From positions 5,547,481 to 5,611,480 of the forward strand of contig CP099844.1 in the NCBI GenBank assembly GCA_030062745.1: a stretch of DNA of 64,000 bases, written 5' to 3'. The notes below the pieces were generated by a model. The model saw only the letters and a list, made by a program, of their open reading frames with translations. It was not told the DNA's origin and did not search any database. Source of the DNA: Capitulum mitella (lineage: Eukaryota; Arthropoda; Thecostraca; Pollicipedomorpha; Pollicipedidae). This document shows positions 1-64,000 of the stretch, in pieces. Position numbers and translations under genes: made by a program. How positions within the stretch are numbered: position 1 is the stretch's first letter; each line of letters starts with the position of its first letter.

Positions 1-719
1 GAACCCACAACTTTGCAATTATGAGTCAAAAACTCTATCTGCTAAGCTAATGAAAATGACTCAGTTTGGGATTTTGAGAGCTTGAATTTAATTTGGACCC
101 AGATCCAGTGCATTTTTGTTTAAGGGAATTGACACAGGTTGGGTTCAGTCACAAGTTGTAAATTGAATTTGGGTCCAGGGCATTGTTGGAAAAAACTTGT
201 TTTCTGGTGTCAAGGAGCACCAAAAAAAAATTATATTTCAAGAAAAATATTGTCCTCCAAAATGGTCATTTGCCTCCCCGAAAAGATATGGTATTCCTAC
301 TCAACCAGAGTTTGAAGTTGCCCAGCGTCCCCCTGGTTGATGGGGGTGGGGTATTTACCATCCATACTCAGCTGCTGAAGTACATTCCAAACCCAAGGCC
401 AGCCACCTTCCACCCCCCAAGTCAATGACTACCACATAGAATCTGGAAACTGATTTGCCCCCCCCCAAACAGATCCACAGGATCTGCCCCTGCTGGCCAC
501 ATATGGTTGCAAAGCACCTAGTTAGTCCATGTTTCTCACATAAATGCATGACATTTTCCACTCCCAAAGAGAATTTTTATTCCAACACCAGGAAGAAAAA
601 CCAGGTTTCCAACACTGGTGCTAAGCAAAGCACAGCAGTGGTCTGTGCAAAACGTTCTGAAGACTAACCTACAAAAATTGGCCTGCCCTTACATCTTCAT
701 GACAGAGAAGGCCCAGCCA
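1..719. other. No gene recognised; AT-rich flank
   Basis: Short open frames here are random or low-complexity. There is a C-rich tract near 459-468. No splice-bounded coding sequence or repeat family was recognised. Confidence 0.4.
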
Positions 720-1430
720 AAATTTTGGAGTAAGGTGTGGTGACGTAACACTGAGCGCATACAGTAGTGCCAAAATTCTGGGCATTGTTTTGGACAGTAA
801 TTTTAATTTTGAGAAGCATATTTCTGCAATGATGCAGGATTGCCATGCATTGTTGTCTTGCCCTCCCAAACTCTCATGCTGGCTACCAGAAGAAGTGAAA
901 AAATTCCTCAACTGGAATTTTTTCACTTCTTGTGGTTAAAGCATTACTTAGGAAAGCATTAGCTTTCCCACACATTTTGTATGGTACCACAGTTTAGGCT
1001 TGTTTTTACATGAGACATTGTGTGTTGACACCAGGATTATTAAATGATATAGACATCAGGCCAGGAGCATGTAACACCTGTCTTGAGTGAGCTTAAATGG
1101 CCAAAAATTGATCAGCTTGTTGCTGAGCTGGACTTAGCCATGGTGCATCATATACTTCACAATTTGCACACACCTGACTACCTGGAAAATTTCTTATACC
1201 ATGAGAATATGTCTGTTAGTAAAACCTGAAGTTTGGTAGCAGGACTGTTGCATATGCCTTGAGTCTGTACAAAGGCACAGAACATGCCAGATGATCTCTT
1301 AGGTTTTGTGCAACTGCGCAGTGGATCAAGGTGCTGGATGAAGTACAGCATGCCAGCATAGTGGCAGGGTTTTGCCTGTGGATGCAAAAGTGGATGGGAT
1401 TGAACTGCTAGATATGGTGGAAACAATTGT
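720..1430 (+). mobile_element. Degraded non-LTR retrotransposon (LINE) 3' ORF fragment
   Basis: Conceptual translation with several stops and frame changes resembles the C-terminal part of jockey/CR1-type reverse transcriptase ORFs. A stretch near 755-840 reads SAKILGIVLDSNFNFEKHIS, matching the family block 'lGv.lD..l.f..Hi', followed by a 'LP.EV' equivalent near 885. Further on, 'LKWPKIDQLV' (near 1090) and 'HILHNLHTPDYL' (near 1150) match the thumb/C-terminal 'LkWLp...R..y' and 'h.ihgl.P.YL' blocks. No intact frame remains, so the copy is dead. Family assignment is by recognised motif order only; a protein search would be needed to name the clade. Confidence 0.5.
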
Positions 1431-2557
1431 CTCTTGAGCTGAAATTTTCTTTTATTGCTAAAACTTTTACATTGTATTCTTTATATTGTGTACCTTTAAT
1501 ATTTTACATGTTAGTACATTGTGTGTAAAATGACTCGTAACCTGAAAACCATATCTTTCGGATGGCATACCAAACATTAATGTTTATGATGGTGATGATG
1601 TTTGTGGAATGCGGCAGAATAGTTTGATTTTTCCATGTTTTGCTAAACGAGATGGCTGTATTGACTTTCACAAGTTTCTTTGGTGTCTTTTTGATGTGTG
1701 GGCTGTCACTTTTAAGACCAGTGTAAAAGGCACAAAAGCTTAAGAAGCAAAAAACCCAAGGGGGATGGATTCGCCCCCCCCCCCCCGTCGGAAATATGGT
1801 TAACATCAAGAAAGTTTAAACTGTGAAAGAATAGCGAACATTAGAAGCAGTCTTTGTTTTGGAAAAACTGCCATGTGAAATATTCATTTCATGTAACTAT
1901 GCTCAAAGACTGCCTCCTACAGAAGACTACTTAAAAAGGCTATGAATGATGGAAACTTGGCCAAGTAAACATTGAGGAGAATTGGCTGGGTTTTGGTTTT
2001 TGCTATTAGCCATGTGTCTAATAGCCAAAACCCAGCTGGTCCTTCTCAGGACCATTTAACACTAGAAAAATCAACACCTGCTGACAACCAGAGAACTAAC
2101 TGGCCGAAACGTTGTGTAAATGATAACACGCAAGACAAAGACGAAGGTCCGAAAAAAATTCATCTGTGGTACGAATACCTCAATTACTCTGCATAACTCT
2201 GAACCTTGCCTTTTTATCTTTACCAAAAAATCTTACCTTTTAGCCATCTTTAGATATGTCAGCACTCATTAGCATTGCTGAGCATTTTAAAGAGGGTTGA
2301 ATTAGGGTGAAAAAATGGTGGGCGGAGATCAGACACGCAGAGGACGGAATTAGAAAAATCGGCTAAACCTCTGGATGGAAGGGTGCAAAATTAGCATCTT
2401 TTCATGTGTCATATGGCTCTCGTTTCGCCATCTTTTGCACGAACGCAATGAAAGCTTAGACATGAACCATAGGTCTCTCAGGAGACCTTTGATTCCTGTC
2501 TAGAAACGTCTAGGTCCTACAAACGTTGAGTACTTCCTTAATGAAAATATCGACATG
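1431..2557. other. Intergenic, transposon debris
   Basis: Contains a 'ggggatggattcg' + poly-C block (about 1760-1790) that resembles a block near 4995-5030, and a sequence at 2071-2125 reminiscent of the conserved 'ggccgaaacgttg' end of Penelope-like elements. No gene recognised. Confidence 0.35.
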
Positions 2558-2565
2558 CATATCAG
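2558..2565. repeat. Left 8-bp target-site duplication of hAT element
   Basis: CATATCAG at 2558-2565 is repeated exactly at 6224-6231. Eight-base duplications are the hallmark of hAT insertion. Confidence 0.85.
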
Positions 2566-2570
2566 CATAG

Positions 2571-2745
2571 GTGGGCACTGGTCCGTTACTCCGTTACTCC
2601 GTTACTAACGAAGTTACTTTTTTGAGTAACGGAGTAACGGACCCGTTACTTTTATTTTACTGTAACGGACTGAGTAACGGAAGTTACTTTTGTGGTCCGT
2701 TACTCCGTTACTTTTTGGTCCGTTACTCCGTTACTCCGTTACTTT
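2571..2745. repeat. hAT left subterminal repeat array
   Basis: Tandem and inverted copies of 'GTTACTCCGTTACT' / 'AGTAACGGAGTAACGG'. The same motif recurs in opposite orientation at 6084-6212, inside the right end of the same element. Likely transposase-binding sites by family analogy. Confidence 0.75.
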
Positions 2746-3285
2746 TTAAACTCCTTATAGACAACGCCCGGCTTTATTTGCATCGGCACACCCATTGGCT
2801 ACTTGAATAGCCAACACCCAATAGCGTGCGGCGATACAAGCGCGGCTGGGCGCGCACTCAGCTGACAATCGCGGAGTCGACTTGTTGACAATATTCGTCA
2901 GCTGATAAACGTTGACGGCAAGCTGGCGGCAATGGTTCAGTGTAAAGGCCAGCTGACTTTGGTCTCTTTTGGGACAAAAGTATTAAATTATGCGTAAGTT
3001 TGATATGACTTAAAATGAGAAATTAACCAGTCGTCATTTTTCAGGCTAAAAGATACCAAAGTTATTGTCATTTATACTGCATCAGCCAGCTGACGGCAGT
3101 TTTCAATGTTGTCTCAAGTCAGTCACGGATTGCTTACCTCCGCCACACGGTTCCCCGCCAAGATCACTCAAGGCTGTTGAGCACATGATTACTGCCGCCA
3201 TGGCCTTGGATCTGTGATGTCCATGGGGCGATGGAGTGGTGACTGATTCTTGACTGGCCTGAAATTTTAACTACCTGACACTAAA

Positions 3286-3547
3286 ATGTCCCATCAAGGT
3301 GTCTTTACGCCGCCACTGGAGGTCGAAAACTTTTACTCCAAGTCCGACGGTGCCTCAGCTTCGGAGGCAGAAGACGAGCCCGGTCTGGGTCATCCATGGC
3401 CACATCTAGAAACGTACTTTCAGTTTAAGGAGGGAAAAAACGTCATTTTTACGTATGTCCTGTGCCGACCGAAAGAAAGAGTCACAAGAGTAGCCTTTCA
3501 AACTAAAGGCACATATCAAGAGGAAGCATTATTTACGGTATTTCCAG
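3286..3547 (+). pseudogene. hAT transposase N-terminal exon remnant (BED-finger-like)
   Basis: An ATG-started frame runs from 3286 to a good donor (TTTCCAG|GTGAGA, cut after 3547). Around residues 34-65 it contains 'HPWPHLETYFQF' followed by 'VLCRPKERVTR', the arrangement of the BED zinc finger found at the N terminus of many hAT transposases (aromatic W..hF, then a C..C pair). Here the second Cys of the C..C pair is not conserved, so the finger is probably broken. No downstream transposase exon was recognised inside the element. It could be a captured or relic exon of the autonomous parent element. Confidence 0.45.
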
Positions 3548-3970
3548 GTGAGAACAGAATGTGCACAATAAGTTGTCAGTAGTGAAGCATAATTATGAAG
3601 CTTGTCGACTATTGCTTGGACTATTTGCCTTAACCATATTCTCTGCAGGCAGTGAGATTCACATTACCTGGGGGGCAGATCTACGGTAATCTACCTTTCG
3701 GCCGACGCTTACGCGTAATTTTTGGAGACGCGGAAGTGGCAACACAAGTTGTGTGAACAATTAAGCCCATTCAGGTATTTTTCTAAGCACTGGCCTCTAC
3801 TGGGTTTGTAAACTGAATTGGTTAGGTAACTCTTGAATTTTGATTCAGTTGACACATGTTTGCCTTCAGCCGATACGAGCTAACCAAACCAAAAAACAGG
3901 CAGATTGAACCTAACAAAAAATTAGTTTTACATGCCCATCTAGGGCAATCCCTGCAACCATGCAGCAGGT

Positions 3971-3990
3971 TTTAGGTTAGGTTAGGTTAA
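3971..3990. repeat. Short TTAGG run
   Basis: About three tandem TTAGG units. TTAGG is the arthropod telomere repeat; a run this short is weak taxonomic support only. Confidence 0.3.
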
Positions 3991-6083
3991 ATCATTTTTA
4001 GCTTGGAGGACAGGCTACATGGTCCATGCGATTCGTGTTACCACTTCTGCGTTCCCGAAAAAAAATATCAACTGGCCGAAACACCTTTCGGCTGACACAT
4101 TATTTTTTGTAGACGCAGAAGTGAGGACCCAAACTCAAACATGATATGAGCCGTTGCCACTTTTGCACCTTCGAAAAATATGCATTGGCCGAAAGGTGAA
4201 GATTACCAATTCTGCCCCCTCTCCTCCCCGCCCTCCCAGAGATCTCGAGATTCATTCGTCCAATGTTGATGGGATGAATGCCATTTAATATGTTTCAACG
4301 AGATCTCCAATTCCGGACCCCAAAAACTCAAAAATTGCGAAAATAGGACGTGGGGCAAACAAACCCCAAAATTTGGGGATTTTTGAAAGGTCACTGCGGC
4401 CGTGTTTACCAACCAATTTTCATGGGAATAACACGGTTCAGCTTGTAATGTCAAGTCTTTTATATACCGAAAGCTGAAATTTAAAATACAAAACCATAGG
4501 CAGTTCCAGGGAGGGCAAGAAGGGTGATTTTTGAAATAAGAAATTTCCTTTGTTTTTGTTTGTTTTGGGTGATATAAACATCAGATGTACAACTAGCAAG
4601 CCAGTTTAAGTTTATATATAGCGCAGAGGTGGATCCAGGTAAACAAAATTGGGAGGGCACCATAAGCACAATAGTGTGCTCCCCCATTTTTTCAGTACCT
4701 GGGTGTGCGTTCGCCTGAAAATGTGTGTGCATACGCATTGTTTAGGATGTGTATGACTTTATAAATCAGTCAGTGATCTTTATTTCTACTCAAAATGTCA
4801 CGATAGTGAACCGCACAACTTTGCAGCTTCACGTACAGCACATTACCGCCGAAAACGGGGCTTGGAACCGCCTCTTCGGGACCGATTTTTTTTTAAATGT
4901 TGACAAAACACGTGTGTATCAATTCCATGAAATGCCAGAAAATCTTGTGGCGCTGCGGCAAACAGTGTGGGAGCGACAAGCAAAAAGACACGGGTAGCAG
5001 AATCTGCCCCCCCCACAGGGAATAGGGTTAAATGAAGTGTTCTTAACCCTTCTCCGGCCGGGCTCAGAATGCCCTTTGCCCGGCCGGAGGTGGGGGGCGC
5101 GGATTTCCGCACCTCCCAGGATCTCGGCTCCCATATATCGCACGGAAAAAGGAAAACACCGGCGGGAAGGTTTTGTCAAACTGAGACGAAAACATTAAAG
5201 AGTTTTGACCTCAGATCAATTTTGAGGCCACCAGACGCCATGAAAGGTCAAAACACGTCCTTGAAATTAGGTAAATAGACACAATACCTTGTCCCTAAAA
5301 AGCTGAACTTAAGCGACATATACTGAACCGTAAGACAATAGCGAATCCATTGATATCAATTTTGGCTTTTCACAGGGGTCAGGTCAGGTCACGTCATCGT
5401 CCCAAAATGTTCCACTTGTGAACGGCTAACATCCTCCGTTGCATCTTACTTATGACCATGTTTTTATAGCTAATTTGTCTTTTCAAGGGTGCTGAAGAGG
5501 TACTAAAGCACCTTTTTTAGTCTTTTATTTCACAATAATAAAATCCATATCAGTCACGTTTTTTTGAGTCCTTCGTCGTTTGGTATTAAAAAAACGCCAG
5601 GGGTATCAGGAATCTTACCTCCACGCACGCGCTCGTACACAAACTAATACACACACATAATTTCAAAACAAAACAGGAAGTTCGCGAGATCGAAACGAGC
5701 TCTGTACGGAGACCATTATGTTCAGGGCGGATACTTCGAGAGGCATTGTTGATCAAACCCAGTCGATAGATGTCCGCTGTTCGTCGCATTTTGCATGCGT
5801 CCGCTCTAGCGCCGGTTGTTCCCGCTCCGTCGGCGCCACGGGCAATGAAAGGAATTCGTTGGTTTGAACACTGTGACTAACACAGTGGTAGAATACCCGC
5901 CGCGGCTGTTGTCCCGGCGCCGCCGACTCTACAACGGCTGGTGAGGGCAGTGGGCAGCTAGCGGAGTGTTTGGGGTAAGCGCTTTTTGTTTCTTCCCTTT
6001 GTATATGGAATGCGTTTTACAACCACAAAGCAGCATAAAAGACTTAAAACCCGCGTTCGCTCGGTTTTCACTGCATTTCAAAA

Positions 6084-6212
6084 GTAACGGAATAACGGAG
6101 TAACGGTAACTTCCGTTACTTTTTAAGGCAGAGTAACGGAGTAACGAGTAACGGACTGGCTTTTTTGAGTAACGGAGTAACGAGTAACGAAGTTACATTT
6201 TTTAGTAACGAT
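6084..6212. repeat. hAT right subterminal repeat array
   Basis: Repeated 'GTAACGGAGTAACG' motifs, opposite in orientation to the array at 2571-2745, just inside the right terminal inverted repeat. Confidence 0.75.
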
Positions 6213-6231
6213 GCCCACCTATGCATATCAG

Positions 6232-6440
6232 TTACTGAAATTGGCTAATGCGTATAATGTCCTGGTTGCGTTACATTCAGGTATTTGTGAACGCCATATG
6301 GTCCTTAAATTAGAGCGCCCCCAACCTTTGGTCGTGAACCAATCGTATCCTTATATCATTCAGTTATTGTATGCTTTACTTTGTTTATCTGTGCTAGACC
6401 TGTCCGTTGACGAGACTGGCCTCCGCTGGTCACGTGCCTT
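6232..6440. other. Interval between hAT element and PDPR exon 1 region
   Basis: No TATA box, CpG island or upstream exon was recognised. It probably belongs to the PDPR 5' flank or a 5' UTR intron, since exon 1 appears to begin at a splice acceptor. Confidence 0.3.
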
Positions 6441-6451
6441 GACCTGTGTGT

Positions 6452-6728
6452 CCACAGGTGTCAGCCAGCAGCAGGATGTCGGCTCCTATCCTGCCTCGGC
6501 TGAGCGGCCTGTTGCGGTCTGGACTGTGGTCTGTGTATTGGCGGGTGGTCTGTCCCTGGACTGAAGTCTGTTTGTTGGCAGGTGGTATGGTCTGGACTGT
6601 GGTCTGTGTGTCAGCAGATGGTCTGCTCTGGACTGAGGTCTGTGTGCTGGCAGATGGTCTGGTCTGGACTGGTCTGTGTGTCAGCAGATGGTTGGTCTGG
6701 ACTGAGGTCTGTGTGTCAGCAGGTGTCA
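6452..6728. repeat. Tandem repeats at PDPR exon 1, with duplicated exon start and ATG
   Basis: A first copy of the exon 1 start (acceptor CCACAG, leader 'gtgtcagccagcagcagg', ATG at 6476, then about 45 near-identical bases) is followed by about six imperfect units of 31-41 bp built from 'gtctggactgaggtctg' and 'tgtgtgtcagcag'. The last unit ends in the acceptor of the real exon 1. Each unit carries a CAG that resembles a 3' splice site. Confidence 0.8.
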
Positions 6729-6740
6729 GCCGGCAGCAGG

Positions 6741-6964
6741 ATGTCGGCTCCTGTCCTGCCTCTGCTGGGCGGCCTGGCGCGGTCGGCCCGCAGTCCGGTC
6801 TGGACGGCCGTGCGGTGGTACCATCCGCCGGCCGACCCGGCGCCCACCCTGCCGGATCAGACCGACACAGTCATCTGCGGTGGCGGCATTCTGGGCACCT
6901 CGATCCTGTACCACCTGGCCGAGCAGGGACTGGGTCCCAGCACCGTACTGCTCGACCTGGGACA
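6741..6964 (+). CDS. PDPR: PDPR coding exon 1
   Basis: Codes residues 1-74 plus two bases. Contains the Arg-rich, acid-poor mitochondrial presequence and the dinucleotide-binding motif VICGGGILG. The donor is GGGACA|GTAAGT. The acceptor upstream (GTCAGCAG) implies that the 5' UTR is split by an intron. Confidence 0.93.
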
Positions 6965-9900
6965 GTAAGTATGGAGGGACACTGCTCGCTGGCCGGTTAA
7001 GTGGGTACTGCTGTTAGTCCTCTCAAAGTTAACATTTCTTCAGTGTAACTCACAGGCATTGGGATGTTCTCGTATAAAATTGATAATGCCAGCTCTTTCT
7101 CGTTATTTTAAGTGTCATGGAGTCGGAGATTTTCGTGCAAAATTGATAGTACCAGGTAGTCAGTAATCGTTTGTCTTTTCAAGTCTAAACGAGGTTGATA
7201 AAAGGAAAATTGATCATCTGTGCTGTGAAGCATTTCAGTAGAATCCGCCTCTGTAGTCGTTCGAGGTTTAATTGTCCAACAGAAATGATACGTTTTCTGC
7301 CAGTTATAGTAGAATGTGTTTTTTTTGTTGCAGCAGAACAAAATGCTAAAATTTGTGATCATGGAGGCAGTCCTAGATACATAGGAGCACTGCATGTTAT
7401 GTCCTCGGTCTTCTTTTTTCCCAGCGATCGTGCCTTCTCCCTCTCCCTTAAAAATGTGTCATTTCCAAATGGAAACGATTCCTTGTGCATTGGTTTTCCT
7501 TCATTGAAGACAGAATGCCAGTGAGATGTTTGAAGAGCAGTGCAGCATTCGTGTTCGATTCAGTTGCCGTTGTGACAACCGCTGTGGCGCGCCTCCAGGC
7601 TGGGCAGCGAGATTCAGTTGCCGTTGTGACAGCCGCTGTGGCGCGCCTCCAGGCTGGGCAGCGGCATCACCGGACTGGCGGCCGGCATCGTCTCGATGAA
7701 CCAGCTGCACCGCGCCCAGTGCAAGCTGGTGCGCAAGAGCCAGGTGCTGTTCCGCCAGCTGACCGCCGCCGGCCACGACGTCGGCCTGGAGGAGTGCGGC
7801 AGCCTGCACCTGGCGCGGAACTGGGAGCGGCTGCAGCAGTACCACCGGCTGGCCGCGCTCTCCGAGTGAGGACGGCCGTGTGGCGGCTCTCTGGGAGTCT
7901 CACTGTACGGGCCGCTCCCTCAGAGAACCACGGCACGGTCGCCCTCGTAGAGTGAATACCATTACCACAACGTGGTAGCTCCCTCTGAGTGAGCGTCCCG
8001 CGTGTGTGAATATCGGAGTGTGAGTACAGTCGTGGTTGAGTTCTGTGTGTGACCGTAGCACGTTTAGGTTAAGAACCACCGTGCTCGTGTAGTGAATCAC
8101 GGGTTTTCCATGCGGGCTTTCTTCGCTGCCGCGTCTCGAATATCGCCAGTTGTGTCTCTCCGGAACAGCTTCCTCTTTCAGAAGCAGCTGTGATGAGCGG
8201 GAGCGTTGCGACGACCTAGTATAGACTCGACCTTTGACGATGGCCCGTGCGCAACGCCGGATCGGTATTCTCGATCAGTAGACGGTAGATCGGTAAACTC
8301 ATATCAGATAGACTAACCACCGATATCTCAGATAAGTGGTTTCCGTTGCAAACCGCCGTCTGCCAAGTACGTGGCCAATACCTTGGTTCTGAAATTTCGT
8401 TTGGCGGTGACCCCGCCCTGCGCCACATTGAGCACTGGTTTGGTACCACGTGGCTCCCCGGCCGTGCCCCTCCGACACCTGACCGTGGCGCCGCCGCCAG
8501 GTCGCTCAGCACCGAGTTCCGCATCCTGACGCCGGACGAGGTGCACCGCCAGTGTCCGCTGCTGAGGACGACCGACCTGAAGGGCGGCCTCTGGATCCCG
8601 TCAGACGTGGCCGCCAGCCCGCTGAAGCTGACGCAGACGCTGGCCGGCCTGGCGCAGCAGAAGGGTGAGCCGGCACCCCGCCCGCCCGTCCGCCCGGACG
8701 AGGGCGGCAGCGCGGCCGAGCGGGAAACGGATCTGTCGTGCCGGCAGACTGGCTGCGAGCTGTACTGGATTCTCCTGAAGGGGACGGGGGCATTCAACTC
8801 CTTTTTGAATAGTTATGTGAGGAAAGGTATTGGCTCATAAAAATTTCAGAAACCGAGGCTTTGTACGCGGCGTTTAATGGCAACGCGTTTGTATTTAAAG
8901 AGAAATGCGAAAATTGCTGCTACGAGGCTGGTGCATTCATCCGTTAACGAAGACGCGCGTGCTATTAATGCAGTGAGAGGTCACATGAGTCCATAGGTTT
9001 TGCCATTGACGACCCCGTGCCGTTACACCGGCATGGGCCACGATCCTAGGAGCGGTTGCGGGTGCGGTGGGTGTTGACATGTCACCGTGCCGTTACACCG
9101 GCAGGGGCCACGATCCTGGAGCGGTTGCGGGTGCGGTGGGTGTTGACATGACTGCGCCGTTACACCGGCAGGGGCCACGATCCTGGAGCGGGTGCGGGTG
9201 CGGTGGGTGTTGACATGACTGCGCCGTTACACCGGCAGGGGCCACGATCCTGGAGCGGGTGCGGGTGCGGTGGGTGTTGACATGACTGCGCCGTTACACC
9301 GGCAGGGGCCACGATCCTGGAGCGGGTGCGGGTACAGCGGGTCCTGACCGACGGCCGCCGCGTGACCGGCGTGGAGACGGACATCGGCACCGTCAACTGC
9401 AACCGCTTTGTCAACGTGGCCGGCTACTGGTCCCACGACCTGGGCAAGCTCAGCTCGCCGTTGGTGAAGGTGAGCGTTCGGCGGCCGGCCGGCTCCCGTA
9501 CGGACCCCAGCCGGCCGCCGAATGGGCCCAGGGAGATTGTCGTCCTGCCGGCGGCCCGTTTCCGGCTGTAATCGCTGGAAGTTGTTAGCACGATGGTCTC
9601 TTCGTGAAAAATCGTCATCAGGAGACCTGCCGCAATGCGTGCGAGTTGTTCTACCACCTTCCAGGCAGCATTAGATGTTTGATGCTCCCTTGTGGACGCC
9701 CGGATATTTTCAGATTTCCTGCCGTCTAATTGGTGGCTGGAGCTCATATCGATGCTGGGGGCAGTCGGCCGGACGCGCTGGTGTCTGACCGTTCCGCTCT
9801 CCCTCCGTCTCTGACGGCCCGGTCCTGTGCCGTGACCCCGCCGGGACCAGCGGGCCGCTCCGACCTCTGCCCGCGTCTGACCGCTCTGCCCGCCAGGTGC

Positions 9901-12900
9901 CAGTCCATCCGTGCGAACACTACTTCGTGGTGACGCGGCCCGTGCCAGCGCTGCCCGAGCACGTGCCGTCCGTGCTGGACCCGGACGGCCGCATCTACGT
10001 CCGCGCCAAGGACGGCTGCCTGGTGGCCGGCGGCTTCGAGGAAAATGCCAAGCCAGCATTCGAGGACTTTGACGGCATGCCCGGTGAGCGGCGGTCAGGG
10101 ATGAGCACGGGTGTGGAGCGGAGTCAGAGGGCAGAGTTTGTGGGTGTAGAGGGAGGTCTGCTTTTGGCGGTATGACGTGGCTTGCTCGACAAAGGACCGA
10201 AGTGTGACGGCGCTATGGTTACCTGTTTGTTGTCCCTGACCGAAAATAATCACTGATGCGTGCTGCTTCTTTTGTGTTTTATGCTAGCTGTCTAACTGGG
10301 GTTTAAACGTGCACCAGTGATGATAAGCTGTGCTAATTTGGTCCAGGTTTCATCGAGCCGGCTACATAAGGAGCGGTGCAGAGATCGGGGTCTGACCGGA
10401 CGGGCCTGCCTGACTGTCCGCCGGCCTGTCGGCGGCAGCTGACGTGTCCGCCCCGACTGACCCGGCCTCTGGCGCCGCCCCGCCCCGCCGACAGTGAGGT
10501 TCGAGTCGGAGACGCTGCAGCCGGACTGGGACCACTTCTACAGCCTGCTGCGCGAGATCGTGCAGCGCGCGCCGGCCGTGGGCGACGCCGTGCTGGACCG
10601 GCTGATCGCTTCGCCCGAAACGTACTCCCCGGACGGCCAGTGGATCATGGGCGAGGCGCCGGAGGTGAGGTGGAGACCCTGAAGGTTGCTGAGGGCGCTG
10701 GGGGTAGGCTGATGGCGGCAGGGGTAGGCCACGGGTGTTCCCGATAGTCAGAGGATGACAGAGACGGCCGCCGGCCATCTCTGTCTGCCTAGAAGCCTAC
10801 CTAATGTTTTTTTTTTTTTAACTAAAACCGTTTGCCATGGAAACCAGTGGTGTTATCCCGACTGACAAAAATTGTTTTTGCCTGTTTTTGCCACCATGTG
10901 ACAAAAACTCATATTTGTAAATTCCTGCTATTGTAATAGCTATGGGCTCGATGAGATGCACAGTTGTACTGTTAGCTTGGCCCTAAGCCAATAGGCATTG
11001 TGATTTCAGCTGATGAATAAAAAGTGTTGAGTGACACCATGTCATTGGGTGATAGCCCAGGCTTCAGGCGACTGAGATGTACCACGGTACACCGCGGTCC
11101 AAGGCCCAAGTAAATAGTGGTTTCAGCTGTAGGAACAAATGCAACAGAAATTGATTTCTCATCTTAAATAGCATGAATGGACATCATAGCATCATCTGAA
11201 CATGTAACTTTAAGCACCGCCAACAGGTTTCGTATGCTCTTATCAATGGAAAACAGGGATTGGCACAGTTGCAGACAAATAACTTACTACCTATTTGTAA
11301 CATCAGCAGGTAAAACAGTGAAATAACTGAAAAAGTAATTTGTAATTTCATAGCAGGTTGTTTGGTTTATTTATTATATTTATTTATTATTTATATTGTA
11401 AATTTATATTATTTATTATATTATATTTATTATTTATATTATATTATTTATTATATTTATATTATTTATATATATTATATATTATAAAAAAAATTAAATT
11501 TATTTATTAATTATATGTTATTATATATATTACACCAGTTGTTTGGTCGCATTGGGTTTTTGCGTGTAAATGCCGGTTTTTACGAGCAAAAAGAACAGTC
11601 ATGACTTTTGGTCTAGCAAAAACTAGTTTTTACCGGCATTTTGCGTGCCCGTCGCAACTTAATAGGACTAAGCTCCCATTAAACCAGCTTCCCTCCCTTG
11701 CCCTATCTCGTACGTGGTCACTCGGCCCCTATCGGTCATGACCCGTTTCCGTCGCGAACCTTTGACTCCGATGGGCAAGACTAGGCTGCGTCTGGGACGG
11801 AGCTCCCACATCCCGCCCGTGGCCACCCGGCCTCTCCCCGCCATCATCCGGACCCTGTCGGCCGCCATCTGTCCCCTGTAAACCGTGACCGAGCGGCCTG
11901 GTCCGGCTGACTGCGGCGCGTCTCCCAGCTGGAGAACTACTACGTGGCGGCCGGCCTGGGCGCCAGCGGCACGGCGGCGGCCGGCGGCGTCGGCCGCATC
12001 ATGGCCCACTGGATCATTCACGGCGAGCCCCACCTGGACGTGTACGAGATGGACGTGCGCCGCTTCCTGGCGCTGCACAACAACAGGACCTTCCTGCGCG
12101 CCCGCATCCACGAGGTGCCCGGTGAGCGGCGGCCGGCGGATGGTGGTGGAAGCACGGACGATCAGGGAGCCAGGGCTTAGCAAGTACCCAAGGGTGAAGG
12201 GTGGCGAGCTACGGCTGGGGAAATGCAGTTGAAATGAGGTGTAGTATTACATGTTGCCTTCAGTTCTGCCCCATGTAACGTTTGTCTTGCCTGACGTTCC
12301 TGTTAAGCCTTTTGCCGTGTAGCCAGTGCGAATATGTCCGCATTGCGAATTCACGACCATAACAGAACTGTATGCATTGAAAATGTAACATTATTTCTCG
12401 CTTGCGTGTTTTGCATGTAACCTTGCGTGTATGCCTTGCAAAGTCGTAGCCTCACCTTGGTCGAGAACTGCCAGGTGACGACTGCGGCCGCGGCTGACTG
12501 CCGCCTGCCGGCCGGCCGTGCCGCAGGCCAGTGTATGCGCATCCCGTGGACGTTCCCGGAGTACAAGTCTGGCCGGCGGCTGCGCACCTCGCCAATCTTC
12601 CCGCGCATGAAGGCGGCCGGGGCCCAGTTCGGCGCCGTCATGGGCTACGAGCGGCCCGCCTACTTCGAGCCGGACTCAGAACCAGGTCAGGCGGCGCCGA
12701 GGTCTCGCCGCCGGGTCAGATCAGGTCAGACGGCGCCGAGGTCTCGCCGCCGGGCCAGATCAAGTCAGACGGCGCAGAGGTATCGCCGCCGGGTCAGATC
12801 AGGTCAGACGGCGCCGAGGTCTCGCCGCCGGCTCAGGTCAGGTCAGACGGCGCCGAGATATCGCCGTCGGGTCAGATCAGGTCAGACGGCGCCGAGATAT

Positions 12901-15900
12901 CGCCGCCGGGTCAGATCAGGTCAGACGGCGCCGAGGTCTCGCCGCCGGGTCAGATCAAGTCAGACGGCGCAGAGATATCGCCGCCGGGTCAGATCAGGTC
13001 AGACGGCGCCGAGATATCGCCGCCGGGTCAGATCAGGTCAGACGGCGCCGAGGTCTCGCCGCCGGGTCAGATCAGGTCAGACGGCGCCGAGGTCTCGCCG
13101 CTGGCTCAGGTCAGGTCAGACGGCGCCGAGGTACCGCCGCCGGGTCAGGTCAGGTCAGTCAGGCTCCGGGTCAGGTCAGGTTAGGCGGCGCCGAGATATG
13201 GCCGCCGGTTTAGGTCAAGTCAGACGACGCCAAGGTATCGCCGCGGGGCAGGTCAGGTCAGACGGCGCCGAAGTATCGCCGCCGGGTGAGGTCAGGTCAG
13301 AAGGGCGCCGAGGTACCGCCGCTGGGTCAGGTCAGGTCAGGCGGGCGCCGAGATATGGCCGCTGGGTCAGGTCAGGTTAGGCGGCGCCGAGATGTGGCCG
13401 CTGGGTCAGGTCTGTTCAGATCAGACGGGTATGGCCGGCTGCCGACGGCACCTTGCGAGGTCGGTGAAAGTTGCGAGCGAACGTCATGTGGTGACTCGCG
13501 TTTCATTCATTTCAAAAATCCGTTGGGACCAGGTCGATAAGAAATGTATTCGCACCCTAGCCACCATGGCTACTGGGCGTTCGAGCAGAGCGGGAACACC
13601 AGCCGTGCTGCAAGCTGTTTAAGCTTGCAACGTTAAGTCGGTAACATGGCTTGCACAGCCTGCCTGATACTGTCATCTGCCCCTGCTCCACCTTTCACGG
13701 CTTCCTTGGTGCCGGCATCACCAGCAGCAGAGTATGAGCGTCCGTGACGGCCGTGTTCCGGCCGCAGGCGCGGAGCGGCAGCGGGCCACGTTCTCGGTGG
13801 CCGTGACCGACTCGTTCAGCAAGCCGCGCTGGTTCGAGCGCGTGCAGGAGGAGTACAACGCCTGCCGGGAGCGGGTGGCGATCTCCGACTACTCTTCCTT
13901 CACCAAGATCGACCTGATGGTGAGTCCGCCGCCGTAGGTCGGCGGCTGGCCGGACAGACCGCCATCAATGCATGATAATGGACAGTAGTAATGGACCAGA
14001 GGCCAGCTCCGTATTGCCAAGTGCTCGGTGGTTGCGACGTGAGATTTCGGCACATGACTTCGTTTTCATCCCGGCGGCGTGCTGCTTGAGTCGCGTCTAA
14101 CCGCGCCGGCCGCTGCCCACAGAGCAAGGGGGACGAGGTGGTGCACATGCTGCAGTACCTCTGCAGCAACGACGTGAACGTGCCGGTGGGCAACATCCTG
14201 CACACGGGCATGCAAAACCGGCACGGCGGCTACGAGAACGACTGCAGCCTGGCGCGGATCGCGCCCAACCAGTGAGGGTCGGCCGCGGCGCGGGCCCGGG
14301 CCCCGGGCCCCGGGCTCCGGGCTCCGGGCCTCGGGCCCTGGGCCTCGGGCCCCGGGCTGGTGCTTGCAGTGGATAGGGACTTGGCAGAGGCCGGCCGGTC
14401 CGACTGTGTTGGTTCGGATCTTTCTTGGTTATCGGGTATCCATTTTCCATCTCGAGTTTCCATGATCATTTGACTTCCCTACCCCGGCGCTTACTGGATT
14501 GCTTTTCCGATCCGTCCCCAGCTACATCTGATCTGTCCGTCTGTTCCCAGCTACATCTGATCTGTCCGTCTGTTCCCAGCTACATCTGATCTGTCCATCT
14601 GTTCCCAGCTACATCTGATCTGTCCGCCTGTTCCCAGCTACATGCTGATCTGTCCGCCTGTTCCCAGCTACATGCTGATCTGTCCATCTGTTCCCAGCTA
14701 CATCTGATCTGTCCGTCTGTTCCCAGCTACAGCTGATCTGTCCATCTGTTCCCAGCTACATCTGATCTGTCCATCTGTTCCCAGCTACAGCTGATCCGTC
14801 CATCTGTTCCCAGCTACATCTGATCTGTCCGTCTGTTCCCAGCTACAGCTGATCCGTCCGTCTGTTCCCAGCTACAGCTGATCCGTCCGTCTGTTCCCAG
14901 CTACAGCTGATCCGTCCGTCTGTTCCCAGCTACAGCTGATCCGTCCGTCTGTTCCCAGCTACAGCTGATCTGTCCGTCTGTTCCCAGCTACAACTGATCC
15001 GTCCGTCTGTTCCCAGCTACAGCTGATCCGTCCGTCTGTTCCCAGCTACATCTGATCCGTCCGTCTGTTCCCAGCTACATCTGATCCGTCCGTCTGTTCC
15101 CAGCTACATCTGATCCGTCCATCTGTTCCCAGCTACAGCTGATCCGTCCGTCTGTTCCCAGCTACATCTGATCCGTCCGTCTGTTCCCAGCTACAGCTGA
15201 TCCGTCCGTCTGTTCCCAGCTACATGCTGATCTGTCCGTCTGTTCCCAGCTACAGCTGATCTGTCCGTCTGTTCCCAGCTACATGCTGATCTGTCCGTCT
15301 GTTCCCAGCTACAGCTGATCCGTCCGTGTGTTCCCAGCTACAGCTGATCCGTCCGTTTGTTCCCAGCTACAGCTGATCCGTCCGTCTGTTCCCAGCTACA
15401 GCTGATCCGTCCGTCTGTTCCCAGCTACAGCTGATCCGTCCGTCTGTTCCCAGCTACAGCTGATCTGTCCGTCTGTTCCCAGCTACATGCTGATCCGTCC
15501 GTCTGTTCCCAGCTACATCTGATCTGTCCGCCTGTTCCCAGCTGCAGCTGATCTGTCCGTCTGTTCCCAGCTACAGCTGATCTGTCCGTCTGTTCCCAGC
15601 TACATGCTGATCTGTCCGACGATCCAGCACGGCCGGTGCCGCTCGTGGCTGCAGCGGCACGCGCCGGCCGACGGCAGCGTGGTCGTCTCGGACATCACCT
15701 CGCTGTACACGGCGCTGTGCGTGATGGGGCCACTGGCCCGCGAGCTGCTGTCCGAGATCACCGACCAGGACCTGAGCCCCAAGAGCTTCCCCTTCTTCAC
15801 GTTCAAGGTGGGCGCGCGGCGCCGTCGGTCGGCCGGCGAGGAGTGTCCGGTCCGCTGAGTCGGCGGCGGCGCGGCGGTGTTCACTCTGACGTTCAGCTGC

Positions 15901-18900
15901 ATTGTCTGACGGAACTGATGTCAAGTTTGAGTGGCAGTTGCCTTTTTATCGCTGCTGTTGGAGTCGTTAGCACACGTCACATGTGTGCGAAATATCCTGA
16001 GAATACCAAAGCTGGGCAGCCTGGCAGGAAGTAGTTTGCAAGTCAGAGGGCACTAGTTCTGAATCCTCGAAACCATTCTTTTTCCTGCATGGTGTTCTTT
16101 TCTTTATCTCCTCATTATTACCATTATTGCCTGAAGAAGCCTGGCTTATGGTGCGAACAGCCGCCGTCTGCCGAGTGCCGGGCGTCTGGCCAACAGCGGC
16201 AGACGCGAGCGCCACCTGACGCCCCGCGCCGTGTTCCACAGGAGATAGACGTCGGCATGATCGCCGGCGTGCGCGCCATGAACATGACGCACACTGGCGA
16301 ACTCGGATGGGTGCTCTACGTGCCAAACGAGGTCAGGACCGCGGGCAAATTCTGGAATGTGTGTGAATGTATGTGTGAATGAATGTATGTGAATGCGGGA
16401 AAGAATGACTCAGACTTATGAATGTTCGTTGTGCACATGTGTCTGATATGTTTGTTTGCAAAGCTGCAGCGTTCGCTGCGCGAAGTAGCCGGACATGCTA
16501 TGTTTTTGCTATGTACGAACTAGACGCATTGGCATCGTTTGCGGTTTCCTTTATCGATTGACGTGGGCCGTGGTAGGTGCCATTATGTAGTGTGCGCGCT
16601 CACTGTGTGTGAGCGTGCAGCTGTGAGTGCAGTGTGACTTTGTTGTTCCTTTGTCCTTGCTTTGGTGTCTTTCGTCCCGTCGCTTTAACGCCGGCCGGCC
16701 GCGTCCGGCAGTGTATCTGCGTGTGCGGTGTGCCTTGTCGGGCATTGTATGGGCGTGTGCGCGGCAGTGTGCCAGTGTGTTTGCGGTGTGTTGTGCCCGG
16801 CACTGTATTTGTGTGTGAGCGGCATCGTGTCGGTGTGCCGTTGTTGGTCTGTCCGCGCCGTCCGTGGCCGTTCCTCCCGGCTGTGGTGTACTGTGTAGTC
16901 TGGTGTGCTGTGCGGTGTCACAGTAGTCTAGTTCGCGGCGCGTCCCTTGTGCGGTATCCTATCCCAGCTGCGACAGCTCTGTCGCTCTGCTGTAAAGGCC
17001 GGCTGTGGCTGCGCCGCGGACGGTCGCTCGGCAGGCGCGGCCGACTGCGGGCCTCGCCGCCCCGCTGGTCCGGACAGAGTGGTGACTACTGTCACCGTCC
17101 GGCCGGCCCGGACAGAGTGACGGCCGACTACTGTCACCGTCCAGCCGTGGTGACCACTGTCATAGTCACAGAGTGGCGACTTCTGTCACCGTCCGGCCGG
17201 CCCGGACAAAGTGGTGACTACTGTCACCGTCCGGTCGGCCCGGACAGAGTGGCGGCCGACTACTGTCACCGTCCAGCCGTGGTGACCACTGTCATAGTCA
17301 CAGAGTGGCGACTTCTGTCACCGTCCGGCCGGCCCGGACAAAGTGGTGACTACTGTCACCGTCCGGTCGGCCCGGACAGAGTGGTGACTGCTGTCACCGT
17401 CCGGCCGGCCCGGACAGAGTGGTGACTGCTGTCACCGTCCGGCCGGCCCGGACAGAGTGGTGACTGCTGTCACCGTCCGGCCGGCCCGGACAGAGTGGTG
17501 ACTGCTGTCACCGTCCGGCCGGCCCGGACAGAGTGACGGCCGACTACTGTCACCGTCCAGCCGTGGTGACCACTGTTATAGTCACAGAGTGGCGACTACT
17601 GTCACCGTCCGGCCGGCCCGGACAGAGTGGTGACTACTGTCACCGTCCGGTCGGCCCGGACAGAGTGGCGGCCGACTACTGTCACCGTCCAGCCGTGGTG
17701 ACCACTGTCATAGTCACAGAGTGGCGACTACTGTCACCGTCCGGCCGGCCCGGACAGAGTGGTGACTACTGTCACCGTCCGGTCGGCCCGGACAGAGTGG
17801 CGGCCGACTACTGTCACCGTCCAGCCGTGGTGACCACTGTCATAGTCACAGAGTGGCGACTACTGTCACCGTCCGGCCGGCCCGGACAGAGTGGTGACTA
17901 CTGTCACCGTCCGGTCGGCCCGGACAGAGTGGCGGCCGACTACTGTCACCGTCCAGCCGTGGTGACCACTGTCATAGTCACAGAGTGGCGACTACTGTCA
18001 CCGTCCGGCCGGCCCGGACAGAGTGGTGACTACTGTCACCGTCCGGTCGGCCCGGACAGAGTGGCGGCCGACTCCTGCCGCCGTCCGTCCGGCCCCGGAC
18101 GGCAGACGGCATCAGGGCTTCCCGGTATCCAGGGCCCGAGAGGGGCAGACGAAATGAGAGGTTTTTTTATGTCGCCTCTTGCTCGGTTGCAGTCGTTACA
18201 TCACTGGCCGGTATTCGTCTGCTGTCGTCATTTTGTTGCGCGATCGTTCATGCATGACTGGGCGCCTCCGAGGGCCCACCACGGGCAGCCAATAACCTCC
18301 AGTAAGGCAGACTTATTGGATGCATTTAATGAGGGTATTGAACGAGAAGGTCCAGTGAGATGAGGGGACGCAGCCAGCTGTGTACTTACGGACTTGTCTA
18401 GACGGCACCGTTGTGAAATCACTTGTATCCATCTGTATTTGTATCTGTATTGTGTGCGTCACTTGGCCGTGTAAGAGTTCATGGAAGGGTGGATAAGATC
18501 AATCGATAGTACGTTGAGGCATTTGAGACACGATCGTCACGAATAGTTTTGGGTATTTTCTTTAGCTGATAAGACAGTCTCTGGTTGGATATCTGTCATT
18601 CGTTATCTGCTATTTTCATTTGGAACCGCTGTCAGCTTGCGTTTCTTGTACAGCGTGTCCCCCCAAAATTGTGACATTTTTCTTAATAACAGACACGGTT
18701 TTGAGGATAAATACTTGATTGCTTCATATAATAATGCACATGAATGGCACGTGCCACGGTTTGTTTTTGTCTTCGAAACGTTCATTAGTGCCGGAGCTAT
18801 GGCGTGATCAAGATTAGGCTCAAGCGAGGAAAAGGCATTTTGTGTTGAAAAATACGCAACAGCCAGATCCTCCCAACAGACCCGTTTAGAGTTTGCACAC

Positions 18901-21900
18901 CGTTTCGGTCTTAAAAGACGCGATGCCCCCCCCCCCGCCCCCCGGCAATCAGTTTGCCGTTGGATGCACATATTCAGAGTTCATGAAACGGTTGTCAGTC
19001 TGAACGCTTCAGCCCCGAGCGAGACTACTCACTGGGGAAGACCAAAATCTCGAAGAATTCCAGCCAACATCGCCACCGTTGCGTCCCGTCGCCCTCGCTG
19101 CCAAGAGCCCGAAATGTCCAAGAATGGAGTGTCTGACATTCCGATGAAGGACTACACCGATAACATTTAGGTGTGCTCCATAAACTCGAACCCCAAGACA
19201 CGGAAAACGGATGGCCATGTGTCATTGGTTGACTGACAGACTCAAACAGGAACCAAACTTCTTTGACGATGTCTAGTTCACAGATGAGGTATACGTTTTG
19301 CTTATTGGCCACGTCAATTCAAAGAACAATGTGTACTGGGAATTGTACTTCATAGTGAACCCTGCGATCCGAACGGTCCCCATCTCTCAGCGCATGAACG
19401 TTGTGAACAATCTGGCCATATGCATTCGTATGTGTTTGAACCGCCGACCAACATTTAGGGCATGTAATAAAACAGTCATAAAATCAATATGAAACGTCTT
19501 ATGAAAGTTATGGTTATGAAAGTTGGTGGGCTAAACATGCAGAGCACTGCAAATGCCGTGCGACAGGGTGGCGTTCTTAACTCAGTAAACAAAGAAATTA
19601 TTGCCAAATTAAGTGACACATTTTTTAGGGCACTGTAATTTTCATGACTGCCTTCGCAAGGCACCCTTTCCCCGATGCGCTCGTGTTTTCTGTCCTCGTT
19701 CCACTCAGTTCCGAAGAAACGTTTTTTTTTTTTTGGTATTTGCTCGCTCGCATTCTAGCTGTAGCGCTTTCAACGTGAACGCCTCTGCGGAGTCGTCTAC
19801 GGAGTTCTAGTTCGCGTTACTTGCGCCAGTGTGCTGTGGATACTGAGAAGCAGTGAGTCAGCCGTCGTGGCAGCAGTATGTGATTTTAGAGTCCTGCGTG
19901 CTCAGCATATTTTTCGCTTCCATTCGCGCTTCCCCGTCATTTACGAACAGTACATACCTATCGCTGCTCATGCCTGTATTAGATATTTGAAATGCCTGTG
20001 TGACTGACTCATGTATGAGCCGTCCTGCATCCATAACGAATGCAGAACCATAGTGAAACGAACTGTTGAACAGCAAGATGCATTGTGACTGTCTGTTGTA
20101 CCCCAGTAACCCTACGTTCGTCTTTTTCATCTACCGTAGGACGCCGGGTGATCGTTTCGTGCCTGACGGTGCGTCATGCGAAACGCCGTTTTCTCTGTCG
20201 CAGAACGCGCCGTAATTCTTCGTGTCCTCTGCCGCAGTACGCGCTCTACGTGTACGACCTGCTGATGGAACGTGGCCAGGACTATGGCCTGGCGCTGGCT
20301 GGCTATCTGGCCATGCGCTCCCTTCGCGTGGAGAAGTTCTACGCCTTTTGGGGCCAGGACCTGGGCACTACAACTACCCCGTTAGAGTGCGGCAGGGCCT
20401 TCCGCGTCAAGTTCAACGTAAGGAAGCCTTCGACTTACCCGTTCTATCTTGTGTGATTTGTGCGTAATCTGCAGTTTAAGCATTAAACACGTTATCTGAC
20501 GTAACCCGAATCTGTTTAATCTGATCAGCTGTTCAGAAATGTTACCTGCAGGCCGCCGTGAGATGGCGTTTCCAGCTCGGCCTCGCAGACCGTGGGTCTG
20601 ACGCCGTCCGTGTTCGCCCGCAGCGGGACATCGACTTCATCGGGCGCGAGTCGCTGCTGCGCCAGCGGGCTGAGGGCGTGCGCCGGCTGTACGTGCACTT
20701 CACCGTGCAGGAGCACGAGCCCGAGACCGACCCGTGGGCCTGGGGCCACGAGCCGATCCTGCGCGACGGCGTCTACTGCGGCCTGGTCACCACGTCCTCG
20801 TTCGGCTACAGCCTGGGCAAGCTGGTCAGTGCGCCGACCGGGCGGCGAGCGCTGGGCGACGTGCTCAGGAGGGCGGACGCGGCCGGCTGAATAACTTGTG
20901 GGAGGCATTGATAGAAGTTAAGTCAAGTCTCTCTGCCATCGTTCTTTCTCTCGTGTACTCGCCCCTTTGCCTTTTCATTATCAGTCCATATTTCTTGTAA
21001 AGTCCTGTCCCTCGTCATGTGGCTTCCCCTTTCTTCCTCTCGGTGTTTTTCCTATGATTGGCACGGTGTTATGTTGACCGAGCCAGCTCAGCCCGGGAGT
21101 TTTTCAGTGTCCCAACAGGCACGACGTCAGCTGCCTCTGACGCTGGTCGCGCTGCGTTCATTCGTGACGCTACATACTTGTCTCTCTGTCTCGCACCGGG
21201 CTGGGATACAGCCCGACCGTGTTCGGTCGAGGTCGGGTATAATGCATTGGCCGTGTCGTAAACAGCGGATTATACGCCGTCGCTGTCGCCTGCGTTCAGC
21301 GGGGAAGGGATCTGGGACAGTTCGTCCCGTCCATTTGAGCGATGACGGTGCGCGGTACGAGTAGAGGCAGTCGGACTTGGAAAGAGGAAGCTAGACGCGC
21401 AGTGCAGTATCGGCCTGCGTTATCGATCACCGTTCGTTGGATGCGCAAAAAACATGCGCGTTTCGCCGATCTCAGAATTAATGTGACCGGAGTGCGCATA
21501 TAAATGGGATGTGGAAGGTTCGTGGAAAAAGGTCCTTGCAAGGGTCTCGCGCTTTCTACGAAAAATTGCGCATGCACTTGTACGGACGACGTATTCTGGA
21601 GCGGCTGCTGTCTCACTGTGTAGCCAACCGGCTTGGTGCAGACAGGACATTCTGATCGGGGACTTACGTTGCCAGCCCAATCGGGGGGAAGGCGTAAGCG
21701 GATGGTGGGCGACCGCGAACGTAGAGCGGCACCCGCGGTTCCGCGTCCGCGCAGCTCCACCACGCTGCAGCCTCCGCTGCACAAGTCGGCCGCGACCACT
21801 TCGTAATGGATGTCCGCGAGGAAAAAGCAAAAAGTAACAAACTTTCCAGTCAACTCTGCGGCGCGTCGTTAATGACGGATGGGCCCAGCTGCGTCCGAGC

Positions 21901-23590
21901 CGTGCGAACAAACAGGCGCGGATCGATACCGGACACCCCCGCCGGAGCCCGAGCCGCGGGGAAGAGGCGGAGACGGCGGAGACCGGCACCGTCTCTGCGC
22001 TGTCTCCCGGCCGACAGATCGGCGTCTGAGCCGCGGGCCAACTGAGCCTGTCCCGGTCCCGGTCCCAGTTCCGGTTCTAGTTCCAGTTCCGGTCCCGGTT
22101 CCGGTTCCGGTTCCGGTCTTGGTCCCGGTCCTGGTCCCGGTGCAATGTTGGGACACGTGGAATCTCAGTCCTTGTTCCGTCATTCGTGAGGACGCCGTAG
22201 GTGCTATCCTGGTCCGGCCCACGGGTCAGTCTTCTTGCTCCTTTCGGCTCGCCGGATACTGCGGTTACCGGCTTAATCTCGGCGGTTTCTGGTGGCCAGC
22301 AATGACTGCTAGTTGTGTGGGACTCCTTGGCACTGGAACGAATACTTGTGGACGCGCGGTGGTTAGAGCAGTCATTGATCCGGTGGAGGTTGTGTACAGA
22401 CGGCGTCCGTCAGGGAACCTTGATTTGAAAGACGAGGGTTTCGTGTTTTTCCTCCGTTAACCCCTCCCTCCGGTGGTGGAGGTGTGCCACGGCCGTATGC
22501 TGGCGCTGCATTTTGGTCTGGCGCCCTTGGCAGCACTTATCCCCTTTCAGTTGACCTGGGCTTCGCACAGACCTTGTCCTTTCGTCAAGCGCTTCTCACA
22601 GTACCCGCGTGAATAATGGATGTGCTCGAACTACATAGAAGGCACGTGCTTTCTTGTACCGTTACTCTCCTTTGGCATGTGTTCGTGGCCTCCGCTCGGG
22701 GCTTGTATTAGATCAGGTTCGTTGTCATTTAAGGTGATTGTTCCACCTTTGAAGCGTTTTTTCGTTTACTTACAGAGCCAAGTTGTCGTTCATCGTCCTG
22801 AAAGGTTTCTGATATACATTATATGTCTAAGGCGTATATTGACGGAGTTTCAGAGCGATTTTCCGCGAATTTCCCCGGCGTCCTATTCGTCCGTGTCTTG
22901 TCAGCAGCGACATTGCGACACGAGCGAGCCCAGGCCAGTGCACGTTAGCAGAAAGCCAGTATTGTGTTGAGTCGCATTTTCCGATAACTTTGGGCGCTCT
23001 GTGGAAAAGGTACTGCTGGAATCGTCAGCGATATTCACGCGACCAGCTGAACGTGGTTCTGAAACGTCGCCAAAGCAGGGCATTCCTTGTAAGTCCGACG
23101 GTCCCTCACGGTCTCGGCCGTCCGGCAGGTGTGCCTGGGCTTCGTGCAGGACCTGCGGCGGATCATTCCCTGTAAGTCCGGCGGTCTCTCACAGTCTCCG
23201 CCGTCCGTCAGGTGTGCCTGGGCTTCGTGCAGGACCTGCGGCGGGACATTCCCTGTAAGTCCGGCGGTCTCTCACGGTCTCCGCCGTCCGGCAGGTGTGC
23301 CTGGGCTTCGTGCAGGACCTGCGGCGGATCAGTCCCTGTAAGTCCGGCGGTCTCTCACGGTCTCCGCTGTCCGGCAGGTGTGCCTGGGCTTTGTGCAGGA
23401 CCTGCGGCGCGGCGAGCCGGCCGTCATCTCCAGCGAGTACGTCCTGCGCGGCCACTACCAGATCAACATCGGCGGCCGCCTCTTCTCGGCCAAGCCGTCG
23501 CTGGTGTCGCCGTCGCTGCCCACCAAGTACCAGGAGCCGGCGCAGAAGCGCTATCAGGCCACGCAGCACACCTGGGGCGTGCGCTCGTGA
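6741..23590 (+). CDS. PDPR: Pyruvate dehydrogenase phosphatase regulatory subunit, mitochondrial (15 coding exons)
   Basis: Joined exons 6741-6964, 7653-7865, 8501-8664, 9306-9469, 9897-10083, 10495-10664, 11929-12121, 12527-12685, 13768-13919, 14123-14271, 15600-15807, 16242-16331, 20238-20417, 20624-20824 and 23378-23590 total 2667 bases, phase-compatible throughout: 888 residues, close to human PDPR (879). In vertebrates this protein binds the PDP1 catalytic subunit in the mitochondrial matrix and tunes its Mg2+ sensitivity, so it controls reactivation of pyruvate dehydrogenase. Visible layout: Arg-rich presequence (about 1-38), FAD-binding DAO domain with VICGGGILG at 44-52, a linker domain (about 415-490), GcvT-like domain with GGYENDC (577-583) and LRVEKFYAFWGQDL (720-733), and a GcvT C-terminal barrel. 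At the site where dimethylglycine dehydrogenase has its flavin-linking His, this protein has Leu83, as expected for PDPR rather than a demethylating enzyme. Third codon positions are strongly GC. The start is the first ATG in frame with the presequence; an out-of-frame copy of the start lies at 6476. Confidence 0.95.
6965..7652 (+). other. PDPR intron 1
   Basis: GTAAGT...CTCCAG. AT-richer than the exons, with a 54-bp duplication at its 3' end (7557-7664). Confidence 0.85.
7557..7664. repeat. 54-bp tandem duplication across the exon 2 acceptor
   Basis: Two near-identical 54-bp copies (starting 7557 and 7611) each contain GCGCGCCTCCAG followed by GCTGGGCAGCG, i.e. the acceptor plus the first bases of exon 2. 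Use of the upstream acceptor (exon from 7599) would keep frame but reads into a TGA within about ten codons, so only the downstream copy can make the protein. Confidence 0.85.
7653..7865 (+). CDS. PDPR: PDPR coding exon 2
   Basis: Residues 75-145. Holds the ITGLAAG segment (80-86) where related flavoenzymes carry the covalent-FAD His, and the 'EECGSLHLA' block typical of the DAO fold. Donor TCCGA|GTGAGG. Confidence 0.93.
8501..8664 (+). CDS. PDPR: PDPR coding exon 3
   Basis: Acceptor GCCGCCAG|GTCGC, donor AAGG|GTGAGC. Encodes 'ILTPDEVHRQCPLL' and 'GGLWIPSDVAASP', matching the PDPR/DMGDH segment with 'S...hP.D....'. Confidence 0.93.
9035..9305. repeat. 67-bp tandem repeat made of the exon 4 acceptor and exon start
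   Basis: Four upstream copies (exon-like parts beginning 9035, 9105, 9172, 9239; spacing 70, 67, 67, 67) precede the real exon at 9306. Each contains 'GTTACACCGGCAG' and 'GGGCCACGATCCT', which is the acceptor plus the first codons of exon 4. The first copy has lost the AG (GGCAT). Since 67 is not a multiple of 3, use of a neighbouring decoy shifts frame. Confidence 0.9.
9306..9469 (+). CDS. PDPR: PDPR coding exon 4
   Basis: Residues 201-255. Encodes 'RRVTGVETDIGTV' and 'FVNVAGYWSHDLG', the DAO-domain strand followed by the conserved 'NCAG.W' block. Donor AAG|GTGAGC. Its first bases are copied four times upstream. Confidence 0.93.
9897..10083 (+). CDS. PDPR: PDPR coding exon 5
   Basis: Acceptor CCCGCCAG, donor CCCG|GTGAGC. 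Encodes 'VHPCEHYFVVTRPV', 'DPDGRIYVR' and 'VAGGFEENAKP', highly characteristic of PDPR/sarcosine dehydrogenase relatives. Confidence 0.94.
10495..10664 (+). CDS. PDPR: PDPR coding exon 6
   Basis: Acceptor GCCGACAG|TGAGG, donor CCGGAG|GTGAGG. Encodes 'LQPDWDHFYSLL' and 'SPETYSPDGQWIMGEAPE', the end of the DAO domain. Confidence 0.93.
10665..11928 (+). other. PDPR intron 6
   Basis: Contains a T-rich stretch near 10810 and a low-complexity A/T block at 11365-11530. No nested gene seen. Confidence 0.8.
11365..11530. repeat. A/T low-complexity block
   Basis: Irregular runs of TTATTTATAT and TATATTATAT in PDPR intron 6. Confidence 0.8.
11929..12121 (+). CDS. PDPR: PDPR coding exon 7
   Basis: Acceptor TCTCCCAG|CTGG, donor CCCG|GTGAGC. 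Encodes 'YYVAAGLGASGTAAAGGVGR', the C-terminal FAD-contact Gly-rich loop of the DAO fold, and 'RRFLALHNNRTFLRARI'. Confidence 0.94.
12527..12685 (+). CDS. PDPR: PDPR coding exon 8
   Basis: Acceptor GTGCCGCAG|GCC, donor ACCAG|GTCAGG. Encodes 'GRRLRTSPIFPRMKAAGAQF' and 'GYERPAYF', the linker domain before the GcvT half. The donor is followed at once by a 40-bp minisatellite. Confidence 0.93.
12686..13430. repeat. 40-bp minisatellite starting at the exon 8 donor
   Basis: About 18 imperfect copies of a roughly 40-bp GC-rich unit made of 'GTCAGATCAGGTCAGACGG' and 'CGCCGAGGTCTCGCCGCCGG'. Most units contain CAG|GTCAG, very close to the real exon 8 donor CAG|GTCAGG, so the intron starts with a field of donor-like sites. 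Long Arg/Ser-rich open frames across it are artefacts of the repeat. Confidence 0.9.
13768..13919 (+). CDS. PDPR: PDPR coding exon 9
   Basis: Acceptor GGCCGCAG|GCGC, donor GATG|GTGAGT. Encodes 'DSFSKPRWFERVQEEYNACR' and 'AISDYSSFTKIDL', the start of the GcvT-like domain. Confidence 0.94.
14123..14271 (+). CDS. PDPR: PDPR coding exon 10
   Basis: Acceptor GCCCACAG|AGCA, donor AACCA|GTGAGG. Encodes 'LQYLCSNDVNVPVG', 'HTGMQN' and 'GGYENDCSLAR', the folate-domain signature of the GcvT family. Confidence 0.95.
14285..14360. repeat. GC hexamer-type simple repeat after exon 10
   Basis: Runs of GGGCCC / CCGGGCT variants immediately after the donor. Confidence 0.7.
14522..15599. repeat. 29-30-bp minisatellite copied from the exon 11 acceptor
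   Basis: About 37 copies of 'CTACATCTGATCTGTCCG' + 'TCTGTTCCCAG' (variants CTACAG, CTACATG; T/C changes). The real exon 11 starts with the same CTACATGCTGATCTGTCCG right after the last TCTGTTCCCAG. So each unit is a 3' splice site plus about 19 bases of exon, and the intron ends with dozens of near-perfect decoy acceptors. Confidence 0.95.
15600..15807 (+). CDS. PDPR: PDPR coding exon 11
   Basis: Acceptor GTTCCCAG|CTAC, donor TTCAAG|GTGGGC. Encodes 'HYMLICPTIQHGRCRSWLQR', 'SLYTALCVMGPLARELL' and 'SPKSFPFFTFK'. Start fixed by phase 2 from exon 10 and by identity to PDPR; upstream repeat copies would not join correctly to the rest of the exon. Confidence 0.93.
16242..16331 (+). CDS. PDPR: PDPR coding exon 12
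   Basis: A 90-base exon. Acceptor TTCCACAG|GAG, donor AACGAG|GTCAGG. Encodes 'GMIAGVRAMNMTHTGELGWV', the conserved GcvT 'R...h.YTGE.G.E/h' block. Confidence 0.94.
17050..18075. repeat. Higher-order minisatellite, about 132-bp period
   Basis: Units combine 'GACTACTGTCACCGTCCGG', 'CCGGCCCGGACAGAGTGG' and 'GTGGTGACCAC...CATAGTCACAGAGTGG'. The CATAGTCACAG block recurs at 132-bp spacing (17709, 17841, 17973). A middle segment (17380-17530) shows four copies of a shorter subunit, so the array has two levels of repetition. It is not next to an exon. Confidence 0.9.
18645..19640 (+). mobile_element. Dead IS630-Tc1-mariner-like transposon (DUF4817-type helix-turn-helix)
   Basis: Starts with ACAGCGTGTCCCCCCA near 18648, like the GGGTGTCCC ends of this group. 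Translation from about 18835 gives 'FCVEKYATARSSQQTRLEF' and 'HRFGLKRRDA', then 'RVHETVVSLNAS', matching the N-terminal helix-turn-helix of a common arthropod/mollusc transposase family. Further on, past stops and frameshifts, 'LIGHVNSKNNVYW' (19298) fits the DDE region. Multiple stops: inactive. Right end near 19620-19637 is uncertain. Confidence 0.6.
20238..20417 (+). CDS. PDPR: PDPR coding exon 13
   Basis: Acceptor CTGCCGCAG|TAC, donor TTCAAC|GTAAGG. Encodes 'YALYVYDLLMERGQDYGL', 'AMRSLRVEKFYAFWGQDL' and 'TPLECGR', close to human PDPR. Confidence 0.95.
20624..20824 (+). CDS. PDPR: PDPR coding exon 14
   Basis: Acceptor CGCCCGCAG|CGG, donor AAGCTG|GTCAGT. Encodes 'RDIDFIGRESLLRQR', 'DPWAWGHEPILRDGV' and 'TTSSFGYSLGK', the GcvT C-terminal barrel. 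Confidence 0.94.
22049..22140. repeat. Hexanucleotide repeat
   Basis: CCGGTC/CCGGTT/CCAGTT variants, about 15 units. Confidence 0.85.
23088..23377. repeat. 83-bp tandem repeats carrying the exon 15 start as mini-exons
   Basis: Three copies of the exon 15 start (23129, 23212, 23295) precede the real one (23378) at exactly 83-bp spacing. Each has GTCCGNCAG|GTGTGCCTGGGCTT plus the code for VCLGFVQDLRR and then CCCT|GTAAGTCC. Thus each has an acceptor, about 43 bases of exon and a consensus donor. The real exon instead continues from 'LRRG' to the stop. Confidence 0.95.
23378..23590 (+). CDS. PDPR: PDPR coding exon 15 (terminal)
   Basis: Acceptor GTCCGGCAG|GTGTG; stop TGA at 23588-23590. Encodes 'VCLGFVQDLRRGEP', 'RGHYQINIGGRLFSAKPSL' and the C terminus. 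Matches the 'H.CLGFV' region of PDPR. Confidence 0.95.
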   Translation: MCLGFVQDLRRGEPAVISSEYVLRGHYQINIGGRLFSAKPSLVSPSLPTKYQEPAQKRYQATQHTWGVRS

Positions 23591-24047
23591 GCGGCGACCC
23601 CTGGCCCGGCCCGGACCGCGGGCTGGCCGGCCGGCCGACGGAGCCGTGCCGGCCGAGTGTGGCGGTGTACAGAGGTGCGCCGTGCGGAGGCGGCCGCCCG
23701 CTGGCAGGGCGTGTGGCCGGCGGCTGTGCGATGTGCAGGTACGCGGCGCTGGTGCGGTCGGCCCGGCCGGCGGGGCGGAGATGTCCGACTGTCGGTCTCG
23801 GTGCCTGGACCCCGGCACCGTCTCAGACGACCCGGCCGGCGGCGGGCAGCCCCCAGCGGCCGCCGCCGACTTTCTCAGGGCCGACGTGAGGCGTCCCCCG
23901 GCCGGCGCGCCCCCTCAGCCGGAGGGGCCGGGGCGCCGATCTTAGAGTGATTGCCGCCGCCGCGCCCAGTCGGTATCGCCGTATCGATGCACGCCCGATG
24001 ACTTGTTTTGGAGTTGTATTTTGCGTCGCAATGCGTGTGTGCGTACA

Positions 24048-24111
24048 AGGACGGCGCACCGCCCGCCGGCGGTGCGCCGCGGCGGCCGCCGTGGCGGGCG
24101 CCGTCCTTGCC
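24048..24111. repeat. GC-rich imperfect hairpin
   Basis: CAAGGACGGCGC at one end pairs with GCGCCGTCCTTG at the other, with further G/C pairing inside. It lies in the probable 3' UTR of PDPR. Confidence 0.6.
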
Positions 24112-24449
24112 GTGACCCGAGGTCCTTGACCCGGCCGGGGGCGGGCCGATCGGACGGGTTGCGTCTCGGCGCCGGCGGTTCTGCGTCGTCCGAGGCTCTC
24201 GGGACGCGACGCCGTGGGTGGTGTGCCCGCTCGGCGGTCCGGCCGCGCAGTACCGGACGGACGTGGCCTCGTCTCCGGCGGCGCACAGGCAGGCAGGCAG
24301 GCGTCGCGGGGTTCCGCGAAGGCTCAGGGAGGTCCCGGCCGGGTCTGGCCCGGTCGCCGGAGGGGTTCGGACTGTTGTGACGCCACTCGGGGCGGTCCGA
24401 TGACGTCATCAGGCGGCTGGAACCGCGTGCCGGCCTCCGGTGAGGACGG

Positions 24450-24455
24450 AATAAA
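24450..24455 (+). promoter_or_regulatory. Candidate poly(A) signal AATAAA
   Basis: First AATAAA downstream of the PDPR stop codon, about 860 bases after it. Confidence 0.4.
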
Positions 24456-24665
24456 CACGACCTCATCCGCTGCTCTCAGGACATGGGGCGCACACGTCAG
24501 CTGTGCGGTATTTGTCTGTACAAGGGCGGCCTTCCTCCACTGCGAGTACTGGCGGGATCTGTATGGTGCGGTGACGACTGACGACGGGTATTGTCCTCAC
24601 CGTCAAATGTTTCGAGACGCCTGTTTTACGGACGAGATGTGAATAGTGTGGACGGTGGTTATGAC

Positions 24666-24671
24666 AATAAA
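24666..24671 (+). promoter_or_regulatory. Candidate poly(A) signal AATAAA
   Basis: Second AATAAA after the PDPR stop. Either could be used. Confidence 0.35.
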
Positions 24672-24700
24672 AACCGAGCTTAATCTGGTCGTAAGTTGGA

Positions 24701-25630
24701 TGCTGAAGTTTGAAGGGATTTTGCATGAACATTTGCAGTGAAGGAACTGAGCAACTGGTCGCACAGTCTACACGTTCATTTAGCGCCATCGGTGGGAAAC
24801 TAATTTGACGTCCGTTGTGTGAGTGCTTGGGCAACCAACCCGTCAAATAATGGGAATTTTCGAAACGCACCGTGAATCATCGTCACGGAGCATAAGGGTA
24901 ATGCCTGCGCTTTTCTCACATTGTGCGTCATTACAGATGAAAAAACCACCCGCTGTACCGTTATGCCGCCTACCGTTTCCACAACCTCACGTCGCCTCGA
25001 AAAAATGCTCACAAAACTAGACACGTGCTTGTCCACCTCTTTCTCCTCGCTCACCATCTCCGGATTCCGCAGTCATTCTCTTTGCACTCCGCCAATGTCT
25101 GCGCACTGTAGTTCTGACCGTGAACTAATCGCCCCCCTGTCGAGCGGCTGCGCGGGGTCAGCGGGGCCACGAAAGCTGGGCCGGGTCATGACAAGTCCAG
25201 GCCACCCCAGAGCCGGACTGCGCCGGATGGCAGGGAGGGCCCGGCGCACGCGGCCGGCGGTGCGACTGAGCTGGCTGTCGGCCGGCTGCAGGGCTCCACG
25301 CCTCGCACGGCGTGTCGCCACCGACTGCAGACATTGAGACAGCCAGGAGGTAATTAGCGACCGCCTCGGTAAGTCAAACACCGGCTGCTGGCCTGATGAG
25401 GAAACTCGCGGTACTGCGCCGCCGGCGGCTGAGGCGACTGGGGGTCACCAGTGTCCTAGCAGCGTTAAAGGTTGAAGGTTACAAGAGACTGAGCATTTTA
25501 TGATGATAATGTAATTCACGAAAATCCCTTGGATGAAATGTCGCAAAAAATACGTCGAATGATGACCGTGATGAATCGATCATCCAGCCTCAGAATTTTC
25601 CTCCTCGCGGATGGAGCGGCCAGCACCTAA
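24701..25630. other. Intergenic; GC-rich patch at 25135-25340
   Basis: The patch is open in several frames because of its composition. No splice-bounded exon or homology recognised. Confidence 0.35.
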
Positions 25631-25638
25631 CTCTGTTG

Positions 25639-25908
25639 CAGGGACGTGGCGGGAGGGGGGGGGCGTGGGGGCTATACCCCCTGAACCAGGCGGTCTACAT
25701 TAGATATACAGCGGTTTTGCAGGAATATGAAATAATGATCATATATATATTGCAAAGGCACGCATTATACGCTTTCCTGTGCGTTACATATATAGGATAA
25801 ATTGTATAAAATTGCCGCTTTTCCTACAAATTTCGTCACATGTCAGCGGAATATGACGAAATTGGACATTTGCCCCCACCCCTAAAAAAAATCCTGGCTA
25901 CGTGCTTG
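25639..25908. mobile_element. hAT-type MITE, copy A (270 bp)
   Basis: Ends are CAGGGACGTGGC... and ...TGGCTACGTGCTTG, inverted repeats of about 17 bp. Flanked by CTCTGTTG (25631-25638) and CTCTGCTG (25909-25916), an 8-bp duplication with one mismatch. Interior is shared with copies at 39067, 46736 and 53582: 'AAGCGGTCTACATTA'-type block, AT-rich middle, 'GTCATATGCC..GGCATATGAC' palindrome and a poly-C run before the right end. Confidence 0.8.
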
Positions 25909-25916
25909 CTCTGCTG

Positions 25917-27292
25917 CGGCCAGGGATGGCTGCCCGCAGGAACTCACGCGCTGCACCGCAGGGCCACGGTTCCTCATGCCAGTCAGCTGGAGTGTTGCCA
26001 GACAGTGGCATCGCCAGTTAACTAAGAAACAGTACAGCGTGCAGGGCAGCAAAACAGTTTGAAACCAAAGCAGCAAACGGTTTGAAACCAAGTATTTCGG
26101 TCTGTATGTTTGGGTCTTCGTCGCTGGATCGAATGTTATGGTCGTATTTCAGACGTCCAATGTTTTCGAAAATGAGAATACCAAAACGTGTAAATTTTAG
26201 CATCTGCCTCCACGGTCATACATAGAAAAGAAACTGAAGATATTTACTCCAAGAATGCTCGTGCTTCGTTAATTACGTGCTAAAAAACGAACATTTCAAC
26301 CTATATTAATAAACCTTGATCACTTACCTGTCATGTCCCTGTCCTGATTCCGCTTTTTTGTGTTGAAAATAGGAAGGCATTTCTTGTTCTAATGCGCGCC
26401 TTTGAAATCAGTCTAATGAATATGATTTGCTGTACGAACGTGTGAGATGGGACAATGACACCATTGCTAGGCTCATACAGGGGCGTAGCCAAGGGAGAGG
26501 GCCAAGGGAGCCACGGTCCGCCTGAAGGGTTTGAAATTTAACCGTTGTCTACGCATTAAAAAATAAAATACAGACAGACTTCTGGGACTTGAAACTGCGT
26601 GGAAATCCAAGGAATACTCGGTTTTGAGCGGAGTTAGGCCCAGGAGTCCTGAAGCCTTAAAACATCATGGTCGGCCACTCACAAAACTACCACCACCGCA
26701 TGATCAAGATCAAGGATAACGCACCTCTTGACCAAAAAAAAGAGCTGTTTACGAAACCACTTGTGATTTCGGAGCGTCTTGTGTCGGGGATTCAGGTGGT
26801 CGACCGAAGATTGCAAGACTGAAGGAGCATCAAGCAAACATGGTCACGGCCGCGTTGATAGTTCGGCAACGCCACAGCACGCCTATCGGTGCAACAAGGG
26901 TCACAGTGCCCTTAACTGCAATGACCACCATGAGATAGCCTATCAGGATACGGGGGAACACCGTCTTGAACAAATGAGTACTGAACGGGGCCTATTTTAA
27001 GAGTAAACCATTGCGGGGGGATTTCAGCCAGACGAATTACGGGTGACATAAATACAAAATCTGAGTATTTCGCCGACCTCGTTTTGTCTGATCCCGTCCG
27101 AGGTAGGTTTGGATGGGCTGTTGTGACGAGGCTAGTGGTCGCAAGTGGCTGAAACTTGGCCGTCTCAGAGGTTTGGTGGCACAGTGCATTATGTTAGATT
27201 CTGGGTTTCGGGGCGCTAGGTTGGCGAAATCGAACACATTTTCCGAAAAAACTTAGACGCACGCCGTTTGGGAGCTTGACCTCGGAAACAAC
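25917..27292. other. Intergenic; left end of another CAGGGGCGTAGCC element near 26478
   Basis: 'CAGGGGCGTAGCCAAGGGAG' at 26478 matches the terminal sequence of the MITE family, but no matching right end was found nearby. No gene recognised. Confidence 0.35.
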
Positions 27293-28110
27293 GGGTCGCA
27301 CCGACACAAAACCTGGTGCGTTCGACAAGGAATCGATTGGAGAACTGCACTGCATGGAAGAGGCGGAGTCGGGACCAGCACATGTTACATGCTGGCCTAG
27401 GGAACACGAAAATGCCCGTCTTGCAAGGTTTCAAAATGAGGTCGTAATTTCGGACACGGTTAGATACGGACACGAGGACACAGTGATCAACCACAACAAA
27501 GTATCGGCAGGGAATCATTTAGCGGAATCGGCCTCAACCGCCGGACGGGGTAGCCGCGGCGCGCTCAGAATAGTTTTTAGTGTGATTTCGAATGCAAAGG
27601 AGCCAATGACTGACACGAAATTAGGAGCAACGGAAAACTCCTTCTTTTGTCGTTGCGATCATGCCAAACAATCATCAGGTGTGCCGCTGCTGCTCCTGCC
27701 ATGCGAAGCCATGCGAACCGATGCAGGAGGTCATTGCCTCCTGCATCGGTTCGATCGAGCTCGATGTTATTGCTGACAGACGTCCTCCCGGCACCTAATC
27801 CCCTGCTGTGGTTCGCACCGAGACCAAACCTGGTTAGTTCGACAGCGAATCGATTGGAGAAAAGCATCATGCACAACACCGCGCGAGGACCAGCGCGTGA
27901 CACGTGCTAGCCACGTGTCACGCCCTGGACAGTTAAAAGGCCGTTTTGCAAGGATTGCAAAATATGGCACAGCTAAATTCAAGCTTCAGTTACATTAACG
28001 CGGCGACTCTGTAGCTCCACGTCATAAGGTACTGACTGCATATCATTTCATAGGGTCCTCGTCCGCCAAACGGGCTAGCCGCGGCACGCGCTCAAAGTGG
28101 GGGCATTTTT
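27293..28110. repeat. Imperfect direct duplication (about 300 bp each)
   Basis: 27293-27590 and 27808-28105 share a series of blocks in the same order: 'GGTCGCACCGA.ACAAA.CCTGGT', 'TTCGACA.GGAATCGATTGGAGA', 'GACCAGC', 'TTTTGCAAGGATT', 'GGGTAGCCGCGGC.CGCTCA'. The two copies have diverged. Probably two copies of an unnamed repeat, separated by the hairpin at 27714. Confidence 0.5.
27714..27753. repeat. Perfect inverted repeat, 17-bp arms, 6-base loop
   Basis: CGAACCGATGCAGGAGG (27714-27730), TCATTG loop, then CCTCCTGCATCGGTTCG (27737-27753), a perfect reverse complement. Confidence 0.9.
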
Positions 28111-28469
28111 GGTTCTCGGGCCCTTTGTGTTTACACCGTGATTGATGGTATGGAGGGTGAGATTGTTGGCGAAATTAACATCAATAGAACGAACGAATTT
28201 TCGTCGTTTTGACGCTGCCATAAAATAATCAGAATTCGCTTAACTTTTACTGCTATGGCACGCCAGGAAATCTGGCGCAAGTCGTGTCTTTGAACGAAAT
28301 TGACATCTTTCGAGATATTTGTGCTCAGTTTGACCTTTACGTTTCTCCAATTTCGGGATTTCAAATACGCCACAGGACTAAAAAAAAAGGCCATAATAGG
28401 CGTATAAGTTCGGTTAGATACAGTTGCAGATCGACAAACACCAACAGGGTTACAAAGAGACGGATAGAT

Positions 28470-28900
28470 ATTGGATGCCAAAGATAGATACAGGGAACGA
28501 GACGAAGACGGGAAGAAGAGACAGAGACAGACAGAAAGGACTGACTCTGAGGAACAAAGAAAGACTGAGCTAAAGGGGGAGGGAGATTTAGGGGCACCGA
28601 GGAGACCAGCAGAGAATGCCAGATCGGCGGGCCGACGAATATCGACAGAAACCGGTGGAGAGCGATGGAGATCGGTTAAGACCAAAAGAAGCCGACAGAG
28701 GCCGGATGACACCGACAGAGGCCGATGTACATCAAATGAGATTTGAAGAGACCGAAAGACTGATGGGCTGATGGGGACCAAAGGAGACCAACAGTGATTA
28801 ATGGAGATCGAGCTAGATCGAAGGATACCAACTGAAACGGATGGAGATCCAGGGACAGCGACGAAGAATGCTGACACTGACAGGGACAGACACAGTGTGA
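28470..28900. repeat. Degenerate short-unit minisatellite
   Basis: Irregular copies of 'GGAGACCGACAG' / 'GGAGATCGA' (about 12-14 bp). It creates artificial Ser/Leu-rich open frames on the - strand. Confidence 0.5.
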
Positions 28901-29750
28901 GCGATCTTCACGGAGACTCGGGCTGTGAAAACTGACTAAGATGGAATAAAAAACAAAACCATTTTGCGCCTGTTCCATCCGGGAAGGCGAAAACAGAACC
29001 GAAACATGGCAGTAGCTGCTTAATACCCCAGCTCGCTGCATGAGGATAAATTGAATGATAGTATCTGTAGAGAGAGATTCCGATTGAAGCACACTGCGTT
29101 CCATCACATGACATTTGAAACAGACAGCAAGATGTACCGTGTTCAAGGCGAACCTGCGTCCGAGCGCGAAGAACTCCTCGATCCCCCCCCAGACTTCCCG
29201 GCCGATCAACACCGCCGTCGCCGCCGCCGGCACCTGTCACACAAGCCGCCCGCGGCGCACGGAGGCGCGTACAGTCCCGGGGGCACGAGGGCGGCACACC
29301 TCACAAATAATTTCAACATACAGATGCTCAACATTCCTCTCGCAACAGCGACACCAGGCCACCTCCTGGCCGTTCCCAGATAATATGCTTGTTTTCGGCA
29401 TAGATCAGGTTGTGGTTGTCAGGATACGCCGTGTGTCAGTCGAATACGGGTCAATTTCTAGGTTGATGTAAGTTTTAAACCATGTGTCATACGGACTTTG
29501 GAAGTACATAAGACGATTTGTTTCATCGAGAGGATTTAGGGAATATGGCTACATGCTTTATTATCTTAATTCAGTAAGAAGTTGTTAATGGACGCTATTT
29601 GACAAAATAGCGAACATTTGCAAGGTGCATGGACGCAGCGCCGTTGTTCAGTTTTGTTAAAAATCCCCGTGTGAGCTTTCAGTGAGTCAAATCATGGGAA
29701 AACTTTTGGTGAACTATAGTTTTCAAACATTTTTCAAAAATGCGCCACCC
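28901..29750. other. Intergenic; GC-rich piece at 29140-29290
   Basis: The GC-rich piece is open on + ('EELLDPPPDFP' then an Arg/His run) and could be an exon, but I found no clear splice sites and no family match. Confidence 0.25.
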
Positions 29751-29769
29751 CATTTTGCCTTTGCCAGGG

Positions 29770-30410
29770 GTCCATTGTCCTTGGTGCTGGGACCGAGTGC
29801 TCATTGTGACACTCCTGTGTTTGCGCCGGAGGCCCGATGCTCTGTGGTGGAAGCCACGTGTTCACGTCAGGGGCCTGGCCCCAATGATGGTAAGCCTGAT
29901 GTCCATGTCAGGGCTCCCGAAAACTCTGCCAGGCGCCCGGTGCTTGTGGCACTAGAGGTCCGGCGTATGTGGTGCGATAGTGGCCTGGTGTTTGTGTCAA
30001 GGTTGCCGCGTCCGTGATGCCAACGGCCTGAGAGTCGTGCCAGGGGGTCCGGTGTTCGTGGGCAGGGGAAAATATTCGTACCAAGAGCCAGGCCCTGTGC
30101 CAGCTGGACCCAGTGTTTGTGTCAAGGCCCGATGGACGCGCCGGGGGTTGGGGGGTCGTGTTCGTTGAGCTGGGGGCCTGTTGTTCGTTTCTGGGTCGCG
30201 CGCCCGTGGTGTTCGAGGCTGGGACTTCGTGCCAGGACCGCGGTGATCGTTTCAGGGGCCCGGTGCTTGTACCGGGACCCGATGTCTCAGGCGCTAGGGG
30301 CTCGATGTTCCTGGGGAAATTCGTCTTCTCCATTGGTCTAACTTCCGTGGTGTTTGGAGCTCGGTGTCCGCGTCAGGGACCAGATGTTCGTATCAGGGCC
30401 AAAAGGAGAA
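29770..30410. repeat. Degenerate minisatellite
   Basis: Repeated 'GTGTTCGTG', 'GCCAGGGGCCCGGTGTTC' and 'CGTGTCAGGG' blocks at roughly 45-60-base spacing, heavily diverged. Confidence 0.5.
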
Positions 30411-31866
30411 AGCAGAGCCTCCGCCCATCTAGTGTTTAATTTTTTTAGGGTCTCCAATGTCTTTTCTAGTTCCCGAGCATTGAAAATTGAAAAAGCGGAT
30501 TACTGTGTGCCCGTATCATTCATTATTCCATCGCCATTTTCAACCAGTTTTTCTTTCAGCAAATGCACCTTTAACACGAGTATACGGCCCGAACCACAAC
30601 TATCTAACTATCTCCTGAGGCCAAAAAAGTATAGCTCTGCAACACTGTGAGTGGACCTCACCCCTTCTTTTCTTGTTTTGAGAGTGGTAACTCTCTGACG
30701 ATGTTCGGGATCTTGCCCCTGTTTTCCGTGTCCAGGCTTGTCTATGAATTATGAGCGGCCACGGTCAAACGTCGTAACGGTTTTGATATCGTGTTTCGGT
30801 GTTGTTAAGTTTTGCGTCTCCACCTTCATGAACTTATGCGAATATTTTTATAACCGAAAGAACTAAGTTAGATATTTATCACCACCAAGTTTTGCCCATG
30901 CAATGAATTTCTGCCCATTTTTTGCATGACTCTCAAGGAATGTTTTCTCGTTAGGGAAAGGGTCCCGCAGAGAGAAGGGAGCGGGTAGCGGAGAAGGGGG
31001 GCAGGAGGGCTGCGGCCCCGAAACTTTTCTGAAATTTAACACTGATCCATGAGCGTTGACTTGAAAGAATTGACCCCAAATGTTTCTTTGCCCCCCCCCC
31101 CCTCAACTGTAGAGAAGTTCCCGCGCCCTGCGCGGAAATGAAGTGAATGAAATCCGAAGTTTTTCGTTCGTATGGGAGGCCTAGTCGGAGGGGGAGGGAG
31201 GTGTCCCAACCTCTGAACCCCTCCCGAAATGAAAGTCTAGCTGCGCCACTGTTGGGTCATAGGTCAGTGACATGTCAAGATTCTGACTTCAGATTTTCAG
31301 ACGATACGTAACAAGGTTCAACACTCAGCTATGCAAATTTCGGAGCGACCAGAACCAACGTTCTGGGGTAACTCACGAAAAACTTCGGCGGGTAGGGCGA
31401 GATTGCACCAGCTGTACTGACGAGAGTTCAGTCTGTGACTGCATCTTTGTTTTGTTTTCTGTGCATTTTCGAAGTCACAATCAATATGCGTACGCCTCAC
31501 CGGGAAGATGGTTTTGATAACTGTTACTCCGCTGACTCAAAAGTTAACTTTGATGACGCTAAACCGCTAAACGGTTAAAGATTTAGCGGAAGCTAACCGC
31601 CAACTTTTATTACATGAATTTACTTTCGGTTCGGTTCTAATGGCGCGCCGCCTAGCGCTGTCGGACACAACGCTTTGTATCACGCACCAGGGACGTCGAT
31701 TTCTGTAAATGATTGCGAGGTCGAGCCGAGGGTCCGACAGTCTAATTTCCCCCAAATGTGTGTTTCTGAACGAATTTAGCCCACCTTTATTTTGACCAAT
31801 GGAAATTTATGAGTTTTTTTTTGTTACTATTGATCAGATAAAAATTGCACTTATCCCCATGTAAAT

Positions 31867-31868
<2 letters not shown>
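30411..31868. other. Intergenic, nothing recognised
   Basis: Includes poly-C at about 31091-31103 and G-rich transposon-end debris near 30960-31030 and 31190-31260. No gene. Confidence 0.4.
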
Positions 31869-31869
<1 letters not shown>

Positions 31870-31923
<54 letters not shown>

Positions 31924-31931
31924 CGAATACA

Positions 31932-31965
<34 letters not shown>
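31870..31965. repeat. (AT)n microsatellite, two blocks
   Basis: 31870-31920 and 31935-31965, separated by a 14-base 'gtgcgaatacacgc' near-palindrome. Confidence 0.95.
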
Positions 31966-31967
<2 letters not shown>

Positions 31968-33172
31968 CGATAGACAGATAGATACATCGCTTTAGGCTTT
32001 ATTCTTTTCTTTCTGCCTATTTTTTGTCTGTTCCGGCCGTTTTACCGCGACTATTACTCATTTCCCTTTAAAAGCGGCAGAAAATATTAGGTGGGCCCAA
32101 ACCAACACTGGGTGGGCCAGGGTGCTCTCAAAAGTAATAGAAATCGATACCACTGTACCATAGTTTTATTCAATAAATACAATTTTGTGAGACCTAAAGG
32201 TGCCATATTTGGAAATTGCATGAAATAAGCTTTCCGGTGATGTAACTTTCCTTGTATATCTGGAAACAGCGGTAATGAGCAATAAATATGATCGATTTGT
32301 ACGCAGTTGTCCGTTGGTTGGGGATTGGTGGTCCAGTGACGTGATGGATTCCAAAGCCGTTCCATATACCCGCACCTGTAGACTTTATGGTCTTGAACTG
32401 AACTACAGAATTACACAATGCGGCTCAGCTGCTGCTGCGCCGACCAATCACGTCTTGTATTTACACGTAGTCAGCCAACAGCGCGTCAGGCTGACTGTTG
32501 CAAACACGCTCACAACAGACAGGAACAAACATGTGTAACTTCAGGACTTACAAAAGTTTTTAGCCTTGAAACTTGATTTACTTTATCAGCGAAAAAAGTT
32601 AGCGGACCTTAAGTTAGGGGAACTAAATTTAGCGGAAGCTAATTGATCCGCTAACGGTTTTCAAAGTTAACGAAAATGCTCATCCTCTAATGAAAAAGTT
32701 GATTTCGTGAATTAGTAGCTAGTGGATTAGCAGAACCTGTCCACCACTGGGTACATTAAACAGTCTTAAAAACCAGCACCCATTGACTACCAATACAATA
32801 CAAAATATTTTATTTTAAAACACACCCCGAACGCTCTTCGAACAACTATTGGTACCGGAGGAAGAAAGCCAATGGCTTTAAGTTGCACTCAAAATGAAGA
32901 TACAAGCAAAAGTTTTACGCTCTTTAGACGCTCAGTCATTGTAAATGCCCCGGACGGCGAGACCTCGTGACAGTCACGAGCTAATACCGGTTGTCGGGGA
33001 TTGTCGGGGGGGGGGGGGAGACGAGCCGGCATCCGCCACCAGACTCGGACGGGTCACATCGTCAAAAACAGTGCTGCGGCGGCGGCCGTTGGAGCATGGG
33101 CCGGGCCCGGCCGGCGGAGACCGGCCGGGGGGCCGCGCGCTCAGCCGCGTCCCCTCCGGCCGGACGTTTTAG
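31966..33172. other. Intergenic; GC rises after 32945
   Basis: No coding exon identified with confidence. The GC-rich end leads into the WAVE-like region. Confidence 0.35.
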
Positions 33173-33565
33173 TCATCTGCGCCGCCCTACCCCGAGACCA
33201 CGTCGACCCACCACCGACCGTCCATCGGCCATAAGACGTTGCTGCCGCCGCCACCGCTGACGCCGACCGAGAACTCCTCTGCCTCTGTGGGACACCTGGA
33301 CGGGCACCCGTCACGGTCTAGTCGCTGCCGCCAACGTCGCCCCCGTCTCCGCTGTCGCTGCCTCCGTCTCCGCGCCACGCGGTGGCGGACGTCGTCGCCA
33401 CCGCCGCCACTGCCGCCGCTCCCTCCTGGGCCCGAAGATTTGCCGTCGCCGTCGCAGTCCTCTCGGTCGCACCCAGGCCTTAGCAATGGGCCACCGACAA
33501 GCGCGTCCAGAGTGGCGCCTGGGGCGAACGGACATACAACTGTCGCTGGGGACCCGGTGCCGTGA
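33173..33565 (+). pseudogene. Proline-rich segment, probably upstream part of the WAVE/SCAR-like sequence
   Basis: Open frame with 'LLPPPPLTPTENSSAS' (from 33239) and 'PPPPLPPLPPGPEDLPSPSQ' (near 33395-33455), ending at TGA 33563-33565. A Pro-rich tract directly before the VCA is the WAVE layout. It is in a different frame from the VCA segment that starts six bases later, and no workable donor/acceptor pair joins the two, so a frameshift is likely. The middle is Arg-rich and may be non-coding. Confidence 0.35.
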
Positions 33566-33570
33566 CACAG

Positions 33571-33825
33571 GTGGGCACGCCCGCCCCGTCCGCCGTCGAG
33601 CCGCCGGCCGTGTCCGACGCTCGCAGCGACCCGCTCAAGGCCATCAGAGACGGCGCCACGCTTCGCAAGGTGGAGGTAGTGGAGGAGCGGGAGCGCGGGC
33701 AAACGCAGTCGCTGCACGGCGTGGTGTCGATCCCAGCGCGCCGCGTCTCCATCGAGGTGTCGTCGGACTCCAAGTCGGACTCGGACTCTGACTCGGAGTG
33801 CCGAGACGAAGCAGGCAGCGCCTAG
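33571..33825 (+). pseudogene. WAVE/SCAR VCA-like C-terminal segment (WH2 + central helix), diverged or decayed
   Basis: Translation shows 'DARSDPLKAIRDGATLRKVE' (WH2/V motif: DARS, AIR.G..LRKVE), then 'GVVSIPARRVSIEVSSDS' (the central helix of WAVE, consensus DVA.ILSRRIAVEYSDSE), an Asp/Ser run, 'ECRDEAGSA' and a stop. WAVE proteins bind actin through V and Arp2/3 through C and A. Odd points: Leu-to-Pro at the first WH2 Leu pair and at the central-helix Leu, both helix breakers, and the invariant Trp of the acidic tail is missing. A possible acceptor CCGTGACACAG precedes it at 33570. It may be the last exon of a divergent paralogue, or a decayed copy. Upstream WAVE homology domain not found. 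Confidence 0.55.
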
Positions 33826-35457
33826 ATCCGTCCCGAGCTCTTCGTCTTCCGTCTTTTTCGTTGGATGGCACCATACTCTCTCTTTAGAGACTCCATCGCG
33901 GCAAGAATTTTGTGCGGATGACCCCGAAGCGTGAAGTCGATGTGACCAATCATCCCGTAATTCAGCTTTGTGTTTGTTTGTCGTGAGCTGGATTTAGCAT
34001 GACGGCAATCCAGCTCACAGCAGTCGATGGCATGATGGCATTTAGATGGCATTTGGAAAGAACAAGTAACGGCAGGGATGTATGCAGATTTTTGCAATGA
34101 GGGGGGGACAACTCAAAATTTTTCACTAAAAACCAAGCTTAGCGCCCCGCAGGCGCGCGAAGTCTTTTGCATGGCGTCCAACAATATCGTATGCTCCCGA
34201 TTTACATATTTCAAATATGTAAATCAAATCAAATTCCAACTTCATGCTCGGCGTGGACCGCTGAACGATACCTTATGGCTAGCTGATGACCGAAGAAAAT
34301 ATCACTGACATGGTTTCCTTTCCGAATGTGGTAGATTGTGTAACGACTGGAATTTCGTCCCAATTCCCCAGGCTCCTCGATGTTGCGTCCCATCGTTATG
34401 CAAACACTTTATGACAATGTCATTCCCTCAGACGGGGACTGGCAGAACTACAGCGGCCTGTGAGCGGAAGGAGCCAAACCTCGTGGCTGCAGGATCCAAC
34501 GTGTGTCGGTCCGTAAGAGCAGCGCGGGAACCACTGACAGATCGGGGCGGGAGTTGTCACCGGGCCAATGGTCTCATTTTCTTTGGAAAAGTATAAATAT
34601 GTTTTTCCGAAAGATTCTTCAATGTAGCTAATCTCCGAAGGCGGCGAAACAAATAGGCTGAAATCCGCGCCAGATCAACACTTGAGGAGTGGGTTAGGTT
34701 AAACGGATGGAAATTTTCCTCTTCTTTCCCCGCCCTTTGCATGAAGCATGAGTCCACCGTTGTTTGCTGGGAACAAATTTGTATAACGAGCAGAAGGACT
34801 GAAATTTTGCGGAAGTTACTAGGTGGCACATACGTGCCCTTATAAAGTGCAGTGCAACATGCTAAATATGAACATGAAGCACCTTCAACATTTTGCACTC
34901 ACCACCGGACCTTGCCACATTTCCACAGTTGTGTTCGTGTCGCATGCTATTCCACTGGAGTATCGGCGTCTTTCAGCAAAATGATCTATGCACCTGGCTC
35001 TGTAGCAAATGATCTGAAGTCAGGCGATGCTCGTGTTGCAAAAGGCGGGGCGCTTGTGAGTCGTGGTGTTGAGCCTGCCGCGAAGCTCCTGGATGTAAGG
35101 GACCTCCGAGGGGCCGGGTACCCTGAGATATTCTGCGGAGCCATATTGCCGGACGCCTTGTGACAAACGGTCACCTGGGTCTTGCTTCCTCCATCGAGGG
35201 CAGCATTCCATCGCGTGACGTTCAAGCGATACCTCCGTCATGCATATTCAACATCTGCGTGAGGTGCAACATAGCTAACAAAGACTCCCTCCCATAATGG
35301 CAATTAGAAACTTGTTTCTACACTGTTGCTAAGTTATGCAATGGTCATTTAAGATGTATCGACGGAAACCACGGAAAGTATTCGCACTCGTTTAGTACAC
35401 AACGGAGACCGAAGGATGCGGTTGTGACGGAAACATACGAAGTGCTAAATACACCTT
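33826..35457. other. Intergenic, nothing recognised
   Basis: No exon-like structure seen on either strand. Confidence 0.4.
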
Positions 35458-35990
35458 TCAACATAAATGAGCATGGAAAAATATCGAGACATTACACTCC
35501 ATTGCATAGCGTATTGCACCAAGAGAGCATGAGCATGCGTTTAACAATGCAGTGACAAAACTGTGAAAATAACCACCTTGACATTTTCGCAGTTTGCTCA
35601 TCATATTCTTCATCCGCTCTGCGACATTACGTTCAGAAAAAATATTTGGCGCTACCCTGTTCCCATCTCGGATTGGTTTAGGAGGAAATGAGGTATGGTA
35701 AGCGAGGAAAAAAGACTGTACTAAGCGGATCTTTCCTGAATGATCTTTATACCCGGCATTTTTTGGTCTGACAAGAATATTTTCAGCATTTGCTTTGCTT
35801 ATTCCGTTATGGAACTTAAATAGTTGGCAAAGTCTGGCGTTCTTTTGTCTAAGATTTGGTGGTTCCCAATGCAGTCCAGCAAGCATATCATTAACACTGT
35901 CATGTATGTCATAAACACTGTCATGTCCGTCATACCTACCCAATGAAATCTAGCCTTCCTTCTCTGAACTACTTCTAAATCGTGATCTAA
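35458..35990 (-). mobile_element. LINE ORF C-terminal fossil
   Basis: Minus-strand open frame of 161 codons. 'DSVNDMLAGLHWEPPNLRQK', 'ARLCQLFKFHNG' and 'SFFLAYHTSFPPKPIRDGNR' match the C-terminal block of CR1/jockey-type ORF2 proteins ('sv..ML..L.W..L..RR..ARL..lyki.ng', 'Y..SFFPRTIrdWN'). The usual Trp is replaced by Gly in 'RDGN'. 5'-truncated. Confidence 0.7.
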
Positions 35991-36974
<984 letters not shown>

Positions 36975-38300
36975 GCATATGCGTCGTACTTCTTAGCGAG
37001 CATACATGTGCATGTTGTGCTGGGCGCTTTGGTGACATGAGCAACGTGCGCCTCCATGCGCTGCCACGTGCTTGCTGCTTGCCTCCGCATGTAGCTGCCG
37101 CCTGACTGCTTTCAGGTGCCTTAAGCTCAACAAACTATTTTAAAAAATGTGTTTGCCTACTCAGGTCTAGTTTTCAACCAGTCACACTGAGAAGCGTCCC
37201 TTGTGACAACCAGCGTGAGAGGTTGCGACGAGAAATTCGACGAGTCGAGGGCGTCGTTAAATGACCCAACAACCTTCATACGGAGAAGGCTCAAGGAGCC
37301 TGACAACATAATGGAAGCGGGAAAATGGCCTGTTTTTCAGCGTTCGAAATTTATCCTTTATGCAACATAAAGGTATCCAGCAGGGCCATGTTGTTTCAAA
37401 TTTGTTAAGCGGAATGTTTCTTTATTATCTTGCATAGTACAGTTAATGTCTCAAAAATTCAAGATTCCCACCCCGACAATTGGCCCCTGGAGCTTTCTGG
37501 CACATTTTAGGACGGCACACCGCAAATCAGCGCTGAAAAGTAGACCAGCGGCGTCTTAAAAACAATATCTGGTGAAAAGATCAAAGCTCGGTGGCGCGAT
37601 GAACGTCCTTATCGGCTGGACCGACGGGAATAGCCAGAAAGTGCGCAGCAGGGACTGAACCGGACACAAGCTGCAGTTAACGAGACGGCCTCTTTTACGC
37701 CTATTAGCCCGGCGCCGAGAAAGCCATTGACCCGCCGTGAGAAAGTGCGCCGGAATCTCTGACCGAGCTCGTAATTGGAAAGATAAAGGGGATGGAAAAA
37801 ATTGATGCGACTTTCGCACCTGGGTTGACTGGCCGGGATATCCATTGCGCTAATTAACGGTCAAGTTTTGCTGCGTGCTTTTGGACAGGTGGATGACTTT
37901 TGAGTTCAGATTATGCAATAACGATGATTGTGCACTCGCAACGAATGCATCAAACGAAACGACGAAAAGAGCAACAACAAATGTACTGTGCTGTGCTGTG
38001 GACCGCAGCTGCTGTGGCAACACAGGAAATAAGCGACGCGTCAGAAACCGTGTTTCTCTTAATCTGGGGTAATATCTTTCGTTTTCCCTGGGGCTGTTGG
38101 GATATTTTGCATGAATATTTCAGTTTTGTATACCATTTGTTAGGCTGACACTTGTTTCTTAGGAAAGATGAATCAAGAAGCCAACAATGAATACGCTGAC
38201 TGATTAAAACTGACATCGCCTTAAAAATATGAATCATCACGACGCATTCCAGTCAAAGAACTGGTCAGGACGCAGCGTACGCATCGATCTTCCTCTGCTT
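36975..38300. other. Intergenic, nothing recognised
   Basis: No convincing exon or transposon signature. Confidence 0.4.
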
Positions 38301-39785
38301 GCTTTCTGCTTTCCGGCGAGGCTTCTCCCTCGCGGAGTAAGGCAGCTTTCGCCGGCGGGTTCAGCGGCCGGTGACCCGATAAGATCGGGCGTAAGAAAAC
38401 GCGTCTGGGGGATTTGTCACTCCCGTCCGCACCGGCGTGTTTTGTCGCAGCAAAGCGCCAATTGCGATTCGCAGCATCGACTGCCTAATCCGTGACGGAT
38501 GTGTTGAAAAACGGCGGCACGACGGCGCGAGCTCGCCAACCCCGACTGGACTTGCCAGAGCTCTACGACGCGTGCCTTGGTGTCCGACCGAATTTTCCTG
38601 ACACTTGACGGGCGGTGTCAAACTCCTTGGTGTCAGCATGTCGCCCGCGGAGAGCCAGCCGAGGCGCTGCAGCAGGTCAGATACGTAATTTTTTTGCGTC
38701 CAAAAATGGTTTTTGCTGCAAAATGTACTTTTTTTTGTTTTATTTTTTTGTAGTCCGGACAGGTTTCCTGAGTCACTGCCATAAACGGCAAGGCGATACC
38801 GAGTGTGGTGAAGTGCCAGGGCTGGGACAACAGTGCGCAATGCCCGGCGCGTAGGACCATTTCGCCGGTGTACAAGGCCCAACAGCATGCGCGTGCAGCG
38901 GTTAGTGATGGCCGAGACATGTGGGTGCCAAGAAAGAGAACGGTCGAAAATCAAGCCGAGACTTTTCACAGTGGTAGCAGGGGACAGCAGCGCGTCTCTG
39001 AACCTCACAGTAAAGAGAGGGATGTTGCGCAGATTCTGATGGCTGTCAAAGAGCATCAGCTTAGTTCAGGGACGTAGCGAGGGGGGATATGGGGGCCATG
39101 CTTACCTCGCCTGAGCCAAGCTGTCTTCACTAGACAAATGGCGATTTCGCACGAATACTGGATAGTGATCACATATATGTTGCAAAAGCAAGTATTATAT
39201 GTTTTCCTGTATGTTAAATATGATATAAATTACAAAACATTGCTGCTTTTTCCTACAAATTGTGTCATATGCCAGTGGCATTTGACAAAATTTGTCCCCC
39301 CTTAAGGAAAATCCTGGCTACGTGCCTGGCTGAGTTTTGCTCTGACTCCCTTTTAAGGAATTCACACGAAGCCAGAGGTCTAGCGAACAAACGATGTTTT
39401 TGCATGAACAAAATGAGGTCCGGAAGACAAGATTTTTCGTCGTTGATAAGCACCCGTGTGTCGTCCACGTACTGACTAATGTCAGCATTTTCCGTGGAAA
39501 GGCTGACATCATTCACAAATACGCTGTACAAAAGAGGGCCCAGAGATGAGCCCTGAGACACAGATTTGCTGTATGGTAGCTTTCTAGAGATGTGCTTCCT
39601 TTCAGAAGTCAGTGAAACTGACACGCTGGGTATGACCGCGGAGGTAGGCAGAAAACCAAGAAATAGCAACGCGGTGCTGAGCAAGTTTCAGAAGTAATTT
39701 TGAGTGACCGGTAACATCAAAGCATTTGCTGAAGTCCAGGAAGCACAACAGAAAAATTTTGCCTCTGTCGGTGGCTGATGAGATA
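38301..39785 (-). mobile_element. LINE reverse transcriptase fossil, interrupted by a MITE
   Basis: Reading the - strand: 'FLDFSKCFDVTGHSKLL' (near 39735), 'VSQGSSLGPLLYSVFVNDV' (near 39540), 'QYVDDTRVL' (near 39475; the YVDD/YADD catalytic box), then, after the MITE at 39067-39328, 'VKSLGLIFDRSLSWHPHVSA' (near 38950) and 'RRALRTVVPALALHHTRYR'. This is the motif order of jockey/CR1-type reverse transcriptases. A T-rich insert at about 38690-38760 breaks the thumb region. Frame changes show that it is inactive. Confidence 0.8.
39067..39328. mobile_element. hAT-type MITE, copy B (262 bp), inside a LINE
   Basis: Ends CAGGGACGTAGCGAGG... and ...CTGGCTACGTGCCTG; flanks GCTTAGTT (39059-39066) and GCTGAGTT (39329-39336), 7 of 8 identical. 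Inserted into the reverse transcriptase fossil, so it is younger than that LINE. Confidence 0.85.
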
Positions 39786-40353
39786 CGATCTTAACCTGCG
39801 TCATCCTAACTCGCTAATACAAACGCAAGTTCTCCCTCGGAGCTGGCTTCAGGACAGTCAACTCCTGCCGACAGCATCCTCACCGGAGGCAGGATTTCTT
39901 AACCCTCGCCACAGGTCTACGCCTCGGACGACGAGCGTTGGGTTGCCACCCCCAGCCTCTCATAATCAATATCGAGTGACGAAACGGAAACCCGTGTAGC
40001 TCGTTCCCTACTGATTCACATGATGGCTGCTTTGGCCCTGGGTGAAGATCCTGAGGGGGGGGGGGAGAGCTGTTGCAATGGTGAGGTCTAGACTAGAGGT
40101 GAGGATTTGGATTCGCAACATCCGGATCTGTTCGAAGTTTGCGAATCCTCTCTTCCTGAAAAGGAGAATTCGAACCCTGAAAATCGGGATTCGAATCCTC
40201 AAAATCACACTCGAATCCTGAACGTCACCATTTAAACATGCAAACAAGTGTACTGAAATATGCTCCAGGTTCAAACTGTCCTAAAAATAAATAAATGTAA
40301 CCCTTATATGTCGGTGTTGCACCGGAATGAGTCGTCCGTCCTGCGTTTTACTA
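39786..40353. other. Intergenic; 'GGATTCGAATCC'-type repeats at 40095-40215
   Basis: Several variants of gattcgaat/ggattcgc occur here and again at 43440-43560, on either side of the element at 40362-43107. They may be ends of an outer, older element. Confidence 0.4.
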
Positions 40354-40361
40354 CCTTGTAT
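40354..40361. repeat. Left 8-bp target-site duplication
   Basis: CCTTGTAT, exactly repeated at 43108-43115. Confidence 0.85.
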
Positions 40362-40929
40362 TAGGGATGCAACGGATATCCGGTCCGGCCGGATATCCGG
40401 CCGGATATTAGAGATTATCCGGTATCCGGTATCCGGCCGGATATTTTTGTGATCCGGCCGGACACTGCCGGATATTTAACCTCCCGGTGTACAATCAAGA
40501 CGGTGCTCTAATGTCTGCGTCCAAAACCGTTTCAGGGGAGACGTGGCTTGTTGTGTTAGATTGTCGATGTAACGGGCAGTTCAAAGTCGGTCTGGAGACC
40601 TTGGGACCAATTCTTTTCTGTATTGGTCCAGGAGGGTTCGGACATATCTTTGCAAGAATGGGACTCAAGTTCAAAACTGTGAAACAACAGCCAGCATGCG
40701 GTCAGTAGCCCATCTTATGATTTATTATCTTCCTTTTTTCGAAATTTTTCTTATCTTTCTCAAATTCTGACACAAATGCATTAAGGAAAAATATAAATTG
40801 TGGGCACTGGAAAATGAGACAGTATTTAATGTCATACCGTAAGCACATTTTTTACTGTATGAACATTTAACTTTGCAGAAATGTAGTCATAACCGTTGCG
40901 GTCAGTTTTTGCTTAATGGATCATCTCCA

Positions 40930-41720
40930 TCACCTCTCATCTGTCGGCAACACGCACGCGCCTGGGTACGCGCACCAGCATTTAACGCGGTATCTCTAGG
41001 TCCAGAGCAGCGATCACCTGGCTCATCCAGCGCTTTAGGGCGACTTTGGATGTTACGTACCAGTCTCCCTGATACATCCTCTGCTTAATGATGCCCGAGA
41101 TGTCCTCAGTAGGACACACCTGGTGCACACAGGGGGACTGCTGTCACGCACTACATACGGCACTCTGGCCTCTTTCAGCAACTTGAGCTTTTTTTCGCAT
41201 AATGAGCGCTGGCCAAGTCTGGCCAGATCAACATGTCCCTCTCGAAACAGTCCTCATCCAAATATGGGATAAGCACATCTCCTACGCACTTCTCACGGTA
41301 CACGTTACCATCAACATTACCCATACCCGGCATGATAGCCGGCTTTGTCACACCCCTGAGAGAGATGGCGGGCCACACGAAAAGATTGCGGGGAAACTTG
41401 CTCTCTGGCCTCAGTTGTACTTCTGCTGGACTTCCGCTGGACGTGCTCCAACAGAGTACCCAAGGTGTCCTGACATATACCTCTCGTGGTAGGTGAAGTA
41501 GCTTTCGTCGTCCATGGCAATGCCCCGTTCTTTTCGATTTCATGTGATCCGCGGGACAGTTTCCGGATGCGGGTCATTTGGGCGACCTCTTGTTTTTGGG
41601 TGACCTGGGGTGACCTCTTGCTCTTTCGGTATCGAACCTTGTTTGCCACCAATATTAGCTTGTCACGTACGTTCTGGAGATTCCAAACCTTCCAGCCGGA
41701 ACGCGTTATGACACCCGTTG
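40930..41720 (-). mobile_element. Fossil Tc1/mariner transposase
   Basis: On the - strand: 'NVRDKLILVANKVRYRKSK' (near 41640), 'AMDDESYFTYHERYM' (near 41505, first catalytic Asp block), 'PAISLRGVTKPAIMPG' (near 41360), 'VYREKCVGDVLIPYLD', 'MLIWPDLASAHYAKKS' (near 41205, second Asp block), then 'QRMYQGDWYVTSKVALKRW' (near 41050), the usual '.W..LK..vyeGgW.a.s...L..Ri' tail. Frameshifts and stops separate the blocks. It lies inside the hAT-type element, so it is probably a nested insertion. Confidence 0.75.
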
Positions 41721-42059
41721 TTTCTACAACTCGAATCAGCTACAGCTGTCTATTAACACGCGCACTGGAATGGGGATCTTTTTGTGCCCCCCACCTGCTC
41801 TTTTTGAATATCTCGAGAACACATCTGGGCTGGTTGCTGTTACTTTGTGACATTTATGGCAATTGAATAACTCGTCGAATGACGTAGAAAAATTGGAAAT
41901 CAGCCGAAAATTTTGAAGTTTCAAGCATTTGAAGTCAGACAAATATCACGAAAACGACGGTTGTCGCTGACAAATGGGAACTTTGTGAAATAACTGGCGT
42001 TCTACTTAAGACTGCTGTTTGAACACAGTCAGGCGATGTCATTCGGGCATAAGTGATAG

Positions 42060-42500
42060 ACATACCAAGACCACAGCCAGGGTCAGTAAGGGTTAAGGGC
42101 ATCAAAGGTCAAGGTTTGTGACCTGATCTAGATTTCCTTTGCAACATGTCAGTTTGTATGAAATATGCATTCGAAGGCCCTAATAAAAACACGTGTGCGC
42201 ACACTGATACGCTTACATATTTCAAGGTCAGTGAAGGTCAAGGTCGTTAAAGGCCAAGGTCAAATATCTTGTGACCTTGCTCAGATTTGTTCTGCGACAT
42301 GTCGATTTGTATGAAATATGCATTCAAAGACCCTAATGAAGACACGTGTGCGCACATGCAGACGCTTATATATATGCCAGAGTCATTTCAGGTCAAAGTC
42401 ATCAAAGGTCAAGGGCAGGTTTTTGTGACCTGGCCCAGATTTGTTTTGCAATACATCGATTTGTGTGAAATACGCATTCAAAGACCGTTCTAAAACACGT
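42060..42500. repeat. 154-bp tandem repeat rich in AGGTCA
   Basis: About 2.4-2.8 copies; 'GCAACATGTCAGTTTGTATG'-type starts at 42141, 42294 and 42449 (periods 153 and 155). Each unit carries several TCAAGGTCA/AAAGGTCA and inverted TGACCT motifs plus ACACGTGTGCGCACA. Confidence 0.85.
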
Positions 42501-43115
42501 TTGGCATATTGATACTGACATGTATATACATACATAGCTATACATACATACAGAAATATAAACGCTGGAAATGACCAGATGTACCGATGTTAGCTACCTT
42601 CACTGAAAATACGCCAAAAGATACATGTCGCGCCCTCATTTATTCTCAAACTGACCCGTGTTGTTCAAAATCTGATCTGTAAAAGATGAAAAAATGACGT
42701 CACAGGTAATTGACCTGACATGACCTCGACCCAAAATCCCCAGTCAAGACGCCAAATGAATGGAAGTTATCGTATTCCACGTTTAACGGCCCAACAAACA
42801 ACCAGTTTCGTTCGAAAAGTTGTACGGAATGGCCTGTACAGGCCGATAAAGTGTCCAAATTTGACCTTTTCCACCTCATTTGGCCTTGACGATATCGACT
42901 CACAAGCTGTGGGCATCTTTTACTAATTTTTTCAGTTTCTCATATTTTTCTTTTCTATTCAGTCTTTTCGGTTTCCTTATTTCAATAGAAATAGCAAATA
43001 AAAACATGTAAACATAATATTCGGTATCCGGCCGGATATCCGGCACCCCGATCCAGCACATCCGGTATCCGGCCGGATCACAAAAATCCCGATCCGGTGC
43101 ATCCCTACCTTGTAT

Positions 43116-43680
43116 TAGTTTTCGCCGGACCCAAAGGCTGTGGTTACTGGCTTTACTCCGCCGCCACCATGTTTCGGTTTGCTGCGAGAGCGAAAGTAAG
43201 AGCCTTTGTAGAGACTCAAGTAGCAACCCTCTGGTTGACGTGGTACCGTACCAAGGTTGCAGTACCACACCCACCTTGCTACATACTTTCCACATATTTC
43301 ATCAAAAACCATAACGTCGACGCCTGCAAAGACTGGTACCAATGCCCCCCGTCCGTTTTTTGGCCGAGTTAGAAATGCGCCATTGGCAGAAGAGTTGAGA
43401 GCATTTAGCCAGGAACCAATGAAACCGGTTTCAAAGTGCGAACTGCTCGACGTTAAAAACTTGGGGATTTTGATGCAGAAGTTCGAACCTACTCAATTTT
43501 TTCGAATCTCGAATCCCAATCCCAATCCGAATCCATCCACCATAGGATTCGAATACAGCAATGCATGCGAAATCCTCAGCTCTAATGGTAACCTACATCG
43601 TTCAGGGGCTTTTAGCTGTGGGGAAAAATGTCAAAAAAGTTGACGATAATTTACCAGACTGTCGCCCTCCGTTTCCGCTC
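43116..43680. other. Intergenic; right-hand 'GAATCCGAATCC' cluster
   Basis: 43490-43560 has repeated aatcccaat / gaatcc motifs mirroring those near 40100-40215. No gene. Confidence 0.4.
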
Positions 43681-43689
43681 ATGGTGAAA

Positions 43690-43870
43690 TGGTCGCCGGC
43701 GCGCCAGCGCGCCCAGCAGTGGTGGATTTGTTTGCTTGTGAGGACGCACAGCCTCTCGGGCTCGGCCGTTCGCATTTGAGCCGTCTCGCGTCTCGTCGGA
43801 CACCTGTCAGTGGCCTGAGCAGTGTTGCACGCGTCCGCTTTTCCCCGGCGGCGGCCAGAGGTCATCGCAG
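43690..43870 (+). other. Possible first (non-coding) exon with donor at 43871
   Basis: A GC- and CpG-rich stretch ends in GGTCATCGCAG|GTAAGCTAAC, a strong 5' splice site, and contains a TCAGT initiator-like motif at 43807. It has no convincing long coding frame. It may be a promoter-proximal 5' UTR exon of a gene extending to the right, but no matching coding exons were recognised in the window. Confidence 0.25.
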
Positions 43871-44170
43871 GTAAGCTAACGATGCGGCGGGGTCAGCTGG
43901 ATTGTGACCGGCTCAGCGCTCGAGCCCGCCCCCTCCCCCGCTGACCCGTGATGACCTCTGGACGCGACCGCCACGCAGTAGTCGCGGCGACCTGGCCGGC
44001 CGGTGCGCTGGCAGCGGTGCGCAGCAGTGCCGACACGGCGCGACCATGTCGGTGCAATGCGATACGAATAACGAACCGCTCCGACGACGCGGCGGTCGGC
44101 GGCGGCGGCCGCGCGCTGCGCAGGTGGGCAGGTCACTGAGGTGAGGACGGCAGTCTGACGGCGCACACTT
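43871..44170. other. GC/CpG-rich patch
   Basis: Composition contrasts with the AT-richer flanks. Open frames here are compositional. Could be a CpG-rich promoter region. Confidence 0.3.
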
Positions 44171-46727
44171 TTTGCGCCGTGGCAGGCTGGCCTGCGTGTG
44201 GACCGGCCGATGAGTGTTTTCGACCGGCAGGCCTGCTCTTCTAGCTGATGCGGAAAACAAGGAAGGTCGCTTTGATCGCAAAATTTGTTTTTCTGGCAAC
44301 ATCCGCAGGTTAGTGAAAACCACTGCTTATCTGCGGATTAGAGACACGATGTGCCCACTCGAAAATGTCATAATTTTCGGAGGCTGTCGCCTCCTCATCC
44401 TGCCTGAAATGATCCGTTTTATTTCGGAAGTAGCGTTCCGTTGTCATGAAAACCCACAAAAACAAACAACAAAAACAAACCGGTCAACTATCGGAAATAA
44501 TGCATAGATACCTCGTGAAAATTATCCCGTGCACTTTGGGTTGCCGCTATTTGGTGAAGGCGCACCACAGCGCAACAAATGGATTCCAGATAGGTAACGG
44601 TGCCGATAGACATGCGCATGATGATCCCTACACCCGATGGCTACAGTCCAGCCTGAGGCTGCTGGAAAGGACATCATTTGGCCTCATTTGGTCATGCGCA
44701 AGTGCAGTCATATAACCAGCAAGCTCTTTCCGATTCATTAAGAACCGCCGCATGCAGCGGACAGTCACCACCCGCAGAAGCCCTGGGCCCGGTGACCGGT
44801 TTAATCGATGTCTCAGGGTTCCGGCAGGATTTGTGAAGCAGTGCCGCTAGTCTGCTAGTGCCGTGGACGTAAGTCCAACCGGGCACCGACTAGTGGCTGG
44901 CCTGGGTATCTACCGCGGCAGAGACCCAGGGTACATCACGCACGTCACGGTCGTGTGGTACATCACGAAGCCGTGGCGTGGCGTCGGCTTAAGGGACTCC
45001 TGCTTGAAACGGACGAGCGAGATTTCTGCTCATTTAATGTGGGGGTCGAATATTGCTATATATTTGCTGCAGGTTATTCGTATTCGTTAAGTATTTTGTA
45101 CATTGGCCTGAACCGTGTGCATTGCGGATGGCACACAAAGCCAACGAACGAACTAATTAGAAAAGACATATTTTCACTTCCGCTGGCACTCGAACTTGCG
45201 TTCCCGTACTGATGACATGGCATGGTCGCAATACGAATACGACAATTTTTCAGTGAGAAATGAACACATTCGAAAGACGATCAGATATCGCTGCTGTATT
45301 GCACGGAAATTTAAGGTCTCTGTTTAGACCAGCTGACCATTATTCTCTGAGGATTTCTCGTGGAAATTTGTACCTAATACTACTTCATGCTCAATCTTCA
45401 TGCGGGACGTTGCCCGCCATAATCCTCATTTCCCTGCGAACAAGTGTTTCTTGGTGTGGTAAATTGGCTCAAAAGGTCTGCAGCCGCAGTACCTCAGGGC
45501 ACGTACGTGATGAGAATAGTTTCACCGGACGAAATTTGATTGAACGGCATCTGAGGCCATGAGCGTCGTACATACGCATTTACCACCAGAGACCAGACGC
45601 CAAATCAAGTGCTAGGCGAGCGGCCAAAATGGAACCTCTAGGAAGATCCGTAATTCAGTGCAGCAGACTGCTCCTATTACAAATATTGTTTTCATAGGCA
45701 TCCACCTTCGGGATTAGTTCCCGAAGCGAAATGGGCAAGAAATGGAGTCACCTCGGTTCCTGGCACTAATCGCGTTTACGGAATGCCACTCACCCGGTTT
45801 TCAAATTGCCAGGCACAGTTTATACCTCGTAGCACATCCATCAATGTGAATTACAGCGCCCAGTTCGTTGCGACAGTTTTAAGCTTTCACTTAAAATGTT
45901 GAACCAATGCAAATGAAACATTGGTGATATCGGTCCCTTAGAGAGTATTGCAAGTACTATGGCGACAGATGGAGACATTTTGGCTGCAGCGTCGCGTAAA
46001 AATAATGCCGGTATATCCGTGTTTCCGGATTAACTTAGTCGGCAAAGCAGGGGCGTAGTCAGGATTTCCTTGGGAGGGGAGCTCAGTGTGAACTGAAATC
46101 ATATGAAAGCCGCCTGCCCGGAAGACGATGTGCGATGGTTTTCGCAAAAAAATGCGGGCCTAAGGGGGTGGGCCCTTGGCTTCGTCTGTGCATCAGAGAC
46201 GTCAGCCAGAAGCAATGGCTTCCAAGCGTTGCGTTTTTGTTCAAGCGGTGTCCCAAGGCAACCTGGTGGCCGCGGGAGCCATGCTGTTTCGTCGCTGAAG
46301 AGCCGCAGTTACAGCATGTAACACAAATCGGATCGTTGTTTCGTTTTTCGAGTATTCAAGAGTTACATTACTGTCGTTAGTTTCTGTATATTCCTAGACC
46401 TGTTGCAGTTTCTTTTTCGGTGGTGCATCCAGGAATGGAAAAAAAAACGGCAACAGGTCTCCGAATATGTGGAAATAACAACGAAAATGTATCTGGTGTA
46501 CTCCAAAAAAACGAAGCAACAATTATATTAACGTCCGTCATAAAGTTAAACAAGGCATTAAAAGTCATACAGAAAATGATGTCATTTCTCTCGTTCCTCG
46601 GGCACGTGGTTCGGTGATCGCCCGTGAAATCCATTTGGAGCGAATCTGGTCTGACTTCGTTTGCCACACCTCCCTCACATTCTCTTGTCTTGTATTGTTT
46701 CTTGCTGTCTTGCTTGGTTGAAAAAAA
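44171..46727. other. Intergenic, transposon debris
   Basis: Includes 'CAGGGGCGTAGTCAGGATTT' at 46048 (an end related to the MITE family) and an inverted CCTGTTGC...GCAACAGG pair near 46397-46460. No gene recognised. Confidence 0.4.
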
Positions 46728-46735
46728 CACACGTT

Positions 46736-47004
46736 CAGGGGCGCAGCCAAGGGGAGGGGCATGGGGGCCATGGCCCCCCTGAGCCAAGCGGTCTACATTA
46801 AATATATAGTGATTTCGCACGAATACAGGATATTGATCGTACATATGTTGAAAAAGTAAAGAATATATGTATTCCCGTGGGTTAAAGATGATATCAGTTA
46901 CGTAAAATTGCTGCTTTTTCCTATAAATTTTGTCATATGCCTGCGGCATATGACAAAATTTAACATTTGCCCCCCCCCCCCGGGCAATCCTGGCTACGTG
47001 CCTG
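46736..47004. mobile_element. hAT-type MITE, copy C (269 bp)
   Basis: Ends CAGGGGCGCAGCCAAGG... and ...CCTGGCTACGTGCCTG; flanks CACACGTT (46728-46735) and CACACGTC (47005-47012), 7 of 8 identical. Contains the internal palindrome GTCATATGCC..GGCATATGAC and a poly-C run at 46972-46981. Confidence 0.85.
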
Positions 47005-47012
47005 CACACGTC

Positions 47013-48700
47013 GAGAAATCTGGGGACAGGCCTCCGTCATTTTGCGACAAGCGTAAGTAATTTAGTTGACCATCGGCAGTCTACCATTTTGGCCTGTTTA
47101 CATTGGAGATGTACATCATCCATTTAACACATGCAGTTCGAGTAAAACCTTTCTCGCACTCCGCGGTAATACTGTCTAGCTTCGTGGGAACCTTTCAGTA
47201 GTCCAGACTGCTGGTGGTCAGTAACGATGTTCCGAAGCAGTGAATATCGTCCCAGATCGCAATAATGTCTCTTTGCAAGCGTTTTCCGGGCTACGAAATA
47301 TGTTTCCAGTTGTGTTCCAAGCAATAAAAAACATCATTTTAGTGATACTAGGTTATCCTGCGAGAATACCTACCAGGATCTGGAGCGGTAAAAATCACAC
47401 CGTTTCGTGGAAAAACCCTTAGGATCACTATGATCGCTCAACGATTTTCCGCTGACTTAGGTTACTTTATCTGACCTTGACCCCAGACTGGGCCGCCGGG
47501 CCAGTTTTGCGCGCCGGGGGCATCGGACCAACCCGTATATCAGACGACTGTCGTCAGCACTAAATCCTGTGAGCCAAATCCTGTCTGATACGCTAATTCT
47601 TTTCTCGGTAGGGCATAACCTGGAACGTAATTTCACCGGTTCCAAGAGAACCCATTGCCAGTGATCCGTTATGGTAGCGGGATCATGACGGAACGCCTTC
47701 CTCCCACCTCCAGAAAAATTGCGGTTACGAAATGGCTGCAGTGCGCGTATGGATGTACGCACGCACAGGCGGCGGAATAACACATGCGGAGGAAGTATTC
47801 TCCCGCTCGCAGGTGAGGTCTTTTTCGCGGAAGTGTATCCCATGTATATCTGCCACTCTACGTGAACTTTGTTTGACGTTCTTGCCTGTCCATGTCTCCC
47901 CATTTTTTCTGCCCGTATTTGGAGCCTTGTGAATGGGCTATCCGTGTTTCAGTGGACGTGAATCTTTGGCTGTCTTGTTGCGGAATTCCTCTACGTGTTT
48001 ATCTTTCAATCGCCTTTTGGCAGCATGAACTCTGGTTTTCTTCTTTGGCTGTAGCCGGCAATTCTTCCCGGCATTGCGGGCACAGGCCATTTGGCTCTTC
48101 AGAAGCTGCACTGATGAGCTCCCACCATCCGCAGCAGTCAGCGAATTTCGTCAAGTCGAGCAGGAAAAGGCAGGCGCTTCGGCCGTCAATGGCTGCGCTT
48201 CGATCATACGATGTTATTGATGCTAGTAATTCTCGGACTGATCTCTTCAGCACTAATACTAGTCAGACTTCGTTTCGCCCAGCGGGATCTCGCGTCGTTG
48301 TCACGTGCTGGACGCAGTCGCCTGCCGTCACATTCAGGATGAACGCACATCCTAAAAACTTCTTAACACGAGAGGCGATACTCACAAGAACAGCCCCAGC
48401 GGTAGCGTTTGTCCCATACATTAGAAACCTGTCAGAAGCGGTGAGATGGATCCAGGTGGGAGGTTTTTAACACCAGAGCAGTCTTAAAGCCACACGAGTT
48501 CACGCAGGCCATTGACAACCGAATACCATCGATCACCACTGAACCCCCACATCCCAATACCAGCACGAGAATTGTTTCTGTTTCATCCGATGCAGTGCAG
48601 GGAAGGCCGTACAACAGAGAAAAGGCCGCCGTCTTTCGTTAAGGACCGAAAACCACGGGAAGGTTATTATCCGAGGCGATAGCAGCGAGTCCGGAGAAGC
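47013..48700. other. Intergenic; open frames of unclear status
   Basis: A 148-codon - frame (47457-47903) and a 192-codon + frame (47892-48470) overlap slightly. Neither shows a domain, splice sites or codon bias like PDPR. The region adjoins the Gypsy fossil and could be part of it or of its flank. Confidence 0.3.
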
Positions 48701-51700
48701 TGAACGTCTATGGTCTAGTAGACATTACAGAATAGCATGGGACGAAACGACTAACGGATAACTACACCAAACCTCACTGAAGCTGCAAACACTAAGGAAG
48801 CTGCGCACGTGACACTCGCTATCGAAGAACCAATCAGCGAACCAAGTGCGACGTTCGTCCGATGTGGCTGGCGTTCGTGCGCTCAAGATCAACACCCGAA
48901 CAACGCCGCACGGGACGGACAAACAAGGGAATGGGGACAGCCTCCAGCGGCTCGGCGATTGGAACAATGGGGTCCTGATTTCAAGGCTGAAGGTTAGAAT
49001 CTCGTCAGTTGCCTCCGACTTGTGAGGCACGTTCGGTGATGAAACGTCGCCGGGGCCTTCTCAGGACCGTTCAGCACCCGGACCAGGAGCGTCAGATACA
49101 GGGTGGACCGAAACGCAGAGCGACAAGAAGCGGTCCTGCCGCGGACAGCAGTCCCTAAATCATGGAAACCATGCGAAGCGCTTTGCCATGAGCATTGCTT
49201 AGGACTGTTAAATGGCTTCACCGCCTTTTCTGTAGTCCCATTTGACTGTGGATACCCTGGCTTTGTTAACTGGAGTTCAAGGACCCTTCGACTACTGGGT
49301 CTTATGACGCCCATGGATACCCTGGTGACCTCCTTTTGTGCGTGAAATCATACTTATTTGCGAAGCACTCAGTCTCGTGTGAACTGAACGGTGGGCCGCC
49401 GTCAGTCGCAGTTTGATGTGGTATTTCGTATCCGGATGCTTGACCGTTCAGAAGCCTGATGTCTTTATTAATTTTCCTAACGAACGATTTACCCATTTTA
49501 GAAGTCCGATAACAGTCTCAAGTATGTTGATAAGAATTGGAAGGCGATATGGTTCGAGATAATGTGATAGTAGCCCTGAAATTCTTCAAATCGTACCCGA
49601 GTTTCTGCCAAGGTTGGCATTGTTGGCAGACCGGACATGTAGATATCTTGGACATCTCTTCATTCTGAGCCAGGATATATCAGGTCCCTTGCTGGGCAAA
49701 GCGTGCTCTTTATGCCCAAATGAGATAAGTGAGGCCGTTTTTCAGTGCAGTCCTTGGCATCGGCAGCAGTAATCAGTCTTTTGAAAAGAAGTCGGACGAC
49801 TTTTCATCTTTGAATCAAAGTACTTCCGGGAAAATTTGAAATCTTGTCTGCAGACAGGTCGCGCATGGTGCACTAAACTTGTTATCTCGAGCGGCTTCCA
49901 GTCTGCTTCTGTTCCCCTCCTCATCATCATTGTCATTCGCTTTGTTCCGAGATTGACATGTCCTCAGTCAGTTCCGCAGTTGAGCCCAATCTGCGTGAAT
50001 CTGCGGGCGGCACCGCTCTGCAGATTTAGAAAGCAGACTTTCTGCTGGATGGAATAGCAGGAATCGTCGGCTGGAGGCATCTTGCTCTGTGTCTATGCCA
50101 GACTGAGCTCGTAGCTTTTTTGAATGCCATTTGGAAGTCGGACCTTCGCACATTCTGCATCATTCTGCAGTTTTCCGCCAGCAAGCTTTCCGTTGGAAAT
50201 ATCCTGATTCCTCGCGATGAGGTCCTGCTCGGTCAGTTTTCTAGTCCCCAATATCGCACACATCACGATACACATGTACGGCGATGGCGCGTTTTTACCA
50301 ATGGTATCGCAGACTGTGCACAACTGTTATGTATTTACATTTTCTGGCTTGATGAAAATCATGTTCATATCTTGGAGTGTTTGAACCAGTTTGATTTCTA
50401 ACTAGAGGAGGGAAATCGTCCACGACAACCATGCACTCTACGTGCTTTCTCTAACAGCGTGTTGGTCATATTGAACATTAGTTGAATTCTACAAAGTACC
50501 AGCTTCATTACTTAATTGTTCTTGGCGGACTTCCGGTACATGTGCAGCGGTAGCAAGTTGACGCAATGTCACAGAAGTGGAAAATGTTCAGGCTAGAAAT
50601 TTATTTTTGGTATTTCATTTGTACCAGAGAACAAAGCACTCATCGTGGTAGACAGAGTCTGATGCACATGATAATCCTTCTCTGATACTGGAATGTCGAT
50701 GGCATTGCAGATACAAGTAGAGGATAAAGTTGGCAGGTCAACGAGCGAAGGCATGAAAGCTCAGCATTTTTATGATATTGTTTTAATCCTTTAGACATTT
50801 CCTGAGCAGATCAAAATGATAACTACATTTCCAGACATCAAGCCCGTGTAAAGCCATGCATATGACGTACCAAGATAAAACTCAACCAAAGCAGGATTGA
50901 AACATTTTCACAGTCCAGAAAATGGAGATTCCAGTAACAGATTGCATTCGCACACTGTTGTTATACCATCACGCTTAAATCACTCCCTGATGTAATATGA
51001 CTTAAATGCGAATGACATCATGTCCCTCTTTGATCAATGCAGACTTAGGCATGACATTAAGGCAGACCAAGAATAACCGTCGCAGAGTGTCGTTTATGAT
51101 CTGATTGGAGGCGTTTAAATATTGATAACGATATTACCAAGAACAGGCGTTCGTAGCGCTGGCCATTTTTGCAAAAGTTTTTAATTTTACAAAAAATAGT
51201 TAACATTTGGAAGGCGGAGCACCATATGGAGCTATAGAGAATCACCTGACCCCGCTCATAGGCAACGGACTCTCCAGACACCTGGCGTTAATGAAAGTAG
51301 CCACTCGTCACCAAACTGCGACATATCTGGTCTCACCTTTTCCTGGGCTTCACCCTCAGTTGTAATGTGATGGCTGATGGATAGAAATGTTGCGGTGTAA
51401 TGGATGGATACTGCTTAACCGTCACACTTTTAGCACTTCGCCACACACCCGCATACAGCGGGGGAACTTCGAGAGGTCAGCTAGTCAGAGGTAACGGATA
51501 GGAAACATCTAAACTGAAAGACTGAACTACAGCAGCATCAGTCTGAACAATATCAGTGTTCTTTTTTGGCAAACCGTACACCACGCTGACACACAGAGAA
51601 ACGCGTTTGGTCTGCATGGTCGAGTTTGTGCCAAGACTGGTCCATCTTCCAATGAGAGTAAAGGCTGCAAGCTGATGCATTGCGGATTAGTAACCTCACA

Positions 51701-52650
51701 ATGCGTCTCTCACCTGCCACAATGGCCTTTCACCCGGGATGGTTACCGTCAAAATCGCTTGGGCCAAACTGTGCCAGAAGGAAGCAAATCGGAACACAGT
51801 CATATCAAGTGAGGTAGCCAAGGCCGTGCTTAGCACGATATTTAAGCACAACACGATACATGAGAATATTCCAGAGCGGGATACCAGGCAGTGCATTTCT
51901 GTTCGTCGCAAAACTGCGTAGATGTTTCGAGCACACATCTCATTCGATCAGTGTCAGAATTGAAGGAATGCGGATGATACATATTTGCAAGCTGTCAGGG
52001 TTTCATCACCATTTTATTGCACTCACGAGAAAGCCAAGCTCTGATTTTTTTCTTTCTGCGACATCCTTGTTCAGGAGGAGCTATTGCAGATGATCATCTT
52101 CGACACGGACAGAGTTGCATGGCGCAGAAGCTGATCGTCTTGCAGATCTGACCTGCAGGCAGAATCCGTATATTCATGATGGACGCTGCCGGCCATGTGC
52201 CACAGTAAGAGCACGTGCCGTTGACTTGGGGGTCCGCCCGCCAACAACCGACTATTTCTCTCCAATACATGCATCAGACATTTTCGTCCAGGCACGTGAC
52301 GGAGGAATGACAGTTCTCGCTGCCACCTCTCTCGCCGCTGGTTAAGACAACATTTGTGGCTAGCCGTCTGAATATTTTGGTTGTCTCATGCTGCCGTCGT
52401 TTCCACTCGACGCGTCGTTTCGCGAACGCAGGCCAGCGGAGACGGTCTGGCTCAGCGTCACATCCGGTTCACCGCAGGACCCCCTCCCTTCTAGAGTCGT
52501 CCCGGATACCGAGCTCAACACAGGCTGGATCGAACTTGCTGCGGATGTGCTGCGGATGGAGCGAACGACGGCGCATAATATTGCCTGTCACTGCGAATGA
52601 ATTCAGCTGGCCGTCACCCACGTCTTTCAGTTCGTACTGAGCATGCGTCT
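48700..52650 (-). mobile_element. Decayed Ty3/Gypsy-type LTR retrotransposon
   Basis: Motifs appear in the correct gag-pol order on the - strand: gag-like 'IRDDSRREGVLR' (near 52490), a double zinc-knuckle-like Cys array 'CSYCG...PAGQICK...C' (near 52095-52215), then integrase sequence 'DGGPPFSSHETECFANKY' and 'FTHKRRSPGYP' (near 49330-49410) and 'KPGYPQSNGTTEKAVK' (near 49245). The Asp of the integrase core and 'PQSNG..E.AVK' are diagnostic for Gypsy-type integrase. Protease, reverse transcriptase and RNase H are too eroded to place, many stops are present, and LTRs were not identified. Limits are approximate. Confidence 0.6.
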
Positions 52651-53573
52651 CGTTCGGTGCGCCGACGAACTACGGCTCGGCTTTGTCCAGCACTGCGGTC
52701 GAAACTCTTCGCCCTTCTTCTGAAGGCCGAATCCGTCCAGGAGTTCCATGGCCTCTGAGCATGGACGTGTTAACACCCCCGTGGAAGGTCGTGCTAATGC
52801 AGTGACCAGGACGCCTCCGTGCTTCTCTCGCAATCCAGAACATGTCTGATGATTATCCCATTCTTCTCCACATTTTCCATGCAGGTTCTCAATGGGAATG
52901 GTTTAATACAATAGGCGAGAAAGAGACAATAAGCACATCTGACAATGGATTTTTGTCTACCTCATTAGTACTTATCTTTATTCCCATACACAACGCTCAA
53001 TAAACGTCACGAGCCAAACTCCTGATATCTTTACCAAGTCAGTCTGTCATGGTTCAAATGCGTCAGTACCAAAGAAAACTGCATTACATGATATGTGTCA
53101 TTTGCTTTTGTTTCACGGCTGCCTGCTACCACCTGACTGTGCTAACTGACAGAGACAGCACAAACTACCGTTCCGCGACGGTACAGGCGTGAACTTACAC
53201 GTAGGAGGAGTCGGAGCAGGTCTATAGAGCACTCGGGTCTTGAACAAAGGGTCTGCAGCAGAATGAGGGCAGATTATATCGGCTGCCGGCTTCTACTGGT
53301 CCACGTCATCGGCGTTACGACTGGGAGTAGGGTGTCGCAGAGAAACTCAGCTCCAACAAACCGGTCAGGCCCGCGGAGCCCTCGACGTTCTGTGTCATGA
53401 TCGTGTAAAGGCGCTAGGATGCTTGATGCCTGATTGTTCGGACAACAGTGCACAAACACACGAATAATTTACATGACGTTCCGGATTGTGGCGTTTCCGG
53501 CCGTCTAAAGAAGTTCTGGCGATTCCGTCCTGATGATGGCCGTTACGGTGACAGTCTGTGGCTAATGACCACG
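52651..53573. other. Intergenic or flank of the Gypsy fossil
   Basis: May hold the 5' LTR of the - strand Gypsy element; no direct repeat partner was found by eye. Confidence 0.3.
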
Positions 53574-53689
53574 TCTGTGTCCAGGGACGTAGCCCAGGAG
53601 GCCATGGGGGCCATGGGCCCCGCCTGAGCCAAGCGGTCTACACCAGATGTATAGCGCTTTTGCACGAATACGGAACAGTGATTATACAT

Positions 53690-55783
53690 GGGTGTGGTTT
53701 TCGGAAAATGTTTGTGGGTGCCCAAAACGCATATGGGGACATCTAGACATTGCGTATCGGATGGGGAAGGGGCTGTGACAGGCGTCCATGCCTAAAGTTC
53801 CGAGAAATGAGTTTAAAAAGGAATTACGGAAGTTGAATTACGGAAGGATGACTTCCGTAATTCATAGATGGCTTTATGGCGATGACATCCCTAAAGGGAA
53901 CATATTTGGTTTTTCCGCTGTCCCAAAACGTACTCCGGGGATTATTTAAAATTGCTTATGGATTATCATGTAAATGAAAAGCGGATTTTGGTCATCTTAG
54001 ACCAATATTTCATGCGTTTTAGCTATTGTATTTATCGACAGTGATATCGGTAAGCAAAATACAATACAAAATATTAGAGAAAGGAATCAATCGGCGAGCG
54101 GAAAATACGTAGGTAAACCTTGGACGCACCCGATGCTTACCCAACACTTTGCCTTGCTGTACCAGATGCAGTTACAAATGACAGCGACGGTTGTTATAAA
54201 TGGTACCTACGTTTTGATTCATAAAAATGTCCTCTTTATTCGTCCGTGCAAAGTTAAAAAAACACGATTTAAGTAGATACACTCCCTTTAACCCGTCCCC
54301 GATTGGGTGCGGGGGGCAGTTGACTCCCCCCTGAGGTTTTTCTGGGATTGCGAGAGAACCAACAAACACAGAGTTACGAAACTTTATGTACCTTTTGCTC
54401 AATCAATTTTACATCTTGTGTCAAAATTTTGACCTCAGGTCACGTCAGGTGCCTGACCTAGGTCAGGTCAAACGGACCTATGTCCAAAAACGTTTAGCGC
54501 CCTATAACTTTTTCGCAAAACAAGATGTCTCAATAATACTTTCAGGGATTAGTGATCGTGATAGATGCAACAAATCTGCTATCTCAGATTTTTCGGAATT
54601 TTCCGGGTCATTGACCTAAGGTCAAGCCCATTTTTAAGACACGTCGTCGTTTTGTCGAAAATTGACGGAATATTTCATAACATTTTTAGTGTGGAGTCAA
54701 GCAGACATCTAGTTACCGTCATTGGGCAAATATCAATGACTACCAGCCATTGACCTGAAGTCAGGTCACCAATAACTGCAGTGAGCCAAAATATACCACC
54801 GTCAAAATTGACCATGAATTACTCAGAATGGGTCCAAAATGGCAGAACTAACTTGTACAGACGTAAATGATACCAGGAACTTCAAAAAGTTTAAAAAAGT
54901 AACATATTTTGGAAATAAACAGGCTGTCGCGAATAAAGCTCCGCCAGTTGTGTAGATTGGTAACTAATTAACTTTTCCAAAATTTAAGCATGAAAAACTA
55001 TCACAAGAACCTCTCAGATCAATAAAATATGCACAGATCGTCTTTGCTCACAAAATAAAGGGACGCTTAAATTAGTTCCCGTCAATTTGTTACCGCATAG
55101 GCAGCAGCGCACGCCTGCAGCTGCCGCGAGAAATGCCGTGTCTTTAACTCAACGTTTCGGCGTATATATTGAACAAATCTGGGAAATTAGACGTGCATTG
55201 GCATCCGTGGACCTTTGCTTGTGCTCTGGTGCCTTTACCTATGCGTTTTTAGTCACAGACCTTGAGATTCAGGCCATTTCTCGGTCTCGTGCAGTTGGCT
55301 ATGAGAAAACATATATAGGACGTAAATTGACTTACATATTATCTAAAACTAAAAATGAAACCAGTTTCGAGCTTTACTCGCCACAAGCTTTCCAGCGGTA
55401 TGCTTATTTTTATTGTGCGACCAACCGTTCGTGAGTTAGAGGAGGGGGCGGCCAACTGCCCCCCCCCCCCCAGTCGCCCATGTTCGAAACGGACCGACGG
55501 TCGTGCGCGGATTAATAGAAGATCTTTTTCCAGGACCCGGCTTAACACACTGTTACTCGGAGGGTGGTGGGGAAATGCAACTGGTGGGTGACAATGGAGT
55601 AAATGAGTTCTGGTTATTGTTCAAAAAGTTTATTTTAGGTTGTAAACGTCATGAGACTGAGCATATAGGTGTATTTCAATATTTAAACATAATTTAAGTT
55701 GTGGGTGCCCAAATCGTATTGTGGGTGCCTATTTCCATTTTGTGGGTGCCGGAGGGCCCACAAAGAGATAGGAAACTACACCC
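53690..55783. mobile_element. DNA element nested in MITE copy D (about 2.1 kb)
   Basis: Left end GGGTGTGGTTTTC and right end GGAAACTACACCC are imperfect inverted repeats. 'TTTGTGGGTGCCC' just inside the left end recurs as 'GTGGGTGCC' variants near the right end. It splits the MITE between its GATTATAC and ATTGCAAAAG blocks. No transposase recognised. An AT microsatellite at the right edge hides the target duplication. The interior includes clusters of AGGTCA-type motifs (54430-54480, 54755-54770). Confidence 0.6.
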
Positions 55784-55785
55784 TG

Positions 55786-55789
<4 letters not shown>

Positions 55790-55832
<43 letters not shown>
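55790..55832. repeat. (AT)n microsatellite
   Basis: Pure AT run at the right edge of the nested element. Confidence 0.95.
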
Positions 55833-55834
<2 letters not shown>

Positions 55835-55929
55835 CAAAAGTAAACATTGTATATTTTCCTGTGCATTAGATTAAGGCAAAAGACGTAAAATTGTTGCCTT
55901 TTCCCATAAGTTTCGTCATATGCTAGTGG

Positions 55930-56239
55930 TAGTGTGGTCAAATTCAGTCAGGTGTCAAGGATGAAGACTGAAATTCATGTTATCGGACTTGCTCCTGCCA
56001 TGGCTCTGAATCGCTGTCTTTGATTATTGGTCCCCTCTCCAATCTAAACGTACCCGTCTGACTTGTATTGCCTGGGGCAATTAGATCCCAGCTCGGCAGT
56101 CTTCTGCTCAATGCTGATTGGTTGGTCTCAGATAAGGGGAGGAGCAGTACAGATGCAAGGAAGCCTGACAGCAGAGGGATCCAGTGGCGTGAATTAATAT
56201 CGACATCCTTGACACCCAGCTGGCTGACTGGCCACACTG
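55930..56239. mobile_element. 310-bp TIR element nested in MITE copy D
   Basis: TAGTGTGGTCAAATTCAGTC at the left and the inverted form (..GACTGGCCACACTG) at the right; TGTCAAGGATG / CATCCTTGACA inner arms. Flanks GCTAGTGG (55922-55929) and GCGAGTGC (56240-56247) are 6 of 8 identical, which fits hAT-like insertion. Confidence 0.65.
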
Positions 56240-56316
56240 GCGAGTGCCACGTGACAAAATTTCACATTTGCCCCCCCCCCGCGGAGGAGAATTCTGGCTA
56301 TGTGCCTGACTGTGTC

Positions 56317-57540
56317 GCGAGAGGAGCGGAATCATCGGCGGCTGGTTTCGTTGTCTTTTGATTCGCAGACTGGCGCTCGACGGTTACGCAGTTCAGAATG
56401 ACACCGCAGTCTTTGTCTTTGGTAGAGGCCAGCGGAGAACCTCGAGAAACCTGTTTTCCTGGAACAACGGAGACATGTGCTTCCTGGCAGCGAAACGGTA
56501 GTTTGACAGTCAGTGGATCAGAAGGCTGAGGGTCCATGTAGGCGTCCAGACAGCGACGGCGGAAAAGGCGGGGGGGGGAGGCAGGAGGGGCGGTCGCCCC
56601 CCAGCCGTCAGGCTGGGGGGCGAAACTATGTTTTTGCCCCCCAGAAATTGCGGTCACTGCAGCAAGCAAAATCGTAGAAAAATCAACTTTACGCTATTAA
56701 AGAAAAAAGAAAAAATCATTGTGGGAGCATGGGAGACAGACGATAACATTCCTTGCGAAATTTAGTACAAATCCGAAGGTTTTTTCAGACATGGTTGTCA
56801 TTAAATTTTATGGTTCTCGGTGCCTATAGATATAGAAGGGATGCACTGTTTTTATCTATCTATGTCCCTTCATATCTATGCTCGGCGCCCATTACAAGAC
56901 GCGACGATTCTGGCGATGATTTCAGGAGTAATCAGCACAAGTCTGCGTGGCAGCCTTGCATACCAAACGTGACGTCAATAGGGAGAAATATAACCGTTTT
57001 TGTGAACATTAGTATAAATGCGTAGGAACAGGGGAAGGGCGGAGGCCATGACCCCCAATTTTTTGGAAATTTAACATTAACCCTATGGGGAAAATTATAT
57101 CATGTTTCTTGTATGTTTCCCTTATGTGATTTTAGCATCACTCGGCTTCATGTATCTTGAGATTCTTTTTTTATATACCATGCGTAATAGCGTTGGACAT
57201 GGAACTGATTGTTAATCCCTTGGGCACTCTGGGAAGATGGTTTCGTCCATTACAGTGGGGTAGCCAAGAGGGGGGCAAAGGAGCCATGTCCTCCCCCTCC
57301 CCGCTGGAGGCCAAACGGGGCCACCTGACGGCCGAACGGGCCCCCTGGGGCCGAAGGCCCCAGTTCTTTGTGTGAGGCGTGAAGTGCGAGGTGATAGCGT
57401 GAGGCATACGCTGGGCGTCGTACACTGTCCGAAACAGACAAGTGAAGCAAAATAAGAATATCTTAAGCATTAAAGAAGACTTATGAACCGAAAGAAAACG
57501 TACCCCGAATATAAAAGAAGGCTTTGTGTTACGAAGAAAG
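56317..57540. other. Intergenic, transposon debris
   Basis: Poly-C/poly-G pairs near 56568-56640 (GGCGGTCGCCCCCCAGCC...GGCTGGGGGGCG) and 'GGGGTAGCCAAGAGGGG' at 57257 are element-end-like. No gene. Confidence 0.4.
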
Positions 57541-59600
57541 GCCCGTGGTCTGAATGAGCGTTTAGGGGCCCCTGCTAGCTTGTAAAGGAGTTTACTGCTT
57601 GTCTGGGGAGGGCCCCCTGTCAACCCATAAAGGGCCTCTGCCAGCCTCTGAAGGGACCTCCTTTCGGTCTGGAAGAAGGCTCCTGCCCCTGCCTCCAGAG
57701 GTCGACAAACAGATAGGGTGCCCTCTACAGACAGGCAGTGACCCCCCTGGCCAACAGGGGCCCCTAAACCATCATTCAAGAGTCCCTGCTGTCCAGTAAA
57801 GATGCCCTTTCCGACATGTAAGAGGCACCCGCCAGGTCGGCAGGAACGTCTTTACAGGTGAGCTTGGGCCCCGTTTACACTTCAGCGAGGCACCTTTACA
57901 AACCGACGGTAATTTTAACCTCATGGGGCCCTCATGATTACGACGGCCAGACGCGGATCCAAAGGGGGAGCAATTCGGGTGATCTCCCCTCCCCCTTGAG
58001 GTCTGAGAAGGGAACCCTGTCAGACTTAAAAGGAGTCCCGAAAGGACCCCGTATGAGCTTGACGGGGTCTTTATAAGAACCTGACGGGCTCTTGGTGCAG
58101 TCAGAGAGGCCTCCTGGAGGGCTAGATGACCTCTGACACGCATAGAGTGCCCCTGAAGCTCTCAAAGGGCCTCTGAGACCGCAACAGGGTCCCAACACGG
58201 CAGAGTATTCCCGAGACCGCCAGATGACTCATGGGGCCCCTGAGATGGCTAAGATGGGGACTAAGTCCCTAAGGGGCCCCTGTGAGTGAAGAATTGAAGG
58301 TTTTTGATGTAGTCAGAGGGCTTCCAGGAGAGGTAATGAGACCTTGACATGGTAAAGTGGCCCCTAAGATAGAAAGATGGGTCCTTGAAATCCTCCGAAG
58401 GCCTCTGGGACCGCAAGAGGCCCCAACACGGCAAAAGGGTCCCTGAAACAGCTAACATTGCCAGAGAGGCACCTGAGAGGGAAAGAACTTTAGAGGGTGC
58501 CTAGCGCAGCAAAAGGAGACCCTGGCCAGCCAGAGGGGCCCCCTGAACGGGGATTCGTCGGTGGCCTACACAACCTCGAAAGGAGCCACAAATGGGCTAC
58601 ACTTGCCTTTTTGAAACCTTGGGGGTTCTTGATGCTTTCAGGGGCTCCCGGAAAGGTCAGGTGGCTTCTGAGACGGCAAGATGGGCCTGTACACCGCAGA
58701 TGACCCCTGAAACCGCCAAAGAGGTCGCAGGGCCTCTGCGAGACAATGACGATAAGAAGGCCTCTGAGACGGGCTGTTATGGGGGCGCTGGACGGCCAGA
58801 GGAGGGTCCCCGAGTGTAATAAGCAGGCTCCTGGTACGGGCAGGGGCAGGGTCCCCCTGAGACTGCCAGTGAGGCCCCTGAAGCGCCAACAAAACGGCTA
58901 GAGTTGTTACGGTTAGAGGCGCCCTAAAAGTCTGTCAGATATGCCTCACATGACGGAGTAAGGCCCCTGATATAGCCATGGCGATCACCGGAGACGTTCA
59001 CAGGGTTTATGACACTACACAGGGGCCCTGAAATTGCCGAAAGGTTTTTTGTAACTGCCAGAGGGCCCTCGAGATGGCAAAAATGTTTCCCAGAGACGAT
59101 AAGAAAGGTACCCAGGACCGCTGGGGGTTCACTGAGACTGCTAGAGAGAGACCTTTCAGACTGCTTATTAGAAGCCTCAAACAATAAGAGCCCCTGAGAC
59201 GACCAGAGGGGCCCCTGAAACTACTAGAACTTGAGACGTCCAGACTGCTCCTGAAACGGCCAAAGGACTTAGACGATTACGAGAGGCGCCCTTGTCACTG
59301 CAGAGAGAGACTTATATAGCGAGCCCATTTTAGTGTCTGAGAGGCTCCTTAGATGGCAAAAACGTTCCAGGGACGACAGGAGGGAACCCGAGGTGGCTTA
59401 AGCGTTCCTGAAATTCCCAGACTGGTCCCTGAGACTGTCCGAAGTGTCCTGGAACTGCCAAAGAAGGGCCTGAGACGACCCGCGGGAGACGTGGAGCTGT
59501 AAAAGGAACCTGAGACCATTAGAGGATCCTGGCGCGGCACAAAAGAGGGCCCCAGACCACCAAAAAGTGCCCCTGTAACTGGAAGAGGGAACCTAAACTA
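57541..59600. repeat. Two-kilobase degenerate minisatellite, about 21-bp unit
   Basis: Dozens of diverged copies of a unit near 'GGGCCCCTGAGACNGCCAGA' cover the whole interval, clearest at 58640-59560. Spacing between successive 'CCCTGA' blocks is mostly 20-45 bp. No unit is exact. Confidence 0.7.
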
Positions 59601-59650
59601 AGCTGACCTAAACTGAACTAAACTAAACTAAACTAATCTAAACTATAAAA
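59601..59650. repeat. (CTAAA)n pentamer repeat
   Basis: AACTAAACTAAACTAAACTAATCTAAAC run at the end of the minisatellite. Confidence 0.9.
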
Positions 59651-62600
59651 AATATCCACAAGCTACGGGATTGTGCGGGAGGGGGGCTGACGGGCTGCCA
59701 AACCAGATACCGACAAGACATTTCAAATGAAGGGAGGGACGGAACCGCTTTTTTGCCATATTTCGGCCACTTTGTTCGGAAACAAAACGCAGAATTTTCT
59801 GAAATGAGACAACGCGTTTGAATTTTTTCGGCTATTTTAAATCGTAAAAAAACAAAATTACATCATTTTTCATATCTGAAGGGCAGCAAAATGGGGACCC
59901 CGCCTCAATTTTTTGAAAATTTTCAGTTTTCAAATTCACCTCCATCCCTCCCCCCTCCCCCGCCTTGGTGAAATCCTGGATCCGCCATTGGCGAAGGTTC
60001 CCATTGGTTACGAGGGCCCCCTTGATCCAATTTGCCCCCCCCCCCTGGGCGGAATCCTGGCTACGCCCCTGGTCCATTATGTCAGAGGTTTGGTGCTGGC
60101 AATATTACATTATGTGTGTGTGGAGACAGGCAAAGCTGCTTTGGCAAGTGCTTGAGGTAATGATTTCGTTCTCGTGTGATAGTCTGTAAGCGCTTTGTTA
60201 CTGGGCGTCGAGTTGTAATTTAATGTTGCGGGAGGAAACTTTCTTCCCGCCGTTTACAAATGTACTTTATAATAATGCTGAATTCGTGATGTAAACACAA
60301 ACAACATAAGAAGCAGAAATTTGCATCATTCGCCATTATGTAGAGGGATGCCCAGGGGCAAAGTTCCGAAAAATGGCAATGGGTAGAGACCTGAATAGAA
60401 AAATCCACGCATTTTAGAGAACTCAAGTATACACTAGCGCCAAAATTTTGGGAAAAATTGTTTATATAACAAAAAACTGGGCCATAGCAAAACAACGAAA
60501 TTCAGTTATTTTTCGGGATGGGGGAAGAAGGTAACCTAAATGAGATAACCTGTTGATCCGATAGATCCGATCCGATTGCCCCCCAGCCGAAAATGCAATC
60601 CGCCGTCCCTGCATCCAGAAGGCAGTAGGCGCTCAGCCATGGCGGCAGGTTAGGACTATGATCATCCATGGAGCGTTGTCCGGACCACACTGATAGACTA
60701 TTTTTATTAACTTTTCTTAACAATACTTTTGTTGCCAATTCGTCCTATGGCAAAACTAACCTAAAACAGAGGTAAAACTAAAAAAACGTAGCGTGACCAG
60801 TGCGAGACTTAGAGGGAAAACTATGGCAACAACGACGCAATAGTAACGAAAAACTAGCAAAAAGCTGTCTGACTAACGTAACTAGGACAATAATACGGTA
60901 AATCGCAGCAGTACAAAGTCAAAACGATGGCAAAGCGAACCCAGTACGAAAGTAAAACTGATTCAAAACAAAGGCAAAACTCACACTTCCGTTCATGCGA
61001 CGAACTCAAATAAAACTAAGCAAAATCGGGATAAAATCCGTCTGAGGTTCATTCTGCTCGCAGTTTCAGCATCGGGCTGGCACAAACGACGTTCGTGAAA
61101 AAAATGCATTTTGCCACTCAGTGGCGTTTTGCCCGACTGCACAGTTCGAAATGGTCAACCGTCTCCAAGCAGCTCAGAAGCCGGTGTTTCCGAATCTGCA
61201 CGCAGTCCAATCACTGTCCAATGTTCCAAACACCGCCACCGTGTTAGACGGTTTTGAACGGTCGTTGCACGTCTGTCGACGGGCAGTGGCGCCCAGATAA
61301 CTGGCATAAGGTGACAAGCTGACCACCATTCCAGGATACACTATCTGTTCACCTTAGGCTGAGTGCACGTCTTCAGCTGCACTAGCTAAATCGCAACAAG
61401 CGCGAGCACCGGTGGCACATCAGAACGTTCCGTCGGATCTGGACATTCGTCTCTCACCTGTCTGATATAGGCAAGCTTGCATCACAGTAAAAGATGACGC
61501 ATTTCCCTAATCATTCCGCGTCTTTGAGTAACGTCCGATAGTTTCTCGCATCTTGGCAAAAATGGCGCGTTGCTCGCTCGCAAAAATGGCACGCTCGCCA
61601 ATCGCAGCACCCCCATAACACGTCCCGCATGATGTCGCGAAGCGCTGAACGCTAAAGGCCACCAGAACGCCGCACAGCTCACTATCGTCCCAATACCAGC
61701 TCAGAACGAGCGGAAAGCCGTGATGCCATAGTCGGTCATGGTACCGACTCAGTTTTCCGTAGTTAATTAACCTGGTACTGTGGTGGTTTTGCCATTGGCT
61801 TGGTAAGACAGGATACGCTTGGATACCTTACTTTACTATTGGCCAGGTTTTTTGGGAAGTTCCTGGCAAGGGCGGATCCAGCGGCTCGATTTTTTGGGGG
61901 GGAACAAGCCAGACTGCTGGATTTGGAATGATAGATCAGTGAGTCAGCGACCGGGGGGGGGGGGAAGGCGGGGAGACGCTGGCCGTGGGTTCGAAGAGTG
62001 CAGCAACTTCAAACTCTGGTTGTGACAGAAATAGCCTTGTGTTTTTTGGAGGGCGAAAGGGCAAATGCCTGTTTGCCCCCTAACCGTGGCTGGGGGGGGG
62101 GGGCTTGGTCGAGATGTCCCCTGGATCAGTCAGTGGTTTCAGGTTAGTTTTGCCTTGCCTGGTTAAATTTTTCATGAGCGCACATCACTACTGAACCAGC
62201 TATGACGACGGTTGGGCACCCGACTGACCATAGTGTCGTGCAGGTACAATAAGATCGATGAAAACAATAGCAATGCAACAGTGAAAGCTTGCTTGGTTGT
62301 GGACTAGCTGTGGGCCAGTTGTGGGTACAACTAAACATCACTTCCCACCAAGGAGTGGGAACGATGCTGGTGTACCTTCTTTCCCACCATCGACTGGGAA
62401 CGATGCAGTTGATGGCACGCAAATGGCGCAGAGATCGCACGGCCAGCCTGGAAGTGAAGTCATTTTACTGCCTTTACAGTCGGATAATCGCCGAATAATC
62501 GCCGAATAAAAGGCGACTGCTAAGCCAGTGGCAGCAGAGCCAACGGAGCCCGTCTAAGGCTTCACTCGCACTGGCGGATATGGACCGTCAAAGGACGTAC

Positions 62601-64000
62601 AAACAGTCCGGTTATGCGGCGCCACCCGTTCTCATATCCACACAGCGAAGAAGGTGGCCTGCCGAGCTATGCCCCCGGGGCCCGGAGGCGCGCTCAAGGG
62701 CTTTGGCACGCTGTGAAAGGAGCATGCTTTGCGTATGACCGTGACAGGAGGGTTCTGCGCAGCAAAGACGGAATTTCTGCAACGATGAACGGAATATTTT
62801 GCTTTGACCGAAAAAAGGCGTTCACTCCAAGCGCGGCGTCACCCACTGATAAGAAGACTATTTTGCCAAGACGTACAGATATCACGCCTACCGAGCAGCC
62901 TCGTCTTACGTATCGCGTGATTCAGAACTCACCGCAAGAGATGAGGTCTCCGTAAGACTATGGTGACATGAATTCCAAGAGAACGCAACCTGGACCCCAA
63001 TACAATAAGTTAACACGCGCGCTGGTGCACCTTTAATAATTATGTGTATTGGTGAGGGGGAAGCGGGGCATATCATGCAATTTTTTATATTATTGATATT
63101 TTGGTGCCTCTGCATCCGAATATTAGCAAAAAAGGTTCAGGCGAGTCGGGAAACAGGATTACATTTTTGTAATGACAATCTGATACGATAATGTAATTCA
63201 GGTATGCCAGTCTGTTGTTTTGTTTTAATTTGTCAGGACCGAATCTTTAACATTGTTACACTGCACATTGGAATATCGGCTCCAAGCATGGGAGCTGTCC
63301 ATAACTACCCACACATCGGCGTCATATGCATGGAGAGAAGCGAGCTGTGCCGCAGAACTCAATAGTTGCAACAGCTTTTTCCGCTGAAAAATCATAGCAA
63401 TGCAAAACTCGCAATATTATGAAAAATATTTCAGGTTTTTGAACCTGAAAGACTACATGTAGATAACGAATGTAGCAAATTTCCAAAAGGTATCGCCCTT
63501 ATGTCCGCCGGCGAATGAAGCTGTCGGTCCGCTTACTGTCGGTCCGCTTATTGACAGAGTTCTGGCTATTCTGCTTATTCGATATATTCTGGTGGGGATC
63601 TTTCAACGTGGAAACTGCAGAGTTGCATAACTTCGCCAGCCTCGTGAGTCCGGACAATGCACGCAAGCAGTCAAACTTACCTTACGTAACCTATCCTGAT
63701 CTTCCTTTGCCACTGCTTTACAAATTATGTAGATCAATGATGTCACTTCGAGATTACATGATCCGACGACGAGAACACCGCGGCGTCAATCGTAAACGAG
63801 ATGGCGTCGCGGAGTACGGCCGCGTTCAGGGGTGTCGTTTTACGAAATGATTGGGTGGCCAACCCCAAGGTCCGACAAGCTCACCTCCAACGAATTTGGG
63901 TTTCTGCACGGAAAAGCCCATTTCATTCTGACTAACGGGATTGTTTTTAGTTTTTTGCTATCATTTATCGACGACATTGCATGAACATTTAATAGACAGA
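59651..64000. other. Intergenic, no gene recognised
   Basis: Contains a MITE-like right end TCCTGGCTACGCCCCTGG at 60053-60071, a 'GGCAAAACTAA'-rich stretch at 60750-61010, poly-G at 61953-61963 and 62092-62102, and a short direct repeat 'GGGAACGATGC' (62358, 62397). The 113-codon frame at 62614-62955 has no recognised domain. Confidence 0.4.

Follow-up and report, generated by a model that had tools for sequence, protein, structure and literature searches.

The window, the whole 64,000-nucleotide stretch of DNA analysed, carries a gene that is, to judge from its predicted protein, the pyruvate dehydrogenase phosphatase regulatory subunit (PDPR) gene of a barnacle. Its coding region was reconstructed as follows:

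6741..23590, + strand: complete PDPR coding region, 15 exons and 888 codons, a single open frame with GT/AG introns
6741-6964, 7653-7865, 8501-8664, 9306-9469, 9897-10083, 10495-10664, 11929-12121, 12527-12685, + strand: PDPR exons 1-8
13768-13919, 14123-14271, 15600-15807, 16242-16331, 20238-20417, 20624-20824, 23378-23590, + strand: PDPR exons 9-15

The coding sequence of this gene model has a GC content of 0.68 and a GC3 of 0.93. A protein search, in which the 8000 candidates sharing most words with PDPR were scored, gave as best matches (among the best 120 of 267) proteins of the same name from Pollicipes pollicipes (86-87% identity) and Amphibalanus (83-84%); next come arthropods, at about 54% identity and below. 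The identity to Pollicipes extends over the full length of PDPR, and the Pollicipes relative has the domains DAO, FAO_M, GCV_T and GCV_T_C. In the window outside PDPR, GC3 picked out 24 candidate frames, of which 10 were scanned against Pfam and one gave a match; a second intron-bearing gene was not recognised there, and the comparisons below therefore have no gene-level control.

Tandem Repeats Finder (TRF) reported 45 rows in the window, and those within PDPR were merged to 11 arrays, five of which overlap the edge of a coding exon (on the acceptor side at exons 2, 4, 11 and 15, on the donor side at exon 8). We also compared 36 bases across each of 29 exon edges (15 on the acceptor side, the start codon included, and 14 donors) with the adjoining 1500 intron-side bases. 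In this edge scan seven of the 29 edges (exons 1, 2, 4, 8, 11, 13 and 15) score at least 28, a threshold set by the lowest-scoring edge among them, and the remaining 22 score like shuffles; exon 13 was added by the scan. The repeats at the seven edges are:

6461..6722, + strand: leader and start-codon block, copy 1 (ATG at 6476), plus a 36-bp array at 6516-6722 (TRF, edge scan)
starts 6723, + strand: leader and start-codon block, copy 2 (ATG at 6741)
7557..7663, + strand: exon 2 acceptor array, two copies of 54 bp, decoy first base 7599 (TRF, edge scan)
9019..9333, + strand: exon 4 acceptor array, 4.7 copies of 67 bp, decoys at 9105, 9172 and 9239 (TRF, edge scan)
12683..13420, + strand: exon 8 donor array, 19 units of 39 bp, the real donor being the first copy (exon end 12685; TRF)
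14517..15618, + strand: exon 11 acceptor array, 29/30-bp unit, real first base 15600 (TRF, edge scan)
20187..20244, + strand: exon 13 acceptor, duplicated as a degenerate pair, first base of the decoy 20204 (edge scan)
23081..23409, + strand: exon 15 acceptor array, four copies of 83 bp, decoys at 23129, 23212 and 23295 (TRF, edge scan)

Repeat-embedded exon edges are real in this assembly: five are clear, and there are up to seven. The sequence-only reading of this DNA had placed six boundaries in repeats, which stands for exons 2, 4, 8, 11 and 15 and in part for exon 1; the unit sizes it gave are those we find at exons 2 (54 bp), 4 (67 bp), 11 (29/30 bp) and 15 (83 bp), and need correction at exon 8, where the unit is 39 bp and not 40 bp.

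The alignment with the Pollicipes protein is gap-free at every array-bearing junction, and the coding copy is therefore the last one in an acceptor array and the first one in the donor array. It follows that the spare copies derive from the exon side and sit in introns, and at all five clear junctions the arrays lie on the intron side. PDPR has neither gap nor insertion at these junctions relative to Pollicipes, in a comparison that covers the proteins and not the intron positions of other species; the alignment predicts which splice copy PDPR uses.

At exon 11, 37 decoy acceptors are followed by the real one, making 38 near-identical units. The decoys comprise 32 units of 29 bp and five of 30 bp; among the 37 there are 17 different sequences, and the array takes in 19 coding bases. 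A short direct repeat was also seen by eye, as GATCCGTCC ahead of the array and GATCTGTCC inside the exon; this pair could be the candidate seed of the array, or a truncated copy. The exon 8 array covers three coding bases by its TRF bounds, and local alignment, with two gaps, carries the match 17 bases into the exon (from -17 to +18 around the edge). The arrays at exons 2 and 15 take in 11 coding and 32 exonic bases, respectively, and at exon 4 28 exonic bases are identical, with similarity extending by eye to about 48; the farthest exon 4 copy (9035) has CAT in place of CAG, so that AG is kept in three of the four copies. In every 83-bp unit at exon 15, GTAAGT lies about 40 bases ahead of the CAG acceptor, an arrangement that by eye is like a tiny intron. 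The exon 13 decoy lies 34 bp upstream of the real acceptor and shares 19 of 24 bases with it (edge-scan score 28, shuffle maximum 20).

The duplicated block at exon 1 consists of an acceptor-like CAG, the leader, the ATG and the first codons, the two ATGs being 265 bp apart, and it scores 62 of a possible 72 in the edge scan (shuffle maximum 24). The CAG is a putative acceptor, and the exon 1 boundary is unproven. The earlier claim for this exon, that the repeat unit is the acceptor plus the start of the exon, thus holds for the duplicated start codon and putative acceptor and fails for the tandem array proper, whose 5.8 copies of 36 bp stop 19 bp short of the start codon. The upstream ATG at 6476 opens a 174-codon frame that ends at 7000 and is not in the PDPR frame.

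The pattern has a counterpart in the 'mirages' of amphioxus, of which the founding paper, on Adh, is said to be that of Canestro and others in 2002. Extracts of two papers (PMC3087553, PMC3902484) describe mirages as exon/intron-spanning tandem repeats in amphioxus Adh3, troponin C, the globins BflGb6 and BflGb9, and PGBD5, at acceptor and donor edges, with units of 10-72, 60, 108 and 150-160 bp. According to the same extracts, many copies hold AG or GT, copies at array ends escape homogenisation, the normal protein is inferred from one copy, and regular splicing is undisturbed. PDPR is alike in its minisatellite-like tandem repeats (TRF units of 29-83 bp), in units at exons 2, 4, 8, 11 and 15 that hold both intron and exon bases, in its 45 AG decoy acceptors, and in the 24 sites at exon 8 that resemble donors. 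It differs in that the host is a barnacle, that one gene has five edges clearly affected, and seven at most, and that there are up to 38 copies, whereas in the amphioxus extracts a gene has one or two arrays, of no more than seven copies (PMC3087553, PMC3902484). For amphioxus there are studies of instability and of RNA, whereas barnacle PDPR is known from the sequence of one assembly. Judged on structure, PDPR is a gene with mirage-like edges, of a kind already known and in a barnacle case that is new; exon-edge tandem arrays of barnacles were not found in the open-access literature, among the matches listed. The suggestion of the sequence-only reading that the pattern is undescribed is thus overtaken by the amphioxus record, as far as the extracts of it go (PMC3087553, PMC3902484).

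We consider the best explanation, at a probability of roughly 0.7, to be that the PDPR arrays are mirage-type minisatellites, arising as independent duplications in GC-rich exon flanks with their spare junctions tolerated. Short tandem duplications would arise independently in GC-rich exon-flanking DNA, through replication slippage or unequal exchange, and a few would happen to span a splice junction. Selection would hold the coding copy, so additional ones would build up within the intron, before an acceptor or after a donor. Spare junctions would be tolerated for two reasons: exon definition would probably join the downstream donor to whichever acceptor lies closest to the real exon, and mis-splicing into an internal decoy acceptor would give an early stop and presumably decay of the message. 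In this explanation we infer the mutational mechanism, exon definition, the decay of mis-spliced RNA and normal splicing. Slippage or unequal exchange, together with selection on the coding copy, would cover most of the observations; the exon 11 array, which has no gradient of divergence and a unit of only 55% GC, speaks against it. Rogers-type intron gain, in which tandem genomic duplication reportedly creates a new intron within coding sequence, is similar in that the local duplication in PDPR includes splice signals, and dissimilar in that existing introns grow in PDPR and the protein is unchanged at the junctions relative to Pollicipes.

The expectation that repeats at exon edges exceed those in intron controls is borne out within PDPR, in tests that are post hoc and concern a single gene flagged for exactly this property. 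The five of 11 arrays that overlap an edge compare with 0.78 expected (simulated P = 0.00065), and when arrays are collapsed to one unit, five of 10 lie at edges against 0.46-0.86 expected (P = 2e-5 to 6e-4). Control windows were drawn from introns after collapsing arrays and kept 60 bp or more away from any edge; of the 1315, 17 (upstream) and 32 (downstream) reach the threshold of 28, as do 14 and 21 of the 402 with a GC content of at least 0.58, these being rough rates, as the windows overlap and their hits fall in eight loci. Against the larger of the rates in all windows (32/1315), seven of 29 edges is a clear excess (binomial P = 5e-6), and at a threshold of 36 it is six of 29 against 25/1315 (P = 1.5e-5). 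Intron GC content drops with distance from the exon, from 0.73 in the first 25 bp through 0.66 at 25-50 bp to 0.47 at 100-200 bp, and because of this fall GC-rich flanks account for part of the edge excess; they do not account for all of it. Collapsed arrays placed at random with matched GC overlap edges 0.97-2.3 times against the five of 10 found (P = 0.001 to 0.04), and seven of 29 edges still exceeds the GC-rich windows (21/402), so GC may not be the only cause.

It is thus possible, if unlikely, that in this lineage exon edges, and acceptors above all, are hotspots of tandem duplication beyond the effect of GC, for example through breakage linked to transcription or splicing; the sequence-only reading had proposed that splice junctions or R-loops may promote duplication. 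The excess over GC-rich intron windows (binomial P = 0.0006) would be expected of such a hotspot, as would the eight of 11 arrays found no more than 25 bp from an edge (1.33 expected, a number reached in none of 20,000 simulations) and the copies at six of 15 acceptors against one of 14 donors (Fisher's exact test, P = 0.08). However, the gene was picked for showing the pattern, and the threshold of 28 was set by the weakest edge found, although at 36 the comparison with GC-rich windows is still six of 29 against 17/402 (P = 0.0012). The eight loci behind the hits in the overlapping control windows weigh in the same direction, as does GC matching, which raises expected counts two- to three-fold; an earlier GC-matched null that counted wholly exonic placements as matches, since superseded, gave P = 0.001 to 0.47.

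Among the arrays of the census that lie off the exon edges are the following three, the last of them a counter-example within the gene:

10688..10729, + strand: short array, 2.1 copies of 20 bp, 24 bp past the exon 6 donor, without edge overlap (TRF)
14291..14357, + strand: 7-bp CGGGCCC array, 20 bp past the exon 10 donor, without edge overlap (TRF)
17070..18086, + strand: intron 12 array, 38/132-bp units in a higher-order repeat (TRF)

Hairpin-driven slippage was rejected as a general cause: in 14 DNA folds (seven units, both strands) z ranged from -2.61 to +2.04, and clearly better folding than in shuffled sequence was limited to the exon 8 unit, on its minus strand, and the intron 12 unit. 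For the intron 12 unit this holds on either strand, and its 1-kb array contains the palindromic CCGGCCGGCCCGG. Another part of intron 12 (18880-19460) resembles by eye a decayed DNA-transposon transposase, with a 61-residue piece that has no Pfam match.

The 45 AG-bearing decoy acceptors are distributed as one at exon 2, three at exon 4, 37 at exon 11, one at exon 13 and three at exon 15. All 42 that lie in introns other than the last (exons 2, 4, 11 and 13) are predicted to lead to a premature stop if used; the 37 at exon 11 do so 10 to 70 nt past the junction (32 of them at 10 nt), and that at exon 13 at the fourth codon. The exon 15 decoys would alter the C-terminus, one stopping at 23341 and two passing the normal stop to give 1043 and 1034 residues, and would yield no stop of the NMD type. 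Novel Drosophila introns with weak sites, for which extracts of one paper argue that NMD shelters imperfect splicing (PMC2809761), are comparable in that premature stops would let decay hide imperfect splicing of PDPR, and different in that the sites of PDPR are repeated copies of one site rather than new and weak ones. A splice-site matrix was built from PDPR alone and, resting on 13 or 14 sites, lacks the power to order the decoys by strength; with it, the real sites score 12.6 at exon 15 (decoys 10.4-13.8), 7.0 at exon 4 (AG decoys 7.0-7.2), -0.8 at exon 11 (decoys -4.6 to 3.8) and 9.8 at the exon 8 donor (decoys 3.3-9.8). Since by this weak matrix decoys score about like real sites, nothing local explains why the last site of an array such as that at exon 11 should win. 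A matrix comparison of AGs inside and outside arrays was circular and was set aside.

These predicted outcomes bear on a second alternative, which we hold to be quite improbable: that the arrays are functional, the decoy acceptors being poison sites that tune PDPR dosage by way of message decay and the in-frame exon 8 donors varying the protein. It would be in keeping with the stops at every one of the 42 internal decoy acceptors, and with the finding that 13 of the 24 exon 8 decoy donors keep the frame to the normal end (the other 11 lead to a stop) beside a loop, near the exon 8/9 junction, with 10 additional residues in the Amphibalanus protein. However, stops are usual when intron-side DNA is entered in a new frame, and those at the acceptors rest on four independent arrays, in which stops are likely by chance. 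In-frame extension at exon 8 is also cheap, as the array can be read in any of the three forward frames, the reading frame of the exon continuing through nearly the entire array (12685-13380) and the other two staying open for at least 200 codons.

Divergence among the copies also bears on the reading that we prefer, that of tolerated mirage-type minisatellites. Identity to the exon copy is 0.93 to 0.98 at exon 4 and 0.91 to 0.96 at exon 15, lower with distance in both, and at exon 8 the identity of units to the consensus unit drops with distance (rho = -0.73); such distal divergence is as expected if array ends escape homogenisation. At exon 11 the gradient is absent or, if anything, reversed (rho = -0.25, P = 0.14). 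That the copies were wholly or partly created or miscounted by the assembler is slightly less probable still than a function for the arrays. There is precedent, in that extracts of the amphioxus papers report mis-assembly of mirage-like arrays (PMC3087553) and PGBD5 copy numbers that differ between two versions of the lancelet sequence (PMC3902484), but the barnacle copies carry point differences, as in the 17 sequences of the 37 exon 11 decoys and the graded divergence at exons 4, 8 and 15, and six unrelated arrays would require separate artefacts; copy numbers may still be wrong.

One repeat family, or one mobile element directed at splice sites, which several arrays in one gene might bring to mind, can be dismissed, as none of the 21 unit pairs shows similarity and each unit holds bases of its own exon. 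In pairwise comparison all 21 scores are at or below the best of 60 shuffles, which rules out one shared family and agrees with the earlier view that the arrays are unrelated and arose as independent events.

The mirage pattern, in print only from amphioxus among the matches listed, is now seen in an arthropod PDPR gene, where two ideas become testable: that exon edges promote duplication, and that introns lengthen in this way. We are doubtful of the wider proposal that exon edges, led by acceptors, are duplication hotspots throughout barnacle genomes to a degree that GC does not explain, that introns consequently lengthen as their own splice sites are copied, and that the cause is common to barnacle and amphioxus, each having reached the pattern separately. 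If the arrays are real and normally spliced, exon 11, with 38 3' sites of which one is productive, would provide a natural experiment in how splice sites are selected; if exon edges are indeed hotspots, its 38-copy array would be a test of how the spliceosome chooses among near-identical competing sites. Extracts of a study of Balanus improvisus give a coding diversity of about 5% and indicate that barnacles can be highly polymorphic (PMC8270832), and array lengths in PDPR may therefore well vary between alleles, which would ease such tests.

Several further features were noted in the window. Of two places with short repeats (2582-2743 and 6085-6210), one has repeats of TCCGTTAC and the other repeats of its complement GTAACGGA. 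A GC-rich open frame of 268 codons on the minus strand (33190-33993) has no Pfam match, and a reverse transcriptase fragment, also on the minus strand, lies at 39268-39687 (Pfam RVT_1, E = 3.4e-07).
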